DNA of 64,000 bases from NCBI GenBank assembly GCA_937889545.1, contig CALAOT010000004.1, forward strand, positions 40,129 through 104,128. Reading direction: 5' to 3'. Position numbers and translations under genes: made by a program. The stretch comes from an uncultured Opitutaceae bacterium (lineage in GTDB: Bacteria > Verrucomicrobiota > Verrucomicrobiia > Opitutales > Opitutaceae). Positions 1 to 64,000 of the stretch are shown in pieces. The notes under the pieces are model-generated. The model was not told where the DNA came from. It was given only the letters and a program-made list of their open reading frames with translations, and ran no database searches. Position 1 is the first letter of the stretch, and each line of letters opens with the position of its first letter.

Positions 1-2
1 CC

Positions 3-191
3 GGCCTCACGCTCGGGCAGTTCCGGGCGCAGAGGCGCCTCGCGAAGGCCAAGGACCTCCTCGCGCAGGGCGTGCAGGTGGCCGGTGTTGCGGAGGCGGT
101 CGGCCTCCTGGACCAGAGCTATTTCGCGCGCTGGTTCCGGCGCCAGACCGGCCAAGCACCGTCCCGGTGGGGCAGGCGCCCCCTGGGATGA
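3..191 (+). CDS. AraC-family transcriptional regulator, C-terminal end (partial)
   Basis: Only the last 62 codons are in the window; the 5' part lies outside. The visible part is the second half of an AraC-type DNA-binding domain: a helix with RLAKAKDLLAQG, then VAGVAEAVGLLDQSYFARWFRRQTG, the usual second helix-turn-helix with its F-x-R-x-F/W-R-x-x-x-G pattern. The sensory domain cannot be seen, so the ligand is unknown. The sugar isomerase gene begins 16 bases after the stop in the same direction, so the two may be co-transcribed and the regulator may control the carbohydrate genes downstream (inference). Confidence 0.85.
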   Translation, partial: GLTLGQFRAQRRLAKAKDLLAQGVQVAGVAEAVGLLDQSYFARWFRRQTGQAPSRWGRRPLG

Positions 192-207
192 TTCCGAGGG
201 CCACAGA

Positions 208-1014
208 ATGAACGCAGATACGGGAAAATCCATGCGCCCGGGCCTGGTCTCGGTCACGTTCCGGGCTCTCCCGGCCGACGATGTGCTGCACCTCATGCGG
301 CGGGCCGGCCTCGGCTGCATCGAATGGGGCGGCGACGTGCACGTCCCGCCCGGGCGCATTGCGCTGGCCGAAGCCGTCGGGAGGCGCACCCGCGAGGCGG
401 GCATCGATGTCACCGCATACGGCTCCTATTACAAGCTCGACGCAAGCGAGCACGAAGGCGCGCCCTTCGCGGCGGTGCTGGATTCCGCGGTCGCCCTTGG
501 GGCCACCGCTATCCGCGTGTGGGCCGGCTCCCGGACCAAGGCAGCCGCCGATCCGGAGCACGTCCGCAGGGCGGCGGAGGACGCGCTGCGGATCGCCGAC
601 CTCGCCCAGGCGGCGGGCCGGGTCATATGCCTTGAGTACCACCCGGGCACGCTCACGGACTCGGCGGGGTCGGCGCGGCAGCTTCTGGGATTGGCTGCGC
701 ACCCGGCGGTGTTCTCGCTCTGGCAGGATCCGGTCGGCGAAAGCCCCGAGGAGTGCGCCAGCGGCATCCGGGCCGTGATCGCGCGCCTGCATCACGTCCA
801 TGTCTACTACTGGTGGCCCGACCCCTCGCACCGGCTCGTCCTGGCCGACGGGGAGGAGCGCTGGAAGGGGCACCTGCGGCTGCTCGCGGCAAGCGCCAGG
901 AATCTTGACCTGCTCCTCGAATTCCTGCCGGGCGATTCCCCCGAGCTGCTGGACGGCGAGGCGGCGACGCTCAGGCGCTGGCTCTCGGAAATCGGCGAGC
1001 CGCCCCCGGTCTGA
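208..1014 (+). CDS. Sugar phosphate isomerase/epimerase (xylose isomerase-like TIM barrel)
   Basis: A 268-residue cytoplasmic protein of the AP-endonuclease-2/xylose-isomerase-like TIM barrel superfamily. The four expected metal ligands can be seen: Glu near residue 143 (CLEYHPG), Asp near 174 (LWQDPV), His near 196-198 (HHVHV) and Glu near 238 (LLEFLPG). Such enzymes isomerise or epimerise keto-sugars, inositol derivatives or uronates; the substrate cannot be told from sequence. The ATG at 208 gives MNADTGKSMRPGLVSVTF; a second ATG eight codons later is also possible. It follows the AraC gene closely and is one of three such barrels in the first 12.5 kb, beside SDR and Gfo/Idh dehydrogenases, a combination common in catabolism of unusual sugars. 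Confidence 0.85.
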   Translation: MNADTGKSMRPGLVSVTFRALPADDVLHLMRRAGLGCIEWGGDVHVPPGRIALAEAVGRRTREAGIDVTAYGSYYKLDASEHEGAPFAAVLDSAVALGATAIRVWAGSRTKAAADPEHVRRAAEDALRIADLAQAAGRVICLEYHPGTLTDSAGSARQLLGLAAHPAVFSLWQDPVGESPEECASGIRAVIARLHHVHVYYWWPDPSHRLVLADGEERWKGHLRLLAASARNLDLLLEFLPGDSPELLDGEAATLRRWLSEIGEPPPV

Positions 1015-1039
1015 CGCGGCTGGCGCGCCGAGCGCACCC

Positions 1040-2164
1040 TCACGGCATCGCCGGCGGGCCGCCCCGCGCCCTGTCCTCGAGCATTCGTATCCGCGCCACG
1101 CTTTCATCGACCTCGGACAGGTTCAGGCCCCCGATCATCTGGCCAATAGGCGTCTCCGGGTCGTTGGACCAGAATATCCCGTTGTCCTCCTGGTCGTAGT
1201 AGTGAAACCCGACCCTGACCCCGAACTTCCGCCGGAGAGCCTCGCCGTTCTCCAGCACGGCTTCCCAGTGGACGATGGCGTAGGACAGGTCGATCTGGTG
1301 GACGAGGACCGCCGGCTTCGTGACCTGGGCCTCGATCAGGCCGAGCGGGCTGTAGACGGCGGCGTGGTCCCGGGGCGTCGCGCTCACGATGTAGTAGTCG
1401 TGCTGCAGCGCGTAGAGGCAGGGGTGGACGGTCTCCGGCGAGGCCGACGCCAGCGCGACAATCTCCGCACCCTGCTCGGCCAGCGCCTGCCAGCCGTCGG
1501 GGTAGAGCATGTCGAAGCATATCTGGATGCCGACCCGCCCGAAGTCGCAGTCAAAGACGGGAAAGTCCCGGCCGGGCGTCGTGCCGCCCTCAAGGACGTC
1601 GCTTCCCTGGGCGGCCACCGGGTGAACCTTCCGGTAAATGCCGACCACCCGCCCCGCGCGGTCCGACAGCACGGCCGCGTTGCTGTAGCGCACGGGCGCG
1701 CCGGCTTCCTGCATGAGGAGCGGCATGACCATGTAGCAACCAAGGCGGCTGGCGCATGCCGCGATTCGCGGCTGCACCTCCTCCAGGCGCACGGCCTCCT
1801 GCGCCATGAGGTCGCCCGGCCGGGCCAGGAAGGCCTCCGGAAAGACGACCAGGTCCAGCTGCTTGCCGGGGTAGCTGCTCTTGGCCTCGGCCGCGAACGC
1901 CTCGGCCAGCTCGTCCATCCGCTGGAGTCGCTTGTCGAGCGCCAGCTTGAAGATCTCCTGGCCGCTGACCACGGTGCCGAGCAGAACCTTCCGTGGAGGC
2001 CGTTCGCGGCGAAGGAGTGCCGGGGAGCCCGCTGGACGCGCGGGCGTGTCGGCGGCCGATAGCGGGGCGCCCGCCATAAATCCGGCCAGGCAGATCCCCA
2101 GCGCGGCGAGGACCGCCATGTGGCGCCCTGCGTACCCTTCCCGAAAGCGACAGAGTGTTCTCAT
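1040..2164 (-). CDS. Carbon-nitrogen hydrolase (nitrilase superfamily), probably exported
   Basis: A protein of up to 374 residues with the nitrilase-superfamily Glu-Lys-Cys triad: Glu in VVFPEAFLA, Lys in YRKVHPV and the nucleophile Cys in GIQICFDMLYPD. Family members hydrolyse nitriles, amides or N-carbamoyl compounds; the substrate is not predictable. The N-terminus has a hydrophobic stretch (LAALGICLAGFMAG) ending in PLSAADT, which looks like a signal peptide, unusual for a superfamily of mostly cytoplasmic enzymes. Two ATGs are possible: at 2164 and at 2119 (MAVLAALGICL). The second gives a tidier signal peptide. The gene runs convergent to the sugar isomerase before it and divergent from the SDR gene after it. 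Confidence 0.88.
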   Translation of the reverse strand: MRTLCRFREGYAGRHMAVLAALGICLAGFMAGAPLSAADTPARPAGSPALLRRERPPRKVLLGTVVSGQEIFKLALDKRLQRMDELAEAFAAEAKSSYPGKQLDLVVFPEAFLARPGDLMAQEAVRLEEVQPRIAACASRLGCYMVMPLLMQEAGAPVRYSNAAVLSDRAGRVVGIYRKVHPVAAQGSDVLEGGTTPGRDFPVFDCDFGRVGIQICFDMLYPDGWQALAEQGAEIVALASASPETVHPCLYALQHDYYIVSATPRDHAAVYSPLGLIEAQVTKPAVLVHQIDLSYAIVHWEAVLENGEALRRKFGVRVGFHYYDQEDNGIFWSNDPETPIGQMIGGLNLSEVDESVARIRMLEDRARGGPPAMP

Positions 2165-2347
2165 GGGAACTCATTATCGGGTGCCGGGGCGGATTCCAAC
2201 AGGAGAAAATGCTGGGCGGAGCGGGGAGGGGGGATGGACGGCGGGCGGATCCGCGGGAAGAATGTACATAAACGATGTCGAAAAAATGCTGGTATGCGCC
2301 GGAAAAATCCTCGTGCCGGCGGCGCTTTTGGCGTAAGCTGGTGCGTC

Positions 2348-3139
2348 GTGAAAGCCACCCCGGTCATCCTCGTGACGGGCGCCGGCCGCGGCCTTGGCCG
2401 CGGCGTTGCGCTGCAGCTGGCCGCGGAAGGCTGCTCGGTCGCCGTCAACTACATCGTCAACCGGGCCGCGGCCGAGGAAACGGCCGCCCTGTGCAGGAAG
2501 GCCTCGAAGGCAATGCGCCAGAGGTTCGTCCCCGTCCAGGCCGACATCGGCTCGAGGCCCGACCGGGCGCGCCTCGTTCGAGAGGTGCTCTCGGGGTTCG
2601 GCCGGATCGACGCGCTGGTCAACAACGCCGGCGTCGCGCCCAGGGTGCGCGCCGACCTGACTGAGGCCTCCGAGGAGTCGTTCGACGAGCTTGTCCGCGT
2701 CAACCTGAAGGGCCCGTACTTCCTCACCCAGGCGGTCGTCCGCCACTGGCTCGGGGAGAAGCCCGCGCCGGCGCTGCCCGCCGGCTTCAAGGTGATCTTC
2801 GTCACCTCGGTCTCGGCCGACACGGCCTCGGTGGACCGCGGCGACTACTGCATCTCCAAGGCCGGCCTTTCCATGGCCTCCCAGCTCTGGGCCGCGCGGC
2901 TGGCTCCCGAAGGCATCGAGGTCGTCGAGATAAGGCCCGGCATCATGGCGACGGACATGACGGCGGGCGTGAGGGCGAAATACGACCGGTTCCTGGCGCG
3001 CGGCGCCGTGCCGCAGGGGCGCTGGGGCACGGCGGACGACGTCGGGCTGGCCGTGCGTGCGGTGATAGCGGGCCGGCTCCCGTTCTCGGCCGGTTCGGTC
3101 ATCTGCGTCGACGGAGGCCTGCACATCCGCCGCATTTGA
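2348..3139 (+). CDS. Short-chain dehydrogenase/reductase (FabG-like SDR)
   Basis: A 263-residue classical SDR that reduces or oxidises a carbonyl/alcohol with NAD(P). The glycine-rich cofactor motif TGAGRGLG is at the start of the Rossmann fold, NNAG follows after strand 4, and the catalytic Ser (VTSVSAD), Tyr167 and Lys171 (YCISK) are present. Start is taken as GTG 2348 (MKATPVILVTG) because the usual SDR N-terminus begins there and no ATG lies nearby in frame. It is followed after 12 bases by a GH88-like hydrolase on the same strand, then an isomerase and a Gfo/Idh oxidoreductase. The arrangement suggests a step in uronate or sugar-acid breakdown (inference); the substrate is unknown. Confidence 0.88.
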   Translation: MKATPVILVTGAGRGLGRGVALQLAAEGCSVAVNYIVNRAAAEETAALCRKASKAMRQRFVPVQADIGSRPDRARLVREVLSGFGRIDALVNNAGVAPRVRADLTEASEESFDELVRVNLKGPYFLTQAVVRHWLGEKPAPALPAGFKVIFVTSVSADTASVDRGDYCISKAGLSMASQLWAARLAPEGIEVVEIRPGIMATDMTAGVRAKYDRFLARGAVPQGRWGTADDVGLAVRAVIAGRLPFSAGSVICVDGGLHIRRI

Positions 3140-3151
3140 CGCGCCGCCGCG

Positions 3152-4531
3152 ATGATCAAGATCGACGCCTCCCTGACGCCCGGGTCCCTCCGCAGGGACA
3201 TCGAGCGCCTTTTTGAGCTGTCCGGCGGCAAGATCCTCGCGCTCCAAAGGCGCTGGGACCCCCGCCATGGCGCGCCGGTCGTCACGATCCGCGGCAGGTA
3301 CGCCTCGCGGGGGTGGACCGAGTGGACCCAGGGGTTCCAGTTCGGCTCCGCGATCCTGCAGTTCGCGGCGACGGGCAGCAGGCGGGCGCTGGCGGCCGGC
3401 CGAGAGGGCACCTTCAGGCACATGGCGGGGCACGTGAGCCATGTCGGAGTCCACGACCACGGGTTCAACAATGTCTCCACCTACGGCGGCCTCCACAGCC
3501 TGGCGATGTCGGGAGCCATGCGTGCGGACGAGGGCGAGGTCCGTTTCTACGAGCTGGCCCTCAAGGTCTCCGGAGCCATCCAGGCCGCGCGGTGGACCGA
3601 GCTTCCCGGGGGCCTCGGCTACATCTATTCCTTCAACGGCCCCCATTCGCTGTTCTGCGACACGATCCGGTCCCTGCGGAGCCTCGCGCTCGCGCACCGG
3701 CTCGGCCACGCGCTCATGGGCGAAAACGACCGGCGGATCTCCCTCCTCGGCCGCCTCCTGCAGCACGCCGAGACCACCGCCCGCTTCAATGTCTACTTCG
3801 GAAAGGGGCGCGACCGCTACGACGTCCGCGGCCGCGTCGCCCACGAGTCGATCTTCAACGTGAGCGACGGGGCCTACCGCTGCCCGAGCACCCAGCAGGG
3901 CTACTCGCCGTTCAGCACGTGGACGCGCGGCCTCGCCTGGATCCTGTGCGGCTACGCCGAGCAGCTCGAGTTCCTCGATGCGCTGCCCGGTCTCGAGTTC
4001 GGCGCCTTCGGCGGCAAGGCCGCGGTCCTGCAGCGCTTCCTGGAGACGGCCCGGGCGACGGCCGACTACTACATCGAGAACACGCCCACGGACGGCGTGC
4101 CCTACTGGGACACGGGCGCGCCGGGCCTCGTCATGCTCGGCGGCTACCTCGACCGCCCGGCCGATCCCTACAACGACCACGAGCCGGTCGACAGCTCGGC
4201 CGCGGCCATCGCCGCCCAGGGCCTTGTCCGCCTCGGCCATTACCTGATCGCGGGAAAACGGGCCGCGGAGGGCTCGCGCTACCTCGGCGCGGGCCTCACC
4301 ATCGCCCGGACGATCTTCCGCGAGCCGTACCTCTCCTCGTCGCCCCGCCACGAGGGGCTTCTTCTGCATTCGGTGTATCACCGCCCCAACGGCTGGGACT
4401 ACGTTCCCAGGGGCCGGAAGGTCCCCTGCGGCGAATCCTCCATGTGGGGCGACTACCATGCCCGCGAGCTGGCGCTGCTCCTGAAGCGGATGGGCGAGCG
4501 CAAGGGGTACCACACGTTCTTCGGCACCTGA
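3152..4531 (+). CDS. Glycoside hydrolase family 88-like (unsaturated uronyl hydrolase-like)
   Basis: A 459-residue protein with the alpha6/alpha6-barrel features of GH88: WTEWTQGFQFG near the N-terminus, VHDHGFNNVSTYGG carrying a candidate catalytic Asp, SLFCDTIRSLRSL where the second Asp of the family is expected, then FSTWTRGLAWILCGYAEQ, VPYWDTG and PVDSSAAAIAAQGL. GH88 enzymes hydrate the 4,5-double bond of unsaturated glucuronides or galacturonides left by polysaccharide lyases. No signal peptide, as usual for this cytoplasmic step. It sits between an SDR (12 bases before) and a sugar isomerase (12 bases after), so one transcript for uronate-containing oligosaccharides is likely. It is longer than many GH88 members and divergent, so the exact substrate is uncertain. 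Confidence 0.75.
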   Translation: MIKIDASLTPGSLRRDIERLFELSGGKILALQRRWDPRHGAPVVTIRGRYASRGWTEWTQGFQFGSAILQFAATGSRRALAAGREGTFRHMAGHVSHVGVHDHGFNNVSTYGGLHSLAMSGAMRADEGEVRFYELALKVSGAIQAARWTELPGGLGYIYSFNGPHSLFCDTIRSLRSLALAHRLGHALMGENDRRISLLGRLLQHAETTARFNVYFGKGRDRYDVRGRVAHESIFNVSDGAYRCPSTQQGYSPFSTWTRGLAWILCGYAEQLEFLDALPGLEFGAFGGKAAVLQRFLETARATADYYIENTPTDGVPYWDTGAPGLVMLGGYLDRPADPYNDHEPVDSSAAAIAAQGLVRLGHYLIAGKRAAEGSRYLGAGLTIARTIFREPYLSSSPRHEGLLLHSVYHRPNGWDYVPRGRKVPCGESSMWGDYHARELALLLKRMGERKGYHTFFGT

Positions 4532-4543
4532 GCCGCCCCGGCC

Positions 4544-5374
4544 ATGACTCCCGCGCTCAGGGATCTTTCCCGCCTCTGTATCCACACGGCCACCACGAAG
4601 CCGTGGGGAATCGAGGAGGCCGTCAGCCGCTATTCCGCGGCGGGCGTCAGGGGCATCACGGTCTGGCGCACGGCGTTTGCGGACCGGGGCCCGGCCGCCG
4701 CAGGAAGGCTCATCCGCGACAGCGGCCTCCGCGTCGTGTCGCTGTGCCGCGGCGGATTCTTCCCGGCGGGCTCGGCCGAGCAACGGGCGAGGGCGGTCGA
4801 CGAGAACCGCCGCTGCATCGACGAGGCCGCCGAGCTTGGCGCCCCGCATGTCGTGCTCGTCTGCGGCTCGGCGGCCGGCCAGCCGCTGGAGGAGTCGCGC
4901 AGGCAGATCGCCGACGGGATCGCCGCCGTGCTGCCGCACGCCTCCGCCGCCGGGGTCCGGCTCGCGGTCGAGCCCCTGCATCCCATGTACGCCGGGGAAC
5001 GGTCGGCCGTGAACACCCTGGGCCAGGCGCGGGCGATCTGCAGCCAGATCGGGAGCCCGTGGGTCGGCATCGCCGTCGACGTGTACCACACGTGGTGGGA
5101 CGACCGCCTCGAGGACGAGATCAGGGCCTGCGGCCGCGACGGCAGGCTGCTCGCCCTCCACGTCTCCGACTGGCGCACGCCCACCGTCGACCTTCTCGAG
5201 GACCGCGGCCTCATGGGGGAGGGCTGCATCCCGATCCGCAGGATCCGCGGGTGGGCCGATGATGCGGGCTTCGGGGGATTCATCGAGGTTGAGATCTTCT
5301 CGCGCCGCCTCTGGGCCCGCGACCAGGCGCGGTTCCTCGACGACATCAAGGAGGCCTATCTCGCCCATGTGTGA
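4544..5374 (+). CDS. Sugar phosphate isomerase/epimerase (xylose isomerase-like TIM barrel)
   Basis: A 276-residue protein of the same superfamily as the gene at 208-1014 but not a close copy. Expected metal ligands are Glu in RLAVEPLHPMY, Asp in GIAVDVYHTWWD, His in ALHVSDW and Glu in GFIEVEIFS. The motif VEPLHP is typical of the hydroxypyruvate isomerase/tagatose epimerase-like branch. ATG 4544 is the only sensible start. It lies between the GH88-like gene and a Gfo/Idh dehydrogenase in one direction, supporting a shared catabolic pathway in which a keto-sugar made by one oxidoreductase is isomerised (inference). Confidence 0.87.
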   Translation: MTPALRDLSRLCIHTATTKPWGIEEAVSRYSAAGVRGITVWRTAFADRGPAAAGRLIRDSGLRVVSLCRGGFFPAGSAEQRARAVDENRRCIDEAAELGAPHVVLVCGSAAGQPLEESRRQIADGIAAVLPHASAAGVRLAVEPLHPMYAGERSAVNTLGQARAICSQIGSPWVGIAVDVYHTWWDDRLEDEIRACGRDGRLLALHVSDWRTPTVDLLEDRGLMGEGCIPIRRIRGWADDAGFGGFIEVEIFSRRLWARDQARFLDDIKEAYLAHV

Positions 5375-5417
5375 ACGCCGGCTCCATCGCCGCGGCGCCG
5401 CCCGGCCATCCTGACCC

Positions 5418-6587
5418 ATGAAGGAGCAAACTCTTGGCATCGTGATGAACGGCGTCACCGGGCGCATGGGGACCAACCAGCACCTGATCCGCTCGGTCCT
5501 CGCCATCCGGGCGCAGGGCGGCGTCCGCCTCGCCAACGGCGGAACCGTGATCCCGGACCCCGTCCTCGTCGGGCGCAACCCGGACAAGCTCAGGGCCCTC
5601 GCCCAGGCCCACGGAGTCGCCCGGTACACCACCGACCTCGCCGCCGCGCTGCGCGATCCCTCGAACCGGATCTATTTCGACGCCCAGACCACGGACCGGC
5701 GGGCCGCGGGAGTCCGGGAGGCCATCGCCGCCCGGAAGGCGATCTACTGCGAGAAGCCCACCGCCGCGGACACGGCCACCGCGGTCGCCCTCTACCGGGA
5801 ATGCCGGGCGGCGGGGCTGAAGAACGGCGTGGTGCAGGACAAGCTCTGGCTGCCCGGCCTGCGCAAGCTCAGGTCGCTCATCGACTCCGGCTTCTTCGGC
5901 CGGATCCTCTCGGTCCGCGGCGAATTCGGCTACTGGGTGTTCGAGGGCGACATGCAGCCGGCCCAGCGCCCGTCCTGGAACTACCGAAGGGAGGACGGCG
6001 GCGGCATGGCAATCGACATGCTCTGCCACTGGCGCTACGTCGTGGACAATCTCTTCGGCGGCGTCGCCTCCGTCTCGTGCCTCTGCGCCACCCACATACC
6101 CGAGCGATGGGACGAGCAGAAGAAGCCCTACGCCTGCACGGCCGACGACGCCGCCTATGTGATGATGCTGACGGACAAGGGCCTCATCGTCCGGTTCGAC
6201 AGCTCGTGGTGCACGCGCGTGAGGCGCGACGACCTGCTCACCCTCCAGGTTGACGGGACGAAGGGATCCGCCGTCGCCGGCCTGCGCGATTGCTGGACCC
6301 AGGGCGCCGGGGAGACACCCCGGGCCGTGTGGAATCCCGACATCGAGCAGCCCATCAGGTTCCTCGACGGATGGCGGAGGATGCCGGACGACCCGACCCA
6401 CGACAACGCGTTCAAGGTGCAGTGGGAGCTTTTCCTCAGGCATGTCGCCGGCGACGAGCCCTTCCGCTGGACCCTCCTCGAGGGGGCCAAGGGGGTCCAG
6501 CTGGCCGAGAAGGGCCTGGAGTCCTGGAAAAGGCGGGCGTGGGTCGAGGTCGGGGCCATCGACGAGGCAACCCCCCCAGGCTTATGA
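5418..6587 (+). CDS. Gfo/Idh/MocA-family oxidoreductase
   Basis: A 389-residue NAD(P)-dependent dehydrogenase-like protein. The N-terminal Rossmann half includes LGIVMNGVTGRMG, then VLVGRNPDKL and the family signature IYCEKPTAAD, in which the EKP lysine is the conserved catalytic one. The C-terminal half has GFFGRILSVRGEFGYW and GGGMAIDMLCHW, the usual substrate-side elements with a Asp-x-x-x-His pair. Members oxidise or reduce sugars, inositols and related acids. Its last bases overlap the ATG of the GH9 gene (ATGA), so translation is probably coupled. Confidence 0.88.
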   Translation: MKEQTLGIVMNGVTGRMGTNQHLIRSVLAIRAQGGVRLANGGTVIPDPVLVGRNPDKLRALAQAHGVARYTTDLAAALRDPSNRIYFDAQTTDRRAAGVREAIAARKAIYCEKPTAADTATAVALYRECRAAGLKNGVVQDKLWLPGLRKLRSLIDSGFFGRILSVRGEFGYWVFEGDMQPAQRPSWNYRREDGGGMAIDMLCHWRYVVDNLFGGVASVSCLCATHIPERWDEQKKPYACTADDAAYVMMLTDKGLIVRFDSSWCTRVRRDDLLTLQVDGTKGSAVAGLRDCWTQGAGETPRAVWNPDIEQPIRFLDGWRRMPDDPTHDNAFKVQWELFLRHVAGDEPFRWTLLEGAKGVQLAEKGLESWKRRAWVEVGAIDEATPPGL

Positions 6588-8431
6588 GCGGCCCATCCCA
6601 GCCCGGTCCTCCCCGTCTCGGAAGCGTCCTGGTCAACCACCTGGGGTATCGTTGCCAGGCGAGCAAGGAGGTCATCGTCCGCGGCGCGCGGGACGGGGCG
6701 TTCGAGGTCCAGGAGATGTCGCTCATGCGCCCGGCCGGCATGGGCGCGCGGGAGGGTTACCGGGAGGTGCTGACCGGCCGCCTCCGCGCGGCGGATTCCC
6801 CGCTCGGCGCATACTCGGTCGGGGTTTTCTCGGAGCGCGAGGCGCCGGGCATCTACCGCGTGGCGCTGCCCGGCACCGGCGAGCACTCCTACCAGTTCGC
6901 CATCTCGGACGGCGCCTTCGGCTGGCTGCCCCCGATGCTGCTCAACTTCGTCCACAACTGGCGGTCGGGCCCCTTTGAGAACGCATGGCGCGGTCCGACG
7001 CACCTCGACGATGCGCGCCGGACCGACAACGGCATGGCTGCCGACGCCGTCGGAGGGTGGTACGACGCCGGCGACCTGCGCAAATGGATGGTTCACTCGA
7101 ATCTTCCCGCGCTTGCGTTCATGGACGCGCACGAGCGCCTGCCATGGCACTACGCGGAATGGGAGCGCGTGGACGAGGGATGGTCGCCGTGGCTGCTCGA
7201 GGCGATCTGGGGGCTGGATTTCATGCTGAAGATGCAGGACCCGCAGACGGGCATGTTCTTCGAGGACGTGGGCGGAGGGGGGGCCCGGAGGAAGCGTGCG
7301 GGCTTGTCCTGGTGGTATGAGAACCACGCCGGCTGCTACGCCGACAACTCCGAGAACCGCTTCACGGACAACGAGCCCGGCAGCGGCGACGAGCGCCCGC
7401 TGCGCGTCCAGTACAACCCGATCGCGCAGTTCACCTCGGTGGCGATCCTCGCCCGCGCCGCGCGCGCCTATGCCGCGCTGGACGCCGGCCGCTCGCGCCG
7501 GTACGCCGAGGCCGCGGGGCGCGGTTGGCGCCTGGGCCTCGGTCCCGACCCGAGTTTCCTCGAGTCGGCCGGCGCGGATTTCGGCGGGTGGACCTCCGTG
7601 CGGAGCTGGCGCTGCCTGGCGGCGCTCGAATTGCACCGCTGCGGCGGCCTTCCCTGGGCGGAAGTCGCCGCCGCTGCTGGCGCCCTGATGGAGAATTTCG
7701 ACCCGCAGCTGGGCTTCTGGAGGAACCAGACCGGAGGCACCGAGCCGTATCGCGGGGTCCTGCACTCGGCGCAGCCGCTCATCGCCCTGTCGGAAATAGC
7801 CCGCGCGGAGGGCGACCCGGGGCGCAGGACCGCGGCCGAGGGCGTGCTGCGCCAGTGCCTGGAACGGTACGTCATCCCGCTGGCGGAGCTCACCCCGTTC
7901 CGCGTCATGCCGTTCGGAGCCTACGCGAAGGCTGCCAGCGAGGGCGACCTCTACCGTCCCTGGAGGGACGGATACCTGTACCGGTTCTTCATGCCGGCCA
8001 ATCATGAGCAGCGCATCAACCACGGCCTGAGCGGGCACTGGACGAGCTGGGCCCATGCGCTGGCGCTGGCGGGAAACCTCCTCGATGACCCGCGATGCGC
8101 CGAACTTGCCTGGAGGCAGCTGCACTGGCTCATTGGCGCCAACCCGTTCAATTCCTCCCTGATCAGCGGCGTCGGCTACAACAACCCTATGCCGCACAGC
8201 CGCTTCCTGGGGACGTTCCCCGGGGGTTTCTGCGCCGGCTTCATCGGGTCGCCCGAGGACCAGCCGCTGCTCGACCTCGACGGCGACGCGCAGTGGAACA
8301 CGACCGAATACTGGATGACGCCGCTCAGCAACGCGCTGATGGCGCTGAGCCTCCTGAATCCGGCGCGCGGCGCTTCCTGCCAGAAGCTCGGCAGGCTGGC
8401 GCGGGGCGAGCCGGGTCCGCCGAGCCATTAG
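6584..8431 (+). CDS. Glycoside hydrolase family 9 with N-terminal Ig-like domain, no signal peptide
   Basis: A 615-residue protein. Residues about 10-110 form the CelD_N Ig-like domain (VLVNHLGYRCQASKEVIVRG). The GH9 barrel follows: GWYDAGDLRKWM holds the catalytic base pair Asp161/Asp164, GANPFNSSLISGVGYNNP and PHSRF are the usual C-terminal binding motifs, and NTTEYWMTPLSN carries the candidate acid Glu575. GH9 enzymes cut beta-1,4-glucans or act as exo-beta-glucosidase/glucosaminidase. The protein starts MSGPSQPGPPRLG without a signal peptide, so it is probably cytoplasmic and acts on imported oligosaccharides rather than on cellulose outside. The start overlaps the stop of the Gfo/Idh gene. 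Confidence 0.9.
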   Translation: MSGPSQPGPPRLGSVLVNHLGYRCQASKEVIVRGARDGAFEVQEMSLMRPAGMGAREGYREVLTGRLRAADSPLGAYSVGVFSEREAPGIYRVALPGTGEHSYQFAISDGAFGWLPPMLLNFVHNWRSGPFENAWRGPTHLDDARRTDNGMAADAVGGWYDAGDLRKWMVHSNLPALAFMDAHERLPWHYAEWERVDEGWSPWLLEAIWGLDFMLKMQDPQTGMFFEDVGGGGARRKRAGLSWWYENHAGCYADNSENRFTDNEPGSGDERPLRVQYNPIAQFTSVAILARAARAYAALDAGRSRRYAEAAGRGWRLGLGPDPSFLESAGADFGGWTSVRSWRCLAALELHRCGGLPWAEVAAAAGALMENFDPQLGFWRNQTGGTEPYRGVLHSAQPLIALSEIARAEGDPGRRTAAEGVLRQCLERYVIPLAELTPFRVMPFGAYAKAASEGDLYRPWRDGYLYRFFMPANHEQRINHGLSGHWTSWAHALALAGNLLDDPRCAELAWRQLHWLIGANPFNSSLISGVGYNNPMPHSRFLGTFPGGFCAGFIGSPEDQPLLDLDGDAQWNTTEYWMTPLSNALMALSLLNPARGASCQKLGRLARGEPGPPSH

Positions 8432-8516
8432 AAGAAGCGCGCTCCCCCAGGCAGACCAAGTCCCATGACAGAAACCCGCGCCCCTGGATTGAAGGCGGCC
8501 CCAGGCCGTTCCAGCC

Positions 8517-10367
8517 GTGGACATTGAATCCATCCGCCGGAACCGCCTCGGCTCCCGCTCCGATGTGGAGCAGCTGCTGCGCGACCTGGCCGCACCGCTG
8601 GCCAGCCGCTTCACGCCCGGGCGGGCCGGCCTGCGGCTTGGGGCAACGCGCGCGTGGTATGGCGAGCCGACCGGCCTGCTCGAGGCTTTTTCCAGGCCGC
8701 TCTGGGGTATCGTGCCGCTGGCGGCCGGCGGCGGGAGGGCCGACGACCTCTGGCCGCTCTGGCGCGAGGGCCTGGCCAACGGGACCGACCCGAAGCACCC
8801 CGAGTTCTGGGGGTGGACCGCGGATTTCGACCAGCGCCTCGTTGAGACGACGATTCTTGCCTTAGGCATCGCCCTCGCGCCCGGCGAGCTCTGGACGCCG
8901 CTGCATCCGGACGCGCGTGCGCGCGTCCTGGCCTGGATGGAGCGGGCGGGCGCCGCGGAGCCGTTTGACAACAACTGGCGCTTCTTCCGTGTGCTTATAA
9001 ACGTCGTCCTGCGCAGCGTCGGCGGCGACTGGTCGGCGAGGAACGTCGAGGCCGACCTGCGCCGGATCGACCAGTTCTACCTGGGCGGCGGCTGGTATGC
9101 GGACGGGGAGGGGCGGCGCGGCGACTACTATGTTCCGTGGGCGATGCACTTCTACGGGCTCATCTACGCGCAGCTGGCCGGCGAGACCGACAGGGAGCGT
9201 GCGGCCGCGTTTCGCGAGCGCGCACGGCAATTCGCCCAGGATTTCCTCCACTGGTTCGCGGCGGACGGGTCGGCAATCCCCTTCGGCCGGAGCCTCACCT
9301 ACCGCGCGGCGCAGGGGGCGTTCTGGGGGGCGCTTGCCTTCGCCGGCGTCGAGGGCCTGCCCTGGGGCGTCGTCAAGGGCCTCTACCTGAGACACCTGCG
9401 CTGGTGGATGGGCCAGCCCATCCTTTCGGAATCGGGCGTACTGACGATCGGCTACCAGTACCCGAACCCCGCTATGGCCGAGAACTACACGACGCCCGGG
9501 TCGCCCTACTGGGCCTTCAAGGCATTCCTTCCCCTTGCGGTGCCGGCCGGACATCCCTTTTGGAGCGAGCCCGAGGCGCCGATGCCCGCGCGCCGGACGG
9601 TGCACACCGTTCCCGCGGCCGGCTTCGTGCTGATGGCTGACCGGGCGGCGGCACACGTGGTTGCTCTCAACGCTGGGCAGCCCGTCGCGGGCTTCCCCCG
9701 GCACGCCGCCCAGAAGTACTCGAAGTTCGCCTATTCGACGCGCTTTGCCTTTGCGGTCCCTGCGGGCAGCGGCGACGTCCTCGCCGAAGGCGGCTTCGAC
9801 AGCGTGCTTGCGCTGAGCGACGACGGCGTTCGGTTCCGGCCCCGGGACCACTGCCTTGACGCGCGCGCGGAGAACGGCGTGGCCTACGGGCGCTGGAGGC
9901 CTTGGCCCGACGTGGAGGTGCGCACCTGGCTGATCGCCGCCGACTCCCTCCACCTGCGCGTGCACCGGCTCAGGACGGGGCGCGCCCTTTGGTCCGCCGA
10001 GGCCGGCTTTGCGGTCGGCTACGAGAACCGGGCGCAGGTGGGCATCGCCTCCGCGGCTCCCGGCGCGATGATCCTGCAGTCCTGCGCGGGAGGAAGCGGC
10101 ATGCGCGACCTGGCGGGAAGACGCGCCGCCGAGTGCGTCTTTATGGAGCCCGGCTCGAGCCTCGCCAGCCCCCTGGCCGCCATGCCCGTCCTGCGGGCCA
10201 TGCATCGGCCGGGCGAAGAGTGGCTGGTGTGCGCCGCGGGCGGCTGGCCGGGGCCGGGCGGTGGGTTTTCCGGCGAGAGCGATGCCTTCGCCTTGGATGC
10301 GGGCGGCGGCGGCCTCGCGATCCGGCGAGACGGGAGGCAGATATGGCGGTCCGGCGCGGGGGACTAG
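8517..10367 (+). CDS. DUF2264 family protein (putative polysaccharide-degrading enzyme)
   Basis: A 616-residue protein of the DUF2264 family: the opening segment RSDVEQLLRDLAAPL, the run FDNNWRFFRVLINVVL, the GGGWYADG/GDYYVPWAMHFYGLIYA motif and the later FGRSLTYRAAQGAFWGAL segment are typical. Members occur in polysaccharide-use clusters and have a toroid plus beta-sandwich layout like uronate lyases, but the activity of this one is not known. No signal peptide is seen. The only in-frame start near the conserved N-terminus is GTG 8517; an ATG at 8465 is in another frame and closes within 21 codons. It is placed between GH9 and GH5 genes. Confidence 0.82.
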   Translation: MDIESIRRNRLGSRSDVEQLLRDLAAPLASRFTPGRAGLRLGATRAWYGEPTGLLEAFSRPLWGIVPLAAGGGRADDLWPLWREGLANGTDPKHPEFWGWTADFDQRLVETTILALGIALAPGELWTPLHPDARARVLAWMERAGAAEPFDNNWRFFRVLINVVLRSVGGDWSARNVEADLRRIDQFYLGGGWYADGEGRRGDYYVPWAMHFYGLIYAQLAGETDRERAAAFRERARQFAQDFLHWFAADGSAIPFGRSLTYRAAQGAFWGALAFAGVEGLPWGVVKGLYLRHLRWWMGQPILSESGVLTIGYQYPNPAMAENYTTPGSPYWAFKAFLPLAVPAGHPFWSEPEAPMPARRTVHTVPAAGFVLMADRAAAHVVALNAGQPVAGFPRHAAQKYSKFAYSTRFAFAVPAGSGDVLAEGGFDSVLALSDDGVRFRPRDHCLDARAENGVAYGRWRPWPDVEVRTWLIAADSLHLRVHRLRTGRALWSAEAGFAVGYENRAQVGIASAAPGAMILQSCAGGSGMRDLAGRRAAECVFMEPGSSLASPLAAMPVLRAMHRPGEEWLVCAAGGWPGPGGGFSGESDAFALDAGGGGLAIRRDGRQIWRSGAGD

Positions 10368-10482
10368 GCGCGTGGAGCCGCCCGGCGTTGCGACTTTTCG
10401 TGGCCTCACGGGCCTGCGGCAGGGATTGCGCCTTCCCGCCGCATCGACCAGATTCCAACGTAGTTTCAAGAAACGCCCTCCC

Positions 10483-11580
10483 ATGATCAAATCAACCCTG
10501 AGCACCCTGTGCCTGGCGCTTGTCGCCGGGACCCTTCTGGCGGCCGACCAGCCCGCCGCTACCAGTCCCGCCGGAAAATCAATTTGGCAGCACGGGCCGT
10601 GGAAGCGCCCGGAGCCCAATCCTAAGGCGAAGCTGCTGCCCCTGATTTCGGTGAAGGGGAACCGTTTCGTGAATCCGGCGGGCGAGACGGTGCTGTTCCG
10701 CGGGCTGTCGGTAGCGGATCCCGACAACCTGGAGGAGCGGGGCCATTGGAATCGCGAGCTGTTTGCCGCGGCGAAGGACATCGGGGCCAACCTCGTGAGG
10801 ATTCCGGTGCACCCGGCGGCGTGGCGGAGCCGCACGCCGGCGGGCTACCTCGCGCTGCTCGACCAGGCGGTGGACTGGTGCACGGACCTGGGGGTGCACG
10901 TGATCATCGACTGGCATTCGATCGGCAACCTGAAGAGCGGGATGTTCCAGGAGCCGATCTATGACACCAGCACCGCGGAGACCCTCGATTTCTGGCGGAC
11001 GATCGCGATGCACTTCAGGGGCAACAACACCGTCGCCTTCTTCGAGCTGTTCAACGAGCCGACGCACTTCAACGGGATGCTCGGCTCCATGAGCTGGGCC
11101 GACTGGAGGGAATTGAACGAGGAGATGATCGGCGTCATCCGCTACTGGGACAAGGACACGATCCCGCTGGTGGCCGGCTTTGACTGGGCCTACGACCTGG
11201 ACGCCGTCCACTATGACCCGGTGCGTGCGGAGGGCATCGGCTATGTCACGCACCCCTACGCCGACAAGCGGTCGCAGCCGTGGGAACCGAGGTGGGAGGA
11301 GGACTTCGCGTTCGTCTCCGACCGCTATCCTGTGATCGCCACGGAAATCGGGTTTGACGTCAGGCCCGGCGAGGCGGTCGACGACGCCCACTACGGCAAC
11401 CGGATCACCCGCTTCCTGGAGCAGCGCGGGATCAGCTGGATGGCATGGATCCTCGATCCGGACTGGCAGCCGCGGATGCTCAAGAGCTTCGATAACTTCC
11501 AGCTCAGCGGCAGCGGCGAGTTCTTCAAGCAGGCGATGCACCGCCCTCCGGCGACCCCGGCCGAGAAGCGGGGGAGCTGA
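10483..11580 (+). CDS. Secreted glycoside hydrolase family 5 (cellulase-like)
   Basis: A 365-residue protein with a signal peptide (MIKSTLSTLCLALVAGTLLAA) and a GH5 barrel. The acid/base is Glu192 in FELFNEPTHF and the nucleophile is Glu288 in VIATEIGFD; NLVRIPVHP and VIIDWHSI are the usual strand-end motifs. GH5 enzymes cut beta-1,4-linked glucans, mannans or xyloglucan outside the cytoplasm. The ATG at 10483 starts the signal peptide directly; the open frame reaches further upstream but without signal-like sequence. As the only clearly exported hydrolase of the 2.3-12.5 kb block, it may supply oligosaccharides for the cytoplasmic GH9 and GH88-like enzymes (inference). Confidence 0.9.
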   Translation: MIKSTLSTLCLALVAGTLLAADQPAATSPAGKSIWQHGPWKRPEPNPKAKLLPLISVKGNRFVNPAGETVLFRGLSVADPDNLEERGHWNRELFAAAKDIGANLVRIPVHPAAWRSRTPAGYLALLDQAVDWCTDLGVHVIIDWHSIGNLKSGMFQEPIYDTSTAETLDFWRTIAMHFRGNNTVAFFELFNEPTHFNGMLGSMSWADWRELNEEMIGVIRYWDKDTIPLVAGFDWAYDLDAVHYDPVRAEGIGYVTHPYADKRSQPWEPRWEEDFAFVSDRYPVIATEIGFDVRPGEAVDDAHYGNRITRFLEQRGISWMAWILDPDWQPRMLKSFDNFQLSGSGEFFKQAMHRPPATPAEKRGS

Positions 11581-11604
11581 CGCGGCGCCGGGTCCCTGCG
11601 CCTG

Positions 11605-12456
11605 CTACGGCGTCCCCCGCGCCCACAGCCTGGCGATTTCCGCGCGCAGCGCCACGGCGTCGGGCCATGAGGGCGGCAGGCCCGTGACGTTGTAACCGCC
11701 CCCCCGCCCGAAGCCCCCGAGCGGGCCCATCTCCGGGCACGCGTACAGGGTCCTGTTCCGGTTGGAACTGGCGCTCCTCCACAGCTTCATGACCGCCCGC
11801 GCGAACGCCAGGTACGACCTCACCTCGGGCGTGAGCCGGCCGTCGTGGGTCACGGGCACCTGGCAGTGGTGGCCGTTGAACGGCCGGAAATGGCACTGCT
11901 CGCTGTTCTGCACGAGGTCCGGGTGGTCGAGCAGCCTCGCGGCGTAGTCGCCGGGGCTGAGGTGCTTGACGACCGCAAAGTGCGAGAAGTCGAAGTTGAT
12001 CTTGATCATCTCTCCCGTGGCCCGCTGGTAGCGCTCGGCGATCTCGTAGGTCTTCTCGGGGGTCTCGGTGCAGGTGTCGCGGTGGACCTCCAGGGAAACG
12101 ACCACGCCGCCGATCCGCTCCGCCTCGCGCACCAGGCGGATCCAGTGCCTCGTGGCCAGGGCGGGCGGCGTGTCGTGGTTGTCCATCTGCACGTTGATGT
12201 GCACGGCGCCGCCCTCCTTCTGGGCGCGGATCCGGGCCGCGAACTCCCCGGGGTCGTCCGAGGAGATGAAGCCGAGCAGGTGCCTGAGGCCGTGCTTCTC
12301 CGCTAGCCGGCGGTGGGCGGGCGTGAGCGTGCCCGCAACCCCGTCGAAGCCCGCCGCGGCCGCGGCCCGGATCTTCCTCTCCAGCGACCACGGTCTCCCC
12401 CGGGACCGAAGGTCGAGGAGCGACCAGAGGGCGGCGATGTGCGCGATGTGCGGCAT
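11605..12456 (-). CDS. Sugar phosphate isomerase/epimerase-like TIM barrel protein
   Basis: A 283-residue protein of the xylose-isomerase-like TIM barrel fold. Candidate metal ligands are Glu in VVVSLEVHRDT, Asp in IKINFDFSHF, His in EQCHFRPFNGHH and Glu in YACPEMGPLGG. It belongs to a branch seen in sugar-catabolism clusters of Verrucomicrobia-like genomes; the substrate is unknown. It runs opposite to the GH5 gene and ends 24 bases from it, so it is transcribed separately. No signal peptide. Confidence 0.8.
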   Translation of the reverse strand: MPHIAHIAALWSLLDLRSRGRPWSLERKIRAAAAAGFDGVAGTLTPAHRRLAEKHGLRHLLGFISSDDPGEFAARIRAQKEGGAVHINVQMDNHDTPPALATRHWIRLVREAERIGGVVVSLEVHRDTCTETPEKTYEIAERYQRATGEMIKINFDFSHFAVVKHLSPGDYAARLLDHPDLVQNSEQCHFRPFNGHHCQVPVTHDGRLTPEVRSYLAFARAVMKLWRSASSNRNRTLYACPEMGPLGGFGRGGGYNVTGLPPSWPDAVALRAEIARLWARGTP

Positions 12457-12527
12457 GTTCTCTGGGCTGTGAATCAGCGGTCGGGCGCGCCGGTCAACCT
12501 TGCGGTCCCCACCATTGCCATCGCGCG

Positions 12528-14117
12528 CTACGCGGCGGCCCCCGGTTCACGCTGCAGGGATAGCAGCGCGATGACGGCGGCGAGCGCGGTGTAGCCGGCC
12601 GCAAACTGAAGCGCCAGGGTGCGGCCGACTCCGCTTAGCTGCCAGGGCAGATAGAGCCCGCCGCCCGGCTCGACCGAGTGGATCACGCCGAAGAGCGTCA
12701 GCACGGCGCCGGCCGTCAGGGTGATGATCGCGGCGCCGGTGCGCCTGTCGACAAGGGCCGCCACAAACCCCGCCCAGATCATGGACGTGATGATGAAGCC
12801 GTTGCCGAGGGCAACGATCACGCCAAGCTCCGGCATGCCCTGGTCGGTCGACGTGAGCAGCTGCGCGAAGTGCTCCGGCGACACGTAGGAGGGATCGCCG
12901 AGCTTGATCGCAAGCATTCGCGCGATCGCGGGGAAGAAGCTGAAGACAACGGCCGCCGCGTGCCGCCTCGGCGTCGCGTCGAAAGCCTGCGCCGTGATCT
13001 CGATGGAGACGAAGACGAGGATCGGCGCGAGCACGGCCAGCGGCACCAGCTCCACGAGGTTTGAAATGTAGCCGAATATGCCGCCGAGCCCGACGAACAC
13101 GGCCGTGAGAAGCGTGTAGCCGGCCCGCGCCCCCATCTTCTTGTAGGCGGGCTGGCCGATGTAGGGCGTCGTCTGGGCCACGCCTCCGCAGACGCCCGCG
13201 ACAAGCGTCGAGAACGCCTCGGTGAGCAGGATGTCGCGGGTGCGGTAGTCGTCGCCCGCGGCCCGCGCGCTCTCTGTAACGTTGATGCCGCCGATCACCA
13301 TCAGAAGGCCGAACGGCAGTATCAGCGGCAGGTACGGCACGGTCGCGCCAAGGCCGTCGATGAATCCGAGGGAGGGCGCCGGAAGCGCGAAGCGCAGGGT
13401 CAGCGCACCCGGTGCGTGGTAGCCCGGGCCCGCGAGGCCCAGCGGCCCGAGCGAGTAGTAGAGCGCCAGGCCGACCAGGAAGGCCGCCAGAACGCCGGGG
13501 ATGCGCCCCGGCAAGGGGCCCTTCGCGACAATGGCGTAGAGCACGATTCCGAGGCCGACGAAGCCGACGACGGGCACGCGCAGCAGCTCGACGATGGGCA
13601 GGAACCCGATGAGCATGAGCGCGATGCCGGCGATGGAGCCGAGCAGGCCCGCGCGCGGCACCACGCGGTTCACCCACTCGCCCGCAAACGAGAGCACAAG
13701 CTTGAGCAGACCCATGACGATCATGGCGGCCATTCCGAGGTGCCACGTTGCGATGGCGGCGGCGTGCTCGTCGAGTCCGCCCTGCTTGAACCGGACGAAT
13801 GCGGGGCCGAGCACCAGGAGCGCGAGGCCGACGGTCGTGGGCGTGTCGATGCCCAGCGGCATGGCCGTCACGTCATCGCGTCCGGACCGCCGGGCGAGCC
13901 GCACCGCCATCCACGTGTAGATCAGGTCGCCGACGAGGACGCCGAGCGCGGTGCCGGGAAACATGCGCGTGAAGACGATGTCGGCCGGGAACTTGAACAG
14001 GCCCACGAGCACCGTCGCCAGAAAGGCCATCACCGCGAGGTTGTCGACGACGAGGCCGAAGAAGCCGTTCAGGTCGCCTGCCAGGGACCAGCGGCGGTGG
14101 GTGGGGGCGCTGCTCAC
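12528..14117 (-). CDS. NCS2-family permease (xanthine/uracil/vitamin C permease type)
   Basis: An integral membrane protein of about 529 residues with a dozen or more hydrophobic segments. It opens with AGDLNGFFGLVVDNLAV, and includes FTRMFPGTALGVLVGDL, VTAMPLGIDTPTTVGLAL and GGINVTESARAAGDDYRTRDILLTEAFSTL, all typical of the AzgA-like NCS2 branch. These are ion-coupled transporters of nucleobases or related compounds. The start is taken as GTG 14117 (MSSAPTHRRWSLAGDLNG); the frame stays open upstream into the next gene but that sequence is not hydrophobic. Divergent from the substrate-binding protein at 14223, with about 105 bases between them. A purine nucleoside permease gene lies elsewhere in the window at 52882. 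Confidence 0.87.
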   Translation of the reverse strand: MSSAPTHRRWSLAGDLNGFFGLVVDNLAVMAFLATVLVGLFKFPADIVFTRMFPGTALGVLVGDLIYTWMAVRLARRSGRDDVTAMPLGIDTPTTVGLALLVLGPAFVRFKQGGLDEHAAAIATWHLGMAAMIVMGLLKLVLSFAGEWVNRVVPRAGLLGSIAGIALMLIGFLPIVELLRVPVVGFVGLGIVLYAIVAKGPLPGRIPGVLAAFLVGLALYYSLGPLGLAGPGYHAPGALTLRFALPAPSLGFIDGLGATVPYLPLILPFGLLMVIGGINVTESARAAGDDYRTRDILLTEAFSTLVAGVCGGVAQTTPYIGQPAYKKMGARAGYTLLTAVFVGLGGIFGYISNLVELVPLAVLAPILVFVSIEITAQAFDATPRRHAAAVVFSFFPAIARMLAIKLGDPSYVSPEHFAQLLTSTDQGMPELGVIVALGNGFIITSMIWAGFVAALVDRRTGAAIITLTAGAVLTLFGVIHSVEPGGGLYLPWQLSGVGRTLALQFAAGYTALAAVIALLSLQREPGAAA

Positions 14118-14222
14118 AGCCGCCGAGAAAACCCTAATCGGGTGACAAGGCAAAGGCAGAGTTCGCCCGCCGCTCGCTTTCTTTCTTCCGGAAACGCCCC
14201 GGGACCTATAGCATGGTGCCAG

Positions 14223-15368
14223 ATGACCGCGACCCCCGCCCTCTGCCTTGCCAGCCTCCTGCGCCTGCTCGCCGGGCTGGCCGGCGTCGCGGCGGCGGCC
14301 TCGTTTGGCGCCGAGCCGATAAGGATCGGCTTCTTCATGTCGATGACGGGCCAGGACGCCTCGTTCGGGGAGGCTTCGCTGCGCGGCGCCACGGTGGCGG
14401 TCGAAGGGCTGAACGCGGAGGGCGGCGTCCTCCGCCGGCCGGTAGAGCTGGTGGTCGAGGACAACCGCTCGCTCGCCGGCGAATCGGCCACGGCGGCGAA
14501 GAAGCTGATCGCGCGCGACCATGTGGTCGCGCTGATCGGCGAATGCTCGTCGGCCCGGACGCTCGAGGCCGCCTCGATCGCGCAGGCCAGCGGAATCCCG
14601 CTCGTCACCCCGGCCTCGACCAGCCCGAAGGTCACCCAGGTTGGCGACGAGATCTTCCGGATGTGCTTCATCGATTCGTTTCAGGGCGATGTGATCGCGA
14701 CCTTTGCTCGCCGGCGGCTCGGCCTCACGCGCGCGGCGTTGCTTGTAGACTCGACGGCGCCCTATTCGGTGGGTCTGGCGGATTACTTCGCGAAGACGTT
14801 CGTCGCGCTCGACGGCGAGATCGTGGCCCGCCTGAATTACTCGGGCACCGACACGGACTTCCGGGCCCAGCTCACGGCCATCCGCGCGGCGAAGCCCGAT
14901 GCGCTTTTCCTGCCCGGCTACTACAAGGCCGCGGGACTGGTGGCGAGGCAGGCGCGCGACCTCGGCCTGAAGGCGACGCTCCTCGGCGGCGACGGATTCG
15001 AGGCCCCCCAGCTGCTCGAGATCGGCGGCGATGCGCTGGAGGGGGCCTATTACTCGACCCACTTCGCCGTCGAAAACACCGACGAGGCTTCGCGCAGGTT
15101 CGTCGATGCCTTCCGCGCGCGGTACGGCGCGGCGCCCAACGGCCTCTCGGCGCTCACCTACGACGCGGTGCGCCTGGTGGCCGATGCGATCACCCGCGCC
15201 GGGACGACCGAGCCGGCGGCCCTGCGCCTCACGCTGTCCGAGACGCGGGCGTTTCCCGGCGCGACCGGGCTGACGACGATCAACGCGCAGCGCGACGTGG
15301 ACAAGGACGCCGCGATCATCACGGTGAGGAACGGGAAGCTCACCTTCGTCGAGACGATCCGCCCGTAG
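14223..15368 (+). CDS. ABC transporter substrate-binding protein (branched-chain amino acid type, LivK-like)
   Basis: A 381-residue periplasmic binding protein of the type-I (Leu/Ile/Val) fold. The signal peptide is MTATPALCLASLLRLLAGLAGVAAAASFGAE split across residues 1-31, then PIRIGFFMSMTGQDASFGE, ELVVEDNRS, VALIGECSSARTLEAA and IPLVTPASTSPKVTQ, all classic for this family. Ligands range from branched-chain amino acids to urea and aromatic compounds. No LivH/M/G/F partners lie in the window, so it is an orphan here or works with components elsewhere. It is divergent from the NCS2 permease. Confidence 0.88.
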   Translation: MTATPALCLASLLRLLAGLAGVAAAASFGAEPIRIGFFMSMTGQDASFGEASLRGATVAVEGLNAEGGVLRRPVELVVEDNRSLAGESATAAKKLIARDHVVALIGECSSARTLEAASIAQASGIPLVTPASTSPKVTQVGDEIFRMCFIDSFQGDVIATFARRRLGLTRAALLVDSTAPYSVGLADYFAKTFVALDGEIVARLNYSGTDTDFRAQLTAIRAAKPDALFLPGYYKAAGLVARQARDLGLKATLLGGDGFEAPQLLEIGGDALEGAYYSTHFAVENTDEASRRFVDAFRARYGAAPNGLSALTYDAVRLVADAITRAGTTEPAALRLTLSETRAFPGATGLTTINAQRDVDKDAAIITVRNGKLTFVETIRP

Positions 15369-15398
15369 CGCCGGCCGGCCTCGGCGGTTCGCCGGCTA
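15366..15398. terminator. Candidate bidirectional hairpin between convergent genes
   Basis: Between the stop of the LivK-like gene and the stop of the GH127 gene lies an imperfect inverted repeat: a left arm beginning TAGCGCCGGC and a right arm GCCGGCTA around a short GC-rich loop, with a two-base bulge. Its location between convergent genes fits a shared terminator. There is no clear T-run, so the call is weak. Confidence 0.25.
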
Positions 15399-17303
15399 CC
15401 GCGTGACCACGTCCCAGTAGACGTTGTAGCGGTCGTAGCTGATTTCCCAGAAAGGGCGCAGCGCGACGTCGGGCGGAAGGCCGAGGCCCGTCGCGTGGAA
15501 CACGAGCGATCCGTCCGCGGAGCGGACGACCGAGGACTCGACCGGGGAGCCTGCGCGCACGAGCGCCGGAACGGCGACGGCGGGCGCGCCCAGGTTGGCG
15601 TCCTGATGCTCCGCATAGGGGACGGTGGCCGCCTGCGGCTCCGGCCCGAGGTCAGCCGCGAGGACCACCGGACCGTAGAGGAAGGCGACCTTGCCCGGCG
15701 CTCCGGGCATCGCCTCGGTGCGCACGGCCATGGGGATCGTGGCCGCGAGGCGGTCGCCCTTGTTCCACGTCCTCCGGACGACGGCGTAGCTGCCCGGCGC
15801 GCCGGGGACGCTGATCGGCTGGCCGTTGAGCTCGAAGGCGAGCGGGCCCGCCGCCCAGCCGGGGCAGCGAACCCTGATCGCGAGCGGCGCCGCGGGCGCG
15901 GACGTCACGGTGAGCTCGGTCCGGTTGCCCGCCGGATAGTCGGTCCTCTGCTCCATCGAGAATCCCACCTCCTTCCACGCCAGCGCGGAGGGGATGAAGA
16001 GGTTCACGTACAGGTCGTCGCCGCCGTGGAAGTAGATGGCCTCGCCGTATTTGGTGTGGTTCTCCATCCCGGTGCCGACGCAGCACCAGAACGAGTCGAA
16101 GGGGGTGCTGAAGGTCTTGAAGAGGCCCGGCTTTAGCGACATGAAATACGTGAACATGCCCAGCTTCGGCTCCTGCGAGGCGAGAATGTCGTTGTAGAGC
16201 GCGCGCTCGTAGAAGTCGGCGTAGTCCGCCTTCGGATCCCAACCGAACAGATGCTCCGTGAGCTTGAGCATGTTGTAGGTGTTGCAGGTCTCCGCCGTGT
16301 TGGCGCCGAGGTGCCTGGACATCGTGTCCTCGGGGAACAGGTGCTCGTCCTCGCTGTTGCCCCCGATGACGTAGGAGTAGTGGTGGGCGATCAGGTCCCA
16401 GAAATACGCGGCGATGTCCCGGGCCCGGGGATCGCCGGTGGCCTCGTAGGTGCGCGCCTCGCCGATGATCTTCGGGATCTGGGTGTTGGCGTGCTTGCCG
16501 GGCAGCTCGTCGCGGTGCGCAAGCAGGGGATCGAGCACCGCCCTGTGGTAGAACCGGCGCGACGTCTCGAGATAGCGCGGGTTGCCCGTCAGAACGTACA
16601 GCTCGACCAGGACGTCCATCATGCCGCCCTGCTCCACGGACAGCATCGTCTGCAGCTTCTCCGGGGTGAGCCCGGCGGTGATGGCGTCCGCCCAGTCGGC
16701 CAGCCTGAGCGCGACGTCACGGGCCTGGCCGTTGCCGCCGAGGATCCATGCGTCCTTCAGGCCGTTCAGAACCTTGTGCTCGGTGTACCAGGGCACCCAG
16801 GCGCCCCCCCTGAAGTTGAACGGGCCCTGCGTCTCGACGATGCCTTCCCTGAAGTTGCGCATCGTCTGAAGCTCAAGGGGCGGCAGCGCGCCGATGTAGC
16901 CGTCCCCGTACGCCGTCTGGCACTGCGCCATCTCGGCGATGATGTAATCGACGCGCCGGCGGAACCGCGCGTCGCCCGTGGCGGCAAACTGCTGCGACAG
17001 CGCTGTCAGGTAGTGTCCGAGCGTGTGGCCGGCGATGCCGTGGGACTCCCATCCGCCGTAGCTTTCGCCCTTCGGCGTTAGCCCGGCATACCTGCGCGTG
17101 TTGTGCAGCAGGCGGTCGGGCTCGATTGAGAGCAGATAGTCCGCGTTGCGCTCCATCGCGCGCCGGAACGGGCTGTCGAGAAGGCGGACGTCGCCCAGCG
17201 CGAAGGGGCGGGCCGCCGGGGCCGCGGCCTTCTGGGAGGGATCGGCCCGGGCCGAATGCGCCGCGACCAGCAGGGCTAGAAGGCCTGGGATGAGCGGTTT
17301 CAT
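15396..17303 (-). CDS. Glycoside hydrolase family 127 beta-L-arabinofuranosidase (DUF1680)
   Basis: A 635-residue exported protein. The signal peptide is MKPLIPGLLALLVAAHSARA from the ATG at 17303; an upstream in-frame start would only add a non-hydrophobic prefix. The GH127 barrel shows GGWESHGIAGHTLGHYLTAL, the segment AETCNTYNMLKL with the zinc-binding Glu and Cys, and FWCCVGTGMENHTKYGEAIYF split around the conserved Cys-Cys pair, one of which is the proposed catalytic nucleophile. The family removes terminal beta-L-arabinofuranose residues. It fits with araBAD and the sugar symporter at 30.8-36.7 kb, which would use the released arabinose. Confidence 0.93.
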   Translation of the reverse strand: MKPLIPGLLALLVAAHSARADPSQKAAAPAARPFALGDVRLLDSPFRRAMERNADYLLSIEPDRLLHNTRRYAGLTPKGESYGGWESHGIAGHTLGHYLTALSQQFAATGDARFRRRVDYIIAEMAQCQTAYGDGYIGALPPLELQTMRNFREGIVETQGPFNFRGGAWVPWYTEHKVLNGLKDAWILGGNGQARDVALRLADWADAITAGLTPEKLQTMLSVEQGGMMDVLVELYVLTGNPRYLETSRRFYHRAVLDPLLAHRDELPGKHANTQIPKIIGEARTYEATGDPRARDIAAYFWDLIAHHYSYVIGGNSEDEHLFPEDTMSRHLGANTAETCNTYNMLKLTEHLFGWDPKADYADFYERALYNDILASQEPKLGMFTYFMSLKPGLFKTFSTPFDSFWCCVGTGMENHTKYGEAIYFHGGDDLYVNLFIPSALAWKEVGFSMEQRTDYPAGNRTELTVTSAPAAPLAIRVRCPGWAAGPLAFELNGQPISVPGAPGSYAVVRRTWNKGDRLAATIPMAVRTEAMPGAPGKVAFLYGPVVLAADLGPEPQAATVPYAEHQDANLGAPAVAVPALVRAGSPVESSVVRSADGSLVFHATGLGLPPDVALRPFWEISYDRYNVYWDVVTR

Positions 17304-17369
17304 GTGGGTGTGTCGGCCGATGAAAGGGGGTCTTCCGGGAATCGGCCAGATCTTCATGCCGCGGCCGGG

Positions 17370-19100
17370 CTAGTCCATGCCCTCGACCGCGAATATCTCG
17401 ACGGGCTCGTCGCGGCCCCTCACCGGCGCCGCGCCCAGCGGGCGCACCCTGTATTGTCCGCGCGCGACCCTGAGCGTCGCGGCGCTCACCAGGATATCGG
17501 CCCGATACTGGGACATCCGCGTCAGGTCCTGGAGGCGCGCCGCCACGTTGACCCCGTCCCCGAGGACCGAATAGTTGAGCCGGCGGGACGATCCGATGTT
17601 TCCCGCTATGACTCTCGCCGTGTTTATCCCGATGCCGAAGGCCAGCTTGGTGCCACCCTCGGTCGCGAGCTCGGCGTTCAGGCGGGCGAGGGCGGATTTC
17701 ATCTCCAGGGCGGCGAGGATGGCGTTGTCCGCGTGGTTCGGGAGGGCCACCGGCGCCCCGAAGAGCGCCATGATCGCGTCGCCCATGTACTTGTCCACGA
17801 CGCCGAGGTAGATCTCCACGATCACGCTCATCCGGTCGAAATACCTGTTGAGCAGGGCGAGGACCTCGCGGGGGGGGATCGACTCGCTCAGCCGCGTGAA
17901 ACTCCTGATGTCCACGAACAGGACCGTGACCTCGAGTTCCTCGCCTCCGAGGGCGCCGCCGCCGCTGACCAGCTGCGCGGCGATCTCGGGGGAAAGGTTC
18001 TTGTCGAGCAGGTCGCGGATCTGGTCCCGCTCGGCAAGGCCCTCGCTCATCCGGTTGAACGAGGTCGCAAGCTGGCCGATCTCGTCCTCGCGGTCGAGGT
18101 TCAGGCGGATGTTGTAGTTGCCGCGTGCGACGACCTGCGTGTGCGCGGCCAGTTCGCGCAGCGGCTCGCTCAGGTTCCGCGCGAACCGGACGGCGAGCAG
18201 GGCGGCCACCGCCAGTAGGACCAAGGAGAGGTACCTGAGGAAGCGCTCCAGTTCGAGGTCGGGCGCGAGCTCGGCCTCGAGCGACCGCTGCATGGCGATT
18301 GCGGCGTAGCCCGGGGTTATGAGCGGGACGGGCCAATACACGGTCACATACGAGTTGCCGGCCACCCTGACGGTCCGATCGGCCTCCTCGGGGGAGGACG
18401 GCGCGGCCATTTTCGCCTCGGCCGCCGGCAATGAGGACTCGATCGGCATCATGGCATCGGACCTGCCAAAGAAGACTGTGACCTCGACGCGCGCGTCCGC
18501 CTTGAGTTCCATCACGAACCTGTGGTCGACGGGAATGGCGAGCCCGATCCAGGCGCCGGTCTCGGGCACCCGCGCGTGCGTGGGCACCACGAGCAGCGCG
18601 TACAGCTTGCCGTTTCCTCGGTCGTCCGGAAGGTGCGCAAAGGCCTGGTCGCGCGCCTCGCCGGAGATCGACGCGTTCTTCACGAGCTCCTGGAAGGGGC
18701 GTAGCGCCGCTCTGGGCAGGGCGCCCCCCGTGTCCCCGATCCTGGATCCGCCGGGTGAGAGCAGCACCATGAAGGGGACGTTCATCCGGGCACTGTAGGT
18801 ATTCAGGGCCGATCGGGCCGCGGCGGGATCGGGCCTGTCCCCCAGGAAGAGCTGCTGAAAGGCGTCATCGCGCGACATCATGACGGCGCGGTTCCAGAGT
18901 TCGTCCAGCTTGGCGTCCGTGCGGTGCTTGAAGAGCAGCGCCCCCTGTTCGAGGCCCTCGTCGATGCGCCTGGCCGCGCTCTTGCGGTTCTCCCTGACCA
19001 CGAAGATGTAGTTTGCGCACTGGGCGAGCGCGACAAGCCCGACAATCAGGAGCAGCAGACGGCTGCTGAAGCGCCTGAACCTGGGGAATCTGGAGCTCAT
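17370..19100 (-). CDS. Membrane-bound adenylate cyclase (class III) with sensor and HAMP domains
   Basis: A 576-residue signalling protein. A membrane segment at about 13-33 and a second at about 285-305 enclose a periplasmic sensor of about 250 residues. A HAMP linker follows, then a class III cyclase domain from about 385 to 560. Metal-binding aspartates are in LFVDIRSFT and YMGDAIMALFG; the Lys of DKYMGD and the Asp of SVLGDGVNVAARL fit ATP specificity, so the product should be cAMP. ATG 19100 is preferred over an upstream TTG at 19109. It is divergent from a peptide exporter carrying two cyclic-nucleotide-binding domains, so the two probably act together (inference). Confidence 0.92.
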   Translation of the reverse strand: MSSRFPRFRRFSSRLLLLIVGLVALAQCANYIFVVRENRKSAARRIDEGLEQGALLFKHRTDAKLDELWNRAVMMSRDDAFQQLFLGDRPDPAAARSALNTYSARMNVPFMVLLSPGGSRIGDTGGALPRAALRPFQELVKNASISGEARDQAFAHLPDDRGNGKLYALLVVPTHARVPETGAWIGLAIPVDHRFVMELKADARVEVTVFFGRSDAMMPIESSLPAAEAKMAAPSSPEEADRTVRVAGNSYVTVYWPVPLITPGYAAIAMQRSLEAELAPDLELERFLRYLSLVLLAVAALLAVRFARNLSEPLRELAAHTQVVARGNYNIRLNLDREDEIGQLATSFNRMSEGLAERDQIRDLLDKNLSPEIAAQLVSGGGALGGEELEVTVLFVDIRSFTRLSESIPPREVLALLNRYFDRMSVIVEIYLGVVDKYMGDAIMALFGAPVALPNHADNAILAALEMKSALARLNAELATEGGTKLAFGIGINTARVIAGNIGSSRRLNYSVLGDGVNVAARLQDLTRMSQYRADILVSAATLRVARGQYRVRPLGAAPVRGRDEPVEIFAVEGMD

Positions 19101-19504
19101 GGGGCCCAAGGTCTCGCCCTCACCTCCATCCGGCGCCCCGCGCAGCGGCCCCCGGGGTCGGCGCTCCCGCCGGAACTGCCGTGGCTGCGCGGAGGGCGGT
19201 TGTTGGGTGGCGTTTCATCGGGGAGGCGTGGTTCAGAACTGGTGCACGAAGCTCGCGCTGACAAGGTCGTTCACATCCGGGCCTCCTCGGGCCTGCGCAG
19301 TCTCGTCCCGGCGGATTGCATGGCCTCGACTTTCAGGCGCGCAGCTTGCGGATGGAGAGGGCCCGTTTGGGAGACAAGCCTGCGCAAGGTCCGGCCGCCC
19401 GGCGTTTCGGCCGCGCCTCCAGGTCCGCGGTGCCGGCCACCTCGCGCCGGCTGGGCCTCAACAGGATTGCCCTTGCCCGTGTTTTTATCGGCAATAGCGC
19501 CCCG
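19101..19504. other. Intergenic region between divergent cyclase and exporter genes
   Basis: About 400 bases without a supported gene. It should hold the promoters of both the adenylate cyclase and the exporter, but no convincing -35/-10 pair, operator or RNA structure can be picked out. The sequence is as GC-rich as its neighbours. Confidence 0.5.
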
Positions 19505-22500
19505 ATGGCAACGGACGACACCGACGAACTCCTGCGCGGCTCCGCGTTTCTGAAGTTTGTCCCGGAAGGGCACCGGGCGGGGCTGTGCGGGATGTTCCGG
19601 AAGGAGCGCTTCGAATTCGGGGACCTGATCGTCCGGGAAGGCGATGCGGCGGACGCCTTTTTCTTCCTGGCGTCGGGGCGGGCCCGGGTGGTCAAGACGA
19701 ACGACAGGGGAGAGGAGCTGGTCCTGGCCTCGCTGCGGCCGGGTTCCGAGTTCGGCGATGCCGCGCTCCTCGAAGGGGGCGTGCGCACGGCCTCCGTCCG
19801 GTGCAGCACCTCGGTTGAGGTCCTGAGGCTGGGGCGCGACGACTTCCTGGAGATGCTTGGGCGCCATCCGGAACTGAGGAACTACCTGGAGATGACGGCG
19901 CGCTTCCGGGCCATGCACAGTTTCCTTTACGAGTTCAGCAACTTCGGGCGCCTCTCCGCGCCGGCCTTCAGGGACCTGATCGAGAACCTGTCGCGCGTCA
20001 GCTTCCCGAAGGGCCAGTTGATCCTGCGCGAGGGCGAGCCCGCCGGACCGATGTACATCGTCCTGGCTGGGCGCGTGCGGATATTCACCTCCAAGGGCGG
20101 CCGGGTGAAGAACCTGGCCTTCTGCCGCGAGGGAGACTTCTTCGGCGAGCTCTCGCTGCTCACCGGCTCGCCGCGGGCGGCGTCGGCCGAGGCCTCGGCG
20201 GACACGCAGCTGTTCGCGCTGAAGCCTGAGGCGGTCCACGACCTGAGGCGGAGGTATCCGGACTTCTCGAAGCTGCTGGAGGAGCGGGTGGCGCAGTACA
20301 ACAAGGACGCCGAGGCGCGCGTCCCGCTGGATTTTTCGATCGAGTCGCTTCCCGCGGAGGCGGGCGCCGCCGGCCCCGGGGATTCCGGGCCGGATCTGGC
20401 GGAGACCGCGCCGTCCGCCGAGGACGAGGACCCCTTTGCCGACGAGAAGGGTCTTTTCGCAAAGAGAAAGGGGCGGATCAGGAGCATTCCGTTTGTGCAG
20501 CAGATCGACGCGATGGACTGCGGGGCGGCGAGCCTCGCCATGGTATGCCGTCATTTCGGCCGGGACGTCAGCCTGTCGCTCATCCGGCGGCTCTGCCACG
20601 TCTCGCAGGATGGAACGAGCCTCAAGGCCATCTGCCATGCCGCGACCGAATTGGGCCTGGCCGCGCGTTCCGTCAAGGCGTCGCTGCGCAATCTTCCGGT
20701 CATGCCCCTGCCCGCGATCGTGCATTGGGAGGGGAACCACTGGATGGTGCTGTTCGATGTCGGCCGGTCCCATGTGCGGGTGGTTGATCCAGGGAGGGGC
20801 CCCCGCAGGATCCCCCTTCGCGAATTCGAGGAGAAATGGTCGGGCTACGCGGCCCTGTTCGACTACACGATCGCCTTCGAGAATGCGCCGCTAAACCGGC
20901 CGAGCCTGGCGTGGCTGGCGCCTTTTCTCCGCAGGTTCCGCTCCGTCCTGGTCCCGGCCGTCCTTCTTGCGGGGGTGATCAGCTTCCTCCAGCTGCTTTT
21001 CCCCATCTTCACCCAGACCGTCGTGGACAAGGTGATCGTCGAGCACGACCTCGGGCTGCTCAACATGATCATGGTCGGGTTGGGCGCGTCCCTGGTGTTT
21101 TTCCAGCTGGCCAATCTCGCGCAGCAGTACCTGCTCGGCTTCGCGGCCCTGCGGATCGACGCGGCCCTGCTCGATTACCTGACCCGCAGGCTGCTCTCGC
21201 TGCCGATGTCCTATTTCGCGAGCCACCGCACAGGCGACATCCAGCGGCGGCTGGATGGGGCGCGGCAGATCCGACAGTTTTTCGTGCAGCACGGCATCGG
21301 CGGCCTCCTGGCCCTTGTCCAGCTGCTGGGATCCGTGGTCCTGATGGCGGTCTACAGCCCCAAGCTCACGGCAATATTCCTCTCCACCACTCCGCTCTAC
21401 GCCGTCCTGATGGCCTTCTCCGCGAAGGTGCTGAGGCCGCTCTTCTCCGACATCGAGCAAAGCCAGGGGAAATACAACTCGCACCAGATAGACGCGATCA
21501 AGGGGATCGAGGCGGTCAAGGCGGCGTCGGCCGAGATAGCCTTTCGCGGGGCGATCCTGGGCGAGTTCCTCGCCGTCGCGAAGAAGCTGTTCCGGAGCAA
21601 TTTCATCGTGATGTCCTATGACAGCGTCCTGCAGACCATCGGCCTGATCTCGACCGGGCTGTTCCTGTGGTTCGGAGCCCATAGCGTGATCGAGGGCCAG
21701 CTTACGGTCGGCGGCTTTGTCGCCTTCAGCTCCCTCACGGCCATGGCCTACGCCGCGATACTCCGGGCGCTTGGCACATGGGACAGCCTTCAGATGGCGT
21801 CGGTGCTCCTGAACCGGCTCAACGAGATCTTCGACGAGGAGCCGGAGCAGGGCAGCGACCGGTCCCGGCTCATTCCCGTGCCCAGCCTGGAAGGGCGCAT
21901 CGAGCTGAGGAACATCGGCTTCAGGTACGGCGGCCCGGAGGCGCCGGCCATCCTGAAGGGCGTCTCCTTCGACATCGCCCCGGGCCAGATGGTCGCGGTC
22001 GTCGGCCGGAGCGGAAGCGGCAAGACGACGCTGATCAAGCTGCTGGCCGGCCTGATGGAGGCGACCGAGGGAAGCATCCACGTCGACCATCTCGACATCA
22101 AGACCGTGAACTATCGCGACCTGAGGCGCCAGATCGGCATGGTCCTGCAGGAGAACCACCTGTTCGACGCCACGATCGCCAGCAACATCGCCTTCGGGGA
22201 CAGCGAGCCCAACTTCGACCGCGTGCTCTGGTCGGCGCAGGTCGCGAACGCCCACGATTTCATCATGCGGCTGCCGATGGGCTACGAGACCCGCATCGGC
22301 GAGTCCGGACTGGCCCTCTCGGGCGGGCAGAAGCAGCGGATCGCGATCGCCCGCGCGGTATACAACGACCCGCCTATTCTGATCTTCGACGAGGCAACGA
22401 GCGCGCTCGACACGGAATCGGAGCGCACCATCCAGGAGAACATGGGCCGGCTGATGTCCGGCCGCACGTGCATCGTCATCGCTCACCGGCTGAGCACGAT

Positions 22501-22624
22501 CCGCGAGGCGAATGCGATCATCGTTCTCGAAAAGGGCGAGATCGCCGAGACCGGGACCCACGACGAGCTCATGGCCAGGCGCGGGCTCTATTTCTACCTC
22601 TCCAGCCAGCAGCTGGGAATCTAG
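19505..22624 (+). CDS. C39-peptidase ABC exporter with two N-terminal cyclic-nucleotide-binding domains
   Basis: A 1039-residue inner-membrane protein, far longer than the usual 700-residue peptidase-containing exporter. Two cyclic-nucleotide-binding domains come first: about 10-125 (GSEFGDAALLEGGVRTASV) and about 150-265 (GDFFGELSLLTGSPRAASA). A C39 peptidase follows, with catalytic Cys339 in QIDAMDCGAASLAM, His412 in GNHWMVLF and Asp428 in VVDPGRG. The membrane domain spans about 470-760. The ATPase has Walker A GRSGSGKTTL near 834, signature LSGGQKQR near 938 and Walker B ILIFDEATSALD. C39 peptidases cut leaders after Gly-Gly while the ABC part exports the product. The general layout resembles cyanobacterial HetC. 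A HlyD partner follows 3 bases later, and four Gly-Gly peptides lie nearby. Confidence 0.95.
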   Translation: MATDDTDELLRGSAFLKFVPEGHRAGLCGMFRKERFEFGDLIVREGDAADAFFFLASGRARVVKTNDRGEELVLASLRPGSEFGDAALLEGGVRTASVRCSTSVEVLRLGRDDFLEMLGRHPELRNYLEMTARFRAMHSFLYEFSNFGRLSAPAFRDLIENLSRVSFPKGQLILREGEPAGPMYIVLAGRVRIFTSKGGRVKNLAFCREGDFFGELSLLTGSPRAASAEASADTQLFALKPEAVHDLRRRYPDFSKLLEERVAQYNKDAEARVPLDFSIESLPAEAGAAGPGDSGPDLAETAPSAEDEDPFADEKGLFAKRKGRIRSIPFVQQIDAMDCGAASLAMVCRHFGRDVSLSLIRRLCHVSQDGTSLKAICHAATELGLAARSVKASLRNLPVMPLPAIVHWEGNHWMVLFDVGRSHVRVVDPGRGPRRIPLREFEEKWSGYAALFDYTIAFENAPLNRPSLAWLAPFLRRFRSVLVPAVLLAGVISFLQLLFPIFTQTVVDKVIVEHDLGLLNMIMVGLGASLVFFQLANLAQQYLLGFAALRIDAALLDYLTRRLLSLPMSYFASHRTGDIQRRLDGARQIRQFFVQHGIGGLLALVQLLGSVVLMAVYSPKLTAIFLSTTPLYAVLMAFSAKVLRPLFSDIEQSQGKYNSHQIDAIKGIEAVKAASAEIAFRGAILGEFLAVAKKLFRSNFIVMSYDSVLQTIGLISTGLFLWFGAHSVIEGQLTVGGFVAFSSLTAMAYAAILRALGTWDSLQMASVLLNRLNEIFDEEPEQGSDRSRLIPVPSLEGRIELRNIGFRYGGPEAPAILKGVSFDIAPGQMVAVVGRSGSGKTTLIKLLAGLMEATEGSIHVDHLDIKTVNYRDLRRQIGMVLQENHLFDATIASNIAFGDSEPNFDRVLWSAQVANAHDFIMRLPMGYETRIGESGLALSGGQKQRIAIARAVYNDPPILIFDEATSALDTESERTIQENMGRLMSGRTCIVIAHRLSTIREANAIIVLEKGEIAETGTHDELMARRGLYFYLSSQQLGI

Positions 22625-22627
22625 CCC

Positions 22628-23833
22628 ATGGCGATGACACCGAACGCAAGGCGAGCCGACCGGGATGCGCTGGACAGCGAGTCGGCGATGCTGCCGCAGG
22701 ACCCCCCGCACTGGGTTGTCCGGGGCACGGCCTGGCTTATCATAGCCCTGTTCGCGACTGCGCTGCTGGCCGCCGTTCTCGTCCATGTGCCGGAGACGTT
22801 CCGCTGCCCGTGCATCCTTGTTCCGGAAGGAGGCGCCGACCCGATCCAGTCGCCGCGCCTCGCGGAGATCCGCCAGGTCCGCGCCGGCGAGGGCCGTGAG
22901 GTCGCGGCGGGAGACGTGCTCTTTGTCCTGAGCTCCGAGGACGTCGGCGACCGCGACACCCAGGCGCGCACGCTGGAGGAGGACCTGGCATCGCGGAAAA
23001 GGAACATGAAGCAGGCCGAGGCAACCGATGCCGCGGACCTCGAGATCAAGGACCACGAGATCGCCCAGGCCGACGAGGAGGTGCGATTCCGAGAAACCTC
23101 CGTTGGCGTCGAGCGCGACCTGGCGGCCCGGTATGAGAAGCTCTCGAAGATCGGGGTCTACTCGGAGACGGACCTGGTCTTGCGCCGGCTCGAGCTCGCG
23201 GGAGCCGAGAAGGACCTCAGTGTCGCCTCGCGAACCCGCCAGCAGGTCATCCTGCAGCGCCAGCAGATGGCGGCAGAGCAGGCCCGGCAGCGTTCCGACC
23301 AGCATGCGGAGATCGAGAAGCTCGAGATCCGCCTGGGCGCCCTGAAGCGCGAGCTCGAGGACTCCCACCAGAACTTGATCTCCGTGCGCGCGCCCTATGA
23401 CGCCGTGGTCATCTCGCTGGCCGCGAACAATCCGGGAAGCGTGGTGCAGAGGGGCCAGGAGCTGTGCCAGCTCGCCCGCGCGGACGGGGGGCTGAGACTG
23501 CACCTGCTGCTGGCCGAGCCGGGGCTTGCCCGGATCGCGGTGGGCCAGCGCGTGAGATTCTTCGCCGATGCCTTCCCCTATCAGCGCTACGGCACCATAT
23601 CCGGGACCCTTTCATGGATCAGCCCTTCGGCCGTCTCATCGCGCGAGGGCAAACAGTTTGTCGCCCTGGCGACGCTCGACCGGAAAGCCTTTCAGGTCGG
23701 CGGGCAGGCCCGGCCGCTGCGCGTCGGGATGGGCGGCGAGGCGCGGATCGTGGTCGGCAGCCGGACGCTGATCGAATTCGTCCTGGAGCCGATCCGCCAG
23801 CTGCGGGAGAATCTCGGCCGTCCCACCCTCTGA
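22628..23833 (+). CDS. HlyD-type membrane fusion protein of the peptide exporter
   Basis: A 401-residue periplasmic adaptor. After a short cytoplasmic tail (HWVVRGTAWL) comes one membrane helix at about 35-56, then a lipoyl/barrel-sandwich half (PIQSPRLAEIRQVRAGEGREVAAGDVLF), a long charged coiled coil (about 110-240) and the second half (LISVRAPYDAVVISLAANNPGSVVQRG given in part). Such proteins bridge an inner-membrane ABC exporter and an outer-membrane channel. It starts 3 bases after the exporter stop, so the two are surely one operon. No TolC-like gene is beside it; the only one in the window belongs to the Cus operon. Confidence 0.9.
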   Translation: MAMTPNARRADRDALDSESAMLPQDPPHWVVRGTAWLIIALFATALLAAVLVHVPETFRCPCILVPEGGADPIQSPRLAEIRQVRAGEGREVAAGDVLFVLSSEDVGDRDTQARTLEEDLASRKRNMKQAEATDAADLEIKDHEIAQADEEVRFRETSVGVERDLAARYEKLSKIGVYSETDLVLRRLELAGAEKDLSVASRTRQQVILQRQQMAAEQARQRSDQHAEIEKLEIRLGALKRELEDSHQNLISVRAPYDAVVISLAANNPGSVVQRGQELCQLARADGGLRLHLLLAEPGLARIAVGQRVRFFADAFPYQRYGTISGTLSWISPSAVSSREGKQFVALATLDRKAFQVGGQARPLRVGMGGEARIVVGSRTLIEFVLEPIRQLRENLGRPTL

Positions 23834-23837
23834 CGTG

Positions 23838-25052
23838 TCACGCGCGGGTTGAGGGGGGCAGAAGGTTGATGATGCCGAGGTGGTAAAGAAGGTAGAGCTG
23901 CTTCCGCAGCTCGGGGAACGGAACCGAGAGCGGGATCCTGCGCAGCACGCCTCCCATCGAGCGGCCGCCGTCGCCGCGGCGCAGGAGTTCAAGCTCCCAT
24001 TCCGGCATGCGCCACGCCATCGAGAGGTTGAGCGCGCGGCTTGCGATCGTGAGCCTTCTGAGCCGGTCGAGCACCCTTTTCCCCGGCTTCGGGAGCCCGA
24101 TCCTGTAGAGGCGGGTGGGCACTATCCTCCATTTCAGCAGCTGGCCGCGGCGTTCCCAGGGGGGGGTCGCCTCCGCCTTCTTGGAGAAGAGCAGGCGGTG
24201 GAACTGTGAGGGGCTGAGCCGCTCCAGGAAATCGACGACCTGCGCGCGAGATCTTGGGATCAACAGAGGATGCAGGTCGTTTTCGGCAATCCGCCGGAAC
24301 AACCTTATCGAGGACCAATTCCCGCGAAGGTTGAGCCCGGCCCGCCGGCCGTGGCGCACCCACTGCGACAGCGTCAGGCTCTGGTTCAGCGGCCCGAACA
24401 CGTCGCTGGACAGAAACTCCGGCTCATGGCCCGAGACCCGCGGGAGGCCGTCAACCGTGACCACGGTGTCGCACAGCTTCAGCACGCTGCGCAGGCGCGG
24501 GGAGTCCTGAAATGCATTCATGTCATATCCAAATGCCGGCAACGCCTGCCTGAGCCGCGTGTTGACGTGCCTCGACCCGTTTACGGCAAGGTAAAGGGCG
24601 CCGTCGGCCTTGAGGCAGCGGCCAAAGTTTCTCATGACCCGTGCGGTCCGGGGGATGTAGGAAAGCACGCCGTGGCAGATGATGAGGTCGAAGCCGCCGC
24701 CAACCTTCGCAGGAAGGCGCGGATCAGTCAGGTCTGCCGCGACAAAGCGGATGTCGCGCATCTCTTTGGCGCGCCGTTGCAGGCGCCTGGCGACCGCAAT
24801 GGAGCGGGTGCTGAAATCGACCGCGACTATTTCGGCGTCGGGCAGCCTGCGACGCAGATTGAAAGCCTCGGTCCCGTCCCCGCATCCGGCCACGAGCACC
24901 CGGGCCGGCGCCGTGTTTCGGGCCTCGGTCCGCCCGATCGCACCGACCCACTCGAGGACGAGGGTCCACGAGCGCCGCTTCAGCGCCTTGTTGTTGCCAA
25001 ACGGATACGGACGCCGGTCGTAGGTTTGGCGGACTTGGTCGGCGATCTTCAT
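23838..25052 (-). CDS. Class I SAM-dependent methyltransferase with long C-terminal extension
   Basis: A 404-residue cytoplasmic protein. The N-terminal part has YDRRPYPFG, then the SAM-binding motif VLVAGCGDGTEAFNL, an acidic end of strand 2 in EIVAVDFSTRSIAVARR, ADLTDPRLP, and FDLIICHGVLSYIPR, all of the class I methyltransferase fold (about 50-200). The remaining 200 residues are not recognised. The gene is convergent with the HlyD gene (4 bases between stops) and divergent from the precursor peptide array. The target is unknown; it could modify the small peptides or be unrelated. Confidence 0.82.
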   Translation of the reverse strand: MKIADQVRQTYDRRPYPFGNNKALKRRSWTLVLEWVGAIGRTEARNTAPARVLVAGCGDGTEAFNLRRRLPDAEIVAVDFSTRSIAVARRLQRRAKEMRDIRFVAADLTDPRLPAKVGGGFDLIICHGVLSYIPRTARVMRNFGRCLKADGALYLAVNGSRHVNTRLRQALPAFGYDMNAFQDSPRLRSVLKLCDTVVTVDGLPRVSGHEPEFLSSDVFGPLNQSLTLSQWVRHGRRAGLNLRGNWSSIRLFRRIAENDLHPLLIPRSRAQVVDFLERLSPSQFHRLLFSKKAEATPPWERRGQLLKWRIVPTRLYRIGLPKPGKRVLDRLRRLTIASRALNLSMAWRMPEWELELLRRGDGGRSMGGVLRRIPLSVPFPELRKQLYLLYHLGIINLLPPSTRA

Positions 25053-25153
25053 TCCGATAAAATGGCGGGATTTACGCGATCGAGGCGGGGTTTTCAGATA
25101 CAGGCGGCCATGGAGATCTTAAATCATCGTGTAATCTATTATTTAGTAATTGA

Positions 25154-25168
25154 TTGTGATAATCACAA
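25154..25168. promoter_or_regulatory. Perfect 7-1-7 inverted repeat in the AT-rich region before the peptide array
   Basis: TTGTGAT-A-ATCACAA is a perfect palindrome in the only strongly AT-rich stretch of this part of the window (about 25115-25320), between the divergent methyltransferase and the first precursor gene. It resembles the TGTGA/TCACA half sites bound by CRP/FNR-type regulators, but the gap between half sites is 3 bases, not the usual 6 or so, so it is not a standard CRP box. An operator role is inferred from the position alone. Confidence 0.4.
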
Positions 25169-25319
25169 ACCATTGGCATAAATGTATTGACCGTCCTAAT
25201 GGATATCATGAGAGAATCTGGCCAACGAAGCTCTCCACCTTATTAGTCCTGCGATTGCCAAACAGCTAATCAAAAAGTGGGCGCACAACCAAGAACGTCA
25301 CAACCCCATACTTAATAAC

Positions 25320-25457
25320 ATGGCTTCCCCAAAGAAAAAAGCTACCGCAAGAACCGCTGTCAAATTCAGGGATCTCAAGTCGAAGAAGAACCCCAAGGGT
25401 GGGATTAGTGGAGGGGATACCCCTACTGAAAGCCTCAAGTGGAAAAGGCTTGAATGA
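25320..25457 (+). CDS. Double-glycine precursor peptide 1
   Basis: A 45-residue peptide. Residues 1-28 are the shared leader: MASPKKKATARTAVKFRDLK then SKKNPKGG. The predicted released part is ISGGDTPTESLKWKRLE (17 residues), basic and without Cys. The leader is Lys-rich with F-[KR]-D-L-[KN]-S and ends P-K-G-G, the expected cut site of a C39 peptidase, though it lacks the usual E/L-rich double-glycine leader pattern. The ATG is preceded by the block CAAGAACGTCACAA and TAAC found before all four copies; no clear Shine-Dalgarno is seen. First of four tandem copies, start-to-start distances 285, 283 and 312 bases. Confidence 0.85.
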   Translation: MASPKKKATARTAVKFRDLKSKKNPKGGISGGDTPTESLKWKRLE

Positions 25458-25470
25458 TTGGCAGTAGAAC

Positions 25471-25520
25471 TCCCTTGCGGCCGGGGATCGCGCGGCTTTC
25501 GCCTCCAAAATCACGCGGAA
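25471..25520 (+). pseudogene. Decayed copy of the 5' end of the parvulin-like gene (relic 1)
   Basis: After precursor 1, the DNA reads A-G-D-R-A-A-F-A-S-K-I-T, matching T-G-D-C-A-A-F-A-F-R-G-T at the start of the gene at 26332. The match is short and followed by a stop, so it is not functional. It shows that the duplicated unit included the beginning of the next gene. Confidence 0.5.
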
Positions 25521-25604
25521 CTCCCCGCAGCGCTGATCCCCAAATCGCCAAGTTGCTATCGATAGGAAAGCGCTCAACCCAAAACGTCAGAACCCAAGAA
25601 TAAC

Positions 25605-25736
25605 ATGGCTTCCACAAAGAAAAAGGCTACGGCCAAGTCCCGTGTCAGTTTCAAGGATCTCAAGTCGAAGAAGGACCCCAAGGGTGGGTGCGCTTCGGGG
25701 CAGCACCTCCCTTCAATGATAAAGTTCGGCGGATAA
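25605..25736 (+). CDS. Double-glycine precursor peptide 2
   Basis: A 43-residue peptide. The leader is MASTKKKATAKSRVSFKDLK then SKKDPKGG (28 residues), one or two residues different from copy 3. The predicted released part is CASGQHLPSMIKFGG (15 residues), with a Cys as first residue after the cut site and a terminal Gly-Gly. Leader DNA is almost identical to copy 3 while the tail DNA is unrelated, a sharp boundary exactly at the Gly-Gly codons. The upstream block AAAACGTCAGAACC is a variant of that before copy 1. Confidence 0.87.
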   Translation: MASTKKKATAKSRVSFKDLKSKKDPKGGCASGQHLPSMIKFGG

Positions 25737-25745
25737 GGAGTGGAG

Positions 25746-25851
25746 GGCCTCCGCACCTCGCCGGCCGAGGATTGCGCGGCCTTCGCTTTCAAAGCCACCA
25801 CGGGAACCCTCCTCCGAATCGGTTCCGCAGCCGCGTTTCGCGGATCAAGAA
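25746..25851 (+). pseudogene. Decayed copy of the 5' end of the parvulin-like gene (relic 2)
   Basis: This is the clearest relic. In one frame it reads R-T-S-P-A-E-D-C-A-A-F-A-F-K-A-T-T and later A-A-A-F-R-G-S-R, matching R-V-S-P-T-G-D-C-A-A-F-A-F-R-G-T-T and R-A-A-Q-F-R-G-E of the gene at 26332, over about 100 bases. The codon matching the GTG start is ACC here and a stop follows near 25860, so it is dead. It lies in the same frame as precursor 2, as the intact gene does with precursor 4. Confidence 0.65.
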
Positions 25852-25887
25852 AACACTAAGGACAAGAATATCACAACACCCACTAAC

Positions 25888-26040
25888 ATGGCTTCCACAA
25901 AGAAAAAGGCTACGGCCAAGTCTCGTGTCAGTTTCAAGGATCTCAATTCAAAGAAGAACCCCAAGGGCGGCACCACCATAGGGTCGGCGACAGGGGGCGC
26001 GGGTGCGGGAAAGATCAAGTTTGAGCTCAAGTGGGAATGA
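25888..26040 (+). CDS. Double-glycine precursor peptide 3
   Basis: A 50-residue peptide, the longest of the four. The leader is MASTKKKATAKSRVSFKDLN then SKKNPKGG. The predicted released part of 22 residues starts TTIGSATGGAGAGK and ends IKFELKWE: a Gly/Ala-rich flexible half and a lysine/aromatic half. K-I-K-F and L-K-W recall S-L-K-W of copy 1 and M-I-K-F of copy 2. The internal G-G pairs could offer a second cut site, but the leader-borne P-K-G-G at 25-28 is the conserved one. Confidence 0.87.
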   Translation: MASTKKKATAKSRVSFKDLNSKKNPKGGTTIGSATGGAGAGKIKFELKWE

Positions 26041-26061
26041 TTAGCCGGTGGGCCTGCGCGC

Positions 26062-26111
26062 ATGGCCGACCGGGCATCGCGCGACCCTTGGGCCCATCCT
26101 GCGGGGCGCTT
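26062..26111 (+). pseudogene. Decayed copy of the 5' end of the parvulin-like gene (relic 3)
   Basis: After precursor 3, GGCCGACCGGGCATCGCGCG matches the DNA around the start of the gene at 26332 (GCCGACCGGAGATTGCGCGG), followed by a weaker CCCTTGG/CCTTTGC match. The frame is broken, so this is the most decayed of the three relics. Similarity is seen in bases only. Confidence 0.4.
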
Positions 26112-26199
26112 CGGGACACCGCGGTATTAGCTCCACATTTGCCATGTCCCCGGTCAAATGGGGGGCGTTCAAGCAAGAACGTCACAATCCAGGACTAAC

Positions 26200-26316
26200 A
26201 TGGCTTCCGCGAAGAAGAAGGCCTTGGCAAGAGGCGCTGTTGAATTCAGGGATCTCAATTCGACGAGGGACCCCAAGGGTGGGGTTAAGCTCGAACCAAG
26301 AGTAAAGACTGGTTAG
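26200..26316 (+). CDS. Double-glycine precursor peptide 4
   Basis: A 38-residue peptide. The leader is MASAKKKALARGAVEFRDLN then STRDPKGG, the most diverged of the four, but it keeps the F-R-D-L-N-S core and P-K-G-G. The predicted released part is VKLEPRVKTG (10 residues). It carries the upstream block CAAGAACGTCACAA like copy 1, and is followed 15 bases after its stop by the GTG of the parvulin-like gene in the same frame, so the two are probably translated from one message. This may be the copy closest to the original single-unit arrangement. Confidence 0.82.
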   Translation: MASAKKKALARGAVEFRDLNSTRDPKGGVKLEPRVKTG

Positions 26317-26331
26317 CAAACGAGTATCCGC

Positions 26332-27390
26332 GTGTCGCCGACCGGAGATTGCGCGGCCTTTGCATTCAGGGGCACAACCGTCAGCGTCGGCGAGGCTGTC
26401 CGGGCTGCGCAGTTCCGAGGCGAACTGCGGCCGTCCGTCTCCGAGGTCGCCTGGGAAGTTGCCTGCGAGGAGGAGGCTGCCCGATGGAACCTGGAGGCGG
26501 ACGATGGCGCCATCGATGCGATGGTCGATCGCTTCCGGTATGAGAACGATCTGATTTCAGCCGAGGAAGCGGAGGCGTGGCTCGGGGCCCGCGGCCTTAC
26601 CCCGGACGAGTTCCAGGACTATTTCATCCGACGCTACTGGCGGGAGACCCTCAGGGAGAAGGTCATTCCCGAGCGAATTGAACCCTCGCGGGTCGTGCCG
26701 GAATTGCTCGGCCTGCTTCAGATCGAGCTCCTCATGTCAGGGGCCTTCGGCCCGGTCGCGACTGGGCTGAGCCGCCGCCTCGTGGCGCGCGCTGCCGCGG
26801 AGGCGCCGGCCGGTGCGAAACTGGTGAAGGCGGAGCGTGCACGGCTCCTTGCGCGCGCGGGCCTGGAGCCCGGCGCCCTGGCGGGATGGCTCAAGTCCCT
26901 TGACCGCAGCAAGGACTGGCTGGAAGGCATGCTCGAGATGGAGGCCTTGTACCGTCTCAGGTGCGGCGCCGTCCTGACGCCCGAGCGGCTATCTGGGGAG
27001 CTGGCCGCGGCGCGCCTGCCGCTCACGAGGCTCGAGGTTGAAACGGTGGAATTTGATTCCGCCGATGCCGCGCGCGAGGCGCTCTTGTGTGTCCGCGATG
27101 ACGGCCTTTCGCTGGAGGAGGTGGCCCGTGAGTCGCGCTATCCGTTCAAGCGGCTCGAGATCCTGGCGGAGGATCTGGCCGAGGACCAGCGCCAGAAGCT
27201 GCTTTGCGCCGGAATCGGCGAGATCCTGGAGCCTGCGCAAGCAGGCGGCGTTTTTCACCTCAGCCGTTTGCTTCGGAAGGCCGAGCCCGCCCTCGGTGAC
27301 GCTTTGGTCAGGAGCCGCGTTGAGCAACGGATCCTGGACAACTACTTCTCCGAGGCCGGCGCCAACGACATCCGCTGGTTCGTCCGATAG
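26332..27390 (+). CDS. Parvulin/SurA-like peptidyl-prolyl isomerase-type protein of the peptide cluster
   Basis: A 352-residue protein, mostly helical, without signal peptide. Its middle has a SurA-like chaperone pattern (DRFRYENDLISAEEAEAWL, then GLTPDEFQDYFIRRYWRE). The C-terminal 120 residues align in outline with a parvulin domain (DGLSLEEVARESRYP, GIGEILEPAQAGGVFHLSRL), but the G-G-D-L-G segment usual in active parvulins is not seen, so isomerase activity is doubtful. PpiC-like proteins of this kind accompany HetC-like peptide exporters in cyanobacteria and other phyla. A role as precursor chaperone or carrier is inferred. The start is GTG 26332; the frame upstream closes at the TAG of precursor 4. 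Confidence 0.75.
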   Translation: MSPTGDCAAFAFRGTTVSVGEAVRAAQFRGELRPSVSEVAWEVACEEEAARWNLEADDGAIDAMVDRFRYENDLISAEEAEAWLGARGLTPDEFQDYFIRRYWRETLREKVIPERIEPSRVVPELLGLLQIELLMSGAFGPVATGLSRRLVARAAAEAPAGAKLVKAERARLLARAGLEPGALAGWLKSLDRSKDWLEGMLEMEALYRLRCGAVLTPERLSGELAAARLPLTRLEVETVEFDSADAAREALLCVRDDGLSLEEVARESRYPFKRLEILAEDLAEDQRQKLLCAGIGEILEPAQAGGVFHLSRLLRKAEPALGDALVRSRVEQRILDNYFSEAGANDIRWFVR

Positions 27391-27477
27391 TCGCCGGGCG
27401 CGGCGCGCGGATCTGATTCCTCGGAAAGAAGACTTCTTGCGCGGCGGCCTGCGCCTCCAGGCCAATTGGCCCGCGCC

Positions 27478-29436
27478 TCACCGCTGAAGGCTGAGGATCA
27501 AGGGTTTTCCCTCACCCGCTGCGTTCGTCGCCGAAATGGCGATCGCCGATGCGGAGTCCAGCGGATAGCCGCTGATCGTCCGCGCCACCGGAGCCGCCTC
27601 GCTCGCATGGATCACATCCCAGCCCTCGAGATCGACCCGTTTGCCGAAGGGGCCTGACGAGAATGAATAGATGAGCACCGGGCTGCCGCCATCGGCGGCC
27701 GGCGGGGTGACCTGGATCCTCGCCTCGGCATCGAGGTGGTCGACCGATGCCGCCTTCGGCGGCTGGGGCGGCTTGAGCTTCTTCTTGCGCGCGGGAACCA
27801 CGTTCGCGGTGGCAAGGGAGGGCGGGCTGGCGCCCGTGGCGTTGGCCGCGGCCACCGTGAAATTGACGGCGTGGCCGTTTTCGAGATTGCCGAAGACCAC
27901 GTATCCCCTCGCGCGGAACTCGGCCGCCGAGGCCGTGACTGTGGCGCCGCCCGACGAGGCGATGGTGTAGGAGGCGACCGGCGAACCGCCGTCCAGGCAG
28001 GGGGGATCCCAGGTCACATAGGCGAACTTGTCCCCGGGCTCCGCCGAGACATTGGTGGGCGCACGGGGAGTCGTCGGTCCGCAGAACCGCTCGGCAAGTA
28101 TGCCTTTGTAGGCCGCCGTGACGCCCGCATCCGGGGCGACGGGCTCCCGGGGGTCCCCTTCCGGGGGCCTGCCGTCAAAATCTATCGCGGGCGGGGATAT
28201 CAGGTTCATGGCCCTTCGGCTCGCGCCGGATTGCCCCCAGGGCGGGAGGATCGCAAACCTCGGGAAATGGTCGATCTGGTCGTGTTCGATCACGGTGGCC
28301 TCGGAGCGCCCCAGGTCGATCGCCGCTGCGTCGGGATGGGCCGTGGCGACGTACGAGAACCTGCTGTTGGCTACCCGGACATGCGATGCCTCGGCGATCC
28401 TCAGGGCGGTCCACGCGACGTCGCCAAAGACGCATCCCTCGACGGTCCCGCCCTCGAAGCCCGGCCCCAGGTCGAGGGCCGGGGTGCCGAGGTGCACAAA
28501 CTCGTCCTCGAGAAACTGGATGGCGCCCGCGCGGGTGAAGCGGACGGCGGCGGCGGGGCCCCCCTGTGGTTGGGCCCCGGATCCCTCTGCGGGCGAATGG
28601 ATCGAGGTGGTGAACTCGAAGCGGATTCCCTTGAATATGAGGCCCGTCAGCGGCCGGCCCTGGCTCCCGCTGCCGTCGATCAGGGCCTCGGCCGCGGCCG
28701 CCTGCGCGCCGGCGGCCGCCATGTCCTCGCCGGCGCGCGGCGTGTAGTAGATCCGCCTTGAGGTCCGGTCGAAGTACCACTCGCCCGGAGTGCCCAGCAG
28801 CTCGAACGCATTCACGACGAAGAAGGGCGGCGCGCCCAGGCGCTCCGACCAGATCGCGCCCGGCTCGGGCGGCGGAAAGACGATGTCGCCCGGATTCCTC
28901 CACTGGACCTTGGCATCGGGGGCCGCGACGGTGGCTCCCGCCGGGCTCCTCAAGAATGCCTGGACCAGCCGGCTCCGGGTCCGGCTCGCCGGCACCCCGT
29001 CCACAAACAGGTCGTGCGAGTCCGGGAGGCCCTCGGGGGCGGGCGCCCACCAAAGGTTCCTGGAGCGGTCGGCGAGGTTCCAGCCCGCCACCGGGAGGCC
29101 CCCGCTCAAGACCGGGTGTTCCCCGGGTGCCGCCGTGTAGACGATCGAGAAGCCGTTCGTCCCTGAATCCTCGGGCCTGAACTCGATGGGGCGGGCGACG
29201 CGGAAGGTCCCGCCGATGAAGACCGTGATGTCGTCGGACATGTCGCGGTTCAGGGTGCGCACGATATCGCGGGCCCGTTCGATCGTCCTGAGGGGCTGCT
29301 CCTCGGTTCCGGGGCTGCGGTCGTCTCCGCCGGACGAGACCCACAACGCCGCATGGGACCCCGCTGCGGCCGCCAGGACGAGGGCGAGGAGCCGGGCTAT
29401 GGATGCGTTCCGTGACGGGGCCACCCCGGGCATCAT
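27478..29436 (-). CDS. Secreted right-handed beta-helix protein with fibronectin type III-like domains
   Basis: A protein of about 652 residues. The signal peptide is N-A-S-I-A-R-L-L-A-L-V-L-A-A-A-A-G-S-H-A. Then WVSSGGDDRSPGTEEQPLRT, typical of the start of parallel beta-helix proteins, and repeated short strands (FEGGTVEGCVFGDVAWTAL, ASHVRVANSRFSYV) at about 290-420. Two Fn3-like domains follow (PRAPTNVSAEPGDKFAYVTW and a second near 560-652). Beta-helix proteins of this type are often polysaccharide lyases or epimerases, but no catalytic residues can be assigned. Two adjacent ATGs (29436, 29433) are possible starts. Confidence 0.8.
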   Translation of the reverse strand: MMPGVAPSRNASIARLLALVLAAAAGSHAALWVSSGGDDRSPGTEEQPLRTIERARDIVRTLNRDMSDDITVFIGGTFRVARPIEFRPEDSGTNGFSIVYTAAPGEHPVLSGGLPVAGWNLADRSRNLWWAPAPEGLPDSHDLFVDGVPASRTRSRLVQAFLRSPAGATVAAPDAKVQWRNPGDIVFPPPEPGAIWSERLGAPPFFVVNAFELLGTPGEWYFDRTSRRIYYTPRAGEDMAAAGAQAAAAEALIDGSGSQGRPLTGLIFKGIRFEFTTSIHSPAEGSGAQPQGGPAAAVRFTRAGAIQFLEDEFVHLGTPALDLGPGFEGGTVEGCVFGDVAWTALRIAEASHVRVANSRFSYVATAHPDAAAIDLGRSEATVIEHDQIDHFPRFAILPPWGQSGASRRAMNLISPPAIDFDGRPPEGDPREPVAPDAGVTAAYKGILAERFCGPTTPRAPTNVSAEPGDKFAYVTWDPPCLDGGSPVASYTIASSGGATVTASAAEFRARGYVVFGNLENGHAVNFTVAAANATGASPPSLATANVVPARKKKLKPPQPPKAASVDHLDAEARIQVTPPAADGGSPVLIYSFSSGPFGKRVDLEGWDVIHASEAAPVARTISGYPLDSASAIAISATNAAGEGKPLILSLQR

Positions 29437-29531
29437 GGCGGGTAAAACGCGTTCGGCAACACCGGGCGAGGGCCCGCCGCGGGCGGGGGGATTAACCTCG
29501 CATTGGACACGGATTTGGACGGGGGTGTGGG

Positions 29532-30773
29532 ATGCCTTTCTCAAAACTCAGCCTGGCCCCCGCCATGATCCGCGGCGTGCAGGCCATGGGTTACACGGAA
29601 CCCACGCCCGTCCAGCTGCGCGCCATCCCGGTGGTCATGTCCGGCAAGGACCTCATAGCCTCTGCCCAGACGGGCACGGGCAAGACCGCGGCGTTCGCCC
29701 TCCCGGTCCTTTCCCTGCTGGGAGCCCACAGGGCGGGGGGCCCCCGGGTGCTGGTGCTCGAGCCTACCCGCGAGCTTGCCGCCCAGGTGGAGACGGCCTT
29801 CCGGGATTTCTCGAGGTACTCGGACATCCGCGCCACGGTGCTGCACGGCGGGGTCGGCTACGGCCGGCAGCGCAGCGAGCTGCGGGCCGGCGCGGACGTG
29901 GTCGTCGCGACCCCCGGGCGCCTCCTGGACTTCCTGCAGGAGGGCGAGTTGAAGCTGGGCGGCATCCAGATCCTCATCCTGGACGAGGTCGACCGCATGC
30001 TCGACATGGGCTTCATCCACGACGTGAGGCGGATCATCCAGCGGTGCCCGGCGCAGCGCCAGACGCTCTTCTTCTCGGCGACGGTGCCGCCCGAGATCGC
30101 CTCGGTGGCTTCCTTTGCCCTGAGGGACCCGGTGCGCGTCGAGATCGGGGCGGTGAAATCGGTCACCCAGCTGATCACCCACGCGATCTATCCCGTGCAC
30201 CAGGAGCAGAAGTTCGACCTGCTGCTGGCGCTCCTGTCCGCGATCGACTTCAACAGCGTGCTCGTCTTTTCGCGGACCAAGCACGGCGCCGACCGGATCG
30301 CCCGGCGCCTGAGGGAGGCCAACCACAGCGTGGCGGTGCTCCACGCGAACCGCTCGCAGAACCAGCGGATGGAGGCGCTCGAGGGATTCCGGAGCGGCCG
30401 CTACGAGGTGATGGTGGCCACCGACATCGCGGCCCGCGGCATCGACGTGGCCGGCGTGTCGCACGTCATCAATTACGACGTCCCCGAGAACCCCGAGGAC
30501 TACGTGCACCGGATCGGCAGGACCGGCCGGGCGCAGGCCGTCGGCGACGCGTTCACGCTCGCCACCCCGGAGAACGCCTCCGACGTCCGGGACATCGAGC
30601 GGTTCATCGGCCGCGAGATCCCGCGGCTGAAGCTCGCGGGCTTCGCCTACAAGGCCGCCTCGGCGTTCCCGCAGTACCGGGAGCCGCAGGGACGCAGGGG
30701 TGGGCCACCGTCCCGCGGGACGCCGTCGCATCATCCGCGAGGCAAGCCTGGCGCCCACTGGGGCCGGCGCTGA
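29532..30773 (+). CDS. DEAD-box family ATP-dependent RNA helicase (RhlE-like)
   Basis: A 413-residue cytoplasmic helicase with all core motifs: Q motif (GYTEPTPVQLRAIP), Walker A AQTGTGKT, PTRELA, TPGRLLDFL, motif II LDEVDRMLDMGF, SAT, then the second RecA half with VFSRTKHGADRIARRL, ATDIAARGIDV and HRIGRTGR. Motif II reads D-E-V-D where the family name is D-E-A-D. It unwinds RNA duplexes and probably assists ribosome assembly or mRNA turnover, including cold adaptation. A short basic tail follows the core, as in RhlE. It is convergent with araD (7 bases between stops). Confidence 0.95.
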   Translation: MPFSKLSLAPAMIRGVQAMGYTEPTPVQLRAIPVVMSGKDLIASAQTGTGKTAAFALPVLSLLGAHRAGGPRVLVLEPTRELAAQVETAFRDFSRYSDIRATVLHGGVGYGRQRSELRAGADVVVATPGRLLDFLQEGELKLGGIQILILDEVDRMLDMGFIHDVRRIIQRCPAQRQTLFFSATVPPEIASVASFALRDPVRVEIGAVKSVTQLITHAIYPVHQEQKFDLLLALLSAIDFNSVLVFSRTKHGADRIARRLREANHSVAVLHANRSQNQRMEALEGFRSGRYEVMVATDIAARGIDVAGVSHVINYDVPENPEDYVHRIGRTGRAQAVGDAFTLATPENASDVRDIERFIGREIPRLKLAGFAYKAASAFPQYREPQGRRGGPPSRGTPSHHPRGKPGAHWGRR

Positions 30774-30780
30774 CCGGCGG

Positions 30781-31470
30781 CTACGGCTGCCCGTAGTAGG
30801 CCCGGGGCCCGTGCTTGCGTCGGAAATGCCGGTCCAGAAGCGCCGCGGCGATTCTGGCGCGTTTGGGCCGGAGCCCGAGCGTGAGGAATGCCAGCCTGGC
30901 GCAGAGCTCGATCGCCACCGCGTTCTCGACCGCCTTGGCGGCGGTCGGGCCCCACGCGAAGGGTCCGTGATGGGCCACGAGCACGCCGGGAACCTCCTCC
31001 GCGCTCAGTTTCGAGAACCTCTCGAGGATGACCCGCCCCGTCTCGGCCTCGTAGCCGCCGCGGATCTCCCGCCTCGCGAGCGCGCGCGTCACCGGGACCT
31101 CCCCGCGGAAGAAATCCGCGTGGGTCGTGCCCAGGACCGGGATCGGCCGCGCGGCCTGGGCGAAGGCCGTCGCGTAGAGCGAATGCGTGTGCACGATGCC
31201 GCACGCTTGGCCCAGCCCCCGGTACAGCTCGACGTGGGTCGGCGTGTCCGACGAGGGCCTCAGCCTGCCCTCGACCCGCCTGCCGTCGAGGTCGACGAGC
31301 ACCATGTCCGACGCCCTCAGCCTGTCGTAGAACACGCCGCTCGGCTTGATGGCCATGATGCCGCGCCCGCGGTCCAGGGCGCTCGCGTTCCCAAAATTCA
31401 GGTGGATGAGCCCGTGTGCCGGCAATTGCATGTTTGCCTCGTAGGCTTCGCGCTTCAGCTCGGTCAGCAT
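30781..31470 (-). CDS. araD: L-ribulose-5-phosphate 4-epimerase
   Basis: A 229-residue class II aldolase-fold enzyme, the family's normal length. It converts L-ribulose 5-phosphate to D-xylulose 5-phosphate, the last step of L-arabinose catabolism. Zinc ligands are seen in HTHSLYATAF (two His) and HHGPFAWG, with the Asp of SSDTPTHVELY; the phosphate-binding NFGNASALD and KPSGV are also present. ATG 31470 (MLTELKREAYEANMQLP) matches the usual N-terminus. It lies 35 bases after araA in the araB-araA-araD operon. Confidence 0.95.
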   Translation of the reverse strand: MLTELKREAYEANMQLPAHGLIHLNFGNASALDRGRGIMAIKPSGVFYDRLRASDMVLVDLDGRRVEGRLRPSSDTPTHVELYRGLGQACGIVHTHSLYATAFAQAARPIPVLGTTHADFFRGEVPVTRALARREIRGGYEAETGRVILERFSKLSAEEVPGVLVAHHGPFAWGPTAAKAVENAVAIELCARLAFLTLGLRPKRARIAAALLDRHFRRKHGPRAYYGQP

Positions 31471-31505
31471 GGGGGGTGGGGGGCTTCGTGCGGTCCGCTT
31501 GCCGG

Positions 31506-33020
31506 TCAGTCGCGCGGGTTTGCGCCGGACCGATAATAGGCCTCGTTCCAGCGGAGCTCCTTCTCGAGCTCGGCGAGGCGGGTGTCCCCGCCGATGAGCA
31601 CGAGCTCTATCCCAGCGATCTCCGCGAAGTCGCGCAGGTGCTCCGCGGTCACGGCGTAGCTGAAGGCGGTGTGGTGCGCCCCGCCGGCGCGGATCCAGGC
31701 CCCGCAGGCGGTCTTGAAATCCGGGCGGCACCTCCAGACCGCGCGGGCGACCGGGAGCTTCGGCAGGGGCAGCGGCGGCTCGACCACGTCGACCTCGTTC
31801 GCGACAAGCCTGAAGCGGCCGCCGAGGTCTATCAGCGAGGCGTTCAGCGCCGCTCCCGCCGGGGCGTTGAACACGAGGCGCACGGGGTCGTCCTTGCCGC
31901 CGATGCCGAGCGGGTGGACCTCGAGCGAGGGCTTTGCGGCCGCGATCGACTCGCAGATCTCGAGCATGTGGGCCCCCAGGACAAGGCTGCCGGACGGATC
32001 AAGGTGGTACGTGTAGTCCTCCATGAAGGACGTTCCTCCCCCGAGGCCCGCGCCGATGACCTTCATCATGCGCAGGAGGGCGCAGGTCTTCCAGTCGCCC
32101 TCCGCCCCGAATCCGTAGCCGTCGGCCATGAGCCGCTGGACGGCGAGGCCCGGCAGCTGCCGCAGGCCGTGCAGGTCCTCGAAGGTGGTCGTGAAGCCCT
32201 TGAAGCCGCCCCTTTCCAGGAACGAGCGCAGGCCCAGCTCGATCCGCGCGCCTTCGCGCAGCGATTCATGGCGGGCTCCGCCGCGGCGCAGCTCCGGGGC
32301 GACCGCGTAGCGCTCGGCGTACTCGGCGCACAGGCGGCTGACCCTGGCCTCCGCCACCCCCCTGACCTCGGCCGCGAGGTCGCCGACCCCGTAACCGTCG
32401 ACCGAGTAGCCGAAGCGCGTCTCCGCGGCGACCTTGTCGCCCTCGGTGACCGCGACCCGGCGCATGTTGTCGCCGAACCGGGCGAACCTTGCGCCCTGCA
32501 GGTCCTGCCAGGCCCGCGCCACCCGCATCCACGCGCCGAGCCTGTCCAGGACCTCCGGGTCCTCCCAGTGCCCTACTACGATCTTCCTCGGCAGGCGCAT
32601 CCGCGCGTGGAGGAATCCCGCCTCGCGGTCCCCGTGCGCGGCCTGGTTGAGGTTCATGAAGTCCATGTCGATCTCCCCCCAAGGCAGATCGCGGTTGAAC
32701 TGCGTGTGCAGGTGGGCAAACGGCTTGCGCAGGATGGACAGCCCCCCGATCCACATTCTCGCGGGCGAAAACGTGTGCATCCAGAGGATCAGGCCCGCGC
32801 ATTCGGGCGCCTGGTTCGCCTCCTGGCAGACCGAGCGGATGTCGCCGGCCGTCGTGAGCACCGCTTTGAACCTGACCGCGAGAGGGATGGCCGGCGCCGC
32901 GCTGAGCGCCCGGGCGACCTTCAGGGAATTGGCCGCGACCTGCCTGAGCGGCCCGGGCCCGTACAGGTGCTGGGAGCCGGTGACCAGCCAGATTTCGGAT
33001 TTCGATAGGTTTTTCATCAT
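31506..33020 (-). CDS. araA: L-arabinose isomerase
   Basis: A 504-residue cytoplasmic, manganese-dependent isomerase converting L-arabinose to L-ribulose. Typical segments are [13 protein letters not shown] at the N-terminus, [29 protein letters not shown], and the active-site regions [14 protein letters not shown] and [13 protein letters not shown] with the conserved Glu and His residues. The C-terminus includes [19 protein letters not shown] and HHTAFS. Normal family length. It starts 10 bases after the araB stop. Confidence 0.97.
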
Positions 33021-33030
33021 TGCGGGTGGG

Positions 33031-34698
33031 TCACTTGTCGCGGGCGTCGGCCTGGATTGCCAGGAGTTCCTTCATCACCTGGGAGAGGTCTGCTCTCCGG
33101 CGGACGCCCCCGAACCCGTCGTGAAGCGTGCGGTACTGGGCATAGAGTCGGTTGTAGGCCCTCCTGCGGCGGGGATCGGGCTGGTACGCAACCTTCTTGA
33201 GCCGGGTCATCGCCTTCTGCGCGGCTGGAAAATCCCTGTGGGCCCCCGCCAGCACCGCGGCGCTTATCGCGGCGCCGAGGGCGCAGGCCTGGTTCGACCC
33301 GGCGACCTGCATCGTGCAGCCCGTCACGTCGGCGTAGATCTGCATCAACAGCGGGTTCTTCTCCGCGATGCCCCCGGCGCAGACGATCCTGCGGGTCGGC
33401 ACGCCGTGTTCCCGGATCCGCTCGATGATCATCCGGGCGCCGAAGGCCGTGGCCTCGATGAGCGCGCGGTAGATCTCGGCCCGCGTCGTCTGCAGCGTGC
33501 AGCCGACCAGGAGCCCGGTCAGCCGGGGGTCCACGAGGATCGTCCGGTTGCCGTTCTGCCAGTCGAGCGCGAGGAGCCCGCTCTGGCCGGGTTCGTGCCG
33601 GGCGGCCTCCGCGCTCAGCCGGGCGTGCATCGCCCCGTCTCCGCCGCAGACCGTGTCGACCCACCAGTTGAAGATGTCGCCGACCGCCGACTGGCCCGCC
33701 TCGATTGCGTGGTATCCCGGCAGGATCGAGCCCGGCACGATGCCGCAGATCCCCGGGATGTCGGGAACCCTCCCCCTCGACGAGACGAGCGCGCAGTCGC
33801 ACGTGGACGTGCCGATGACCTTGACGAGGGTCCCCACGCGGATGCCGCAGCCGATCGAGCCGTAATGGACGTCGAATTCCCCGATCGCGATGGGGATGCC
33901 GGCCGGGAGGCCCAGGCGCCGGGCCCAGTCTGCGCTCAGGGAGCCGGCGGGGGTCGTGGCGTCGAACGCGCGCCCGTAGAGGCGGTCCCGCAGGCCGGCG
34001 AGCCGGGGATCGAGCGCGGAGAGGAAACTCTTGTCCGGGAGGCCTCCCCACCCGTCGCTGTAGAGCGCCTTGTGGCCCGCGGCGCAGACCCCGCGGACGA
34101 CCCTGACGGGGTCGGTGACCCCGGCCAGGAGGGACGGAATCCAGTCAGCCAGCTCCACCCAGGAGTACGCCGCGTTGAAGACGCCCGGGGCCACCTCCAG
34201 GCAGTGCCATATCTTCGACCAGAACCACTCCGAGGAATACCGGTTCCCGCATTTCGCGATGTACGCGGGCCGCATCCTCGTCGCGGCCTCGGTGATCCGG
34301 GCGGCCTCGCGCCAGCTCGTGTGGTCCTTCCACAGCCAGCACTGGGCCTCGAGGTTGCGCCGCCATTTACGGCCCAGCGCGAGCGGGCGGTTGCGGCGGT
34401 CGACCGGGATGGGGCTCGACCCGGTGGTGTCGACTCCGACTCCCACGACGCGCGCTGCCGAGAAGCCCCGGGTCCGCCCCGCCGCTGCGAGAGCGCCCCG
34501 GACGCATTCCTCCAGCGCGACCGGGTAGTCGCCCGGGTGCTGGCGCGCGAGGTGGGCGTCGCCCGGGTCGAGGAGGACGCCCTGGCGGCCGCTGCGGTAC
34601 CTGGCGACGCAGCTGCCGAGCTCCGCGCCGTCCCTGCAGCGGACGACGAGGGCTCGCGCTGAATTCGTTCCAAAATCTATTCCGAGGGTGAACGCCAT
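33031..34698 (-). CDS. araB: Ribulokinase
   Basis: A 555-residue FGGY-family kinase that phosphorylates L-ribulose to L-ribulose 5-phosphate. It begins [19 protein letters not shown], the family's first phosphate loop, has [25 protein letters not shown] and [19 protein letters not shown], and the second ATP motif [20 protein letters not shown]. The ATG at 34698 gives this canonical N-terminus; the frame is open further upstream but unrelated. First gene of the araBAD operon, divergent from the symporter gene with about 130 bases between starts. Confidence 0.96.
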
Positions 34699-34755
34699 GG
34701 TGGGGCGGGAATTCGAATCTATCCGCGTTGCGGGCTGAGACGATCCTGTATTGAC

Positions 34756-34765
34756 TGGACGTCCA
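34756..34765. promoter_or_regulatory. Palindrome in the araB-symporter divergent promoter region
   Basis: TGGACGTCCA is a perfect 10-base palindrome in the segment between the divergent araB and symporter genes, inside the context TTGAC-TGGACGTCCA-AGTGAA. GntR-type AraR operators also have a central ACGT, so it is a candidate arabinose-responsive operator for both operons. No regulator gene lies beside it. The call rests on position and symmetry only. Confidence 0.35.
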
Positions 34766-34831
34766 AGTGAACCGAATGTCGCCGCGGAAGGCACGGTTTT
34801 TCTGGCTTCTGCCCGCTGCCCCTCCCCAATC

Positions 34832-36661
34832 ATGAGCTTGTTACCCCCGCTGGCGATGGCCTCGCCGTCATCTTCCACCCTCACCGGCATCGACTGGGTC
34901 GCGATCGCGATCTACTTCAGCCTGCTCGTCGGCGTCGTCGCCTGGGTGGTCCGGAAGGCCAAGGACACCGCCGCCGACTACTTCCTGGCCGGGCGCAACC
35001 TGGGGTGGTGGATCATCGGGGCGTCGATCTTCGCCTCGAACATCGGCTCGGAGCACATCGTCGGCCTGGCCGGATCGGGGGCCACGGATGGCGTTGCCCT
35101 GGCGCACTACGAGCTTCATGCGTGGTGCCTCCTCGTCCTCGCCTGGGTCTTCGTCCCCTTCTACTCGCGGTCGCTTGTCTTCACCATGCCCGAATTCCTC
35201 GAGCGGCGCTTCAGCACGCCCTCGCGCTACGTCCTGTCGATCGTGTCCATGGTCACGTTTGTCGTCTCGAAGATCGCGGTCGGGATATTCGCCGGGGGGG
35301 TCGTGTTCGCGACGCTCCTGCCGGAGATCCACATCAGCGTCGGCGGGGTGACGATCAACAGCTTCTGGATCGGATCGGTGGCGGTCATCGTCCTAACGGG
35401 CCTCTACACAATGATCGGCGGCATGCGGGCGGTGGCCTACAACGACGCCCTGCAGGTGACGGTGCTGATCACCGGCTCGGCGCTTCTGACGTTCTACGGG
35501 CTCCACCGCCTCGGCGGCTGGTCCGAGCTGCGGCGCTACTGCGGGTCGGAGATGCTCAACCTCTGGCGCCCGATCACCCCCGCGGGGGTCCAGTCGACGT
35601 GGGCTCCCGTCCTCGAGACGGGCTCCTCCGGGGCGATCGTGAGGCAGGCGTGGTACTTCAACGGGAACTTCCCGTGGCCGGGCATGCTGATCTGCGCCCC
35701 CATCATCGGACTCTGGTACTGGTGCACCGACCAGTACATCGTGCAGCGCGCGCTTGGCGCGCCCGACCAGAAGACGGCCCGCCGCGGAAGCATCTTCGCC
35801 GCCTTCCTCAAGCTCTTCCCCGTCTACCTCTTCATCATCCCCGGCCTAATCTGCTTCGCGCTGGCCAAGAGCGGGAAGGTCCCGGAGCTGGGCGGGATGG
35901 TGGGCGCCAACGGGAGGCCCGTGCCCGCGGAGGCCCAGGCCGCCTTCCCCCTGATGGTGAAGTACCTCCTGCCGCCGGGGCTGCGGGGAATTGTCGTCGC
36001 GGGCCTGCTTTCGGCGCTCATGGGCTCGCTCGCGGGCGTCTTCAACGCCTGCTCGACCCTGTTCACCGTGGACCTGTACGAGAAGCTCCGGCCGAAGGCC
36101 TCGCAGCACGAGATTGTGCGCATGGGGCGCATCGCGACAGCGGTCATGGTCCTGATCGCGCTCGCGTGGATCCCCGTCATCCAGGGGGCGCACGGCCTGT
36201 ACAACTACCTGCAGTCGGTCCAGGGCTACCTGGCCCCGCCGATATTCGTCGTGTTCTTCTTCGGCGTGTTCTGGAAGAGGCTCAACGCCCATGGGTGCCT
36301 CTGGGCGATGGTGGTGGGCTTTGTGATCGGGGTATTCCGCATGCTGGTAGACACGCCGGTGACCATGAAGCTCGCCGGATTCGAGCGGGGCTACGAGCGG
36401 GGCTCGTTCCTGTGGATCGTGAACAACATCAATTTCCAGTATTTCAGCGTCCTTATCACGGTTGTCTCCGCCGTCGTCATGGTCGCGGTGAGCTTTGCGA
36501 CCCCGGCGCCGGATTACCCCCGGATCGGAAGCCTCACCTTTGCGACGGCCACGGACGCGGACCGCGCGCAGACCCGCGCAAGCTGGGGGAAGCGGGAGGT
36601 CCTTGCATCGGTCTTCATACTGGCCTGCATCCTGGGCGCCTACATCTACTTCTCCGGGTGA
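34832..36661 (+). CDS. Sodium/solute symporter (SSS family, SGLT-like sugar transporter)
   Basis: A 609-residue membrane protein with about 14 hydrophobic helices. Family motifs are DYFLAGRNLGWWIIGASIFASNIGSEH and GLAGSGAT (given in part), GGMRAVAYNDALQ, and GLWYWCTDQYIVQRAL. SGLT-like members import sugars with sodium. The position, divergent from araBAD and followed by aldose epimerase and GH2 genes, suggests L-arabinose and/or galactose as substrate (inference). ATG 34832 is preferred; a second ATG at 34856 would also keep all helices. Confidence 0.93.
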   Translation: MSLLPPLAMASPSSSTLTGIDWVAIAIYFSLLVGVVAWVVRKAKDTAADYFLAGRNLGWWIIGASIFASNIGSEHIVGLAGSGATDGVALAHYELHAWCLLVLAWVFVPFYSRSLVFTMPEFLERRFSTPSRYVLSIVSMVTFVVSKIAVGIFAGGVVFATLLPEIHISVGGVTINSFWIGSVAVIVLTGLYTMIGGMRAVAYNDALQVTVLITGSALLTFYGLHRLGGWSELRRYCGSEMLNLWRPITPAGVQSTWAPVLETGSSGAIVRQAWYFNGNFPWPGMLICAPIIGLWYWCTDQYIVQRALGAPDQKTARRGSIFAAFLKLFPVYLFIIPGLICFALAKSGKVPELGGMVGANGRPVPAEAQAAFPLMVKYLLPPGLRGIVVAGLLSALMGSLAGVFNACSTLFTVDLYEKLRPKASQHEIVRMGRIATAVMVLIALAWIPVIQGAHGLYNYLQSVQGYLAPPIFVVFFFGVFWKRLNAHGCLWAMVVGFVIGVFRMLVDTPVTMKLAGFERGYERGSFLWIVNNINFQYFSVLITVVSAVVMVAVSFATPAPDYPRIGSLTFATATDADRAQTRASWGKREVLASVFILACILGAYIYFSG

Positions 36662-36711
36662 CGGGCGCGGGCCCCGCCCGCCCGCCCGCCCGCTCCACGA
36701 TTGATTTCCCC

Positions 36712-37842
36712 ATGAACACGCGAACGACATTCCGGCTTAGCACCCTTGTCCTGGCAATTGGGATGGCAGCCTCCGCGGGCGGCGCGGCGGGCAGTTCCAC
36801 CGTTGAGAAGGTTCCCTTCGGCAGGGCCGGGGGCCGGGCGGTGGACCTCTACACCCTCACCAACGCGGGCGGCATGGTCGCAAAGGTAACGACTTACGGG
36901 GCGACGCTCACCGAGCTCTACGCACCCGACAGGAGCGGCAAGATGGGCGACGTCGTGCTCGGGTTTGACAACCTCGATGGCTACCTCGGCAAGGAGCCCT
37001 TCTTCGGGGCCACCGTGGGCCGGGTGGGCAACCGCATTGCCAAGGGCCGGTTCACGCTGGACGGCAAGGCCTACCAGCTCGCCGTCAACGACGGCCCGAA
37101 CCACCTGCACGGGGGGGTGAGGGGGTTCGACAAGGTGGTCTGGGACGCGAAGGCGGTCCCGGGCGTGGGCGGACCCGCCGTCATGTTCAGCTACCTGAGC
37201 AAGGACGGGGAGGAGGGCTACCCGGGCAACTGCAGCGTCACCGTAGTCTACACGCTCACCGATGCCGGCGAGCTGCGGCTCGACTACACGGTCACGACCG
37301 ACCGGGACACGCCCGTCAACGTGACCAACCACAGCTATTTCAACCTGGGGGGCGCCGAGAACGGGGACATCCTCGACCATGAGCTGACGATCCACGCGGA
37401 CCGGTTCACCCCCGTGGACGCGACCCTGATCCCGACCGGCGAGCTGAGGCCCGTCGCGGGCACGCCGATGGATTTCCGGCGGCCGACCCCGATCGGCGCG
37501 CGCATCGGGGAGGTCGGCGGCAATCCGGTGGGCTACGACCACAACTATGTCGTCAACGGCTCAGGGGGGAAGCTCGCCCCGGTCGCGACCGTCTTTGAGC
37601 CCAGGTCGGGCCGCGTGATGGAGGTCTCGAGCACGGAGCCGGGGGTTCAGTTCTACACCGGCAACTTCCTCGACGGCACGATCACCGGGAAGAAGGGCGT
37701 CGCGTACCGCCAGCACTGGGCGCTTTGCCTGGAGACGCAGCATTTCCCCGATTCGGTCAACCACCCCAACTTCCCGTCGTACGTCCTCAAGGCGGGCGCC
37801 ACCTACCGGTCCACCACGACCTACCGGTTTGACACGAGGTAG
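36712..37842 (+). CDS. galM: Aldose 1-epimerase (mutarotase), exported
   Basis: A 376-residue protein with a signal peptide (TFRLSTLVLAIGMAASAGG) and a complete galactose mutarotase domain: TYGATLTELYAPDR, FFGATVGRVGNRIAKGRF, NDGPNHLHGG, VNVTNHSYFNLGG, the catalytic His in YDHNYVV and the catalytic Glu in CLETQHFPDSVNHP. It interconverts alpha and beta anomers of aldoses, here probably in the periplasm, so that sugars released by secreted hydrolases suit the symporter encoded just before it (50 bases apart, same strand). Confidence 0.95.
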   Translation: MNTRTTFRLSTLVLAIGMAASAGGAAGSSTVEKVPFGRAGGRAVDLYTLTNAGGMVAKVTTYGATLTELYAPDRSGKMGDVVLGFDNLDGYLGKEPFFGATVGRVGNRIAKGRFTLDGKAYQLAVNDGPNHLHGGVRGFDKVVWDAKAVPGVGGPAVMFSYLSKDGEEGYPGNCSVTVVYTLTDAGELRLDYTVTTDRDTPVNVTNHSYFNLGGAENGDILDHELTIHADRFTPVDATLIPTGELRPVAGTPMDFRRPTPIGARIGEVGGNPVGYDHNYVVNGSGGKLAPVATVFEPRSGRVMEVSSTEPGVQFYTGNFLDGTITGKKGVAYRQHWALCLETQHFPDSVNHPNFPSYVLKAGATYRSTTTYRFDTR

Positions 37843-37926
37843 GGGAGGCAGCCGCGCTTCGCCGGGCGGGCCTTGACAGATCCGAGGCTCGTGACAGGCA
37901 TGGTAGGCGGGTCCCATTTTCCCATC

Positions 37927-40806
37927 ATGAATACTGGCACCAGAGGAGCCCTTGCGTTTTGCGTTGCATTGTCCGTGGGATTGGCCGGCTTTCCGGCCCT
38001 CGCGGCCGAATCCGCGCCCAGGGAGAGGCTCCTGATGGACTCCGGCTGGAGCTTCCACCTCGGCAACGACTGGGGCGCCGGCCAGAGCCTGCAAAAGTCG
38101 GGGACGGGAATGGGCCCGGCCGGCACCGCGCAGAGCGTAGCTAGCTGGCGCCGGGTCGACCTGCCGCACGACTGGGCGATCGAGCTGCCCTTTGACCCGG
38201 CGGCGGACGGCTCGCACGGGTTCAGGGCCCTGGGGGAGGGCTTCCCGCAGAACAGCATCGGCTGGTACCGCCGGTCGTTCGAGCTTCCAGGCGCGGACGC
38301 AGGCAGGCGGCTCTGGCTTGAGTTCGACGGCGTGTACCGGGACTGCACCGTGTTCGTAAACGGGTGGTTTGCCGGCCACCACGAGAGCGGCTACAGCAGC
38401 TTCCGCCTCGACATCACCGACGTCGCCCACTGCGGCGGGGGGAACATCGTCGCGGTCAGGGTCGACGCCACCCAGCCCGAGGGCTGGTTCTATGAGGGCG
38501 CCGGCATCTACCGGCACGTCTGGCTCGTGAAGACCGCGCCGCTGGCCGTCGCCCCCGACGGCGTGTTCGTCAGCAGCCGGTTCAAGGACAACGTCCCGGC
38601 CGGAACCGACGAGGTCCACCTGGAGGCGAGGCTCCTGAATTCCCAGGGCGTGCCCGCGGATGCGACGGTCACCTGGGAGATCTCGGCGCCGGGAGGCGGG
38701 GCGGTGGCCACCGCGACGCGGTCCGCCCGCGTGGAGGCCCGGGCGGCGCTTGATCTTGAGCAGAAGGCGGAGATCCGGGCGCCGCAGCTCTGGTCGCCCG
38801 AGACGCCGAGGCTCTACACGCTCGTGACGACGGTTGCGAGCGGCGGCCGGACGGTCGACCGCGTCGAGACGGCGTTCGGAATCCGCACGGTCGGCTTTGA
38901 CGCGGACAAGGGCTTCCTGCTGAACGGGAAGCCCTATTGGCTCAAGGGCACCTCGAACCACCAGGACCACGCGGGCGTGGGGTCGGCCCTTCCGGACGGG
39001 CTCCAGTACTTCCGCATCGCGCGGCTCAAGGAGATGGGCTGCAACGCGTACCGCACCGCGCACAACCCCCCCACGCCGGAGCTGCTCGAGGCGTGCGACC
39101 GCCTGGGCATGCTGGTCATGGACGAGAACCGGCTGATCGGCAGCGACGCGCAGCACCTGGACCGCCTGGAGCGGCAGATCCGGCGCGACCGCAACCATCC
39201 GAGCGTTGCGATCTGGTCCCTGGGCAACGAGGAATTCGAGACGCAGGCCACCAGCGCGGGCGGGCGCGTCGCCGCGACGATGCAGGAGCTGGTCAAGCGG
39301 CTCGACCCGACGCGGCCGGCGACTTTCAACGCGGACCTCGGCAACGTGTATGCCGGGATCAACGAGGTGATCGAGGTGCGCGGATGGAGCTACCATGTCG
39401 GACCGCTCATGGACGCGTACCACAAGGCGCACCCGCTCCAGCCCAACGTCGGCAGTGAGCAGGGCAGCACGGTCGGCACCCGCGGGATCTACGCCAACGA
39501 CTCCGTGCGCGGCTACGTCAGCGCCTACGACGACAACGCCCCCGAGTGGGCCCAGACCGCAGAGACCTGGGTGAGCTACTTCGCCCCGCGCCCCTGGCTC
39601 TCCGGCGGATTCGTCTGGACCGGCTTCGACTATCGCGGCGAGCCGACGCCCTACGGCTGGCCGTGCATCAACTCGCATTTCGGGATCATGGACACCTGCG
39701 GCTTCCCGAAGGACAACTACTGGTACTACCAGTCGTGGTGGACCGACCGCCCGGTGCTCCACCTCGTGCCGCACTGGAACTGGCCGGGAAGGGAGGGCCA
39801 GGAGATCGACGTGCGTGCGCTCAGCAACTGCGACGAGGTCGAGCTGTTCCTGAACGGCCGGAGCCTGGGCCGCCAGGCGGTGAAGCCACAATCCCACCTC
39901 AAGTGGATGGTCCCCTATGCCCCCGGCGCGCTGTCCGCCCGGGGCTTCAGGGGCGGCCTCGTGGCCGCCGAGACGAAGGTCGAGACCACGGGCGCTCCGG
40001 CGGCCGTGCAGCTCAGGCCCGATCGCGCGGCGATCGACGCGAACGGCGAGGACGTCGCGGTCGTCACGGTCTCCATCACCGACGCGCAGGGGCGCGTGAT
40101 GCCCGTGGCGGGGAACGAGGTTTCATTCGAGCTCGAGGGCCCAGGCCGGATCCTGGGGGTGGGCAATGGCGATCCCAGCTGCCATGAGCCGGACAAGATC
40201 GTTTCGTCGGCCCCGCACCGGAGCGTTCCGGTCGACGGCTGGCGCTGGAAGAAGATCGCCGATCCGTACCCCAGGAGCCTGCCGGAGGAGGGGGTGCAAT
40301 TCGACGACTCGGCTTGGGACGCGACCGACGTGCGCGCGGAGAGCGGCCCGCTCGGCCTCCGGGAGAGGGCCATATTCCGAACCCGCTTCACCGTCGGCGC
40401 GAAGGACCTTGAGGAGCCGGTCGTCGAGCTCTGTTTCGGCAGGATCGCCGGAGGCATCTCAGTCTACGTCAACGGGGTGTTCGTCGGGGGCACGATCGAC
40501 CCCCGCGCGCCCTCGGTCTACGACGTGAAGGCGCTGCTGCATCCGGGCGAGAACGTCGTCGCCGTGGCGACCGCCAACTACGGGCCCGAACCCGCGGGCC
40601 TGAGCAAGGGCGTGGCGCTGCGCCTGCAGGAGGACCCGCCGGCCGTTCCCTGGCGGCGAAGCGCGTTCAACGGCCTGGCCGAGGTCATCGTCCAGTCATC
40701 CAGGGAGCCCGGCGCCATCAGGATTACGGCAAGGTCCGAGGGGCTCGACCCGGCGTCGCTCGTGCTGCAGTCCCGTCCCGCGCCCGCGCGTCCCTCGGTG
40801 CCGTGA
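37927..40806 (+). CDS. Exported glycoside hydrolase family 2 (beta-galactosidase-like)
   Basis: A 959-residue protein with a signal peptide (GALAFCVALSVGLAGFPALA). Domains in order: sugar-binding jelly roll (about 60-215, with LPHDWAIELPF and NSIGWYRRSFELP), Ig-like domain, catalytic barrel with acid/base Glu435 in WSLGNEEF and nucleophile Glu511 in NVGSEQGS, then a DUF4982-like segment (DVRALSNCDEVELFLNGRSLG), another Ig-like segment and an extra jelly-roll insertion near 765-890 (FDDSAWDATDVRAESGPLG). It probably removes beta-galactose or related residues. ATG 37927 is chosen over TTG 37873 because it starts the signal peptide. Confidence 0.93.
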   Translation: MNTGTRGALAFCVALSVGLAGFPALAAESAPRERLLMDSGWSFHLGNDWGAGQSLQKSGTGMGPAGTAQSVASWRRVDLPHDWAIELPFDPAADGSHGFRALGEGFPQNSIGWYRRSFELPGADAGRRLWLEFDGVYRDCTVFVNGWFAGHHESGYSSFRLDITDVAHCGGGNIVAVRVDATQPEGWFYEGAGIYRHVWLVKTAPLAVAPDGVFVSSRFKDNVPAGTDEVHLEARLLNSQGVPADATVTWEISAPGGGAVATATRSARVEARAALDLEQKAEIRAPQLWSPETPRLYTLVTTVASGGRTVDRVETAFGIRTVGFDADKGFLLNGKPYWLKGTSNHQDHAGVGSALPDGLQYFRIARLKEMGCNAYRTAHNPPTPELLEACDRLGMLVMDENRLIGSDAQHLDRLERQIRRDRNHPSVAIWSLGNEEFETQATSAGGRVAATMQELVKRLDPTRPATFNADLGNVYAGINEVIEVRGWSYHVGPLMDAYHKAHPLQPNVGSEQGSTVGTRGIYANDSVRGYVSAYDDNAPEWAQTAETWVSYFAPRPWLSGGFVWTGFDYRGEPTPYGWPCINSHFGIMDTCGFPKDNYWYYQSWWTDRPVLHLVPHWNWPGREGQEIDVRALSNCDEVELFLNGRSLGRQAVKPQSHLKWMVPYAPGALSARGFRGGLVAAETKVETTGAPAAVQLRPDRAAIDANGEDVAVVTVSITDAQGRVMPVAGNEVSFELEGPGRILGVGNGDPSCHEPDKIVSSAPHRSVPVDGWRWKKIADPYPRSLPEEGVQFDDSAWDATDVRAESGPLGLRERAIFRTRFTVGAKDLEEPVVELCFGRIAGGISVYVNGVFVGGTIDPRAPSVYDVKALLHPGENVVAVATANYGPEPAGLSKGVALRLQEDPPAVPWRRSAFNGLAEVIVQSSREPGAIRITARSEGLDPASLVLQSRPAPARPSVP

Positions 40807-40836
40807 CCGGGGGTTCCCCGGCGGGCCCCTCCAAAG

Positions 40837-41499
40837 ATGAATCCGTTGAACCCCGTGGAGGTCAGGGTTCTCGGCTCGCTGGTCGAGAAGGACATCACGA
40901 CGCCGGACTACTATCCGCTGACGCTCAATGCGCTGACCAACGCCTGCAACCAGAGCTCGAACCGCGACCCGGTGGTCTCATTCCTGGAGCGGGACGTCGT
41001 GCGCGGGCTCGACTCCCTGCGCGAGAAGAAGCTGGCCTTCATGTTCCAGGGGGCGGACAGCCGCGCGGCCAAGTATGGCCACCGCTTTCCCGAGACCTTC
41101 GGGCTCACGCGGCCCGAGGTGGCTATCCTGTGCGTCCTCATGCTACGGGGGGCCCAGACCGCCGGCGAGATCCGCGGGCGGACCGGCCGGATGCACGAGT
41201 TCGCCAGCCTCGAGGAGGCCGCCGCCACCCTCGGCGCACTGATCGTGAGGACGCCGGCGCCCCTGGTCGTCAAGCTTCCCCGCCAGGCCGGGTTCAAGGA
41301 GCAGCGCTACGCGCATCTGCTGTCGGGCGACGTGCCGCTCCCGGCCCCGGAGCCTTCGCCGGGCCCCGAACCCGCTGGCACGGCCGTGCGCCTTGAAGAC
41401 GAGCGCCTGGCCAGGCTCGAGACGGAGGCGGCGGCACTGCGCTCCGAAGTCGCGGAGCTGCGGAAGCAGCTCGCCGACTTGAGAAAACAGCTTGAGTGA
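40837..41499 (+). CDS. yceH: YceH family (DUF480) protein
   Basis: A 220-residue cytoplasmic protein. It opens LNPVEVRVLGSLVEKDITTP, the signature of the DUF480/YceH family, followed by YYPLTLNALTNACNQSSNRDP and winged-helix-like segments (GLTRPEVAILCVLMLRGAQT, GEIRGRTGRMHEF). A coiled coil fills the last 40 residues (LARLETEAAALRSEVAELRK). The molecular role is unknown. Its stop overlaps a GTG of the following gene. Confidence 0.92.
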   Translation: MNPLNPVEVRVLGSLVEKDITTPDYYPLTLNALTNACNQSSNRDPVVSFLERDVVRGLDSLREKKLAFMFQGADSRAAKYGHRFPETFGLTRPEVAILCVLMLRGAQTAGEIRGRTGRMHEFASLEEAAATLGALIVRTPAPLVVKLPRQAGFKEQRYAHLLSGDVPLPAPEPSPGPEPAGTAVRLEDERLARLETEAAALRSEVAELRKQLADLRKQLE

Positions 41500-41534
41500 G
41501 CACTCGGGGTGAGGCAGGACTCCTGTCGAACCCG

Positions 41535-42926
41535 ATGCATGCCGCAAAGGCCACCGCGGCGCAGGACCGCCCGAATGCGGGCTCCGCGCCCGCCATATCA
41601 CCAGTGCTCGCGCTGCTGGCAGGGCTGGCGCTCGCCGGCTGCAGGAACACCCCGATAACATACCCCCGCACCAATCCCATGACCCCCCTTCCCCAAGCCA
41701 GCCAGTTCAACAGAGACGAGGCGATGGCGATGCTCGAGTTCTGCATCGACCTCGACAACCAGGACGACCGGGCGAATCCGGCGGCGCGAAACATCTACAA
41801 GATGCGCGCGGACCGCTTCTCGGGCTGGGAGCTAATCGACGACAGCCGCGTGCGCTACGCGGTCGCCAACCATCTCGACAGCGCCGCCAGGGCAAAGCCC
41901 GACAGCAACGGGTTCCCGCCTTTCGGGAGCGCATGGACCCTGTGGAGGAACGCGGACGCCGCGAAGCGCGGCGAGAATGTCTATGCGCTGGCGTTCCGGG
42001 GCACCGTTTTCTCGCACAGGCCCAGCGTCGCGGAGGATGCGCTTGTCACTTCCGTTGCGGGAAGGCACGGCCTGGAGCTGCCGCCCGGACGGTTCCTGAA
42101 CATCACCTTCGCCACGCAGCCCCGCGCCGAGGCCCACGAGGGATTCGCCTACGGAGTCTTCGGGCAGCTTTTCGACCGGGAATTCGGGGCCCTCGCGCGG
42201 GTCCAGCAGGAGGTCCCGCAAGGCTCGACGCTCATCATCACGGGCCACAGCCAGGGGGCGGCATTGGCGACGCTCGCGCACGCGTTCTTCTTCTACGCCT
42301 CGCAGGAGGGGCGCTTCGGGATCGCCGAAATGAGGCTGAACCTGAGGTCCTACGTCTTCGCGCAGCCCAAGCCGGGCAACGCCCAGTTCTCCCAGGACTT
42401 CGCCGGGATCACCGGAGCGGGGGCCACCTCCTTCACCTTCAACAACACGATCGATCCGGTGCCGATGCTGCCGCCAACGCATGGGTTTCTCTTCGGCGCA
42501 TTCGAGGATTCCTCCCGGGTGAAGAACCCCGGGTGGGAGGCCGTGCGGATGATCAACAACGCCGCAAACGCGTTCAGCCGGGACCTCGGCGAGTTTTCAG
42601 AGAACTCGCTCGCGAAGAAGATCAACAATATGAAGGGGTGGAGCGACGACGGCCTTTACCTCGCGCGCCAGCTGCCGGCCCTGCCCAACGCAAAGCCCGC
42701 GGCGAGCGTGTCCCAGAACTACGCGGCGGCCGGCAATTTGATCCCGCTCGTCGGCCTCCACGATGGATCCGAGTACTACGGCAACCCGGATGACGCCGAT
42801 GACGCGTTCATCCAGCACCATGCGACGACCTACCGCCGGCTCCTGGAGACCATGTACGGGTACCCCGAGACCAGGGAGGACACGCCCGGCCTCGTGGAGC
42901 CGCCCGTAATCCCTGCCGCCAAGTAG
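41535..42926 (+). CDS. Lipase class 3-like lipoprotein
   Basis: A protein of about 463 residues. The N-terminus has a hydrophobic stretch ending LALAGC, a lipobox that predicts lipid attachment at Cys about 36 counted from ATG 41535 (a GTG at 41496 would add 13 residues). The alpha/beta hydrolase core has the nucleophile elbow GHSQGAALATL, preceded by AEAHEGFAYGVF, and the Asp of NNTIDPVPMLPP; the His is probably in the HATTYRRLLE region. These match the fungal-type lipase class 3 fold. The substrate is unknown; it should face the periplasm or outer membrane. Confidence 0.82.
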   Translation: MHAAKATAAQDRPNAGSAPAISPVLALLAGLALAGCRNTPITYPRTNPMTPLPQASQFNRDEAMAMLEFCIDLDNQDDRANPAARNIYKMRADRFSGWELIDDSRVRYAVANHLDSAARAKPDSNGFPPFGSAWTLWRNADAAKRGENVYALAFRGTVFSHRPSVAEDALVTSVAGRHGLELPPGRFLNITFATQPRAEAHEGFAYGVFGQLFDREFGALARVQQEVPQGSTLIITGHSQGAALATLAHAFFFYASQEGRFGIAEMRLNLRSYVFAQPKPGNAQFSQDFAGITGAGATSFTFNNTIDPVPMLPPTHGFLFGAFEDSSRVKNPGWEAVRMINNAANAFSRDLGEFSENSLAKKINNMKGWSDDGLYLARQLPALPNAKPAASVSQNYAAAGNLIPLVGLHDGSEYYGNPDDADDAFIQHHATTYRRLLETMYGYPETREDTPGLVEPPVIPAAK

Positions 42927-42945
42927 CCGCCGGGCCGGCCCGCGA

Positions 42946-43416
42946 TCACGGCTCCCGCTTGCCCTGCCTGAGCATGGCGATTGCCTTGGCAACTCGGCCC
43001 GCCCGGGTCTCCTCCCTCTTCGCAGACTCAATCCAGCGCACGTATTCCTTCTGCCCGGTGTAGGAGAGCCCGCGAAAGAACAGGAGCGCCTTAGGCTGGC
43101 TTTCCATCGCGCGCTTGAGGTCCTTCGGGACCGAGACCTCCCGGGGCTCCAGATCCTCCTCGACGACGACATCGACCGCATCGCCGGACCCCTTCCCGAT
43201 CTTCTCCCGGATATTCTTGAGGATCAGCAGCATGTGGGACAGCCCTCCCATGCGCACGAGGGAGCCCCGGTACGGCTCCCCATCGATGGTGACCTTGACC
43301 GGGACCCGCATCTTTCCAAAGACCCTCTCCACATCGAAGGGAACGGAGACGAATGCGCCGCCTCCGCCGGCGCTCTCGATCACGGAGCTGAACCGTTGGA
43401 CCGAGCCGCGGCTCAT
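42946..43416 (-). CDS. YdeI/DUF1905 family protein
   Basis: A 156-residue cytoplasmic protein. The first 90 residues form a DUF1905 domain (GGGGAFVSVPFDVERVFGKM, VKVTIDGEPYRGSLVRMGG) and the rest an OmdA/YdeI-type tail (VSVPKDLKRAMESQPKALLF, SYTGQKEYVRWIESAKREETRAGR in part). Members are linked to resistance to some cationic peptides in other bacteria, but the mechanism is not settled. ATG 43416 gives MSRGSVQRF. Convergent with the lipase-like gene. Confidence 0.87.
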   Translation of the reverse strand: MSRGSVQRFSSVIESAGGGGAFVSVPFDVERVFGKMRVPVKVTIDGEPYRGSLVRMGGLSHMLLILKNIREKIGKGSGDAVDVVVEEDLEPREVSVPKDLKRAMESQPKALLFFRGLSYTGQKEYVRWIESAKREETRAGRVAKAIAMLRQGKREP

Positions 43417-43736
43417 TGCGCATCGGCCGCCGGCGCCGGAATCGACGGGCACTGGGGCCGCGCGCCGAAGACGGGCCGCATTCTCCGGGGGGACCGCTTT
43501 GAAGAGGGATCGCTTCGGGGCAAGTTCATTCCGGCGCGGGGTCCGCGGCAGGCAAAGGCCCGCGCCGGCCCCAGAGAGCAAAGGCATTGGAAACCAATAC
43601 GCAAGAGCCCAGGAGGGGAGGCCGGACCGCCCGTTGCGCATTGCAGCGAGATCCCGCAATCGCCCCGCGGCATTTGCGCCTGTGCAACCGAGCGAAATGG
43701 CGATAGACCCAGCGGCTGAAACCCCACCGGAATCAC
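43417..43736. other. Intergenic region, no gene seen
   Basis: About 320 bases between the divergent YdeI-like and SGNH genes. Open frames here look like chance shadows in GC-rich DNA. No repeat, RNA structure or clear promoter was recognised. Confidence 0.5.
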
Positions 43737-44882
43737 TTGAGCACCACCTGCCCGCCTCAACTCGCGGCTTTGCTACTGTCGTGCTGCGGTGCGCTGATGG
43801 CGCCGCCGCCCGCCGTGCTCGCAGCCGATGGCCCCGCCGAGGCCTCGCGTACGCCGTCCCCGAGGCCGGTCGCCGCCGACGATGCGCGGATCGCCTACAT
43901 GGGGCGCATCGAATTGTCCGGGCAGAAGGCGCAAATGGGCTACCCGGGCATCACCATACGCTTCGTCTTCAGAGGGCCTGCGCCGACCTTGAAGCTGACC
44001 GGAGATTCGCCGAACTGCTTCTTCAACCTGTCGTGCAACGGATGGGATCCGGTCATCGTCAAGCTGAACCAGGGCGAGAATGAAATCGCGCTGCCCACAG
44101 GCGCCGCGCCCGCCGGCGGCTGGCTGGTCGAGCTCGTCCGGCGGACCGAGTCGTGGATGGGCACCGCCTCGTTCGACGGACTGCTGCTGCCGGCGGGGTG
44201 CGAACTGCTGCCTCCGCCCGCCTGGCCTGGGCGCAAGCTGATGTTCATCGGCGACTCCCTCACCTGCGGGGAGTACGACGAGCGTTTCCCGCTGGAAAAC
44301 GACTCGACGCCGCGCTCGACGAACGCGGCGCGCTCCTACGGAATGCTCCTTGCGCGGTGGCTCGGGGCCCAGGTGCACCTGGTCAGTTACGGGGGCCGGG
44401 GAATCACTCGCGACTGGTCTGGAAGGACGGACGTGAACATCCTGCCCGTCTTCTTTCCCCGCGCGCTTCCGGACAGGGTCGGCTCCGTCTGGGACCATTC
44501 CCGATACCAGCCGGACGTGATCGTGATCAACGACGGCACGGACTTCGATGCGGGCCCGCAGGACGGGACGAAGTTCACGGATGCCTACGCGGCCTTTGTC
44601 GGCCAGGTGCGCTCGGCCTACGCCGGCGCCTTCATGCTGCTGAGCGAGAGCGGGTTCCAGTCCGACGGCTCCGACGGCAGGCCGAGAACGGCCCGGGACC
44701 AACTGCTCCGCACGATGCAGGAGGTTGTGGAGAGGCGCCACAAGGCCGGGGATGACCGGATCCGCGTGGTCCGGACGGGTTTCTTCCCGGGAACCCCGAC
44801 CAACGGCCACCTCGTGGCGTTCCAGCACGAGCAGATAGCCCTGGATCTCCTCGGCCCGATCCGCGAGGTGGCGGGCTGGTGA
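43737..44882 (+). CDS. Exported SGNH-hydrolase esterase (CE2-like carbohydrate esterase)
   Basis: A 381-residue protein. The likely start is TTG 43737, giving a signal peptide-like LAALLLSCCGALMAPPPAVLA; ATG 43797 would cut this short. An N-terminal jelly roll (YPGITIRFVFRGPAPTLKL) is followed by an SGNH fold: FIGDSLTCGEYDE with the nucleophile Ser, SYGGRGITRDW for block II Gly, and NGHLVAFQHEQIA for the His. Block III is VINDGTDF rather than the usual N-x-G-x-N-D. This two-domain layout is that of CE2 acetyl-xylan/glucomannan esterases. Confidence 0.82.
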   Translation: MSTTCPPQLAALLLSCCGALMAPPPAVLAADGPAEASRTPSPRPVAADDARIAYMGRIELSGQKAQMGYPGITIRFVFRGPAPTLKLTGDSPNCFFNLSCNGWDPVIVKLNQGENEIALPTGAAPAGGWLVELVRRTESWMGTASFDGLLLPAGCELLPPPAWPGRKLMFIGDSLTCGEYDERFPLENDSTPRSTNAARSYGMLLARWLGAQVHLVSYGGRGITRDWSGRTDVNILPVFFPRALPDRVGSVWDHSRYQPDVIVINDGTDFDAGPQDGTKFTDAYAAFVGQVRSAYAGAFMLLSESGFQSDGSDGRPRTARDQLLRTMQEVVERRHKAGDDRIRVVRTGFFPGTPTNGHLVAFQHEQIALDLLGPIREVAGW

Positions 44883-44913
44883 TCGTCGGTCGGAGGAGCG
44901 TTTTCGCCCGCTC

Positions 44914-44932
44914 CCGGGGGCGCCGTCCCCGG
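44914..44932. terminator. Candidate hairpin between convergent genes
   Basis: CCGGGG and CCCCGG arms enclose a 7-base loop between the SGNH esterase and the transsulfuration enzyme, which are convergent. There is no T-run on either side, so it could be a chance GC-rich hairpin. Confidence 0.25.
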
Positions 44933-46075
44933 CTATCCGAGCGCCTGCTCCAGGTCGAGGATGAGGTCGTCCGTGTCCTCGAGCCCCACGGACATGCGCA
45001 GCAGGTCGGCCGGCGTCGCGCTCTGCGGCCCCTCGACGCTTGCCCTGTGCTCGACCAGGCTCTCAACGCCGCCGAGCGACGTGGCGCGCCTCCAGAGCCG
45101 GAGCTTCCCGATGAGCGCGAGCGCTCCGGGCGCGCCGCCCTTGACGCGGAGAGAGAGCATGCCGCCGAAGCCGCCGCGCATCTGGCTCGCCGCGACCCCG
45201 TGGCCCGAAAACGTCGGCAGGCCCGGGTAGAGGACCGCCTCGACCTTCGGATGCCGGGAAAAGTGCTCCGCTATCCTTTGCGCGCTGCGGCTCTGCGCCG
45301 CAACCCTGACGAAGAGCGTGCGCATGCCGCGCAGGAGAAGCCACGCCTCGAACGGCCCGAGGACCGCCCCGGCCTGCGAGCGGACCGCCTTGATGCGCTG
45401 CCATGCGTCGTTCACCGCGGCCGCCGTGACCGCGCCGGCGACCACGTCGGAATGGCCGTTCAGGTATTTCGTGGCGGAATGCATCACGAGATCCGCGCCA
45501 AGCGCGAGCGGCTGGGTGTGCACGGGCGTGGCGAACGTCGAGTCGACTGCGAGGCGCGCGCCGGCCCGGTGCGCGATGTCGGCCAGCGCGGCGATGTCGG
45601 TGATGACAAGCGTCGGGTTGGCCGGCGTCTCGATCCAGATGAGGCGCGTTTCCCCGGGACGCACGGCCGCCGCGGCGCGGGCGGGTTCCGTCATGTCGAC
45701 CGCCTCGATGCGCAGGCCCCAATCCGTGGCCCAGCCGACCAGCCAGTTGCGCAAGGCCCAGTAGGTGACGTCGGGCACGAGCACGTGGTCGCCCGGCTTG
45801 AGCGCGAGAAACACCGCGGTCGCCGCGCTCATACCCGAGCTGAACACCGCGGTCGCAGCGCCTCCCTCGAGCCGCGTGAGCAATGCCTCGGCCTGCTCGT
45901 AGTTTGGATTGTCAGGACGCGAGTAGAGCCGGCCGGACAGGAGCCGGTTGTCCGCGCCGCGCTCATAGGTCGTGGCGGGCTGGATGGGGGGGACGAAGGC
46001 GCCCGTCGCAGGGTCAAGAAAGCCGAGCGCCTGGGCGGCGGCAGTGGAGGGCCTGACGGAATCGGGCAAGCTCAC
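44933..46075 (-). CDS. Cystathionine gamma-synthase/lyase-type PLP enzyme
   Basis: A protein of about 380 residues of the Cys/Met metabolism PLP family. The PLP lysine is in HSATKYLNGHSDVVAG; other motifs are YSRPDNPNYEQAEALL, VFSSGMSAATAVFLAL, IWIETPANPTLVITDI and VDSTFATPVHTQPLALGAD in part. It may make cystathionine, cleave it, or act on methionine. GTG 46075 (MSLPDSVRPSTAAAQALG) is taken as start; a TTG at 46111 is possible. It lies 57 bases after the cupin gene on the same strand, so an RLP-cupin-PLP operon is likely. Confidence 0.88.
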   Translation of the reverse strand: MSLPDSVRPSTAAAQALGFLDPATGAFVPPIQPATTYERGADNRLLSGRLYSRPDNPNYEQAEALLTRLEGGAATAVFSSGMSAATAVFLALKPGDHVLVPDVTYWALRNWLVGWATDWGLRIEAVDMTEPARAAAAVRPGETRLIWIETPANPTLVITDIAALADIAHRAGARLAVDSTFATPVHTQPLALGADLVMHSATKYLNGHSDVVAGAVTAAAVNDAWQRIKAVRSQAGAVLGPFEAWLLLRGMRTLFVRVAAQSRSAQRIAEHFSRHPKVEAVLYPGLPTFSGHGVAASQMRGGFGGMLSLRVKGGAPGALALIGKLRLWRRATSLGGVESLVEHRASVEGPQSATPADLLRMSVGLEDTDDLILDLEQALG

Positions 46076-46132
46076 GGCCTGCGAGCTAACCGCAGTCCCT
46101 GCGAAAGGCAACCTGCGGAATATGGGGCCGAA

Positions 46133-46585
46133 TCAGACACGGACAAAGGAGCCGATCCGCCCGTCGGCCCTGAGGGCGGCGAGCTCGCCCGCCGTCGGGT
46201 GCTGGGGCTTGTCCCGCTCGGAGCGCACGAGGCAGAGAAAGCCGAGGGGCTCGTCGGTCGTCGCTCGAAACTGGTGCCATGTCTGCGGCGGCACGCGGAT
46301 CAGGTCGTTGGTTTCCAGCGAGTGAATCTCATGGCCCACCAGAGCCTGTCCCATCCCGCGGAGGATCATGACCGAGTGCGCGTGGTCGTGGCGCTCCAGC
46401 GTCGAGTGTCCGCCGGGCGCGATCTCGAAGTAGCGCAACTGGGTGCCGCCGGGGTCCCCGTCGTCGAAGAGCACCTGGCGGGTGACGCCCCTGAAATGTG
46501 TGCCGCCACCCTCCTTGTAGGCGAGGACCGGCACGTTCTCCCAGCGGAACGGAGCGGTCTGGGCGGTGTGGATCTTCTTGCTCAC
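46133..46585 (-). CDS. Cupin, probable methylthioxylulose-5-phosphate methylsulfurylase
   Basis: A 150-residue single-domain cupin. Metal ligands are expected in HDHAH (66-70) within GGHSTLERHDHAHSVMILRG and His104 in PPQTWHQFRA. The tail EPLGFLCLVRSERDKPQ resembles the cupin next to the RuBisCO-like protein of Rhodospirillum rubrum, which splits 1-methylthioxylulose 5-phosphate into 1-deoxyxylulose 5-phosphate and methanethiol. Its GTG start overlaps the stop of the RuBisCO-like gene by 4 bases, so the two are translated together. The function is inferred from resemblance plus this coupling. Confidence 0.78.
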   Translation of the reverse strand: MSKKIHTAQTAPFRWENVPVLAYKEGGGTHFRGVTRQVLFDDGDPGGTQLRYFEIAPGGHSTLERHDHAHSVMILRGMGQALVGHEIHSLETNDLIRVPPQTWHQFRATTDEPLGFLCLVRSERDKPQHPTAGELAALRADGRIGSFVRV

Positions 46586-47694
46586 GGGGAGTAGCGGAAG
46601 GCGTGCACAGCCTCGACGAATTGGCGGCTTCGCAGGAGCAGCGTCTTCGCGTCGGGCGATTCAAGCAGGCTGCCGCCGATGAGCAGCATCGTGTCGGCGC
46701 CGTAGGACTCGAGCACTGCGCCCACATTCTCGGTCCTTATGCCGCCCGCCGGCACCGGCAGCGCGGGCGCTATGGCCGCGTCGGGCGCGCGCAGCGCCCG
46801 CGCGATCCCCGCGCACACCGCGGGGCCGTAGCTGAAGCGGCCGCCTGCATTCGGGAATATGACCGCGTCCGCTCCGAAGAGCGGGAAGAGCTTTCCAAGC
46901 AGCGCCACCGGGTTGATTCGCTGCGCGCCGCCGAATGCGGGGTGGGCGATCACCGGCCGCCCCAGGTCGCGCACGAATTCGTTGAAGAACGGCAGCCCGA
47001 GCAGCATGGGCGAGACCAGCACCGCCTCGACACCCAGTTCGTTCGCCTCCCGGGCCTGGTGCAGAACGGTCGCAGGCGAGCCGATCAGGTTGGGCACATA
47101 GAGCGTCCGGCGCCCGGTGGTGTCGGCTGCCTCGGCGGTCGCGGCGAGGCACACCCGCACCCGGTCGGCGAACGGGCAATAGGAGTGGTTCGCGAGCCCG
47201 TGGTCGTCCTTGATGACGTCGAGCCCAGACAGCGCGAGGGTGTGGCAGAGCGACGCCGTCTCGCGAACGGAGAGGCCTATCGGCTTCAGGACCGAGGCGG
47301 TGAGGGCCCGGCCGCGGACTCCGGTGAGCTGGCGCAATCCGGCGATGCCGAAGCGCGGCCCGCAGAGAGCGCGCTCCATCTGCGGAGGGACGCGCACATC
47401 CTCCAACTCGACGTCGGGCTGCAGCGAGCAGTTGCCGAAGAGGACGTTCAGCAGCTGCGCCGGGTCGCCCGCCACCACGTCCGTAGGCTGGGCAATCGCG
47501 ACCAAGAACTCGTCGGCTCCCACCGGATCGGTCGCGATCACCCGGCCGACGAAATGCTGGCGCACATGGGCCGTGTGCAGGGCCTCGCGCTTCAGTTCAA
47601 CCGTCTGCTCAAGCAGCAGGGCCTCGATCCGCGCGTCGAGCCCCGACGATGCGGTGCGCACCCGGTAGACCACCTCGATCTCATCGTCGATCAT
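46582..47694 (-). CDS. RuBisCO-like protein (form IV), probable methylthioribulose-1-phosphate isomerase
   Basis: A 370-residue RuBisCO-like protein. Conserved positions: Lys137 in VLKPIGLS, Lys162 as the expected carbamylated lysine and Asp164 in VIKDDHGLANHS, where true RuBisCO has K-x-D-E; the Glu is His165 here. Loop 6 and the C-terminal phosphate-binding segments are represented by HPAFGG and ALPVPAGGIRTENV. It should not fix CO2. K-D-D-H-G-L is typical of the R. rubrum/DeepYkrW group, which isomerises 5-methylthioribulose 1-phosphate. Divergent from O-acetylhomoserine sulfhydrylase. Confidence 0.88.
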   Translation of the reverse strand: MIDDEIEVVYRVRTASSGLDARIEALLLEQTVELKREALHTAHVRQHFVGRVIATDPVGADEFLVAIAQPTDVVAGDPAQLLNVLFGNCSLQPDVELEDVRVPPQMERALCGPRFGIAGLRQLTGVRGRALTASVLKPIGLSVRETASLCHTLALSGLDVIKDDHGLANHSYCPFADRVRVCLAATAEAADTTGRRTLYVPNLIGSPATVLHQAREANELGVEAVLVSPMLLGLPFFNEFVRDLGRPVIAHPAFGGAQRINPVALLGKLFPLFGADAVIFPNAGGRFSYGPAVCAGIARALRAPDAAIAPALPVPAGGIRTENVGAVLESYGADTMLLIGGSLLESPDAKTLLLRSRQFVEAVHAFRYSP

Positions 47695-47799
47695 GCGCGG
47701 CCACGCTACACAGCGGCGCCCGCCGAGGAAGCAGAAATCGCGGATATGGCCGAATCTTATGGCTTTGCCTTGTCGCGGGAAGATCGTTCGCTTTGCCCC

Positions 47800-49101
47800 G
47801 TGAGCAACGCACCCGACCCTCACCGCTTCGGATTCGAGACGAGAATGGTCCATGCCGGGCACATCCCGGACGCGGTGACCGGAGCCCGCGCCGTGCCCAT
47901 CTACCAGACCACGTCGTTCGTCTTCGACGATGCGGAGCAGGCGGCGCAACTCTTTGAGCTGAAACAGTACGGCAACATCTATACGCGTATCAGCAACCCC
48001 ACCACGGCGGTGTTTGAGGAGCGCATTGCCTCGCTCGAGGGTGCGACCGGGGCTGTCGCCACAGCCAGCGGCATGGCGGCCCAGCTTGTCACGTTTCTCA
48101 CGCTCCTGCAGCCCGGCGACGAGATCGTGGCCTCGTCGCAGCTCTACGGCGGCTCGAATACCCAGCTGGTCCACACGCTGAAGAAGTTCTCGATCGGCGT
48201 CCGCTTCGTGGACCCTTTTCGGATCAGGGACTGGGAGGCGGCGATCACTCCGAGGACCAAGGCGCTTTACGGCGAGACGATCGGCAACCCGCGAGGCGCC
48301 ATCCTCGACATAAGGCGCCTCGCCGACCTCGCCGCATCGGCGGGGATACCGCTCATCGTTGACAACACGATGGCCACGCCCGCGCTCTGCCGGCCGATCG
48401 AGCACGGGGCGACGCTCGTGGTGCATTCCGCAACGAAGTTCATCGGCGGGCACGGCACCGCGATCGGCGGCGTGCTGCTCGATTCGGGCAAGTTCGATTT
48501 CAGCACCTACCCCAGCATAGCCGCGCCCTCGCCGGCCTACCACGACCTGCGCTTCCACGACACGTTCGGCCACTACGGATTCCTCGTGAAGGCCCGTGCG
48601 GAGACCGTGCGCGACACGGGGGCGTGCCTCTCGCCGTTCAATGCCTTCCTGCTGATCCAGGGCCTAGAGACGCTCTCGCTCCGCATGGAGCGGCAGACGG
48701 GATCCGCCCTCCGGGTCGCCCAGTACCTTGAGGCGCACCCGGCAGTGGCATGGGTCGCCTATGCGGGGCTTCCGAGCCACCCCGACCACGCGCTGGCGCG
48801 AAAATATCTGCCGAAGGGGCCGGGCGCGGTGTTCTCGTTCGGCCTCAAGGCGCGCTCCGGGGAAGACGCGCGCGCGGCCGGGAAGAAGTTCATCGAGGGT
48901 CTGCAGCTATTCTCGCACCTCGCGAACATCGGAGACGTGCGCAGCCTTGTGATCCACCCGGCCTCGACCACGCACCAGCAACTCACCGACGAGGACTTGG
49001 CCAAGGGCGGCGTCGGCCCCGAGCTCATCCGTCTGTCAATCGGACTCGAAAACGTGGAGGACCTCCTATGGGACCTGGACCAGGCGTTGCATGCGCTATA
49101 A
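47800..49101 (+). CDS. metY: O-acetylhomoserine sulfhydrylase (MetY type)
   Basis: A PLP enzyme of about 433 residues that makes homocysteine or methionine from O-acetylhomoserine with sulfide or methanethiol. Motifs: FETRMVHAGHIPDAVTGARA, PIYQTTSFVFDD, the YTRISNPTTAVFEERIA segment, ASGMAAQLVTFLTLLQPGDE, and the PLP lysine in HSATKFIGGHGTAIGG. GTG 47800 gives the usual N-terminal length; ATG 47746 would add 18 residues. It is divergent from the RuBisCO-like gene, about 105 bases apart, and overlaps the CoA-binding gene downstream by 34 bases. Confidence 0.92.
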   Translation: MSNAPDPHRFGFETRMVHAGHIPDAVTGARAVPIYQTTSFVFDDAEQAAQLFELKQYGNIYTRISNPTTAVFEERIASLEGATGAVATASGMAAQLVTFLTLLQPGDEIVASSQLYGGSNTQLVHTLKKFSIGVRFVDPFRIRDWEAAITPRTKALYGETIGNPRGAILDIRRLADLAASAGIPLIVDNTMATPALCRPIEHGATLVVHSATKFIGGHGTAIGGVLLDSGKFDFSTYPSIAAPSPAYHDLRFHDTFGHYGFLVKARAETVRDTGACLSPFNAFLLIQGLETLSLRMERQTGSALRVAQYLEAHPAVAWVAYAGLPSHPDHALARKYLPKGPGAVFSFGLKARSGEDARAAGKKFIEGLQLFSHLANIGDVRSLVIHPASTTHQQLTDEDLAKGGVGPELIRLSIGLENVEDLLWDLDQALHAL

Positions 49102-49601
49102 CGCTGAACTCGGCGCTCACGCCCGAGCAGCAAAGGCTCTACCAGGACCCATTCGTCATCCAGCGGCTCCTGCGCGACACGCGGACGATCGCGATCGTCG
49201 GCCTCTCGACGGATCCCCAGCGTGCGAGCTGGTTTGTCGCGAGCTACCTCAAGAAGGAAGGCTACCGCATCATCCCCGTGAACCCCAAGGCGGACCGGAT
49301 CCTTGGCGAGAAGGCCTACCCGGACCTGGCGAGCGTCCCCGAGCCGGTGGACCTCGTGGACGTGTTCCGTCCCGCGCAGGAGTGCCTTTCCGTCGCAAAG
49401 CAGGCCGTGGCGATAAAGGCCAAGGCGCTGTGGCTGCAGCTCAGGCTCGTCAACCTTGAGGCCGCCGAGCTCGCCTCGCGAAGCGGCCTGGCCGTTGTGC
49501 TCGACCGCTGCGTCAAGATGGAGCACGGGCGCTATTGCGGCCGGCTGCACTGGGGCGGCATGAACACCGAGATCATCTCCGCCCGGAAGGCGAGACTCTG
49601 A
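49068..49601 (+). CDS. CoA-binding domain protein
   Basis: A 177-residue protein with a CoA-binding Rossmann-like domain: TRTIAIVGLSTDPQRASWF, YRIIPVNPKADRILGEKAYP, VDLVDVFRPAQECLSVAKQA and the end LDRCVKMEHGRY. The start is ATG 49068, inside the end of the sulfhydrylase gene, because it has the clear ribosome site GGAGG 6 bases upstream; the overlap suggests coupled translation. Such small CoA-binding proteins are often neighbours of, or fused to, O-acetylhomoserine sulfhydrylase, but their role is not known. Confidence 0.88.
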   Translation: MGPGPGVACAITLNSALTPEQQRLYQDPFVIQRLLRDTRTIAIVGLSTDPQRASWFVASYLKKEGYRIIPVNPKADRILGEKAYPDLASVPEPVDLVDVFRPAQECLSVAKQAVAIKAKALWLQLRLVNLEAAELASRSGLAVVLDRCVKMEHGRYCGRLHWGGMNTEIISARKARL

Positions 49602-49630
49602 CCGGCCCCCAACCATCACCTGGATCACCC

Positions 49631-50089
49631 ATGAAGCTCAAACCCGCCCTTCTCATCGCCGCACTTGCCGTATTCCTTCTTTTCGCCCGCGCGGGCACGG
49701 CCGAGGCGCCTGCGCAGGCCGCCGCGGCGCTGCAGGGGGACCCAGCCCGGCCGGAGGCCGCGCACTGGCTGCGCAGCGAGCTCTATTTCGGCATCGGGCC
49801 GGTTGACATCGCCGACGGCGGCGTCGGCGAGATGAGGTGGCGGGCATTTTTTGATCGGGAAGTGACGCCGCGCTTTCCCGACGGGCTCACGGTCCTTGAC
49901 GCCTATGGGCAGTGGCGGGGCGGCGGAAAGGAGGGGCCAAGCCGGCTGCGCTCAAAGGTGCTCGTCATCCTGCACGAGGATACCCCCGCAAGCCGAGAGG
50001 CGATCGATGCCATCCGCATCGCGTGGAAGGCCGCGACGCACGACCGGTCCGTGCTCCTTGTGACCGAGCGGGCGGACGTCTCGTTCTAG
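49631..50089 (+). CDS. DUF3574 exported protein
   Basis: A 152-residue protein with a signal peptide (KPALLIAALAVFLLFARAGTAEA). The mature part has the DUF3574 pattern: SELYFGIGPVDIADGGVGEM, FFDREVTPRFPDGLTVLDAYGQW, SKVLVILHEDTP and IRIAWKAATHDRSVLLVTER in part. The function of the family is unknown. ATG 49631 is 29 bases after the CoA-binding gene in the same direction. Confidence 0.85.
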   Translation: MKLKPALLIAALAVFLLFARAGTAEAPAQAAAALQGDPARPEAAHWLRSELYFGIGPVDIADGGVGEMRWRAFFDREVTPRFPDGLTVLDAYGQWRGGGKEGPSRLRSKVLVILHEDTPASREAIDAIRIAWKAATHDRSVLLVTERADVSF

Positions 50090-50183
50090 GCGCGCACGAC
50101 GGAGGGCTTGGCCGCCGTGCCGTTGTCGCGGGAGGCGGCAAGACCCCTTGCCTGCGCCGCCCCCTTCGTCCAGGTTCACCGCC

Positions 50184-50702
50184 ATGCCGCACGCCCTCTT
50201 CCCCACGCACTTCGGGACCTGCGGCATTGCGTGGGGCGAGAACGGCCTGACCTGTTTCCAGCTTCCCGACGACACGGAGGCGCTGACCGGGCGGAGCCTG
50301 GCCGCGCGCGGAGGGACGCAGCGGGGCGAGCCGCCGGAATGGGTGCGCCTGATCATCGCCCGGGTGCAGATGCACCTTGAGGGCAAGTTGCAGGACTTCT
50401 CGGGAACGGCGCTCGACCGGTCGTGCGCGAGCGATTTCCAGATGGCCGTATATCTGCAGGCGCAGGCCATCAAGCCCGGCTTCGAGAAAAGCTACGGCGA
50501 AATCGCAAGGCTGATGGCGCTGGGCAGCGAGGCGGCGCGTGCGGTCGGAATGGCGCTGGCCGCGAATCCCTGGCCGCTCATCGTGCCTTGCCACCGCGTG
50601 GTGTCGGCCGAAGGCAGGATGACCGGATTCTCCGCGCCGGGAGGCATCCGAACGAAGGCGCGGCTGCTTGCGCTGGAGGGCGCCGAGCTGCTGTCCGACT
50701 AG
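50184..50702 (+). CDS. ogt: Methylated-DNA--protein-cysteine methyltransferase
   Basis: A 172-residue DNA-repair protein that takes methyl groups from O6-methylguanine onto its own cysteine. The acceptor is Cys136 in LIVPCHRVVSAEG; helix-turn-helix residues are in GEIARLMALGSEAARAVGMAL, and FSAPGGIRTKARLLALEGAE closes the domain. The N-terminal half (FGTCGIAWGENGLTCFQLP) is a typical but divergent partner domain. ATG 50184 is preferred over upstream non-ATG starts. Confidence 0.93.
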   Translation: MPHALFPTHFGTCGIAWGENGLTCFQLPDDTEALTGRSLAARGGTQRGEPPEWVRLIIARVQMHLEGKLQDFSGTALDRSCASDFQMAVYLQAQAIKPGFEKSYGEIARLMALGSEAARAVGMALAANPWPLIVPCHRVVSAEGRMTGFSAPGGIRTKARLLALEGAELLSD

Positions 50703-50768
50703 GGCGGCGGTATTAGGAAGGTTCCGGAAGCGGCTTGCGGCGCCGATGCCGGACGCTACAAGGCCCTG

Positions 50769-52916
50769 ATGCGCATACCAAAGGTCGTCTTTGCGGCTTC
50801 GATCATCGGGATTGCCACGGCGGGGGCCGGGTTGATGCCGCCACCCCGAACGCCGAAACAGCCGGTTGTGGATGAATATCAGGGGGTCAAGGTCACTGAC
50901 GACTACCGCTGGCTTGAGAACTCCGGTGCGCCGGCCGTCAAGCAGTGGAGTGACGCCCAGAATGTCCGGACACGGGAGTACCTCGACGCGCTCCCCCACA
51001 GGGCGGAAATCCATTCGCGGATCGACCGCCTTTTCCGCTCAACTTCGATCTACTATACCGTCGTCGTGAAGCGCGGAGGCCGCCTCTTCGCATACAAGAG
51101 CGATCCAAGGCTGCAGCAGCCGATGATCGTCACGCTTGCCTCGGCCGACGACGTCGCCTCCGAGCGCGTCATCGTCGACCCCAACGCGCTCGATGCAAAG
51201 GGCGGAATTGAGATCGACTGGTTTGTTGTCTCCCTGGACGGCGCCAAGATCGGGGTGTCGCTCTCCAAGGGGGGCAGCGAGGCCGGCGACTTGCATGTTT
51301 ACGATGTCGCGACGGCGGGGGAGATGGGAGAGGCCATCCCGGGCGTCCAAAAGGGAACCGGCGGCGGGAGCTCCGCGTTCGCGCCCGACGGCCTCGGTCT
51401 TTGGTACACGCGCTATCCTCGCGGGAGCGAGCACGCGCCGGAGGACGCGGGCTTCTACCAGCAGGTCTGGTTCCATCGGATGGGGACCAGGACTGAGGCC
51501 GACACGTGCGAGCTCGGCCAGGGGCTGCCCAAGATCGCCGAGATCGTGCTCGAGACCAAGGAGGACGGAAAGTGGGCCGTTGCCGAAGTGAAGAACGGCG
51601 ACGGCGGGGAGGTGGCCTATTACCTCCGGCCCACGTCGCCTGGCTCCCCCTGGGTCCAGGTCTCGGGCTTCTCCGACAAGATCGTGCGGTTCGCCTTCGG
51701 CAGGGATGACGCGATCTACCTCATGTCGAGGATGGGTTCGCCGAAGGGCAGGATCCTTCGCCTCCCGCTGGAAGGGCCGCCGTCCCTCAAGAGCGCGGTG
51801 GAGATCGTGAAGGAGTCCGAGGGCTCGATTCAGGGATTCCTCCCCACGGACTCGCGGATATACGTCAGCGACGTCCTCGGCGGGCCCTCCGAGGTGCGCG
51901 CGTTCGATCTCGACGGTAAGCGGCTCCCGGACCTGCCGCTGCCGCCCGTCTCGACGGTGCACGAGATGGTGGCCGCCGATGGCGACGACATCCTGCTGGA
52001 AAACGGCAGCTACCTGGAGCTGCCAGGCTGGCTCCAGTTCTCGGCGGGCAGCGGCGCCTGCCGGAGGACCGCGCTGGTGCGTACATCGATTGCGGACTAC
52101 TCCGACTCCGAGGTCGTCCGCGAATTCGCGAAGTCAAGGGACGGAACGATGGTCCCGCTCGACATCATCAGGAGGAAGTCTGCAAGGCTCGATGGCACGA
52201 ATCCCACCATCCTGTACGGCTACGGCGGATTTGGCTACATCATGGCTCCGGAATTCTCGTCGTCGCGCCGCATATGGCTGGATGAGGGCGGGGTGTTTGT
52301 CCTGGCGATCCTGCGCGGCGGCGGTGAGTTCGGCGACCAGTGGCACCTCGCCGGGAACCTTGAGAAGAAGCAAAACGTCTTCGATGATTTCTACGCGTGC
52401 GCTCAGTGGCTGGTCGATCACAAGTACACGACGCCGGCCACGCTGGCGGCCTTTGGGGAGAGCAACGGGGGCCTGCTGATGGGCGCCGCGCTGACGCAGC
52501 ACCCGGACTTCTACCGCGCGGTCGTCAGCCGCGTCGGGATTTACGACAGCCTCCGGTCCGAAACCACGACGAACGGCGAGTTCAACGTGACGGAATACGG
52601 CACGGTCAAGAACCCCGAGCAGTTCAAGGCGCTGTTTGCATACTCGCCGTATCATCACGTGGTCGACGGGGTGAAGTATCCCTCGATCCTGCTCACGAGC
52701 GGCGCCAATGACCCGCGGGTCGATCCGTGGCATTCCCGCAAGTTCTGCGCCCGCCTTCAGGCGGCGAACACGTCCGCCAACCCGATCCTGCTCCGCACAA
52801 GCGCAAAGGCCGGGCACGGCATGGGAAACTCGCTCGACGAGACCATCGCCGAGCGGACCGACATATACGCCTTTCTGATCCATGAACTCGGCGTCGAATT
52901 CAAGCCGGTCCAGTAG
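50769..52916 (+). CDS. Prolyl oligopeptidase, exported
   Basis: A 715-residue serine peptidase of family S9A. The N-terminus (VVFAASIIGIATAGAGL) looks like a signal peptide. Residues 30-90 (YQGVKVTDDYRWLENS) and a seven-bladed propeller precede the alpha/beta hydrolase domain, with Ser565 in FGESNGGLLMGA, Asp648 in GANDPRVDP and His683 in KAGHGMG. It cleaves short peptides after proline, here probably in the periplasm. Its last 35 bases overlap the next gene. Confidence 0.95.
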   Translation: MRIPKVVFAASIIGIATAGAGLMPPPRTPKQPVVDEYQGVKVTDDYRWLENSGAPAVKQWSDAQNVRTREYLDALPHRAEIHSRIDRLFRSTSIYYTVVVKRGGRLFAYKSDPRLQQPMIVTLASADDVASERVIVDPNALDAKGGIEIDWFVVSLDGAKIGVSLSKGGSEAGDLHVYDVATAGEMGEAIPGVQKGTGGGSSAFAPDGLGLWYTRYPRGSEHAPEDAGFYQQVWFHRMGTRTEADTCELGQGLPKIAEIVLETKEDGKWAVAEVKNGDGGEVAYYLRPTSPGSPWVQVSGFSDKIVRFAFGRDDAIYLMSRMGSPKGRILRLPLEGPPSLKSAVEIVKESEGSIQGFLPTDSRIYVSDVLGGPSEVRAFDLDGKRLPDLPLPPVSTVHEMVAADGDDILLENGSYLELPGWLQFSAGSGACRRTALVRTSIADYSDSEVVREFAKSRDGTMVPLDIIRRKSARLDGTNPTILYGYGGFGYIMAPEFSSSRRIWLDEGGVFVLAILRGGGEFGDQWHLAGNLEKKQNVFDDFYACAQWLVDHKYTTPATLAAFGESNGGLLMGAALTQHPDFYRAVVSRVGIYDSLRSETTTNGEFNVTEYGTVKNPEQFKALFAYSPYHHVVDGVKYPSILLTSGANDPRVDPWHSRKFCARLQAANTSANPILLRTSAKAGHGMGNSLDETIAERTDIYAFLIHELGVEFKPVQ

Positions 52917-54012
52917 TCCGCGCTCGCATTGGCCTGCGCTCCTGGCGATTGCTTGGCTGTCGTCCGCTGCCGGCGTTCGCGGCGCGGATTCTCCGGTGCC
53001 CGTCCCGGTCCTGGTCATAGCAACCTACGAGACCGGGAAGGACCGGGGCGACGTCCCGGGGGAGCTCCAATTCTGGTCCGAGCGCCAGAATCTGGACCAG
53101 TCGATAAGGGTTCCGGGAGTCGACCACCCGGTCCTGACGAACGGAAAGGGGCTTTACGCCATGGTGTCGGGCACCACCTCAAGGTGTGCGGTGCAGATCA
53201 TGGCCTTGGCGGCCGACCCGCGCTTCGACCTGCGCCGCACCTATTTCCTGCTCAGCGGCATAGGCGGAGGGGACCCGAAGGTCATTTCCTTGGCGAGCGC
53301 CGTTTGGGTCCAGCACGTTGTGGACGGCAACCCTGCCTTTGAGATCGACAGCCGCGAGATCTCCCCATCCTGGCCCTACGGGCTGGTGGCCTTTGGCGCG
53401 ACCACACCTGGAAACGGATCGGCAAATGTCGACTCGGTGCCCGCTGCCGGGGCGTCCGAGGAGGGCGCGGGAGGGGTCGGCTCCGTCGCTTTCAAACTCA
53501 ACCCATCGTTGGTCAAGTGGGCCTATGAGCTGACGAAGGACGTCAGCATTCCCGACAACGACGCCGTTCGCGCGTTTGGCCGGAGATTCCAGGGCTATCC
53601 CAACGCGCAGCGGGCCCCTTTCGTCGTCATGGCGGACAGCATGGGCGCCGACCGTTTCTTTCATGGCGCGATAATGACCCGCTGGGCGGAGGACTGGGAT
53701 CGAATCTACACCCGGGGCGCTGGTCTGTTCGCGATTTCCGATTGCGAGGACGCGGGCGTTTGCATCGCGCTGCAGCGGCTGAGCCAGATGGGGAGGGCGG
53801 ACTTCAATCGCCTGCTCATCCTGCGCACGGCGTGCAACTTCACCGTTCCGCCCACGGGCGTCTCCGCCGAAAGGAGCCTCTTTGGCGACACAATCTCGGA
53901 TTCAAGCGGCGTCGCCTACGTTCCGGCGCTGGAGGCCGATTACCGCGTGGGCAGCGTCGTCGCTTCCGCCCTTCTCAAGAACTGGGAGAAGTATCGCGAT
54001 CATGCGCCGTGA
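52882..54012 (+). CDS. Purine nucleoside permease (NUP) family protein, exported
   Basis: A 376-residue protein with a signal peptide (HWPALLAIAWLSSAAGVRGA). It matches the NUP family: VPVLVIATYETGKDRGDVPG, RRTYFLLSGIGGGDPK, VMADSMGADRFFHGAIM and LLILRTACNFTVPPTG. Despite the name, the family has few hydrophobic segments and resembles nucleoside phosphorylases, so nucleoside binding or cleavage in the periplasm is as likely as transport. The start lies within the end of the prolyl oligopeptidase gene, so the two are probably co-transcribed. Confidence 0.9.
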   Translation: MNSASNSSRSSSPRSHWPALLAIAWLSSAAGVRGADSPVPVPVLVIATYETGKDRGDVPGELQFWSERQNLDQSIRVPGVDHPVLTNGKGLYAMVSGTTSRCAVQIMALAADPRFDLRRTYFLLSGIGGGDPKVISLASAVWVQHVVDGNPAFEIDSREISPSWPYGLVAFGATTPGNGSANVDSVPAAGASEEGAGGVGSVAFKLNPSLVKWAYELTKDVSIPDNDAVRAFGRRFQGYPNAQRAPFVVMADSMGADRFFHGAIMTRWAEDWDRIYTRGAGLFAISDCEDAGVCIALQRLSQMGRADFNRLLILRTACNFTVPPTGVSAERSLFGDTISDSSGVAYVPALEADYRVGSVVASALLKNWEKYRDHAP

Positions 54013-54021
54013 AGCTCCTCC

Positions 54022-54299
54022 CGTGCCCCTCGCGCTCCGCGGCCTCTTCGGGGGGGCTCCTCACCGGCATGCCCGTTGGCTTTGCGGGCATTGTCGTGCC
54101 GATGCTTCTTTAGCGGTCGCCATCGCCCGCGGCATCGCGGGGAGCCATTCTGCTTGGCGCCGTTTCCGGAGGATGCCTCGAATACTATTCGATGTCTGGC
54201 GGTCTGAGATCTACGGCGATCATGGCGGCCATCCTCGATATCGTCGCATTTGCGGTCATCCGCCGGGGCTCCGGCCGCCTGGAAGGCGTAAAATCTTAA
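54022..54299 (+). pseudogene. Remnant of a multi-helix membrane protein (spermidine-synthase-like membrane type)
   Basis: Pieces of a membrane protein can be read: V-P-L-A-L-R-G-L-F-G-G, then, after a one-base shift at a run of G near 54050, GLLTGMPVGFAGIVVPMLL ended by TAG at 54111, then in the same frame GAILLGAVSGGCLEYYSMSG followed by GLRSTAIMAAILDIVAFAVI and a stop at 54297. The L-G-G-x-L-E-Y-x-S and P-V-x-F-A-G-I patterns recall the C-terminal helices of large membrane proteins annotated as spermidine synthase. With a shift and a stop it looks dead; the 5' part is missing. Confidence 0.5.
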
Positions 54300-54417
54300 T
54301 TACCAGTTATTAGGGACGCAAGGCGTTCCCGCGGAAATCCGGAATCCGGCGCCGGGCGAACGATTCCGCCGACATCGATCGACTCGCTGAGGAAACCCGA
54401 GCGCGCACGCAGCCAGA

Positions 54418-54753
54418 TCAGGGCTTCGGCTTCCCCGCGGGACCCTCGGCCTCCGCCTTTGCCTTGGGGGCAGGATCGAGCGGGGCGCCCTTTGGCCCGG
54501 GGGCCTGCTGGATGTCGGGCATGCTCTCGTAGATGGCGACGGACCGGGCGCTGTCGCTCCAGGGCGGCAGATCGCGGCCCTTCTCGCTAATGGCCTGATC
54601 GATGCGAACCCGGCAGAACGACTCCCGGACATGGCTCATGGAGCAGTTGAGCGCGCCATAGGCAAGGGCCTCGACCGTGGTCCCCAGTTCACTGGCCCGG
54701 CGCTGGATTGCCGCGAGTTCCTCGTGCTCGAGTCGGATTTTGATAACCGGCAT
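54418..54753 (-). CDS. Small protein with ribbon-helix-helix-like N-terminus
   Basis: A 111-residue protein. The first 45 residues (MPVIKIRLEHEELAAIQRRA, then SELGTTVEALAYGALN) have the strand-helix-helix look of a ribbon-helix-helix DNA-binding domain. The last 30 residues are rich in Pro, Ala and Lys (GPKGAPLDPAPKAKAEAEGP). The ATG has a good ribosome site (AAAGGAAG). No toxin gene is beside it, so an antitoxin role is not supported. It stands alone at the edge of the lower-GC efflux region. Confidence 0.7.
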   Translation of the reverse strand: MPVIKIRLEHEELAAIQRRASELGTTVEALAYGALNCSMSHVRESFCRVRIDQAISEKGRDLPPWSDSARSVAIYESMPDIQQAPGPKGAPLDPAPKAKAEAEGPAGKPKP

Positions 54754-55117
54754 AATCGCTTCCTTTCTGTTTAATTCTTAAGGTACGTGGGGCAACCCAT
54801 TTTGTCGGCGCATCTCTTGGCATTCATTCCCTCGATCTTGCCTACCCATTCGGTGAAGGCACGTGATGCGGCCGCAAGACAAATTGCGAGGGCGAAACGA
54901 AAAGCCGCACAATGGCGGCGGCGGGCCTTGCTACCGGGGCGCAACATTCCATTGCCGCGGGCTCAAGAGAGCTCCATTCGCGTTGGTTCCTGCACCGGCG
55001 CTGATCCTTGAATACCCCCATTTGGAAACCGTGGCGATTGAAGAGAACATGACCGGGGGGCTTGGGCTCATGCCGCAAGTATCATCAGGCAAGGTGCGCC
55101 GCGCCATTGCGCGATAT
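54754..55117. other. Intergenic region before the Cus operon end, no gene supported
   Basis: About 360 bases between the small ribbon-helix-helix gene and the end of the CusA gene. Open frames exist on both strands but have no recognisable domain and poor codon pattern. An AT-rich stretch just after 54753 (TTTCTGTTTAATTCTTAAGG) may be the promoter of the small gene. Confidence 0.4.
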
Positions 55118-58100
55118 TTACGAGGTGACGACTATTTGAGGTGCAGGTGCTGCCTCGGTTGGCGACGCGTGAGGCGGCGGCAGACTACGTCGGCGCCAGA
55201 TGAAGAAGATCGGCGGATATACCAACAGCTCCATGATAGTGGAGGTGACCACGCCGCCGACCATGGGAGTGGCGATGCGCTTCATCACGTCGGCGCCGGC
55301 ACCGTGACTCCAAAGAATAGGAAGAAGACCCGCTATTATGACACAGGCTGTCATGGCCTTCGGCCTCACACGCTTTACGGCGCCGTGATAGATCGCATCA
55401 CGCAGGTCGGCCGCCGTGCGCAGGCGGCCTGTCTGCTTCCAATCCTCGAAGGCGAGGTCCAGGTATAGAAGCATCACGACACCGGTCTCGGCGCTGATGC
55501 CGGCCAGGGCGATAATGCCCACCCACACTGCCACGCTCATGTTATAATGGTCCAGATAGAGCATCCAAAACGACCCGACGAGCGCCAAGGGCACGGATAG
55601 CATGATAATGGCCGTCTTGATCCAGGACTGCGTGTTTAAGTAAATGATGAAGATGATGATCAGGAGCGTAAGAGGTACGACGATCATTAGGCGCTGCTGC
55701 GCGCGAAGCATGTATTCATACTGGCCGCTCCAGAAGACCGTGTAACCGGTGGGCAGCTTGATTTCACCGCGTTGAATCGCATCGCCGATAGTTCGCTGGG
55801 CGTTGCGCACATACGTGCCAATGTCCGAGCCTTGCACGTCGACGTAGACCCAGGCGTTGGGAATGGCGGCTTCGCTCTTGATCCCCATCGGCGCAGCGAC
55901 GACACGCACCTTGGCGACCTGGCTGAGCGGCACCTGCGCCATGAGCGTCTGAGAGCCGCCAGGCCCCATACCTCCGTTTGCTGCACCGAAGGATTTGACG
56001 GGAATCAGGATGTCACGCAACGCTTCGAGGTTCTCGCGGTAGTCGCGATCGTAGCGCAATATGACGCTGTAGCGCTCAAGGCCCTCGACAGTCGTCGTCA
56101 GTGGCATGCCACCAAGCGCGACCTCCAACACGTCCTGCACGTCGCCGAGGGTAAGGCCGTAGCGGGCGATGGCGTCGCGATCGATTTCAAACTCGATGTA
56201 GTTGCCTCCCATTACGCGCTCAGCAAACACGCTGCCCGTGCCCGGCACTTGCCTAATTCTCCCTTCGATCTCGCCCGCAATGCGCTCAAGCTCGGCGAGA
56301 CTCGGACCCGCAACTTTGATGCCGACCGGCGTCTTGATGCCGGTGGCGAGCATGTCGATGCGCGTCTTGATGGGCATCGTCCACGCATTGGTAAGACCGG
56401 GAATCTGCACGGCGGCGTTCATTGCCGTCACGAGTTCGTCAACGGTACGACGGCGGTGCGCGGCGACCTTTCCTCGTGCGTCCCTAATGTCCACAACCGG
56501 CCACTCTTCTTCGGGCTTCAGCATGATCGTGGTCTCGATCATGTCCATGGGCGCGGGGTCGGTGGCGGTCTCGGCGCGGCCGATCTTTCCGAACACGTGA
56601 TGCACTTCCTGGAAGGTGCGGATGATCTGGTCGGTTTGCTGGATGAGTTCGCGCGCCTTCGTGGGCGAAATGCCTGGAAAGGTGGTCGGCATGTAGAGCA
56701 GGTCGCCCTCGTAGAGCGGCGGCATGAACTCCGAGCCAAGATTTTGGTAGGGAAAGGCTTTGCCCAGGGTCACGGCAAAGCTCTTCACGCGTCCTTCAGG
56801 GAGAGGTCTCACGACCCACGCGTTCCAGGGAAAGAACACCCAGGCGACCAGTACCGCGGCGGCGATGATGACCGTCCACCGAAACTTGATCATCAGGTCA
56901 AGCAACGGATGGTAGAGCCAGATGAAGAAGCGATTCACCGGGTTCTTTTCCTCGGGTGGAATCTTTCCGCGAATGAACAAACCCATCAGCACGGGGGCAA
57001 GGGTGATGGACAAAACTGCAGCAGTTGCCATCGAGTATGTCTTGGTGAACGCGAGGGGTTTAAACATCCGGCCCTCCTGAGCCTGCAAAGTGAAGACCGG
57101 CAGAAACGACACCGTGATGACCAGCAGCGAATAGAACAGGGTTGGGCCGACTTCGACAGCGGCATCGCGAATGATGTCCCAGTGCGGCTTCTTGCCGCGA
57201 TCCCGCTCCATGTGCTTGTGGGCGTTCTCGATCATGATGATGACCGCATCCACCATCGCGCCGATGGCGATGGCGATTCCGCCGAGCGACATAATATTCA
57301 TGCTAATGCCCTGACCGAACATGATCATGATCGACGCCAGCACGGCGATCGGCAGGATGACGATCGCGACGAACGCACTGCGCAGGTGCATCAGGAACAA
57401 GAGGCACACAAGCGCCACGACGATGCTTTCCTCGATGAGTTTTTCCTCCAGCGTCTTGACGGCGCGGTCTATGAGCGCGGTCCGGTCGTAGGCGATGGTG
57501 TAACTTACATCGGCGGGAAGGCTCTTCATCGCCTCGTCGAGCCGAGACTTGACGGCCTGGATGACGCTGCGCGTGTCCACGCCATAGCGCACCACCACGA
57601 CGCCGCCAACCGTTTCACCTTCGCCATTGAGTTCGGCAATGCCGCGGCGCATGTCGGGACCGAATTGCACGTCCGCCACTGTGCCGAGCAGGATCGGCGT
57701 CCCTCCGGGCCCCCGGCCCACTGAGACCTTACGCAAGTCGTCCAGACTCGTCAAATAGCCGTGTACGCGCAGGATGAATTCCTTCTCCGCCATCTCGACG
57801 GAGCGGCCGCCGACCTCGCCGTTGCTCCGTTGCACGGCCATTGCCACGTCGCTTATCGAGAGATTGTACGCGTGCAACCGGTGCGGATCGACCGTGATCT
57901 GATATTGTTTGACGAACCCGCCGACCGAAGCCACCTCAGCGACGCCTTCAACGCTGGCGAGCTGATAGCGCAGGAACCAGTCCTGCATCGAGCGAAGCTC
58001 GGCGAGATCGTGGTTCTTCGAGTTGAGCGAATACATGAATGCCCATCCCACGCCGGTGGCATCCGGGCCAAGGCTTGGCGTCACGCCGGCCGGCAGACTG

Positions 58101-58456
58101 CCGGACAGGCCGCTGAGGTATTCGAGGACGCGGCTGCGGGCCCAGTAGGGATCGGTGCCGTCCTCGAAGATCACGTAGACGAACGAGAAACCGTAAAACG
58201 AGTAGCCGCGCACAACCTTTGCCTTGGGCGCGGAGAGCATCTTTGTCGTAATCGGATACGTTACCTGGTCCTGCACGATCTGCGGCGCCTGACCGGCCCA
58301 GGGGGTGTAGATGATAACCTGCGTATCCGAGAGGTCCGGGATGGCGTCGAGCGGGATCTCGCGCAGCGCGTAAATGCCGCCGAATATCAGCGCTGCCGTC
58401 CCCGCGAGAACGAGGAACTTATTCCTGATCGAAAAAATGATGATAGCCTTCAGCAT
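55118..58456 (-). CDS. cusA: CusA/CzcA-type heavy-metal efflux RND transporter
   Basis: A 1112-residue inner-membrane pump of the HAE-1-related heavy-metal class. Motifs: DAIPDLSDTQVIIYTPWAG, the periplasmic porter segments, VALVCLLFLMHLRSAFVAIV, GGIAIAIGAMVDAVIIMIEN (the transmembrane-4 proton-relay region) and WTMPIKTRIDMLATGIKTP, whose Met residues fit the Cu/Ag branch. It exports Cu(I)/Ag(I) from periplasm or cytoplasm through CusB and a TolC-type channel. Last gene of the operon, 48 bases after cusB. Codon use is less GC-rich than in the first half of the window. Confidence 0.95.
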   Translation of the reverse strand: MLKAIIIFSIRNKFLVLAGTAALIFGGIYALREIPLDAIPDLSDTQVIIYTPWAGQAPQIVQDQVTYPITTKMLSAPKAKVVRGYSFYGFSFVYVIFEDGTDPYWARSRVLEYLSGLSGSLPAGVTPSLGPDATGVGWAFMYSLNSKNHDLAELRSMQDWFLRYQLASVEGVAEVASVGGFVKQYQITVDPHRLHAYNLSISDVAMAVQRSNGEVGGRSVEMAEKEFILRVHGYLTSLDDLRKVSVGRGPGGTPILLGTVADVQFGPDMRRGIAELNGEGETVGGVVVVRYGVDTRSVIQAVKSRLDEAMKSLPADVSYTIAYDRTALIDRAVKTLEEKLIEESIVVALVCLLFLMHLRSAFVAIVILPIAVLASIMIMFGQGISMNIMSLGGIAIAIGAMVDAVIIMIENAHKHMERDRGKKPHWDIIRDAAVEVGPTLFYSLLVITVSFLPVFTLQAQEGRMFKPLAFTKTYSMATAAVLSITLAPVLMGLFIRGKIPPEEKNPVNRFFIWLYHPLLDLMIKFRWTVIIAAAVLVAWVFFPWNAWVVRPLPEGRVKSFAVTLGKAFPYQNLGSEFMPPLYEGDLLYMPTTFPGISPTKARELIQQTDQIIRTFQEVHHVFGKIGRAETATDPAPMDMIETTIMLKPEEEWPVVDIRDARGKVAAHRRRTVDELVTAMNAAVQIPGLTNAWTMPIKTRIDMLATGIKTPVGIKVAGPSLAELERIAGEIEGRIRQVPGTGSVFAERVMGGNYIEFEIDRDAIARYGLTLGDVQDVLEVALGGMPLTTTVEGLERYSVILRYDRDYRENLEALRDILIPVKSFGAANGGMGPGGSQTLMAQVPLSQVAKVRVVAAPMGIKSEAAIPNAWVYVDVQGSDIGTYVRNAQRTIGDAIQRGEIKLPTGYTVFWSGQYEYMLRAQQRLMIVVPLTLLIIIFIIYLNTQSWIKTAIIMLSVPLALVGSFWMLYLDHYNMSVAVWVGIIALAGISAETGVVMLLYLDLAFEDWKQTGRLRTAADLRDAIYHGAVKRVRPKAMTACVIIAGLLPILWSHGAGADVMKRIATPMVGGVVTSTIMELLVYPPIFFIWRRRSLPPPHASPTEAAPAPQIVVTS

Positions 58457-58504
58457 GGTCGGCGGGAGTGGAGCAGAAGCGCATCCGCGCTGCTGGAATT
58501 TAAG

Positions 58505-60019
58505 TTAAAGAGTGGCCTGTCGGGGCGTCTTAGGCTGCGCGCCACCAGGCTGAGCAGCGGGAATTGTTGATGGCTTTGCCGGCTCTTCATAGACCGGCAC
58601 CATGTCCATGCCCATTGAGTCCTTTGCCGGAGTAGCACTGATTTCTCCGGACATCATCGCGGATTGATAGCGCAGGATCTTTCGCCCGCCGCCGGCAGCT
58701 GGCTGGGCTGGTGTCGTCACGGCATCATGGCTGCCATGATCCTCTGCGGTCGGTGTGCTGGGGGCCGACTTCAGCATTTTCTGTATGGCCTCGCGAAGCT
58801 GGCTCTCGGAATCGAGCATGAACTGCCCGGAGGTTACCACGCGTTCGCCCGCGTGCAGCCCGTTAAGCACTTCATAATATCCACCTTCGCTGCGTTCCCC
58901 GAGTTTTATCTCGCGTGGCTCAAATGAACCGCCGTCCAACGCCACAAATACCGTATCGCGTTCACCGCTACGGAGCACGGCCATGTCTGGTACAAGCACT
59001 GCATCACCCGCAAGTTGCGCTGCAAAACGCACATCCGTAAACATGCCGGGCCGCAAAAAGCCGTCGGAATTGGTAAGCACGATGCGGGCGGTGGCGGTGC
59101 GCGTCAGATCTTCAACTTGCGGTAAAAGCAGTTGCACAGTGCCATCAAACGTCCGCTCCACGCCATAGGTTGTGCGCACGATCGCGGCCTGGCCGGTGCT
59201 GATGTAGGGCAGGTCTTTCTCATAGATCTGCGCCAGCACCCATACGGTTGTCAGATCGGCCAGGCGATAGATGCGTTCGCCGGCTTTCATCATCTGACCC
59301 TGCACGGCCATCTTCTCGATCACGGTGCCGTCAGCCGGTGCGTGAAACACGAATGTGCGATGCGCTCCCTTCGAGCGGGCCAATTCGGTAATGAAGTCCG
59401 CCGGCACATCGAAGAGCTGGAGCCGCGCTAGCGCGCCCCGCGTGAGCGGACCGCCGGCATCGCCTTCAGACTGCAACGCCACAACGTAATTGAGCTGGGC
59501 ATTGTAGAGTTCCGGCGAGTAGATCTCGAACAAGGGATCGCCCTCTTTCACCTGCGTCCACGTGGCATTGACGTCGAGCTTTTCCAGCCAACCGTCATAC
59601 TTGGTGGTGATATCGCGCAGGCCTTGTTCGTCGTAAGCAATCGTGCCTACCGTGCGAATCTCGCGGCGCACCGGGCCGTGTGCGACGAGGGCCGTCTTAA
59701 GGTTCATGCGCTGGGTCGTCGCCGCATCGATCTTGATGTTGTTTTGGGCAGAGGAGTCTTCGCCCTCGTAAACCGGCACCATTTCCATGCCCATTGAATC
59801 GTTGCCAGGCTTGTCGCTGACCTCTCCGGCCATCATCGTCGATTTGTAATACTTTATCTTGCGCGCGCCGTCGGGTTTTGCCGCGGAACTGGCAGGGGAA
59901 GGCGGCTCGGAGCCTTGAAGCGGAGCCGTGTGGAACACGGTGGCTGCGAAAAGCATGGCGGCACCGGAAAAAAGGGCGCGCAGGAGTAGCGGTGACGTTG
60001 GGTTCATGGCGGGATTCAT
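58505..60019 (-). CDS. cusB: CusB-type periplasmic adaptor with two heavy-metal-binding domains
   Basis: A 504-residue membrane-fusion protein. The signal-like N-terminus (LLLRALFSGAAMLFAATVF) is followed by a heavy-metal-binding domain (YYKSTMMAGEVSDKPGNDSM), the adaptor core (DVNATWTQVKEGDPLFEIYS, VIEKMAVQGQMMKAGERIY) and a second metal-binding domain at the extreme C-terminus (RYQSAMMSGEISATPAKDSM). Most homologues have only one. The Met pairs suit Cu(I)/Ag(I). Its start overlaps the end of the TolC-like gene by 4 bases (ATGA). Confidence 0.94.
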   Translation of the reverse strand: MNPAMNPTSPLLLRALFSGAAMLFAATVFHTAPLQGSEPPSPASSAAKPDGARKIKYYKSTMMAGEVSDKPGNDSMGMEMVPVYEGEDSSAQNNIKIDAATTQRMNLKTALVAHGPVRREIRTVGTIAYDEQGLRDITTKYDGWLEKLDVNATWTQVKEGDPLFEIYSPELYNAQLNYVVALQSEGDAGGPLTRGALARLQLFDVPADFITELARSKGAHRTFVFHAPADGTVIEKMAVQGQMMKAGERIYRLADLTTVWVLAQIYEKDLPYISTGQAAIVRTTYGVERTFDGTVQLLLPQVEDLTRTATARIVLTNSDGFLRPGMFTDVRFAAQLAGDAVLVPDMAVLRSGERDTVFVALDGGSFEPREIKLGERSEGGYYEVLNGLHAGERVVTSGQFMLDSESQLREAIQKMLKSAPSTPTAEDHGSHDAVTTPAQPAAGGGRKILRYQSAMMSGEISATPAKDSMGMDMVPVYEEPAKPSTIPAAQPGGAQPKTPRQATL

Positions 60020-61374
60020 TTTGGAAGACTTTTCTCGGCGAGAAGACCCTCGGCAGGAATTCCGTCGGCGACTAGGCGAGAGAGTTCAGCGAGCGCGGTT
60101 TCCCGCTCGCGCTGGGCGGCTGCGTATTCGAGGCGCATGTCGACCTGCATGAGGCGCAACTCAGCCAGAGAGGCAAAGCCGCCCATGTTCGATTGATAGG
60201 CCGCTTCGGCAGAGGCAAGGGCACGCTCGGTGTTAGGCAGAGCTTTGCCTTTGATGTAGGCTGCCATCCGGTCTGCCTCGCGCGCCATGAAGAGCATTTT
60301 AGCGAGTTCGGCGGCTAGCGACACCTGTTCAGCGTTTAAGCGGGCTTGTGCGGCCATGCGGCGGCCTTCCGCTGAAGCGATAGTGGCAGCGATCTTGTCG
60401 CGCCAAATCGGGAGCGTCATCGTATCCCAGGTGCGAAACAGCAACGGATTGGCTTTGAAATCAGCCATCAGTCCAGCGGAGAAGTCCGGGGTCTTGGCCC
60501 GGTGTGCTACGTCCACCGAGGCGATGCTCATATCGACCATTGCTTGCATAGAGGCCAGGCCCGGATTCGCTCCGAGAATCTGTTGCCAGAGCGTCTCTTC
60601 GTCAGGCAAGGGAGCTGGAGGAACCGAATGCTCGGGCCACGGCGGATCGGCGTCTTCGCGGTGCAAGCCGAGCGCCGCCTTGAATCGTGCGCGGGCCGCC
60701 GCGCGCTGGTCCGCAAGGGATGCGCTTTCAGCCTGGATCTTCGCGCTTTCGTTGAGCCACCGAGTTTGGGCCTCAAGCGTACCCATTCCTTGTCCGGTGG
60801 CATAATCCGCTTGTGCAATAGAGAGCGATTGATCGGCCAAACTCGACTCCTGGCCGCGGAGCGCGGTGACCTCGTCGACGTACGCAAGCTCAACCCAGGC
60901 TAGCCGCAGGTCGATAGCAGTGTCCACCAAGGCGGTAGCATAAGTGCGATAAGAAACCTCGCTCGCCGCAGCGGCCTCCCGGCCCATGGCGGCGCGTTTC
61001 CCGCGCGTCATGATATCGAGCATCGCGCCCGGCATGAATGAGGTGACCGTATGCACGACATCGGCCTGAAGGGTAAGTTGCGGATCGGGCAGTGACCGCG
61101 CGGAAGTAATGGCTTCCACCGACACTCTCCAATCATAGAACGCAGCCTCCACCTTTGAATTATTGAGCAACGCAAACCGCAGATAGTCGGCTGCCGTCGA
61201 ATCAGCGCGGAGCGCGGGGAGATCCGGCTTCTGGTCCTCCGGCCTGAAGTTGCGGCCGACACCGGTAACCTCACGCCGGGCAGCCTTTTCCTCAGCGATT
61301 GGGGTTCCCGTACATCCGTTTAGAAGTGCGCCGGAGAGCAGGACGAGCGATCTTAAATGTTTAGCGCGGTTCAT
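60016..61374 (-). CDS. TolC-family outer-membrane efflux lipoprotein (CusC-like)
   Basis: A 452-residue protein with a lipoprotein signal (LRSLVLLSGALLNGC) predicting lipid attachment at Cys21. Two outer-membrane efflux repeats follow, rich in long Ala/Glu helices (RLAWVELAYVDEVTALRGQE, QARLNAEQVSLAAELAKMLF). It forms the outer-membrane channel of the Cus pump. First of the three overlapping or closely spaced efflux genes. Confidence 0.93.
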   Translation of the reverse strand: MNRAKHLRSLVLLSGALLNGCTGTPIAEEKAARREVTGVGRNFRPEDQKPDLPALRADSTAADYLRFALLNNSKVEAAFYDWRVSVEAITSARSLPDPQLTLQADVVHTVTSFMPGAMLDIMTRGKRAAMGREAAAASEVSYRTYATALVDTAIDLRLAWVELAYVDEVTALRGQESSLADQSLSIAQADYATGQGMGTLEAQTRWLNESAKIQAESASLADQRAAARARFKAALGLHREDADPPWPEHSVPPAPLPDEETLWQQILGANPGLASMQAMVDMSIASVDVAHRAKTPDFSAGLMADFKANPLLFRTWDTMTLPIWRDKIAATIASAEGRRMAAQARLNAEQVSLAAELAKMLFMAREADRMAAYIKGKALPNTERALASAEAAYQSNMGGFASLAELRLMQVDMRLEYAAAQRERETALAELSRLVADGIPAEGLLAEKSLPK

Positions 61375-61511
61375 TAGGCTGAGTTTATGTGGTACACAGT
61401 CATGCGTTGGGAATGCTGCTGATCCCTTGCGCTTCGATTGCCCAGTTCTCGGCTTTCATTGCACAACCTCCGTCATGCTCCTGCCTGGATGGGTTCTCTG
61501 GACGTATTTGC

Positions 61512-61796
61512 TCAACATGCTGTGCGTGTGTTGAAGAATGAGCCGTTGAATGCCTTGCACGGATTCAAGCTTTGTGAATCCCATTTGCTGATTGAGTCAA
61601 CGGCCTCGGACGCCGCTTCCGTTCGGGCGGCTGGCGCCTCAAACACGGGGTTCCGCCCTCGTGCCTCCGTGGCGAATTGATTGGTTAAGTCCGGTGTGAT
61701 TCCTATCCGGGGCTCCGGGGGTGCAACGTCGTCCAGTCGCAGCTCGCGGGAGATCAGCGAGACCGCGAATAAGAGGATAAGAAGGTGTTTGTTCAT
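61512..61796 (-). CDS. Small exported protein upstream of the efflux operon
   Basis: A 94-residue protein with a short signal peptide (MNKHLLILLFAVSLISREL). The mature part (DDVAPPEPRIGITPDLTNQF) shows no recognised domain and few potential metal ligands. It is on the efflux strand 137 bases before the TolC-like gene and 122 bases after a Cys-rich small gene, so it may be a first gene of the same operon. The function is unknown. Confidence 0.55.
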   Translation of the reverse strand: MNKHLLILLFAVSLISRELRLDDVAPPEPRIGITPDLTNQFATEARGRNPVFEAPAARTEAASEAVDSISKWDSQSLNPCKAFNGSFFNTRTAC

Positions 61797-61918
61797 GGGT
61801 GATCCTAATTGGACAAGGCTCGGGACGGAGGTTGAGCGCCGGCATGTGGCAAAGCCAAGCCAGCGCGAGGGGAGGGCGCATCCCGCGGCGAAGCGCGGGA
61901 ACAACTCGGCCTAGGACC

Positions 61919-62275
61919 CTAGATCAGGAAGCTGCAGTGTGCCTTGAACAAAGGCACATGGGCAGCGGGCACCGCTAAGGCGGAAGGAGCGAGCGCGCAC
62001 AAGGCCGCCGTCGCCTCAATCCGGGAAGCCAGGAAAGGGGATGCGAAAAGCCGGCTGGATTGCGCCATCGGCCGCACGGCCGCGCGGCCAACGCCCGCCT
62101 GCGCCGTGGCGAGGATCGTGTGGGCCGGCGTCGGGGTAATGCAGGGCATCCCGCACGCTCCGGGAACCTTGCAGTGGCAGCTGGCGCAATGGCATTGCGT
62201 CGACAGCTCGACCGGCTGCACCTGCACAAAGGCGGCGCAGAAGGCGGCTATGAGGACCCAGGCCAGGCGTTTCAT
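61919..62275 (-). CDS. Small Cys-rich exported protein, probable metal binder
   Basis: A 118-residue protein with a signal peptide (KRLAWVLIAAFCAAFVQVQP). Directly after it comes QCHCASCHCKVPGACGMPC, six cysteines plus two histidines within 19 residues, fit to bind Cu(I) or Zn. The rest is Ala-rich without domain. It is the most upstream gene on the efflux strand, suggesting a periplasmic copper/silver-binding accessory (inference). ATG 62275 is the only start that gives a signal peptide. Confidence 0.65.
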   Translation of the reverse strand: MKRLAWVLIAAFCAAFVQVQPVELSTQCHCASCHCKVPGACGMPCITPTPAHTILATAQAGVGRAAVRPMAQSSRLFASPFLASRIEATAALCALAPSALAVPAAHVPLFKAHCSFLI

Positions 62276-62463
62276 GGGACTGGGGGTGAGGATGGGCGTC
62301 TGGGCGCGCGGGGCAAACGTAATTCTTGGGATGCGCCCGTGGCCGAGAGACGTGCGGTTCCCGAACGGAAGACGCTGATGGTGTTCATGATCCGTTTTCC
62401 CCGTCCCGCTGCCGGCAACATTTATGTTGTTTGCGCGCCCGAAGGCGGCTTGTTCTCGGCGCC

Positions 62464-62916
62464 ATGGAAACCCTGCCCGCCAATTCGCTGCTCCCAATCA
62501 TCCAGGCTTCGACGATGCCGGTGATTCTGATCTCGGGCCTGGGGCTGCTCCTGCTGACGATGACCAACCGCATGGGCCGCATCGTCGACCGAACGCGCGT
62601 CTACGCTTCGCACCTTCGCCAGGCCGAGGAGGCCGAGCGGCGGCGACTCGAGATACAGCTCGAGATGACTTGGCGGCGCGCGAAGCTCGTCCGGCTGTCG
62701 CTCACGTTTGCGACGTCAAGCATCCTGGCGTCGTCGGCTCTGGTGTTTGCAATCTTCCTCGGCGCCACGCTGCGCGTGGACCTCAGCACAGTAATGCTGG
62801 TGCTTTTCCTGGCGGCGATCGCTCTCCTGGTGGCGTCACTGGTGACATTCCTGCGCGACATTTTCGTTTCACTCGCTGCGCTGCACCTCGAGGTCCAGCA
62901 GGCGCGGGAATCGTAG
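62464..62916 (+). CDS. DUF2721 family membrane protein
   Basis: A 150-residue protein with three hydrophobic segments: about 10-32 (IIQASTMPVILISGLGLLLL), about 78-100 (LTFATSSILASSALVFAIFL) and about 105-130. Between the first and second is a basic, Glu/Arg-rich stretch (LRQAEEAERRRLEIQLEMTW). This is the DUF2721 pattern; the function is unknown. It is divergent from the Cys-rich gene and starts at ATG 62464. Confidence 0.85.
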   Translation: METLPANSLLPIIQASTMPVILISGLGLLLLTMTNRMGRIVDRTRVYASHLRQAEEAERRRLEIQLEMTWRRAKLVRLSLTFATSSILASSALVFAIFLGATLRVDLSTVMLVLFLAAIALLVASLVTFLRDIFVSLAALHLEVQQARES

Positions 62917-63009
62917 CGCCTTTTCGGCCGGCGCCTGTTCCTCGCATCGAGCGCTGGGGCCCTTGCACTCTCCTCTCTGGCGCCGGGGTCACCTCGGGGC
63001 ATGGGGGAT

Positions 63010-63681
63010 CTATTGCGCGCCGAGGGCACTCAGCTGTGCATTGCAACGGCCGATTATGCGGTAGAGCCGGTTGATCTCGATCATCTCGGGTTCCGTGAGC
63101 CTCTTCTTCGGGACCGAGCGGTCCAGGTAGAAGAACTTGGTCATGGAGTTGAATTCAATCTCGCCTCCGGGGAACGCCACGCCGGGATTCAGGGGCGAGG
63201 AGACGTACTCATGCCGGTCATATTGCGATGTCTCCTGCGTCTTCCGGACGTCCACATTGCTGAAGTCCGGCGTCACGGCGCCTGGGTGAAACCAGCCGTC
63301 CCCGTACCATGCCACCTTCAGTTCGGGTGTGCGAGGGACGGACGGCACCGGCTGGTTGACGATCAGATTGACCCGCGCTATCGCATCCTTCAGCTCCTTT
63401 TTCACGGTGGCGATCTGCTCCATCGCCGAGGGCCGCTGTGCGGACGCATTCGTAGGCCTGCTGGGCTGTGCGGGCGCGCTCACTACGGCGTTTATGGAGA
63501 CGACGACGTTGTCCCTCATCTTGATTGTCACGTCGGGGTAATTGAGGATCCGAACCGCGCCCGCTTGGATCTCGCTCTTCGGCGCTCCCTTTTCCGCGAC
63601 GACCTTCTCATAGGGGTCGCCCACGCTCGAGCCCAGCGCGGCCGTGGCCGCCAGGAATAGAAGGCACGCGAGGTGTCTCAT
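63010..63681 (-). CDS. Exported protein of unknown function
   Basis: A 223-residue protein with a signal peptide (MRHLACLLFLAATAALGSSV). The following 50 residues (EKVVAEKGAPKSEIQAGAVR, ILNYPDVTIKMRDNVVVSIN) resemble the small beta domain seen in SmpA/OmlA-like or outer-membrane assembly proteins: a K/G-x-P start and a strand pair. Then comes a coiled-coil-like segment and an unrecognised C-terminus. No further assignment is possible. ATG 63681 is chosen for the signal peptide. Confidence 0.7.
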   Translation of the reverse strand: MRHLACLLFLAATAALGSSVGDPYEKVVAEKGAPKSEIQAGAVRILNYPDVTIKMRDNVVVSINAVVSAPAQPSRPTNASAQRPSAMEQIATVKKELKDAIARVNLIVNQPVPSVPRTPELKVAWYGDGWFHPGAVTPDFSNVDVRKTQETSQYDRHEYVSSPLNPGVAFPGGEIEFNSMTKFFYLDRSVPKKRLTEPEMIEINRLYRIIGRCNAQLSALGAQ

Positions 63682-63948
63682 TGGGAGACCACCGAGACGA
63701 GAGCTAACCCATGGGGCATGTTTCTCCTGCTGCTTCACACTCGACGATCTTGCGGTGCGCGGGGGTCTCCGTCGATGGCGATAAATACGCAGGATGAGCT
63801 GAGGGGATGTGGCCCAAGAGGGCCTTAAGGTTCTTCTCAAGCGGGCTTCCACATACAGGCGGAAAAGTCAAATTGACGGCACTGGCAATGTGTGATTTGA
63901 GGGTCACCTTCCCTATGACCGTATGCGCGTGGTGTGGGGCAATCCGTG
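63682..63948. other. Intergenic region at the right edge, no gene supported
   Basis: About 270 bases with one open frame on the minus strand (63704-63958) that has no signal, domain or convincing start. The region leads into the hairpin at the window edge and could be the flank of a mobile element. Confidence 0.35.
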
Positions 63949-63955
63949 ACACTCC

Positions 63956-63978
63956 CATCGCCTAAAGGCGACGGGCTT
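63956..63978 (+). repeat. Hairpin resembling the right end of an IS200/IS605-type element
   Basis: CCCATCGCC-TAAA-GGCGACGGG folds into a nine-pair stem with one mismatch and a TAAA loop, followed by CTTCTTGGGATTC. Ends of IS200/IS605 (TnpB/IS1341-type) elements in many bacteria show a similar C-C-T-A-A-A-G-G hairpin followed by a GGGCTTCT-like segment. No TnpA or TnpB gene is visible in the preceding 1 kb, so this would be an isolated end, a deleted copy, or the start of something beyond the window. Confidence 0.3.
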
Positions 63979-64000
63979 CTTGGGATTCGATCGGGACCGT

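What the first reader, a model, noticed from the sequence alone, without database searches (positions are those of the whole stretch)
25320..26316. Four tandem double-glycine precursor peptides with near-constant leaders and hypervariable tails
Four genes of 38-50 codons share a 28-residue leader (M-A-S-x-K-K-K-A, then F-[KR]-D-L-[KN]-S, then [ND]-P-K-G-G) while the parts after Gly-Gly share almost nothing in sequence or length (17, 15, 22, 10 residues). A C39-peptidase exporter with HlyD lies 1.5-6 kb away on the same strand. The leader pattern does not match the classical bacteriocin Gly-Gly leader or Nif11/NHLP leaders known to me, so this may be an undescribed precursor family: peptide signals, toxins or surface-active peptides.
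Basis: partly seen in the sequence, partly recalled or inferred. Interest (0 to 1): 0.93.

Follow-up and report, generated by a model that had tools for sequence, protein, structure and literature searches.

The report
One export tag, many secreted peptides
Four neighbouring bacterial genes encode small peptides with a nearly constant front and unrelated tails; in the genomes sampled the same front was found only where one particular kind of export machine is also encoded, so it is likely a removable tag through which one predicted transporter would cut and release many different peptides, some of them probably chemically modified first.

Summary
In detail: four ORFs (45, 43, 50, 38 aa) share a 28-residue leader ending in PKGG, with unrelated tails of 17, 15, 22 and 10 residues. 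A leader profile finds 224 proteins; 119 of the 120 listed have the same signature. It is not the classical Gly-Gly leader: hydrophobic residues sit at -10, -13 and mostly -15, not at -4, -7 and -12. In 384 class-level genomes the leader occurs in 7, all among the 9 with the SurA-like protein encoded beside the window's peptides; in the genus, the same 4 of 13 genomes have leader, SurA-like protein, long C39 exporter and methyltransferase. That exporter (two cNMP domains, C39 peptidase, ABC) is the only C39 match in each of these four drafts, yet one carries 16 leader matches on 12 contigs. In 3 of 15 other leader loci checked, a RiPP-type enzyme lies beside the leader: LanKC/LanL-like, LanB-type C-terminal, or radical SAM/SPASM. 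The leader is therefore most likely a class-independent export tag used in trans, working like NHLP/Nif11 leaders but unrelated in sequence. Scars of the SurA-like gene behind some precursors suggest how copies arise. Cleavage, export and biological role are untested.

The parts
25320..25457 (+). precursor 1, 45 aa; leader MASPKKKATARTAVKFRDLKSKKNPKGG, tail ISGGDTPTESLKWKRLE
25605..25736 (+). precursor 2, 43 aa; tail CASGQHLPSMIKFGG
25888..26040 (+). precursor 3, 50 aa; tail TTIGSATGGAGAGKIKFELKWE
26200..26316 (+). precursor 4, 38 aa; tail VKLEPRVKTG; directly upstream of the SurA-like gene
25285..26283 (+). span of four 119-nt direct repeats (25285-25403, 25570-25688, 25853-25971, 26165-26283; spacing 285, 283, 312): about 35 nt upstream of each ATG plus the leader codons
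25478..25508 (+). relic of the 5' end of the SurA-like gene behind precursor 1
   Evidence: score 37 reached by 1 of 3000 background stretches
25770..25801 (+). relic of the 5' end of the SurA-like gene behind precursor 2 (reads AEDCAAFAFKATT against TGDCAAFAFRGTT)
   Evidence: 0 of 3000 background stretches
26057..26090 (+). possible decayed relic behind precursor 3 (marginal)
   Evidence: 77 of 3000 background stretches reach the score
26332..27390 (+). SurA/PrsA-like protein, 352 aa, no evident signal peptide by eye; predicted precursor chaperone/escort
19505..22624 (+). exporter: two cyclic-nucleotide-binding domains, peptidase C39 (DCG...GNHW...DPGRG), ABC membrane and ATPase domains; likely start ATG 19505 (open frame runs back to TTG 19316)
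22628..23833 (+). HlyD-type membrane fusion protein, 401 aa
23838..25052 (-). class I SAM methyltransferase, 404 aa; accessory present in part of the relatives

Best explanation
The four genes encode small peptides with a shared, non-classical Gly-Gly leader that likely acts as a chemistry-independent export tag: a SurA-like protein is predicted to hold the precursors in the cytoplasm and hand them to a cNMP-domain C39 exporter, which would cut after Gly28 and release the variable tails through HlyD and, presumably, an outer-membrane channel. Shown by calls: the leader family and its constant signature; its co-occurrence with the SurA-like gene and exporter; one C39 match per leader-bearing sister draft although leader genes lie on many contigs in one of them; leaders beside three kinds of RiPP-type enzymes; relics of duplication behind some copies. 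Inferred: cleavage after GG, the escort role, export, in-trans use of the single exporter, and gating by a cyclic nucleotide. No RiPP-forming enzyme was found among the window genes scanned, only the methyltransferase, so the four tails are probably released linear, unmodified or methylated. I think a role between cells (surface/biofilm or communication) is somewhat more likely than killing, because no immunity gene was recognised and many unrelated tails coexist in one genome; that last step is weak.
Against: The leader lacks the hydrophobic -4/-7/-12 residues that sit in the pockets of a solved C39 domain (PMC6363468, two passages), so cleavage by this C39 domain is not certain. Two class-level genomes (G565, G579) and five phylum-level ones have more distant SurA-like genes and no such leader. 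The genomes are related, so the counts are not independent; only 5 candidates per genome were scored for the SurA-like profile. Nine of 13 genus members lack the system. Only 3 of 15 leader loci checked showed a RiPP-type enzyme among the ORFs scanned, and these fall short of full members: the LanKC/LanL-like protein covers positions 6-459 of 851 and scores 297.8 of a 650-bit cut-off, the maturase scores 134.7 of 340, the second LanB-type protein 21.5 of 48.45, and the 888-aa ORF beside them matched nothing. The SurA-like fold match is local: whole-length TM-scores are 0.2-0.4. The duplication scar is absent behind 17 of 22 other precursors tested, including two cluster copies in G010. The drafts are incomplete (G007 64%, G010 87% complete, G010 3% contaminated). 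No expression data.
Confidence: 0.8

Rival explanations
1. The tails are narrow-spectrum antimicrobial peptides (bacteriocins) whose variability reflects an arms race.
For: C39/HlyD export, duplicated precursors with hypervariable cores, and lanthipeptide-type enzymes beside some leaders in a sister genome.
Against: No immunity gene recognised among the window genes scanned; only 11 of 119 tails hold Cys; some tails are as short as 4-11 residues.
Confidence: 0.35
2. The tails act on the producing community: surface, matrix or signalling peptides, as with EbfG1-4 and the C39 protein PteB in Synechococcus elongatus.
For: EbfG1-4 are four GG-motif proteins whose efficient secretion needs the C39 cysteine of PteB and which enable biofilm formation (PMC4997328, abstract and passages); clusters of SurA, long C39 exporter with CAP_ED domain and HlyD are common in cyanobacteria (PMC3140520, section 5); the cNMP domains suggest gating by a signal.
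Against: No sequence link between these tails and EbfG proteins was tested, nor whether PteB is a long-type exporter; the role is transferred by analogy only.
Confidence: 0.45
3. The SurA-like protein and methyltransferase install a new modification on the tails, so the peptides form a new RiPP class.
For: Methyltransferase present in the same 4 of 13 genus genomes and in 5 of 11 machine loci; MirC, a TIGR04500 protein, is required for graspetide formation together with its synthetase (PMC13097080, section 9).
Against: Methyltransferase not found in the fetched stretches of 6 of 11 machine loci and present without leader in G030 and G038; the SurA-like protein scores 35.3 bits against a TIGR04500 cut-off of 180; no ATP-grasp ligase among the window genes scanned.
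Confidence: 0.25
4. The ORFs are remnants of a duplication without function.
For: The duplicated unit includes broken pieces of the neighbouring gene.
Against: Codon-position pattern and pS/pN show constraint on the leader; the leader is found at many loci and in many genomes.
Confidence: 0.03

Closest known systems
NHLP and Nif11-related (N11P) leader peptide families (Haft, Basu and Mitchell 2010, PMC2887384; passages read)
   Same: One leader family ending in Gly-Gly, hypervariable core, many precursors per genome, not always clustered with their enzymes, linked to different modification chemistries (TOMM, LanM) and to transporters with a peptidase domain.
   Different: No NCBIfam model matches any of 25 members at E<=0.1; 22-28 residues, lysine-rich, hydrophobics at -10/-13/-15; partner is a SurA-like protein and a cNMP-domain exporter; found here in Verrucomicrobiota.
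Cyanobacterial group I/II bacteriocin clusters: SurA + long-type C39 ABC exporter with CAP_ED domain + HlyD (Wang et al. 2011, PMC3140520; section 5 read; passages)
   Same: Same three-part machine with N-terminal nucleotide-binding domain on the exporter and small GG precursors nearby.
   Different: Precursor leader differs from the refined consensus quoted there (0 of 119 match); here two cNMP domains; in sister genomes the leader also lies beside LanKC-, LanB- and radical SAM-type genes.
Prochlorosins (PMC10783134; abstract and passages)
   Same: One promiscuous system, up to dozens of precursors sharing a leader with Gly-Gly and ending in variable cores.
   Different: There the shared part is one modification enzyme (ProcM group); here the shared part is the exporter, while the neighbouring chemistry differs between loci.
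MirC of rosaritide biosynthesis, TIGR04500 (PMC13097080; section 9 and passages read)
   Same: SurA-like partner protein encoded with a peptidase-type exporter and a RiPP precursor.
   Different: Window protein is far below the TIGR04500 cut-off (35.3 of 180 bits) and no graspetide synthetase was seen among the window genes scanned.
EbfG1-4/PteB of Synechococcus elongatus (PMC4997328; abstract and passages)
   Same: Four neighbouring GG-motif small proteins and a C39 transporter.
   Different: Mature EbfG proteins are 6-7 kDa; no sequence relation tested.

Membership tests
Classical double-glycine leader (LSxxELxxIxGG type, pattern recalled) | Gly-Gly at the cleavage site before a variable core | tested here: met
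   119 of 120 listed members
Classical double-glycine leader (LSxxELxxIxGG type, pattern recalled) | hydrophobic residues at -4, -7 and -12 | tested here: not met
   1, 0 and 0 of 119; pocket positions from PMC6363468 passages
NHLP (TIGR03793) / N11P (TIGR03798) | match to the family models | tested here: not met
   NCBIfam scan of 25 members at E<=1: only TIGR04149, 1 member, E 0.69
NHLP / N11P-like pan-class precursor (works like) | one leader family beside different modification enzymes | tested here: met
   LanKC/LanL-like, Lant_dehydr_C and radical SAM/SPASM neighbours in 3 of 15 loci checked; activity not tested
Cyanobacterial group I/II export cluster (SurA, long C39 exporter, HlyD) | exporter with N-terminal nucleotide-binding domain(s), C39, ABC membrane and ATPase | tested here: met
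   cNMP_binding x2, Peptidase_C39, ABC_membrane, ABC_tran
Cyanobacterial group I/II export cluster (SurA, long C39 exporter, HlyD) | HlyD-type protein | tested here: met
   HlyD_3 2e-16, over the Pfam cut-off; TIGR01843 141.1 of 208.65 bits, under its cut-off
Cyanobacterial group I/II export cluster (SurA, long C39 exporter, HlyD) | SurA protein with rotamase domain | tested here: inconclusive
   local fold match to SurA/PrsA and a parvulin-like domain, but no rotamase Pfam hit; rotamase active site not tested
Cyanobacterial group I/II export cluster (SurA, long C39 exporter, HlyD) | common descent with the cyanobacterial genes | not tested
   no tree with cyanobacterial sequences was made
C39 bacteriocin exporter (PCAT) | catalytic Cys, His, Asp of C39 (motifs recalled) | tested here: met
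   DCG, GNHW and DP..G in the window exporter; of the 10 relatives whose motif region one search printed, DCG and HW in 10, DP..G in 8; not printed for L074 and L076
TIGR04500 putative peptide maturation system protein | score over the curated cut-off | tested here: not met
   35.3 bits against 180
C39 bacteriocin exporter (PCAT) | cleaves this leader after GG | not testable with these tools
   needs an enzyme assay

The most novel reading that the evidence does not exclude
A verrucomicrobial peptide-secretion hub in which export and chemistry are uncoupled: one shifted-register Gly-Gly leader and one cyclic-nucleotide-gated C39 exporter with its SurA-like escort serve, in trans, a genome-wide and fast-growing repertoire of unmodified and differently modified peptides (LanKC-, LanB- and radical SAM-type). 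New members are born beside the SurA-like gene by duplication of a unit that carries that gene's 5' end as a scar, then scatter and meet different modifying enzymes.
Probability: 0.5. Interest if true: 0.85.

Novelty: new variant of a known kind. Interest (0 to 1): 0.74.

Why it matters
RiPP leaders are usually read as docking sites for one class of modifying enzyme. A leader that stays constant while the neighbouring chemistry changes would let one profile reveal hidden peptides of several classes at once in Verrucomicrobiota; the orphan genes are short and easily missed by enzyme-first mining. The shifted hydrophobic register also gives a direct test of how a C39 domain selects its substrates.

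Tried and rejected
Classical GG consensus and the refined cyanobacterial consensus: 0 of 119 leaders match. Rfam over 25050-26500: nothing at E<=0.1. Pfam and NCBIfam on the peptides: nothing meaningful. Classical-type leaders near the more distant SurA/C39 loci L071-L074, L076: none found by pattern, nor any with the KDxKGG-type leader, so what those exporters carry is open. Literature on the tail motif NPQPLPP: no paper. Papers on such leaders in Verrucomicrobia: searches returned nothing; one search listed 10 papers, none holding the word Verrucomicrobia; one search found 27 papers, of which I saw the listing of 10 and opened only PMC2887384 and PMC6363468. An adenylate/guanylate cyclase as general partner of the cNMP exporter: found beside it in the window and L009, not in the stretches held of 12 other loci, so kept as a lead. 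The palindrome upstream of precursor 1 was found only in loci of the window's own genome among 42 loci. The genome-contig scan gave only 2 loci. A RiPP enzyme near the window cluster: eight further window genes scanned, all carbohydrate or housekeeping types.

Corrections: the exporter segment C39ABC was translated out of frame; its rows are void and replace them. One match (G010:C232) and one weak match (G007:C159) were not recovered as ORFs; L018-L021 (weak matches, E 0.05-0.08, other genomes) were dropped before the peptide list as chance. One search was an empty script. Of the 224 proteins only the 120 listed were read.

Full report
What is there. Four small + strand ORFs (25320, 25605, 25888, 26200) encode 45, 43, 50 and 38 residues. 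Residues 1-28 are 64-93% identical between pairs; the tails (17, 15, 22, 10 aa) show no pairwise similarity clearly above shuffles. At DNA level the conserved block is a 119-nt repeat that starts about 35 nt before each ATG, spaced 285, 283 and 312 nt. Differences are most frequent at third codon positions, and pS exceeds pN in all six window pairs and on average over 19 leaders, so the leader is coding and constrained.

The neighbours. Upstream on the same strand: an exporter with two cyclic-nucleotide-binding domains, a C39 peptidase with Cys/His/Asp motifs intact, and ABC domains (likely start 19505), and an HlyD protein. Between HlyD and the peptides, on the other strand, a SAM methyltransferase. 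Directly downstream of peptide 4, a 352-aa protein with only weak similarity to TIGR04500 (35.3 bits, cut-off 180). Its AlphaFold model (pLDDT 92.7) matches PrsA and SurA best (E 4.5e-6 and weaker, but whole-length TM-scores only 0.2-0.4), with a parvulin-like domain at residues 228-322 (1.9 A over 93 residues to 3gpk_B); a profile of 32 homologues hits SurA at 2.3e-5. It begins without an obvious signal peptide (read by eye), so I infer that it works in the cytoplasm. Whether an isomerase site is active was not tested. Eight further window genes around the cluster are of carbohydrate and housekeeping types (arabinose isomerase, FGGY kinase, GH127, GH2, helicase and others); none looks like a RiPP or immunity gene.

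The leader family. A profile of 25 peptides found 224 proteins at E<=1 in 5.8 billion; I read the 120 listed. One hundred and nineteen can be cut: Asp at -11 and Leu at -10 in all, a hydrophobic at -13 in all, Lys at -3 in 114, Asn or Asp at -5 in all; 116 distinct tails, median 22 residues. The cutting pattern asked for D[LF]; a looser cut gives the same 119 of 119 for -10 and -13. Two types stand out: a 28-residue type (window; the one named entry, P0112, is from an Opitutaceae bacterium) and a 22-25-residue type such as MATKKKEVKVRDLKPSKDAKGG (named entry P0174 and locus L012 are Chthoniobacterales). Tails fall into recurring kinds: ten end in LNPQPLPP, ten begin PIY/PIF, 21 begin like AFDAY, twelve hold GGD (window precursor 1 among them), nine are internally repetitive, e.g. 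QGATR or VAGRT repeats.

Not the classical leader. [quoted passage not shown] Here those positions are strongly hydrophobic in 1, 0 and 0 of 119 members; they are mostly Pro or Ala, Lys or Ser, and Lys or Arg, while the hydrophobics are at -10, -13 and mostly -15 (95 of 119). Either the groove binds in another register or the SurA-like protein does the recognition. No NCBIfam or Pfam family fits 25 members (best E 0.69 and 0.064).

Linkage across genomes. Genus: the SurA-like gene is in 4 of 13 genomes (G000, G003, G007, G010); the leader at E<1e-9 in the same 4 (other genus members only at E 0.066 and 0.076); the methyltransferase in the same 4 (also G030 and G038 in the family, 41-44% identity, without leader); a long C39 exporter in the same 4 (G008 and G011 have other C39 hits and no leader). 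Class: leader 7 of 384, SurA-like 9 of 384, all 7 within the 9. Phylum: 4 of 387 and 9 of 387, all 4 within the 9. All 10 leader-positive genomes of these samples have SurA-like, exporter and HlyD genes side by side or, in the window and its genus, within one cluster (window, L009-L011, L068-L070, L090, L091, L093), as has the Chthoniobacterales record L012. Leader peptides lie in the same fetched stretch except in G241 and G666, where they lie on another contig. Relatedness was not corrected for, and only 5 candidates per genome were scored for the SurA-like profile. Genomes with more distant SurA-like genes (G565, G579 in the class; five in the phylum sample) lack the leader.

One exporter, many loci. 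The window genome has one C39 match, and G010, G003 and G007 have one each, inside the exporter; these are drafts 64-98% complete. G010 nevertheless has 16 leader matches on 12 contigs, 15 recovered as complete ORFs. In the window's own genome only the four in the cluster were found. The precursors share an upstream word: GTCANAAC within 40 nt in 10 of 22 against 5 of 3198 stretches of the window, which include the window's own precursors. I infer that the exporter works in trans.

Several chemistries. Beside orphans: in G010:C248 the next gene is a class III/IV lanthipeptide-synthetase-like protein (LanL model 1.9e-88, RamC_N and kinase domains; 297.8 of a 650-bit cut-off and positions 6-459 of 851 only, so the C-terminal part of the model is not matched), and the tail is rich in Ser, Thr and Cys (KDVLSISPTNTCSTTPTCRT); in G010:C243 two precursors lie between two Lant_dehydr_C proteins (8.1e-23 and 1.4e-8; the first is over the TIGR03891 cut-off, the second is not), with an 888-aa ORF that matched nothing; in G003, about 2.2 kb from the cluster's own precursor, a leader with a CPC tail precedes a radical SAM/SPASM protein (rSAM_PapB 4.1e-39, 134.7 of 340 bits; SPASM domain over its cut-off). 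In all, 15 leader loci were checked by one or a few ORFs each: 3 had such enzymes, the rest had unrelated domains or none (among them a MacB/FtsX permease). So the leader is shared by plain-looking and potentially modified precursors. This is the behaviour described for NHLP and N11P leaders (PMC2887384, passages), but the sequence and the partner proteins differ.

How copies arise. Behind precursors 1 and 2 lies a short stretch similar to the first codons of the SurA-like gene (scores reached by 1 and 0 of 3000 background stretches); behind precursor 2 it still reads AEDCAAFAFKATT against TGDCAAFAFRGTT. The same scar lies behind orphans in G003:C67 and G010:C212 (0 of 3000 each); behind precursor 3 it is marginal (77 of 3000). 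Of 25 precursors tested, 3 directly precede the real gene and 17 of the other 22 show no scar, including two cluster copies of G010. The simplest account for the scarred copies is duplication of a unit [upstream element + precursor + 5' end of the SurA-like gene] from the seat next to that gene, followed by dispersal and tail change; for the rest the route is open.

Mechanism and confidence. Most likely: precursor made, held by the SurA-like protein, passed to the cNMP-domain C39 exporter, cut after GG and released through HlyD and an outer-membrane channel (not searched for). The machine matches in parts the cyanobacterial SurA/long C39/HlyD clusters (PMC3140520, section 5). Regulation by a cyclic nucleotide is suggested by the domains and by a cyclase gene next door in the window and L009 only. 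What the tails do is unknown; I lean to cell-cell or surface roles over killing, weakly.

Noticed in passing
17370-19109 (-): HAMP plus adenylate/guanylate cyclase gene, divergent from the exporter with cNMP domains; also beside the exporter in L009 (80% identity) but not in the stretches held of 12 other loci.
   Followed up: partly
25154-25168: Perfect 15-base palindrome TTGTGATAATCACAA in the AT-rich stretch upstream of precursor 1; among 42 loci found only in those of the window's own genome.
   Followed up: partly
L012:14407-15402: Sigma-54-type activator gene between HlyD and the precursors in the Chthoniobacterales locus.
   Followed up: no
L068:7928 and L068:8184: Two precursors of the same cluster share the identical tail PISWPGRN, unlike the usual divergence.
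   Followed up: no
L090:9068-9756: Three tandem precursors with VAGRT/VAGRQ repeat tails, two of them identical in the tail; similar five-residue repeats in other short-leader members.
   Followed up: no
23838-25052 (-): The methyltransferase's best PDB sequence matches include protein lysine methyltransferases 1 and 2 (E about 3e-7; rickettsial by recall); whether it acts on the lysine-rich leader or a tail is open.
   Followed up: no
L071-L074, L076: More distant SurA-like/C39 loci without this leader; their substrates were not found.
   Followed up: partly
15396-17357 and 30781-40806: The cluster sits among arabinose/arabinan-use genes: GH127, class II aldolase-type, AraA, FGGY kinase, sodium:solute symporter, GH2; a link to the peptides is not apparent.
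   Followed up: no
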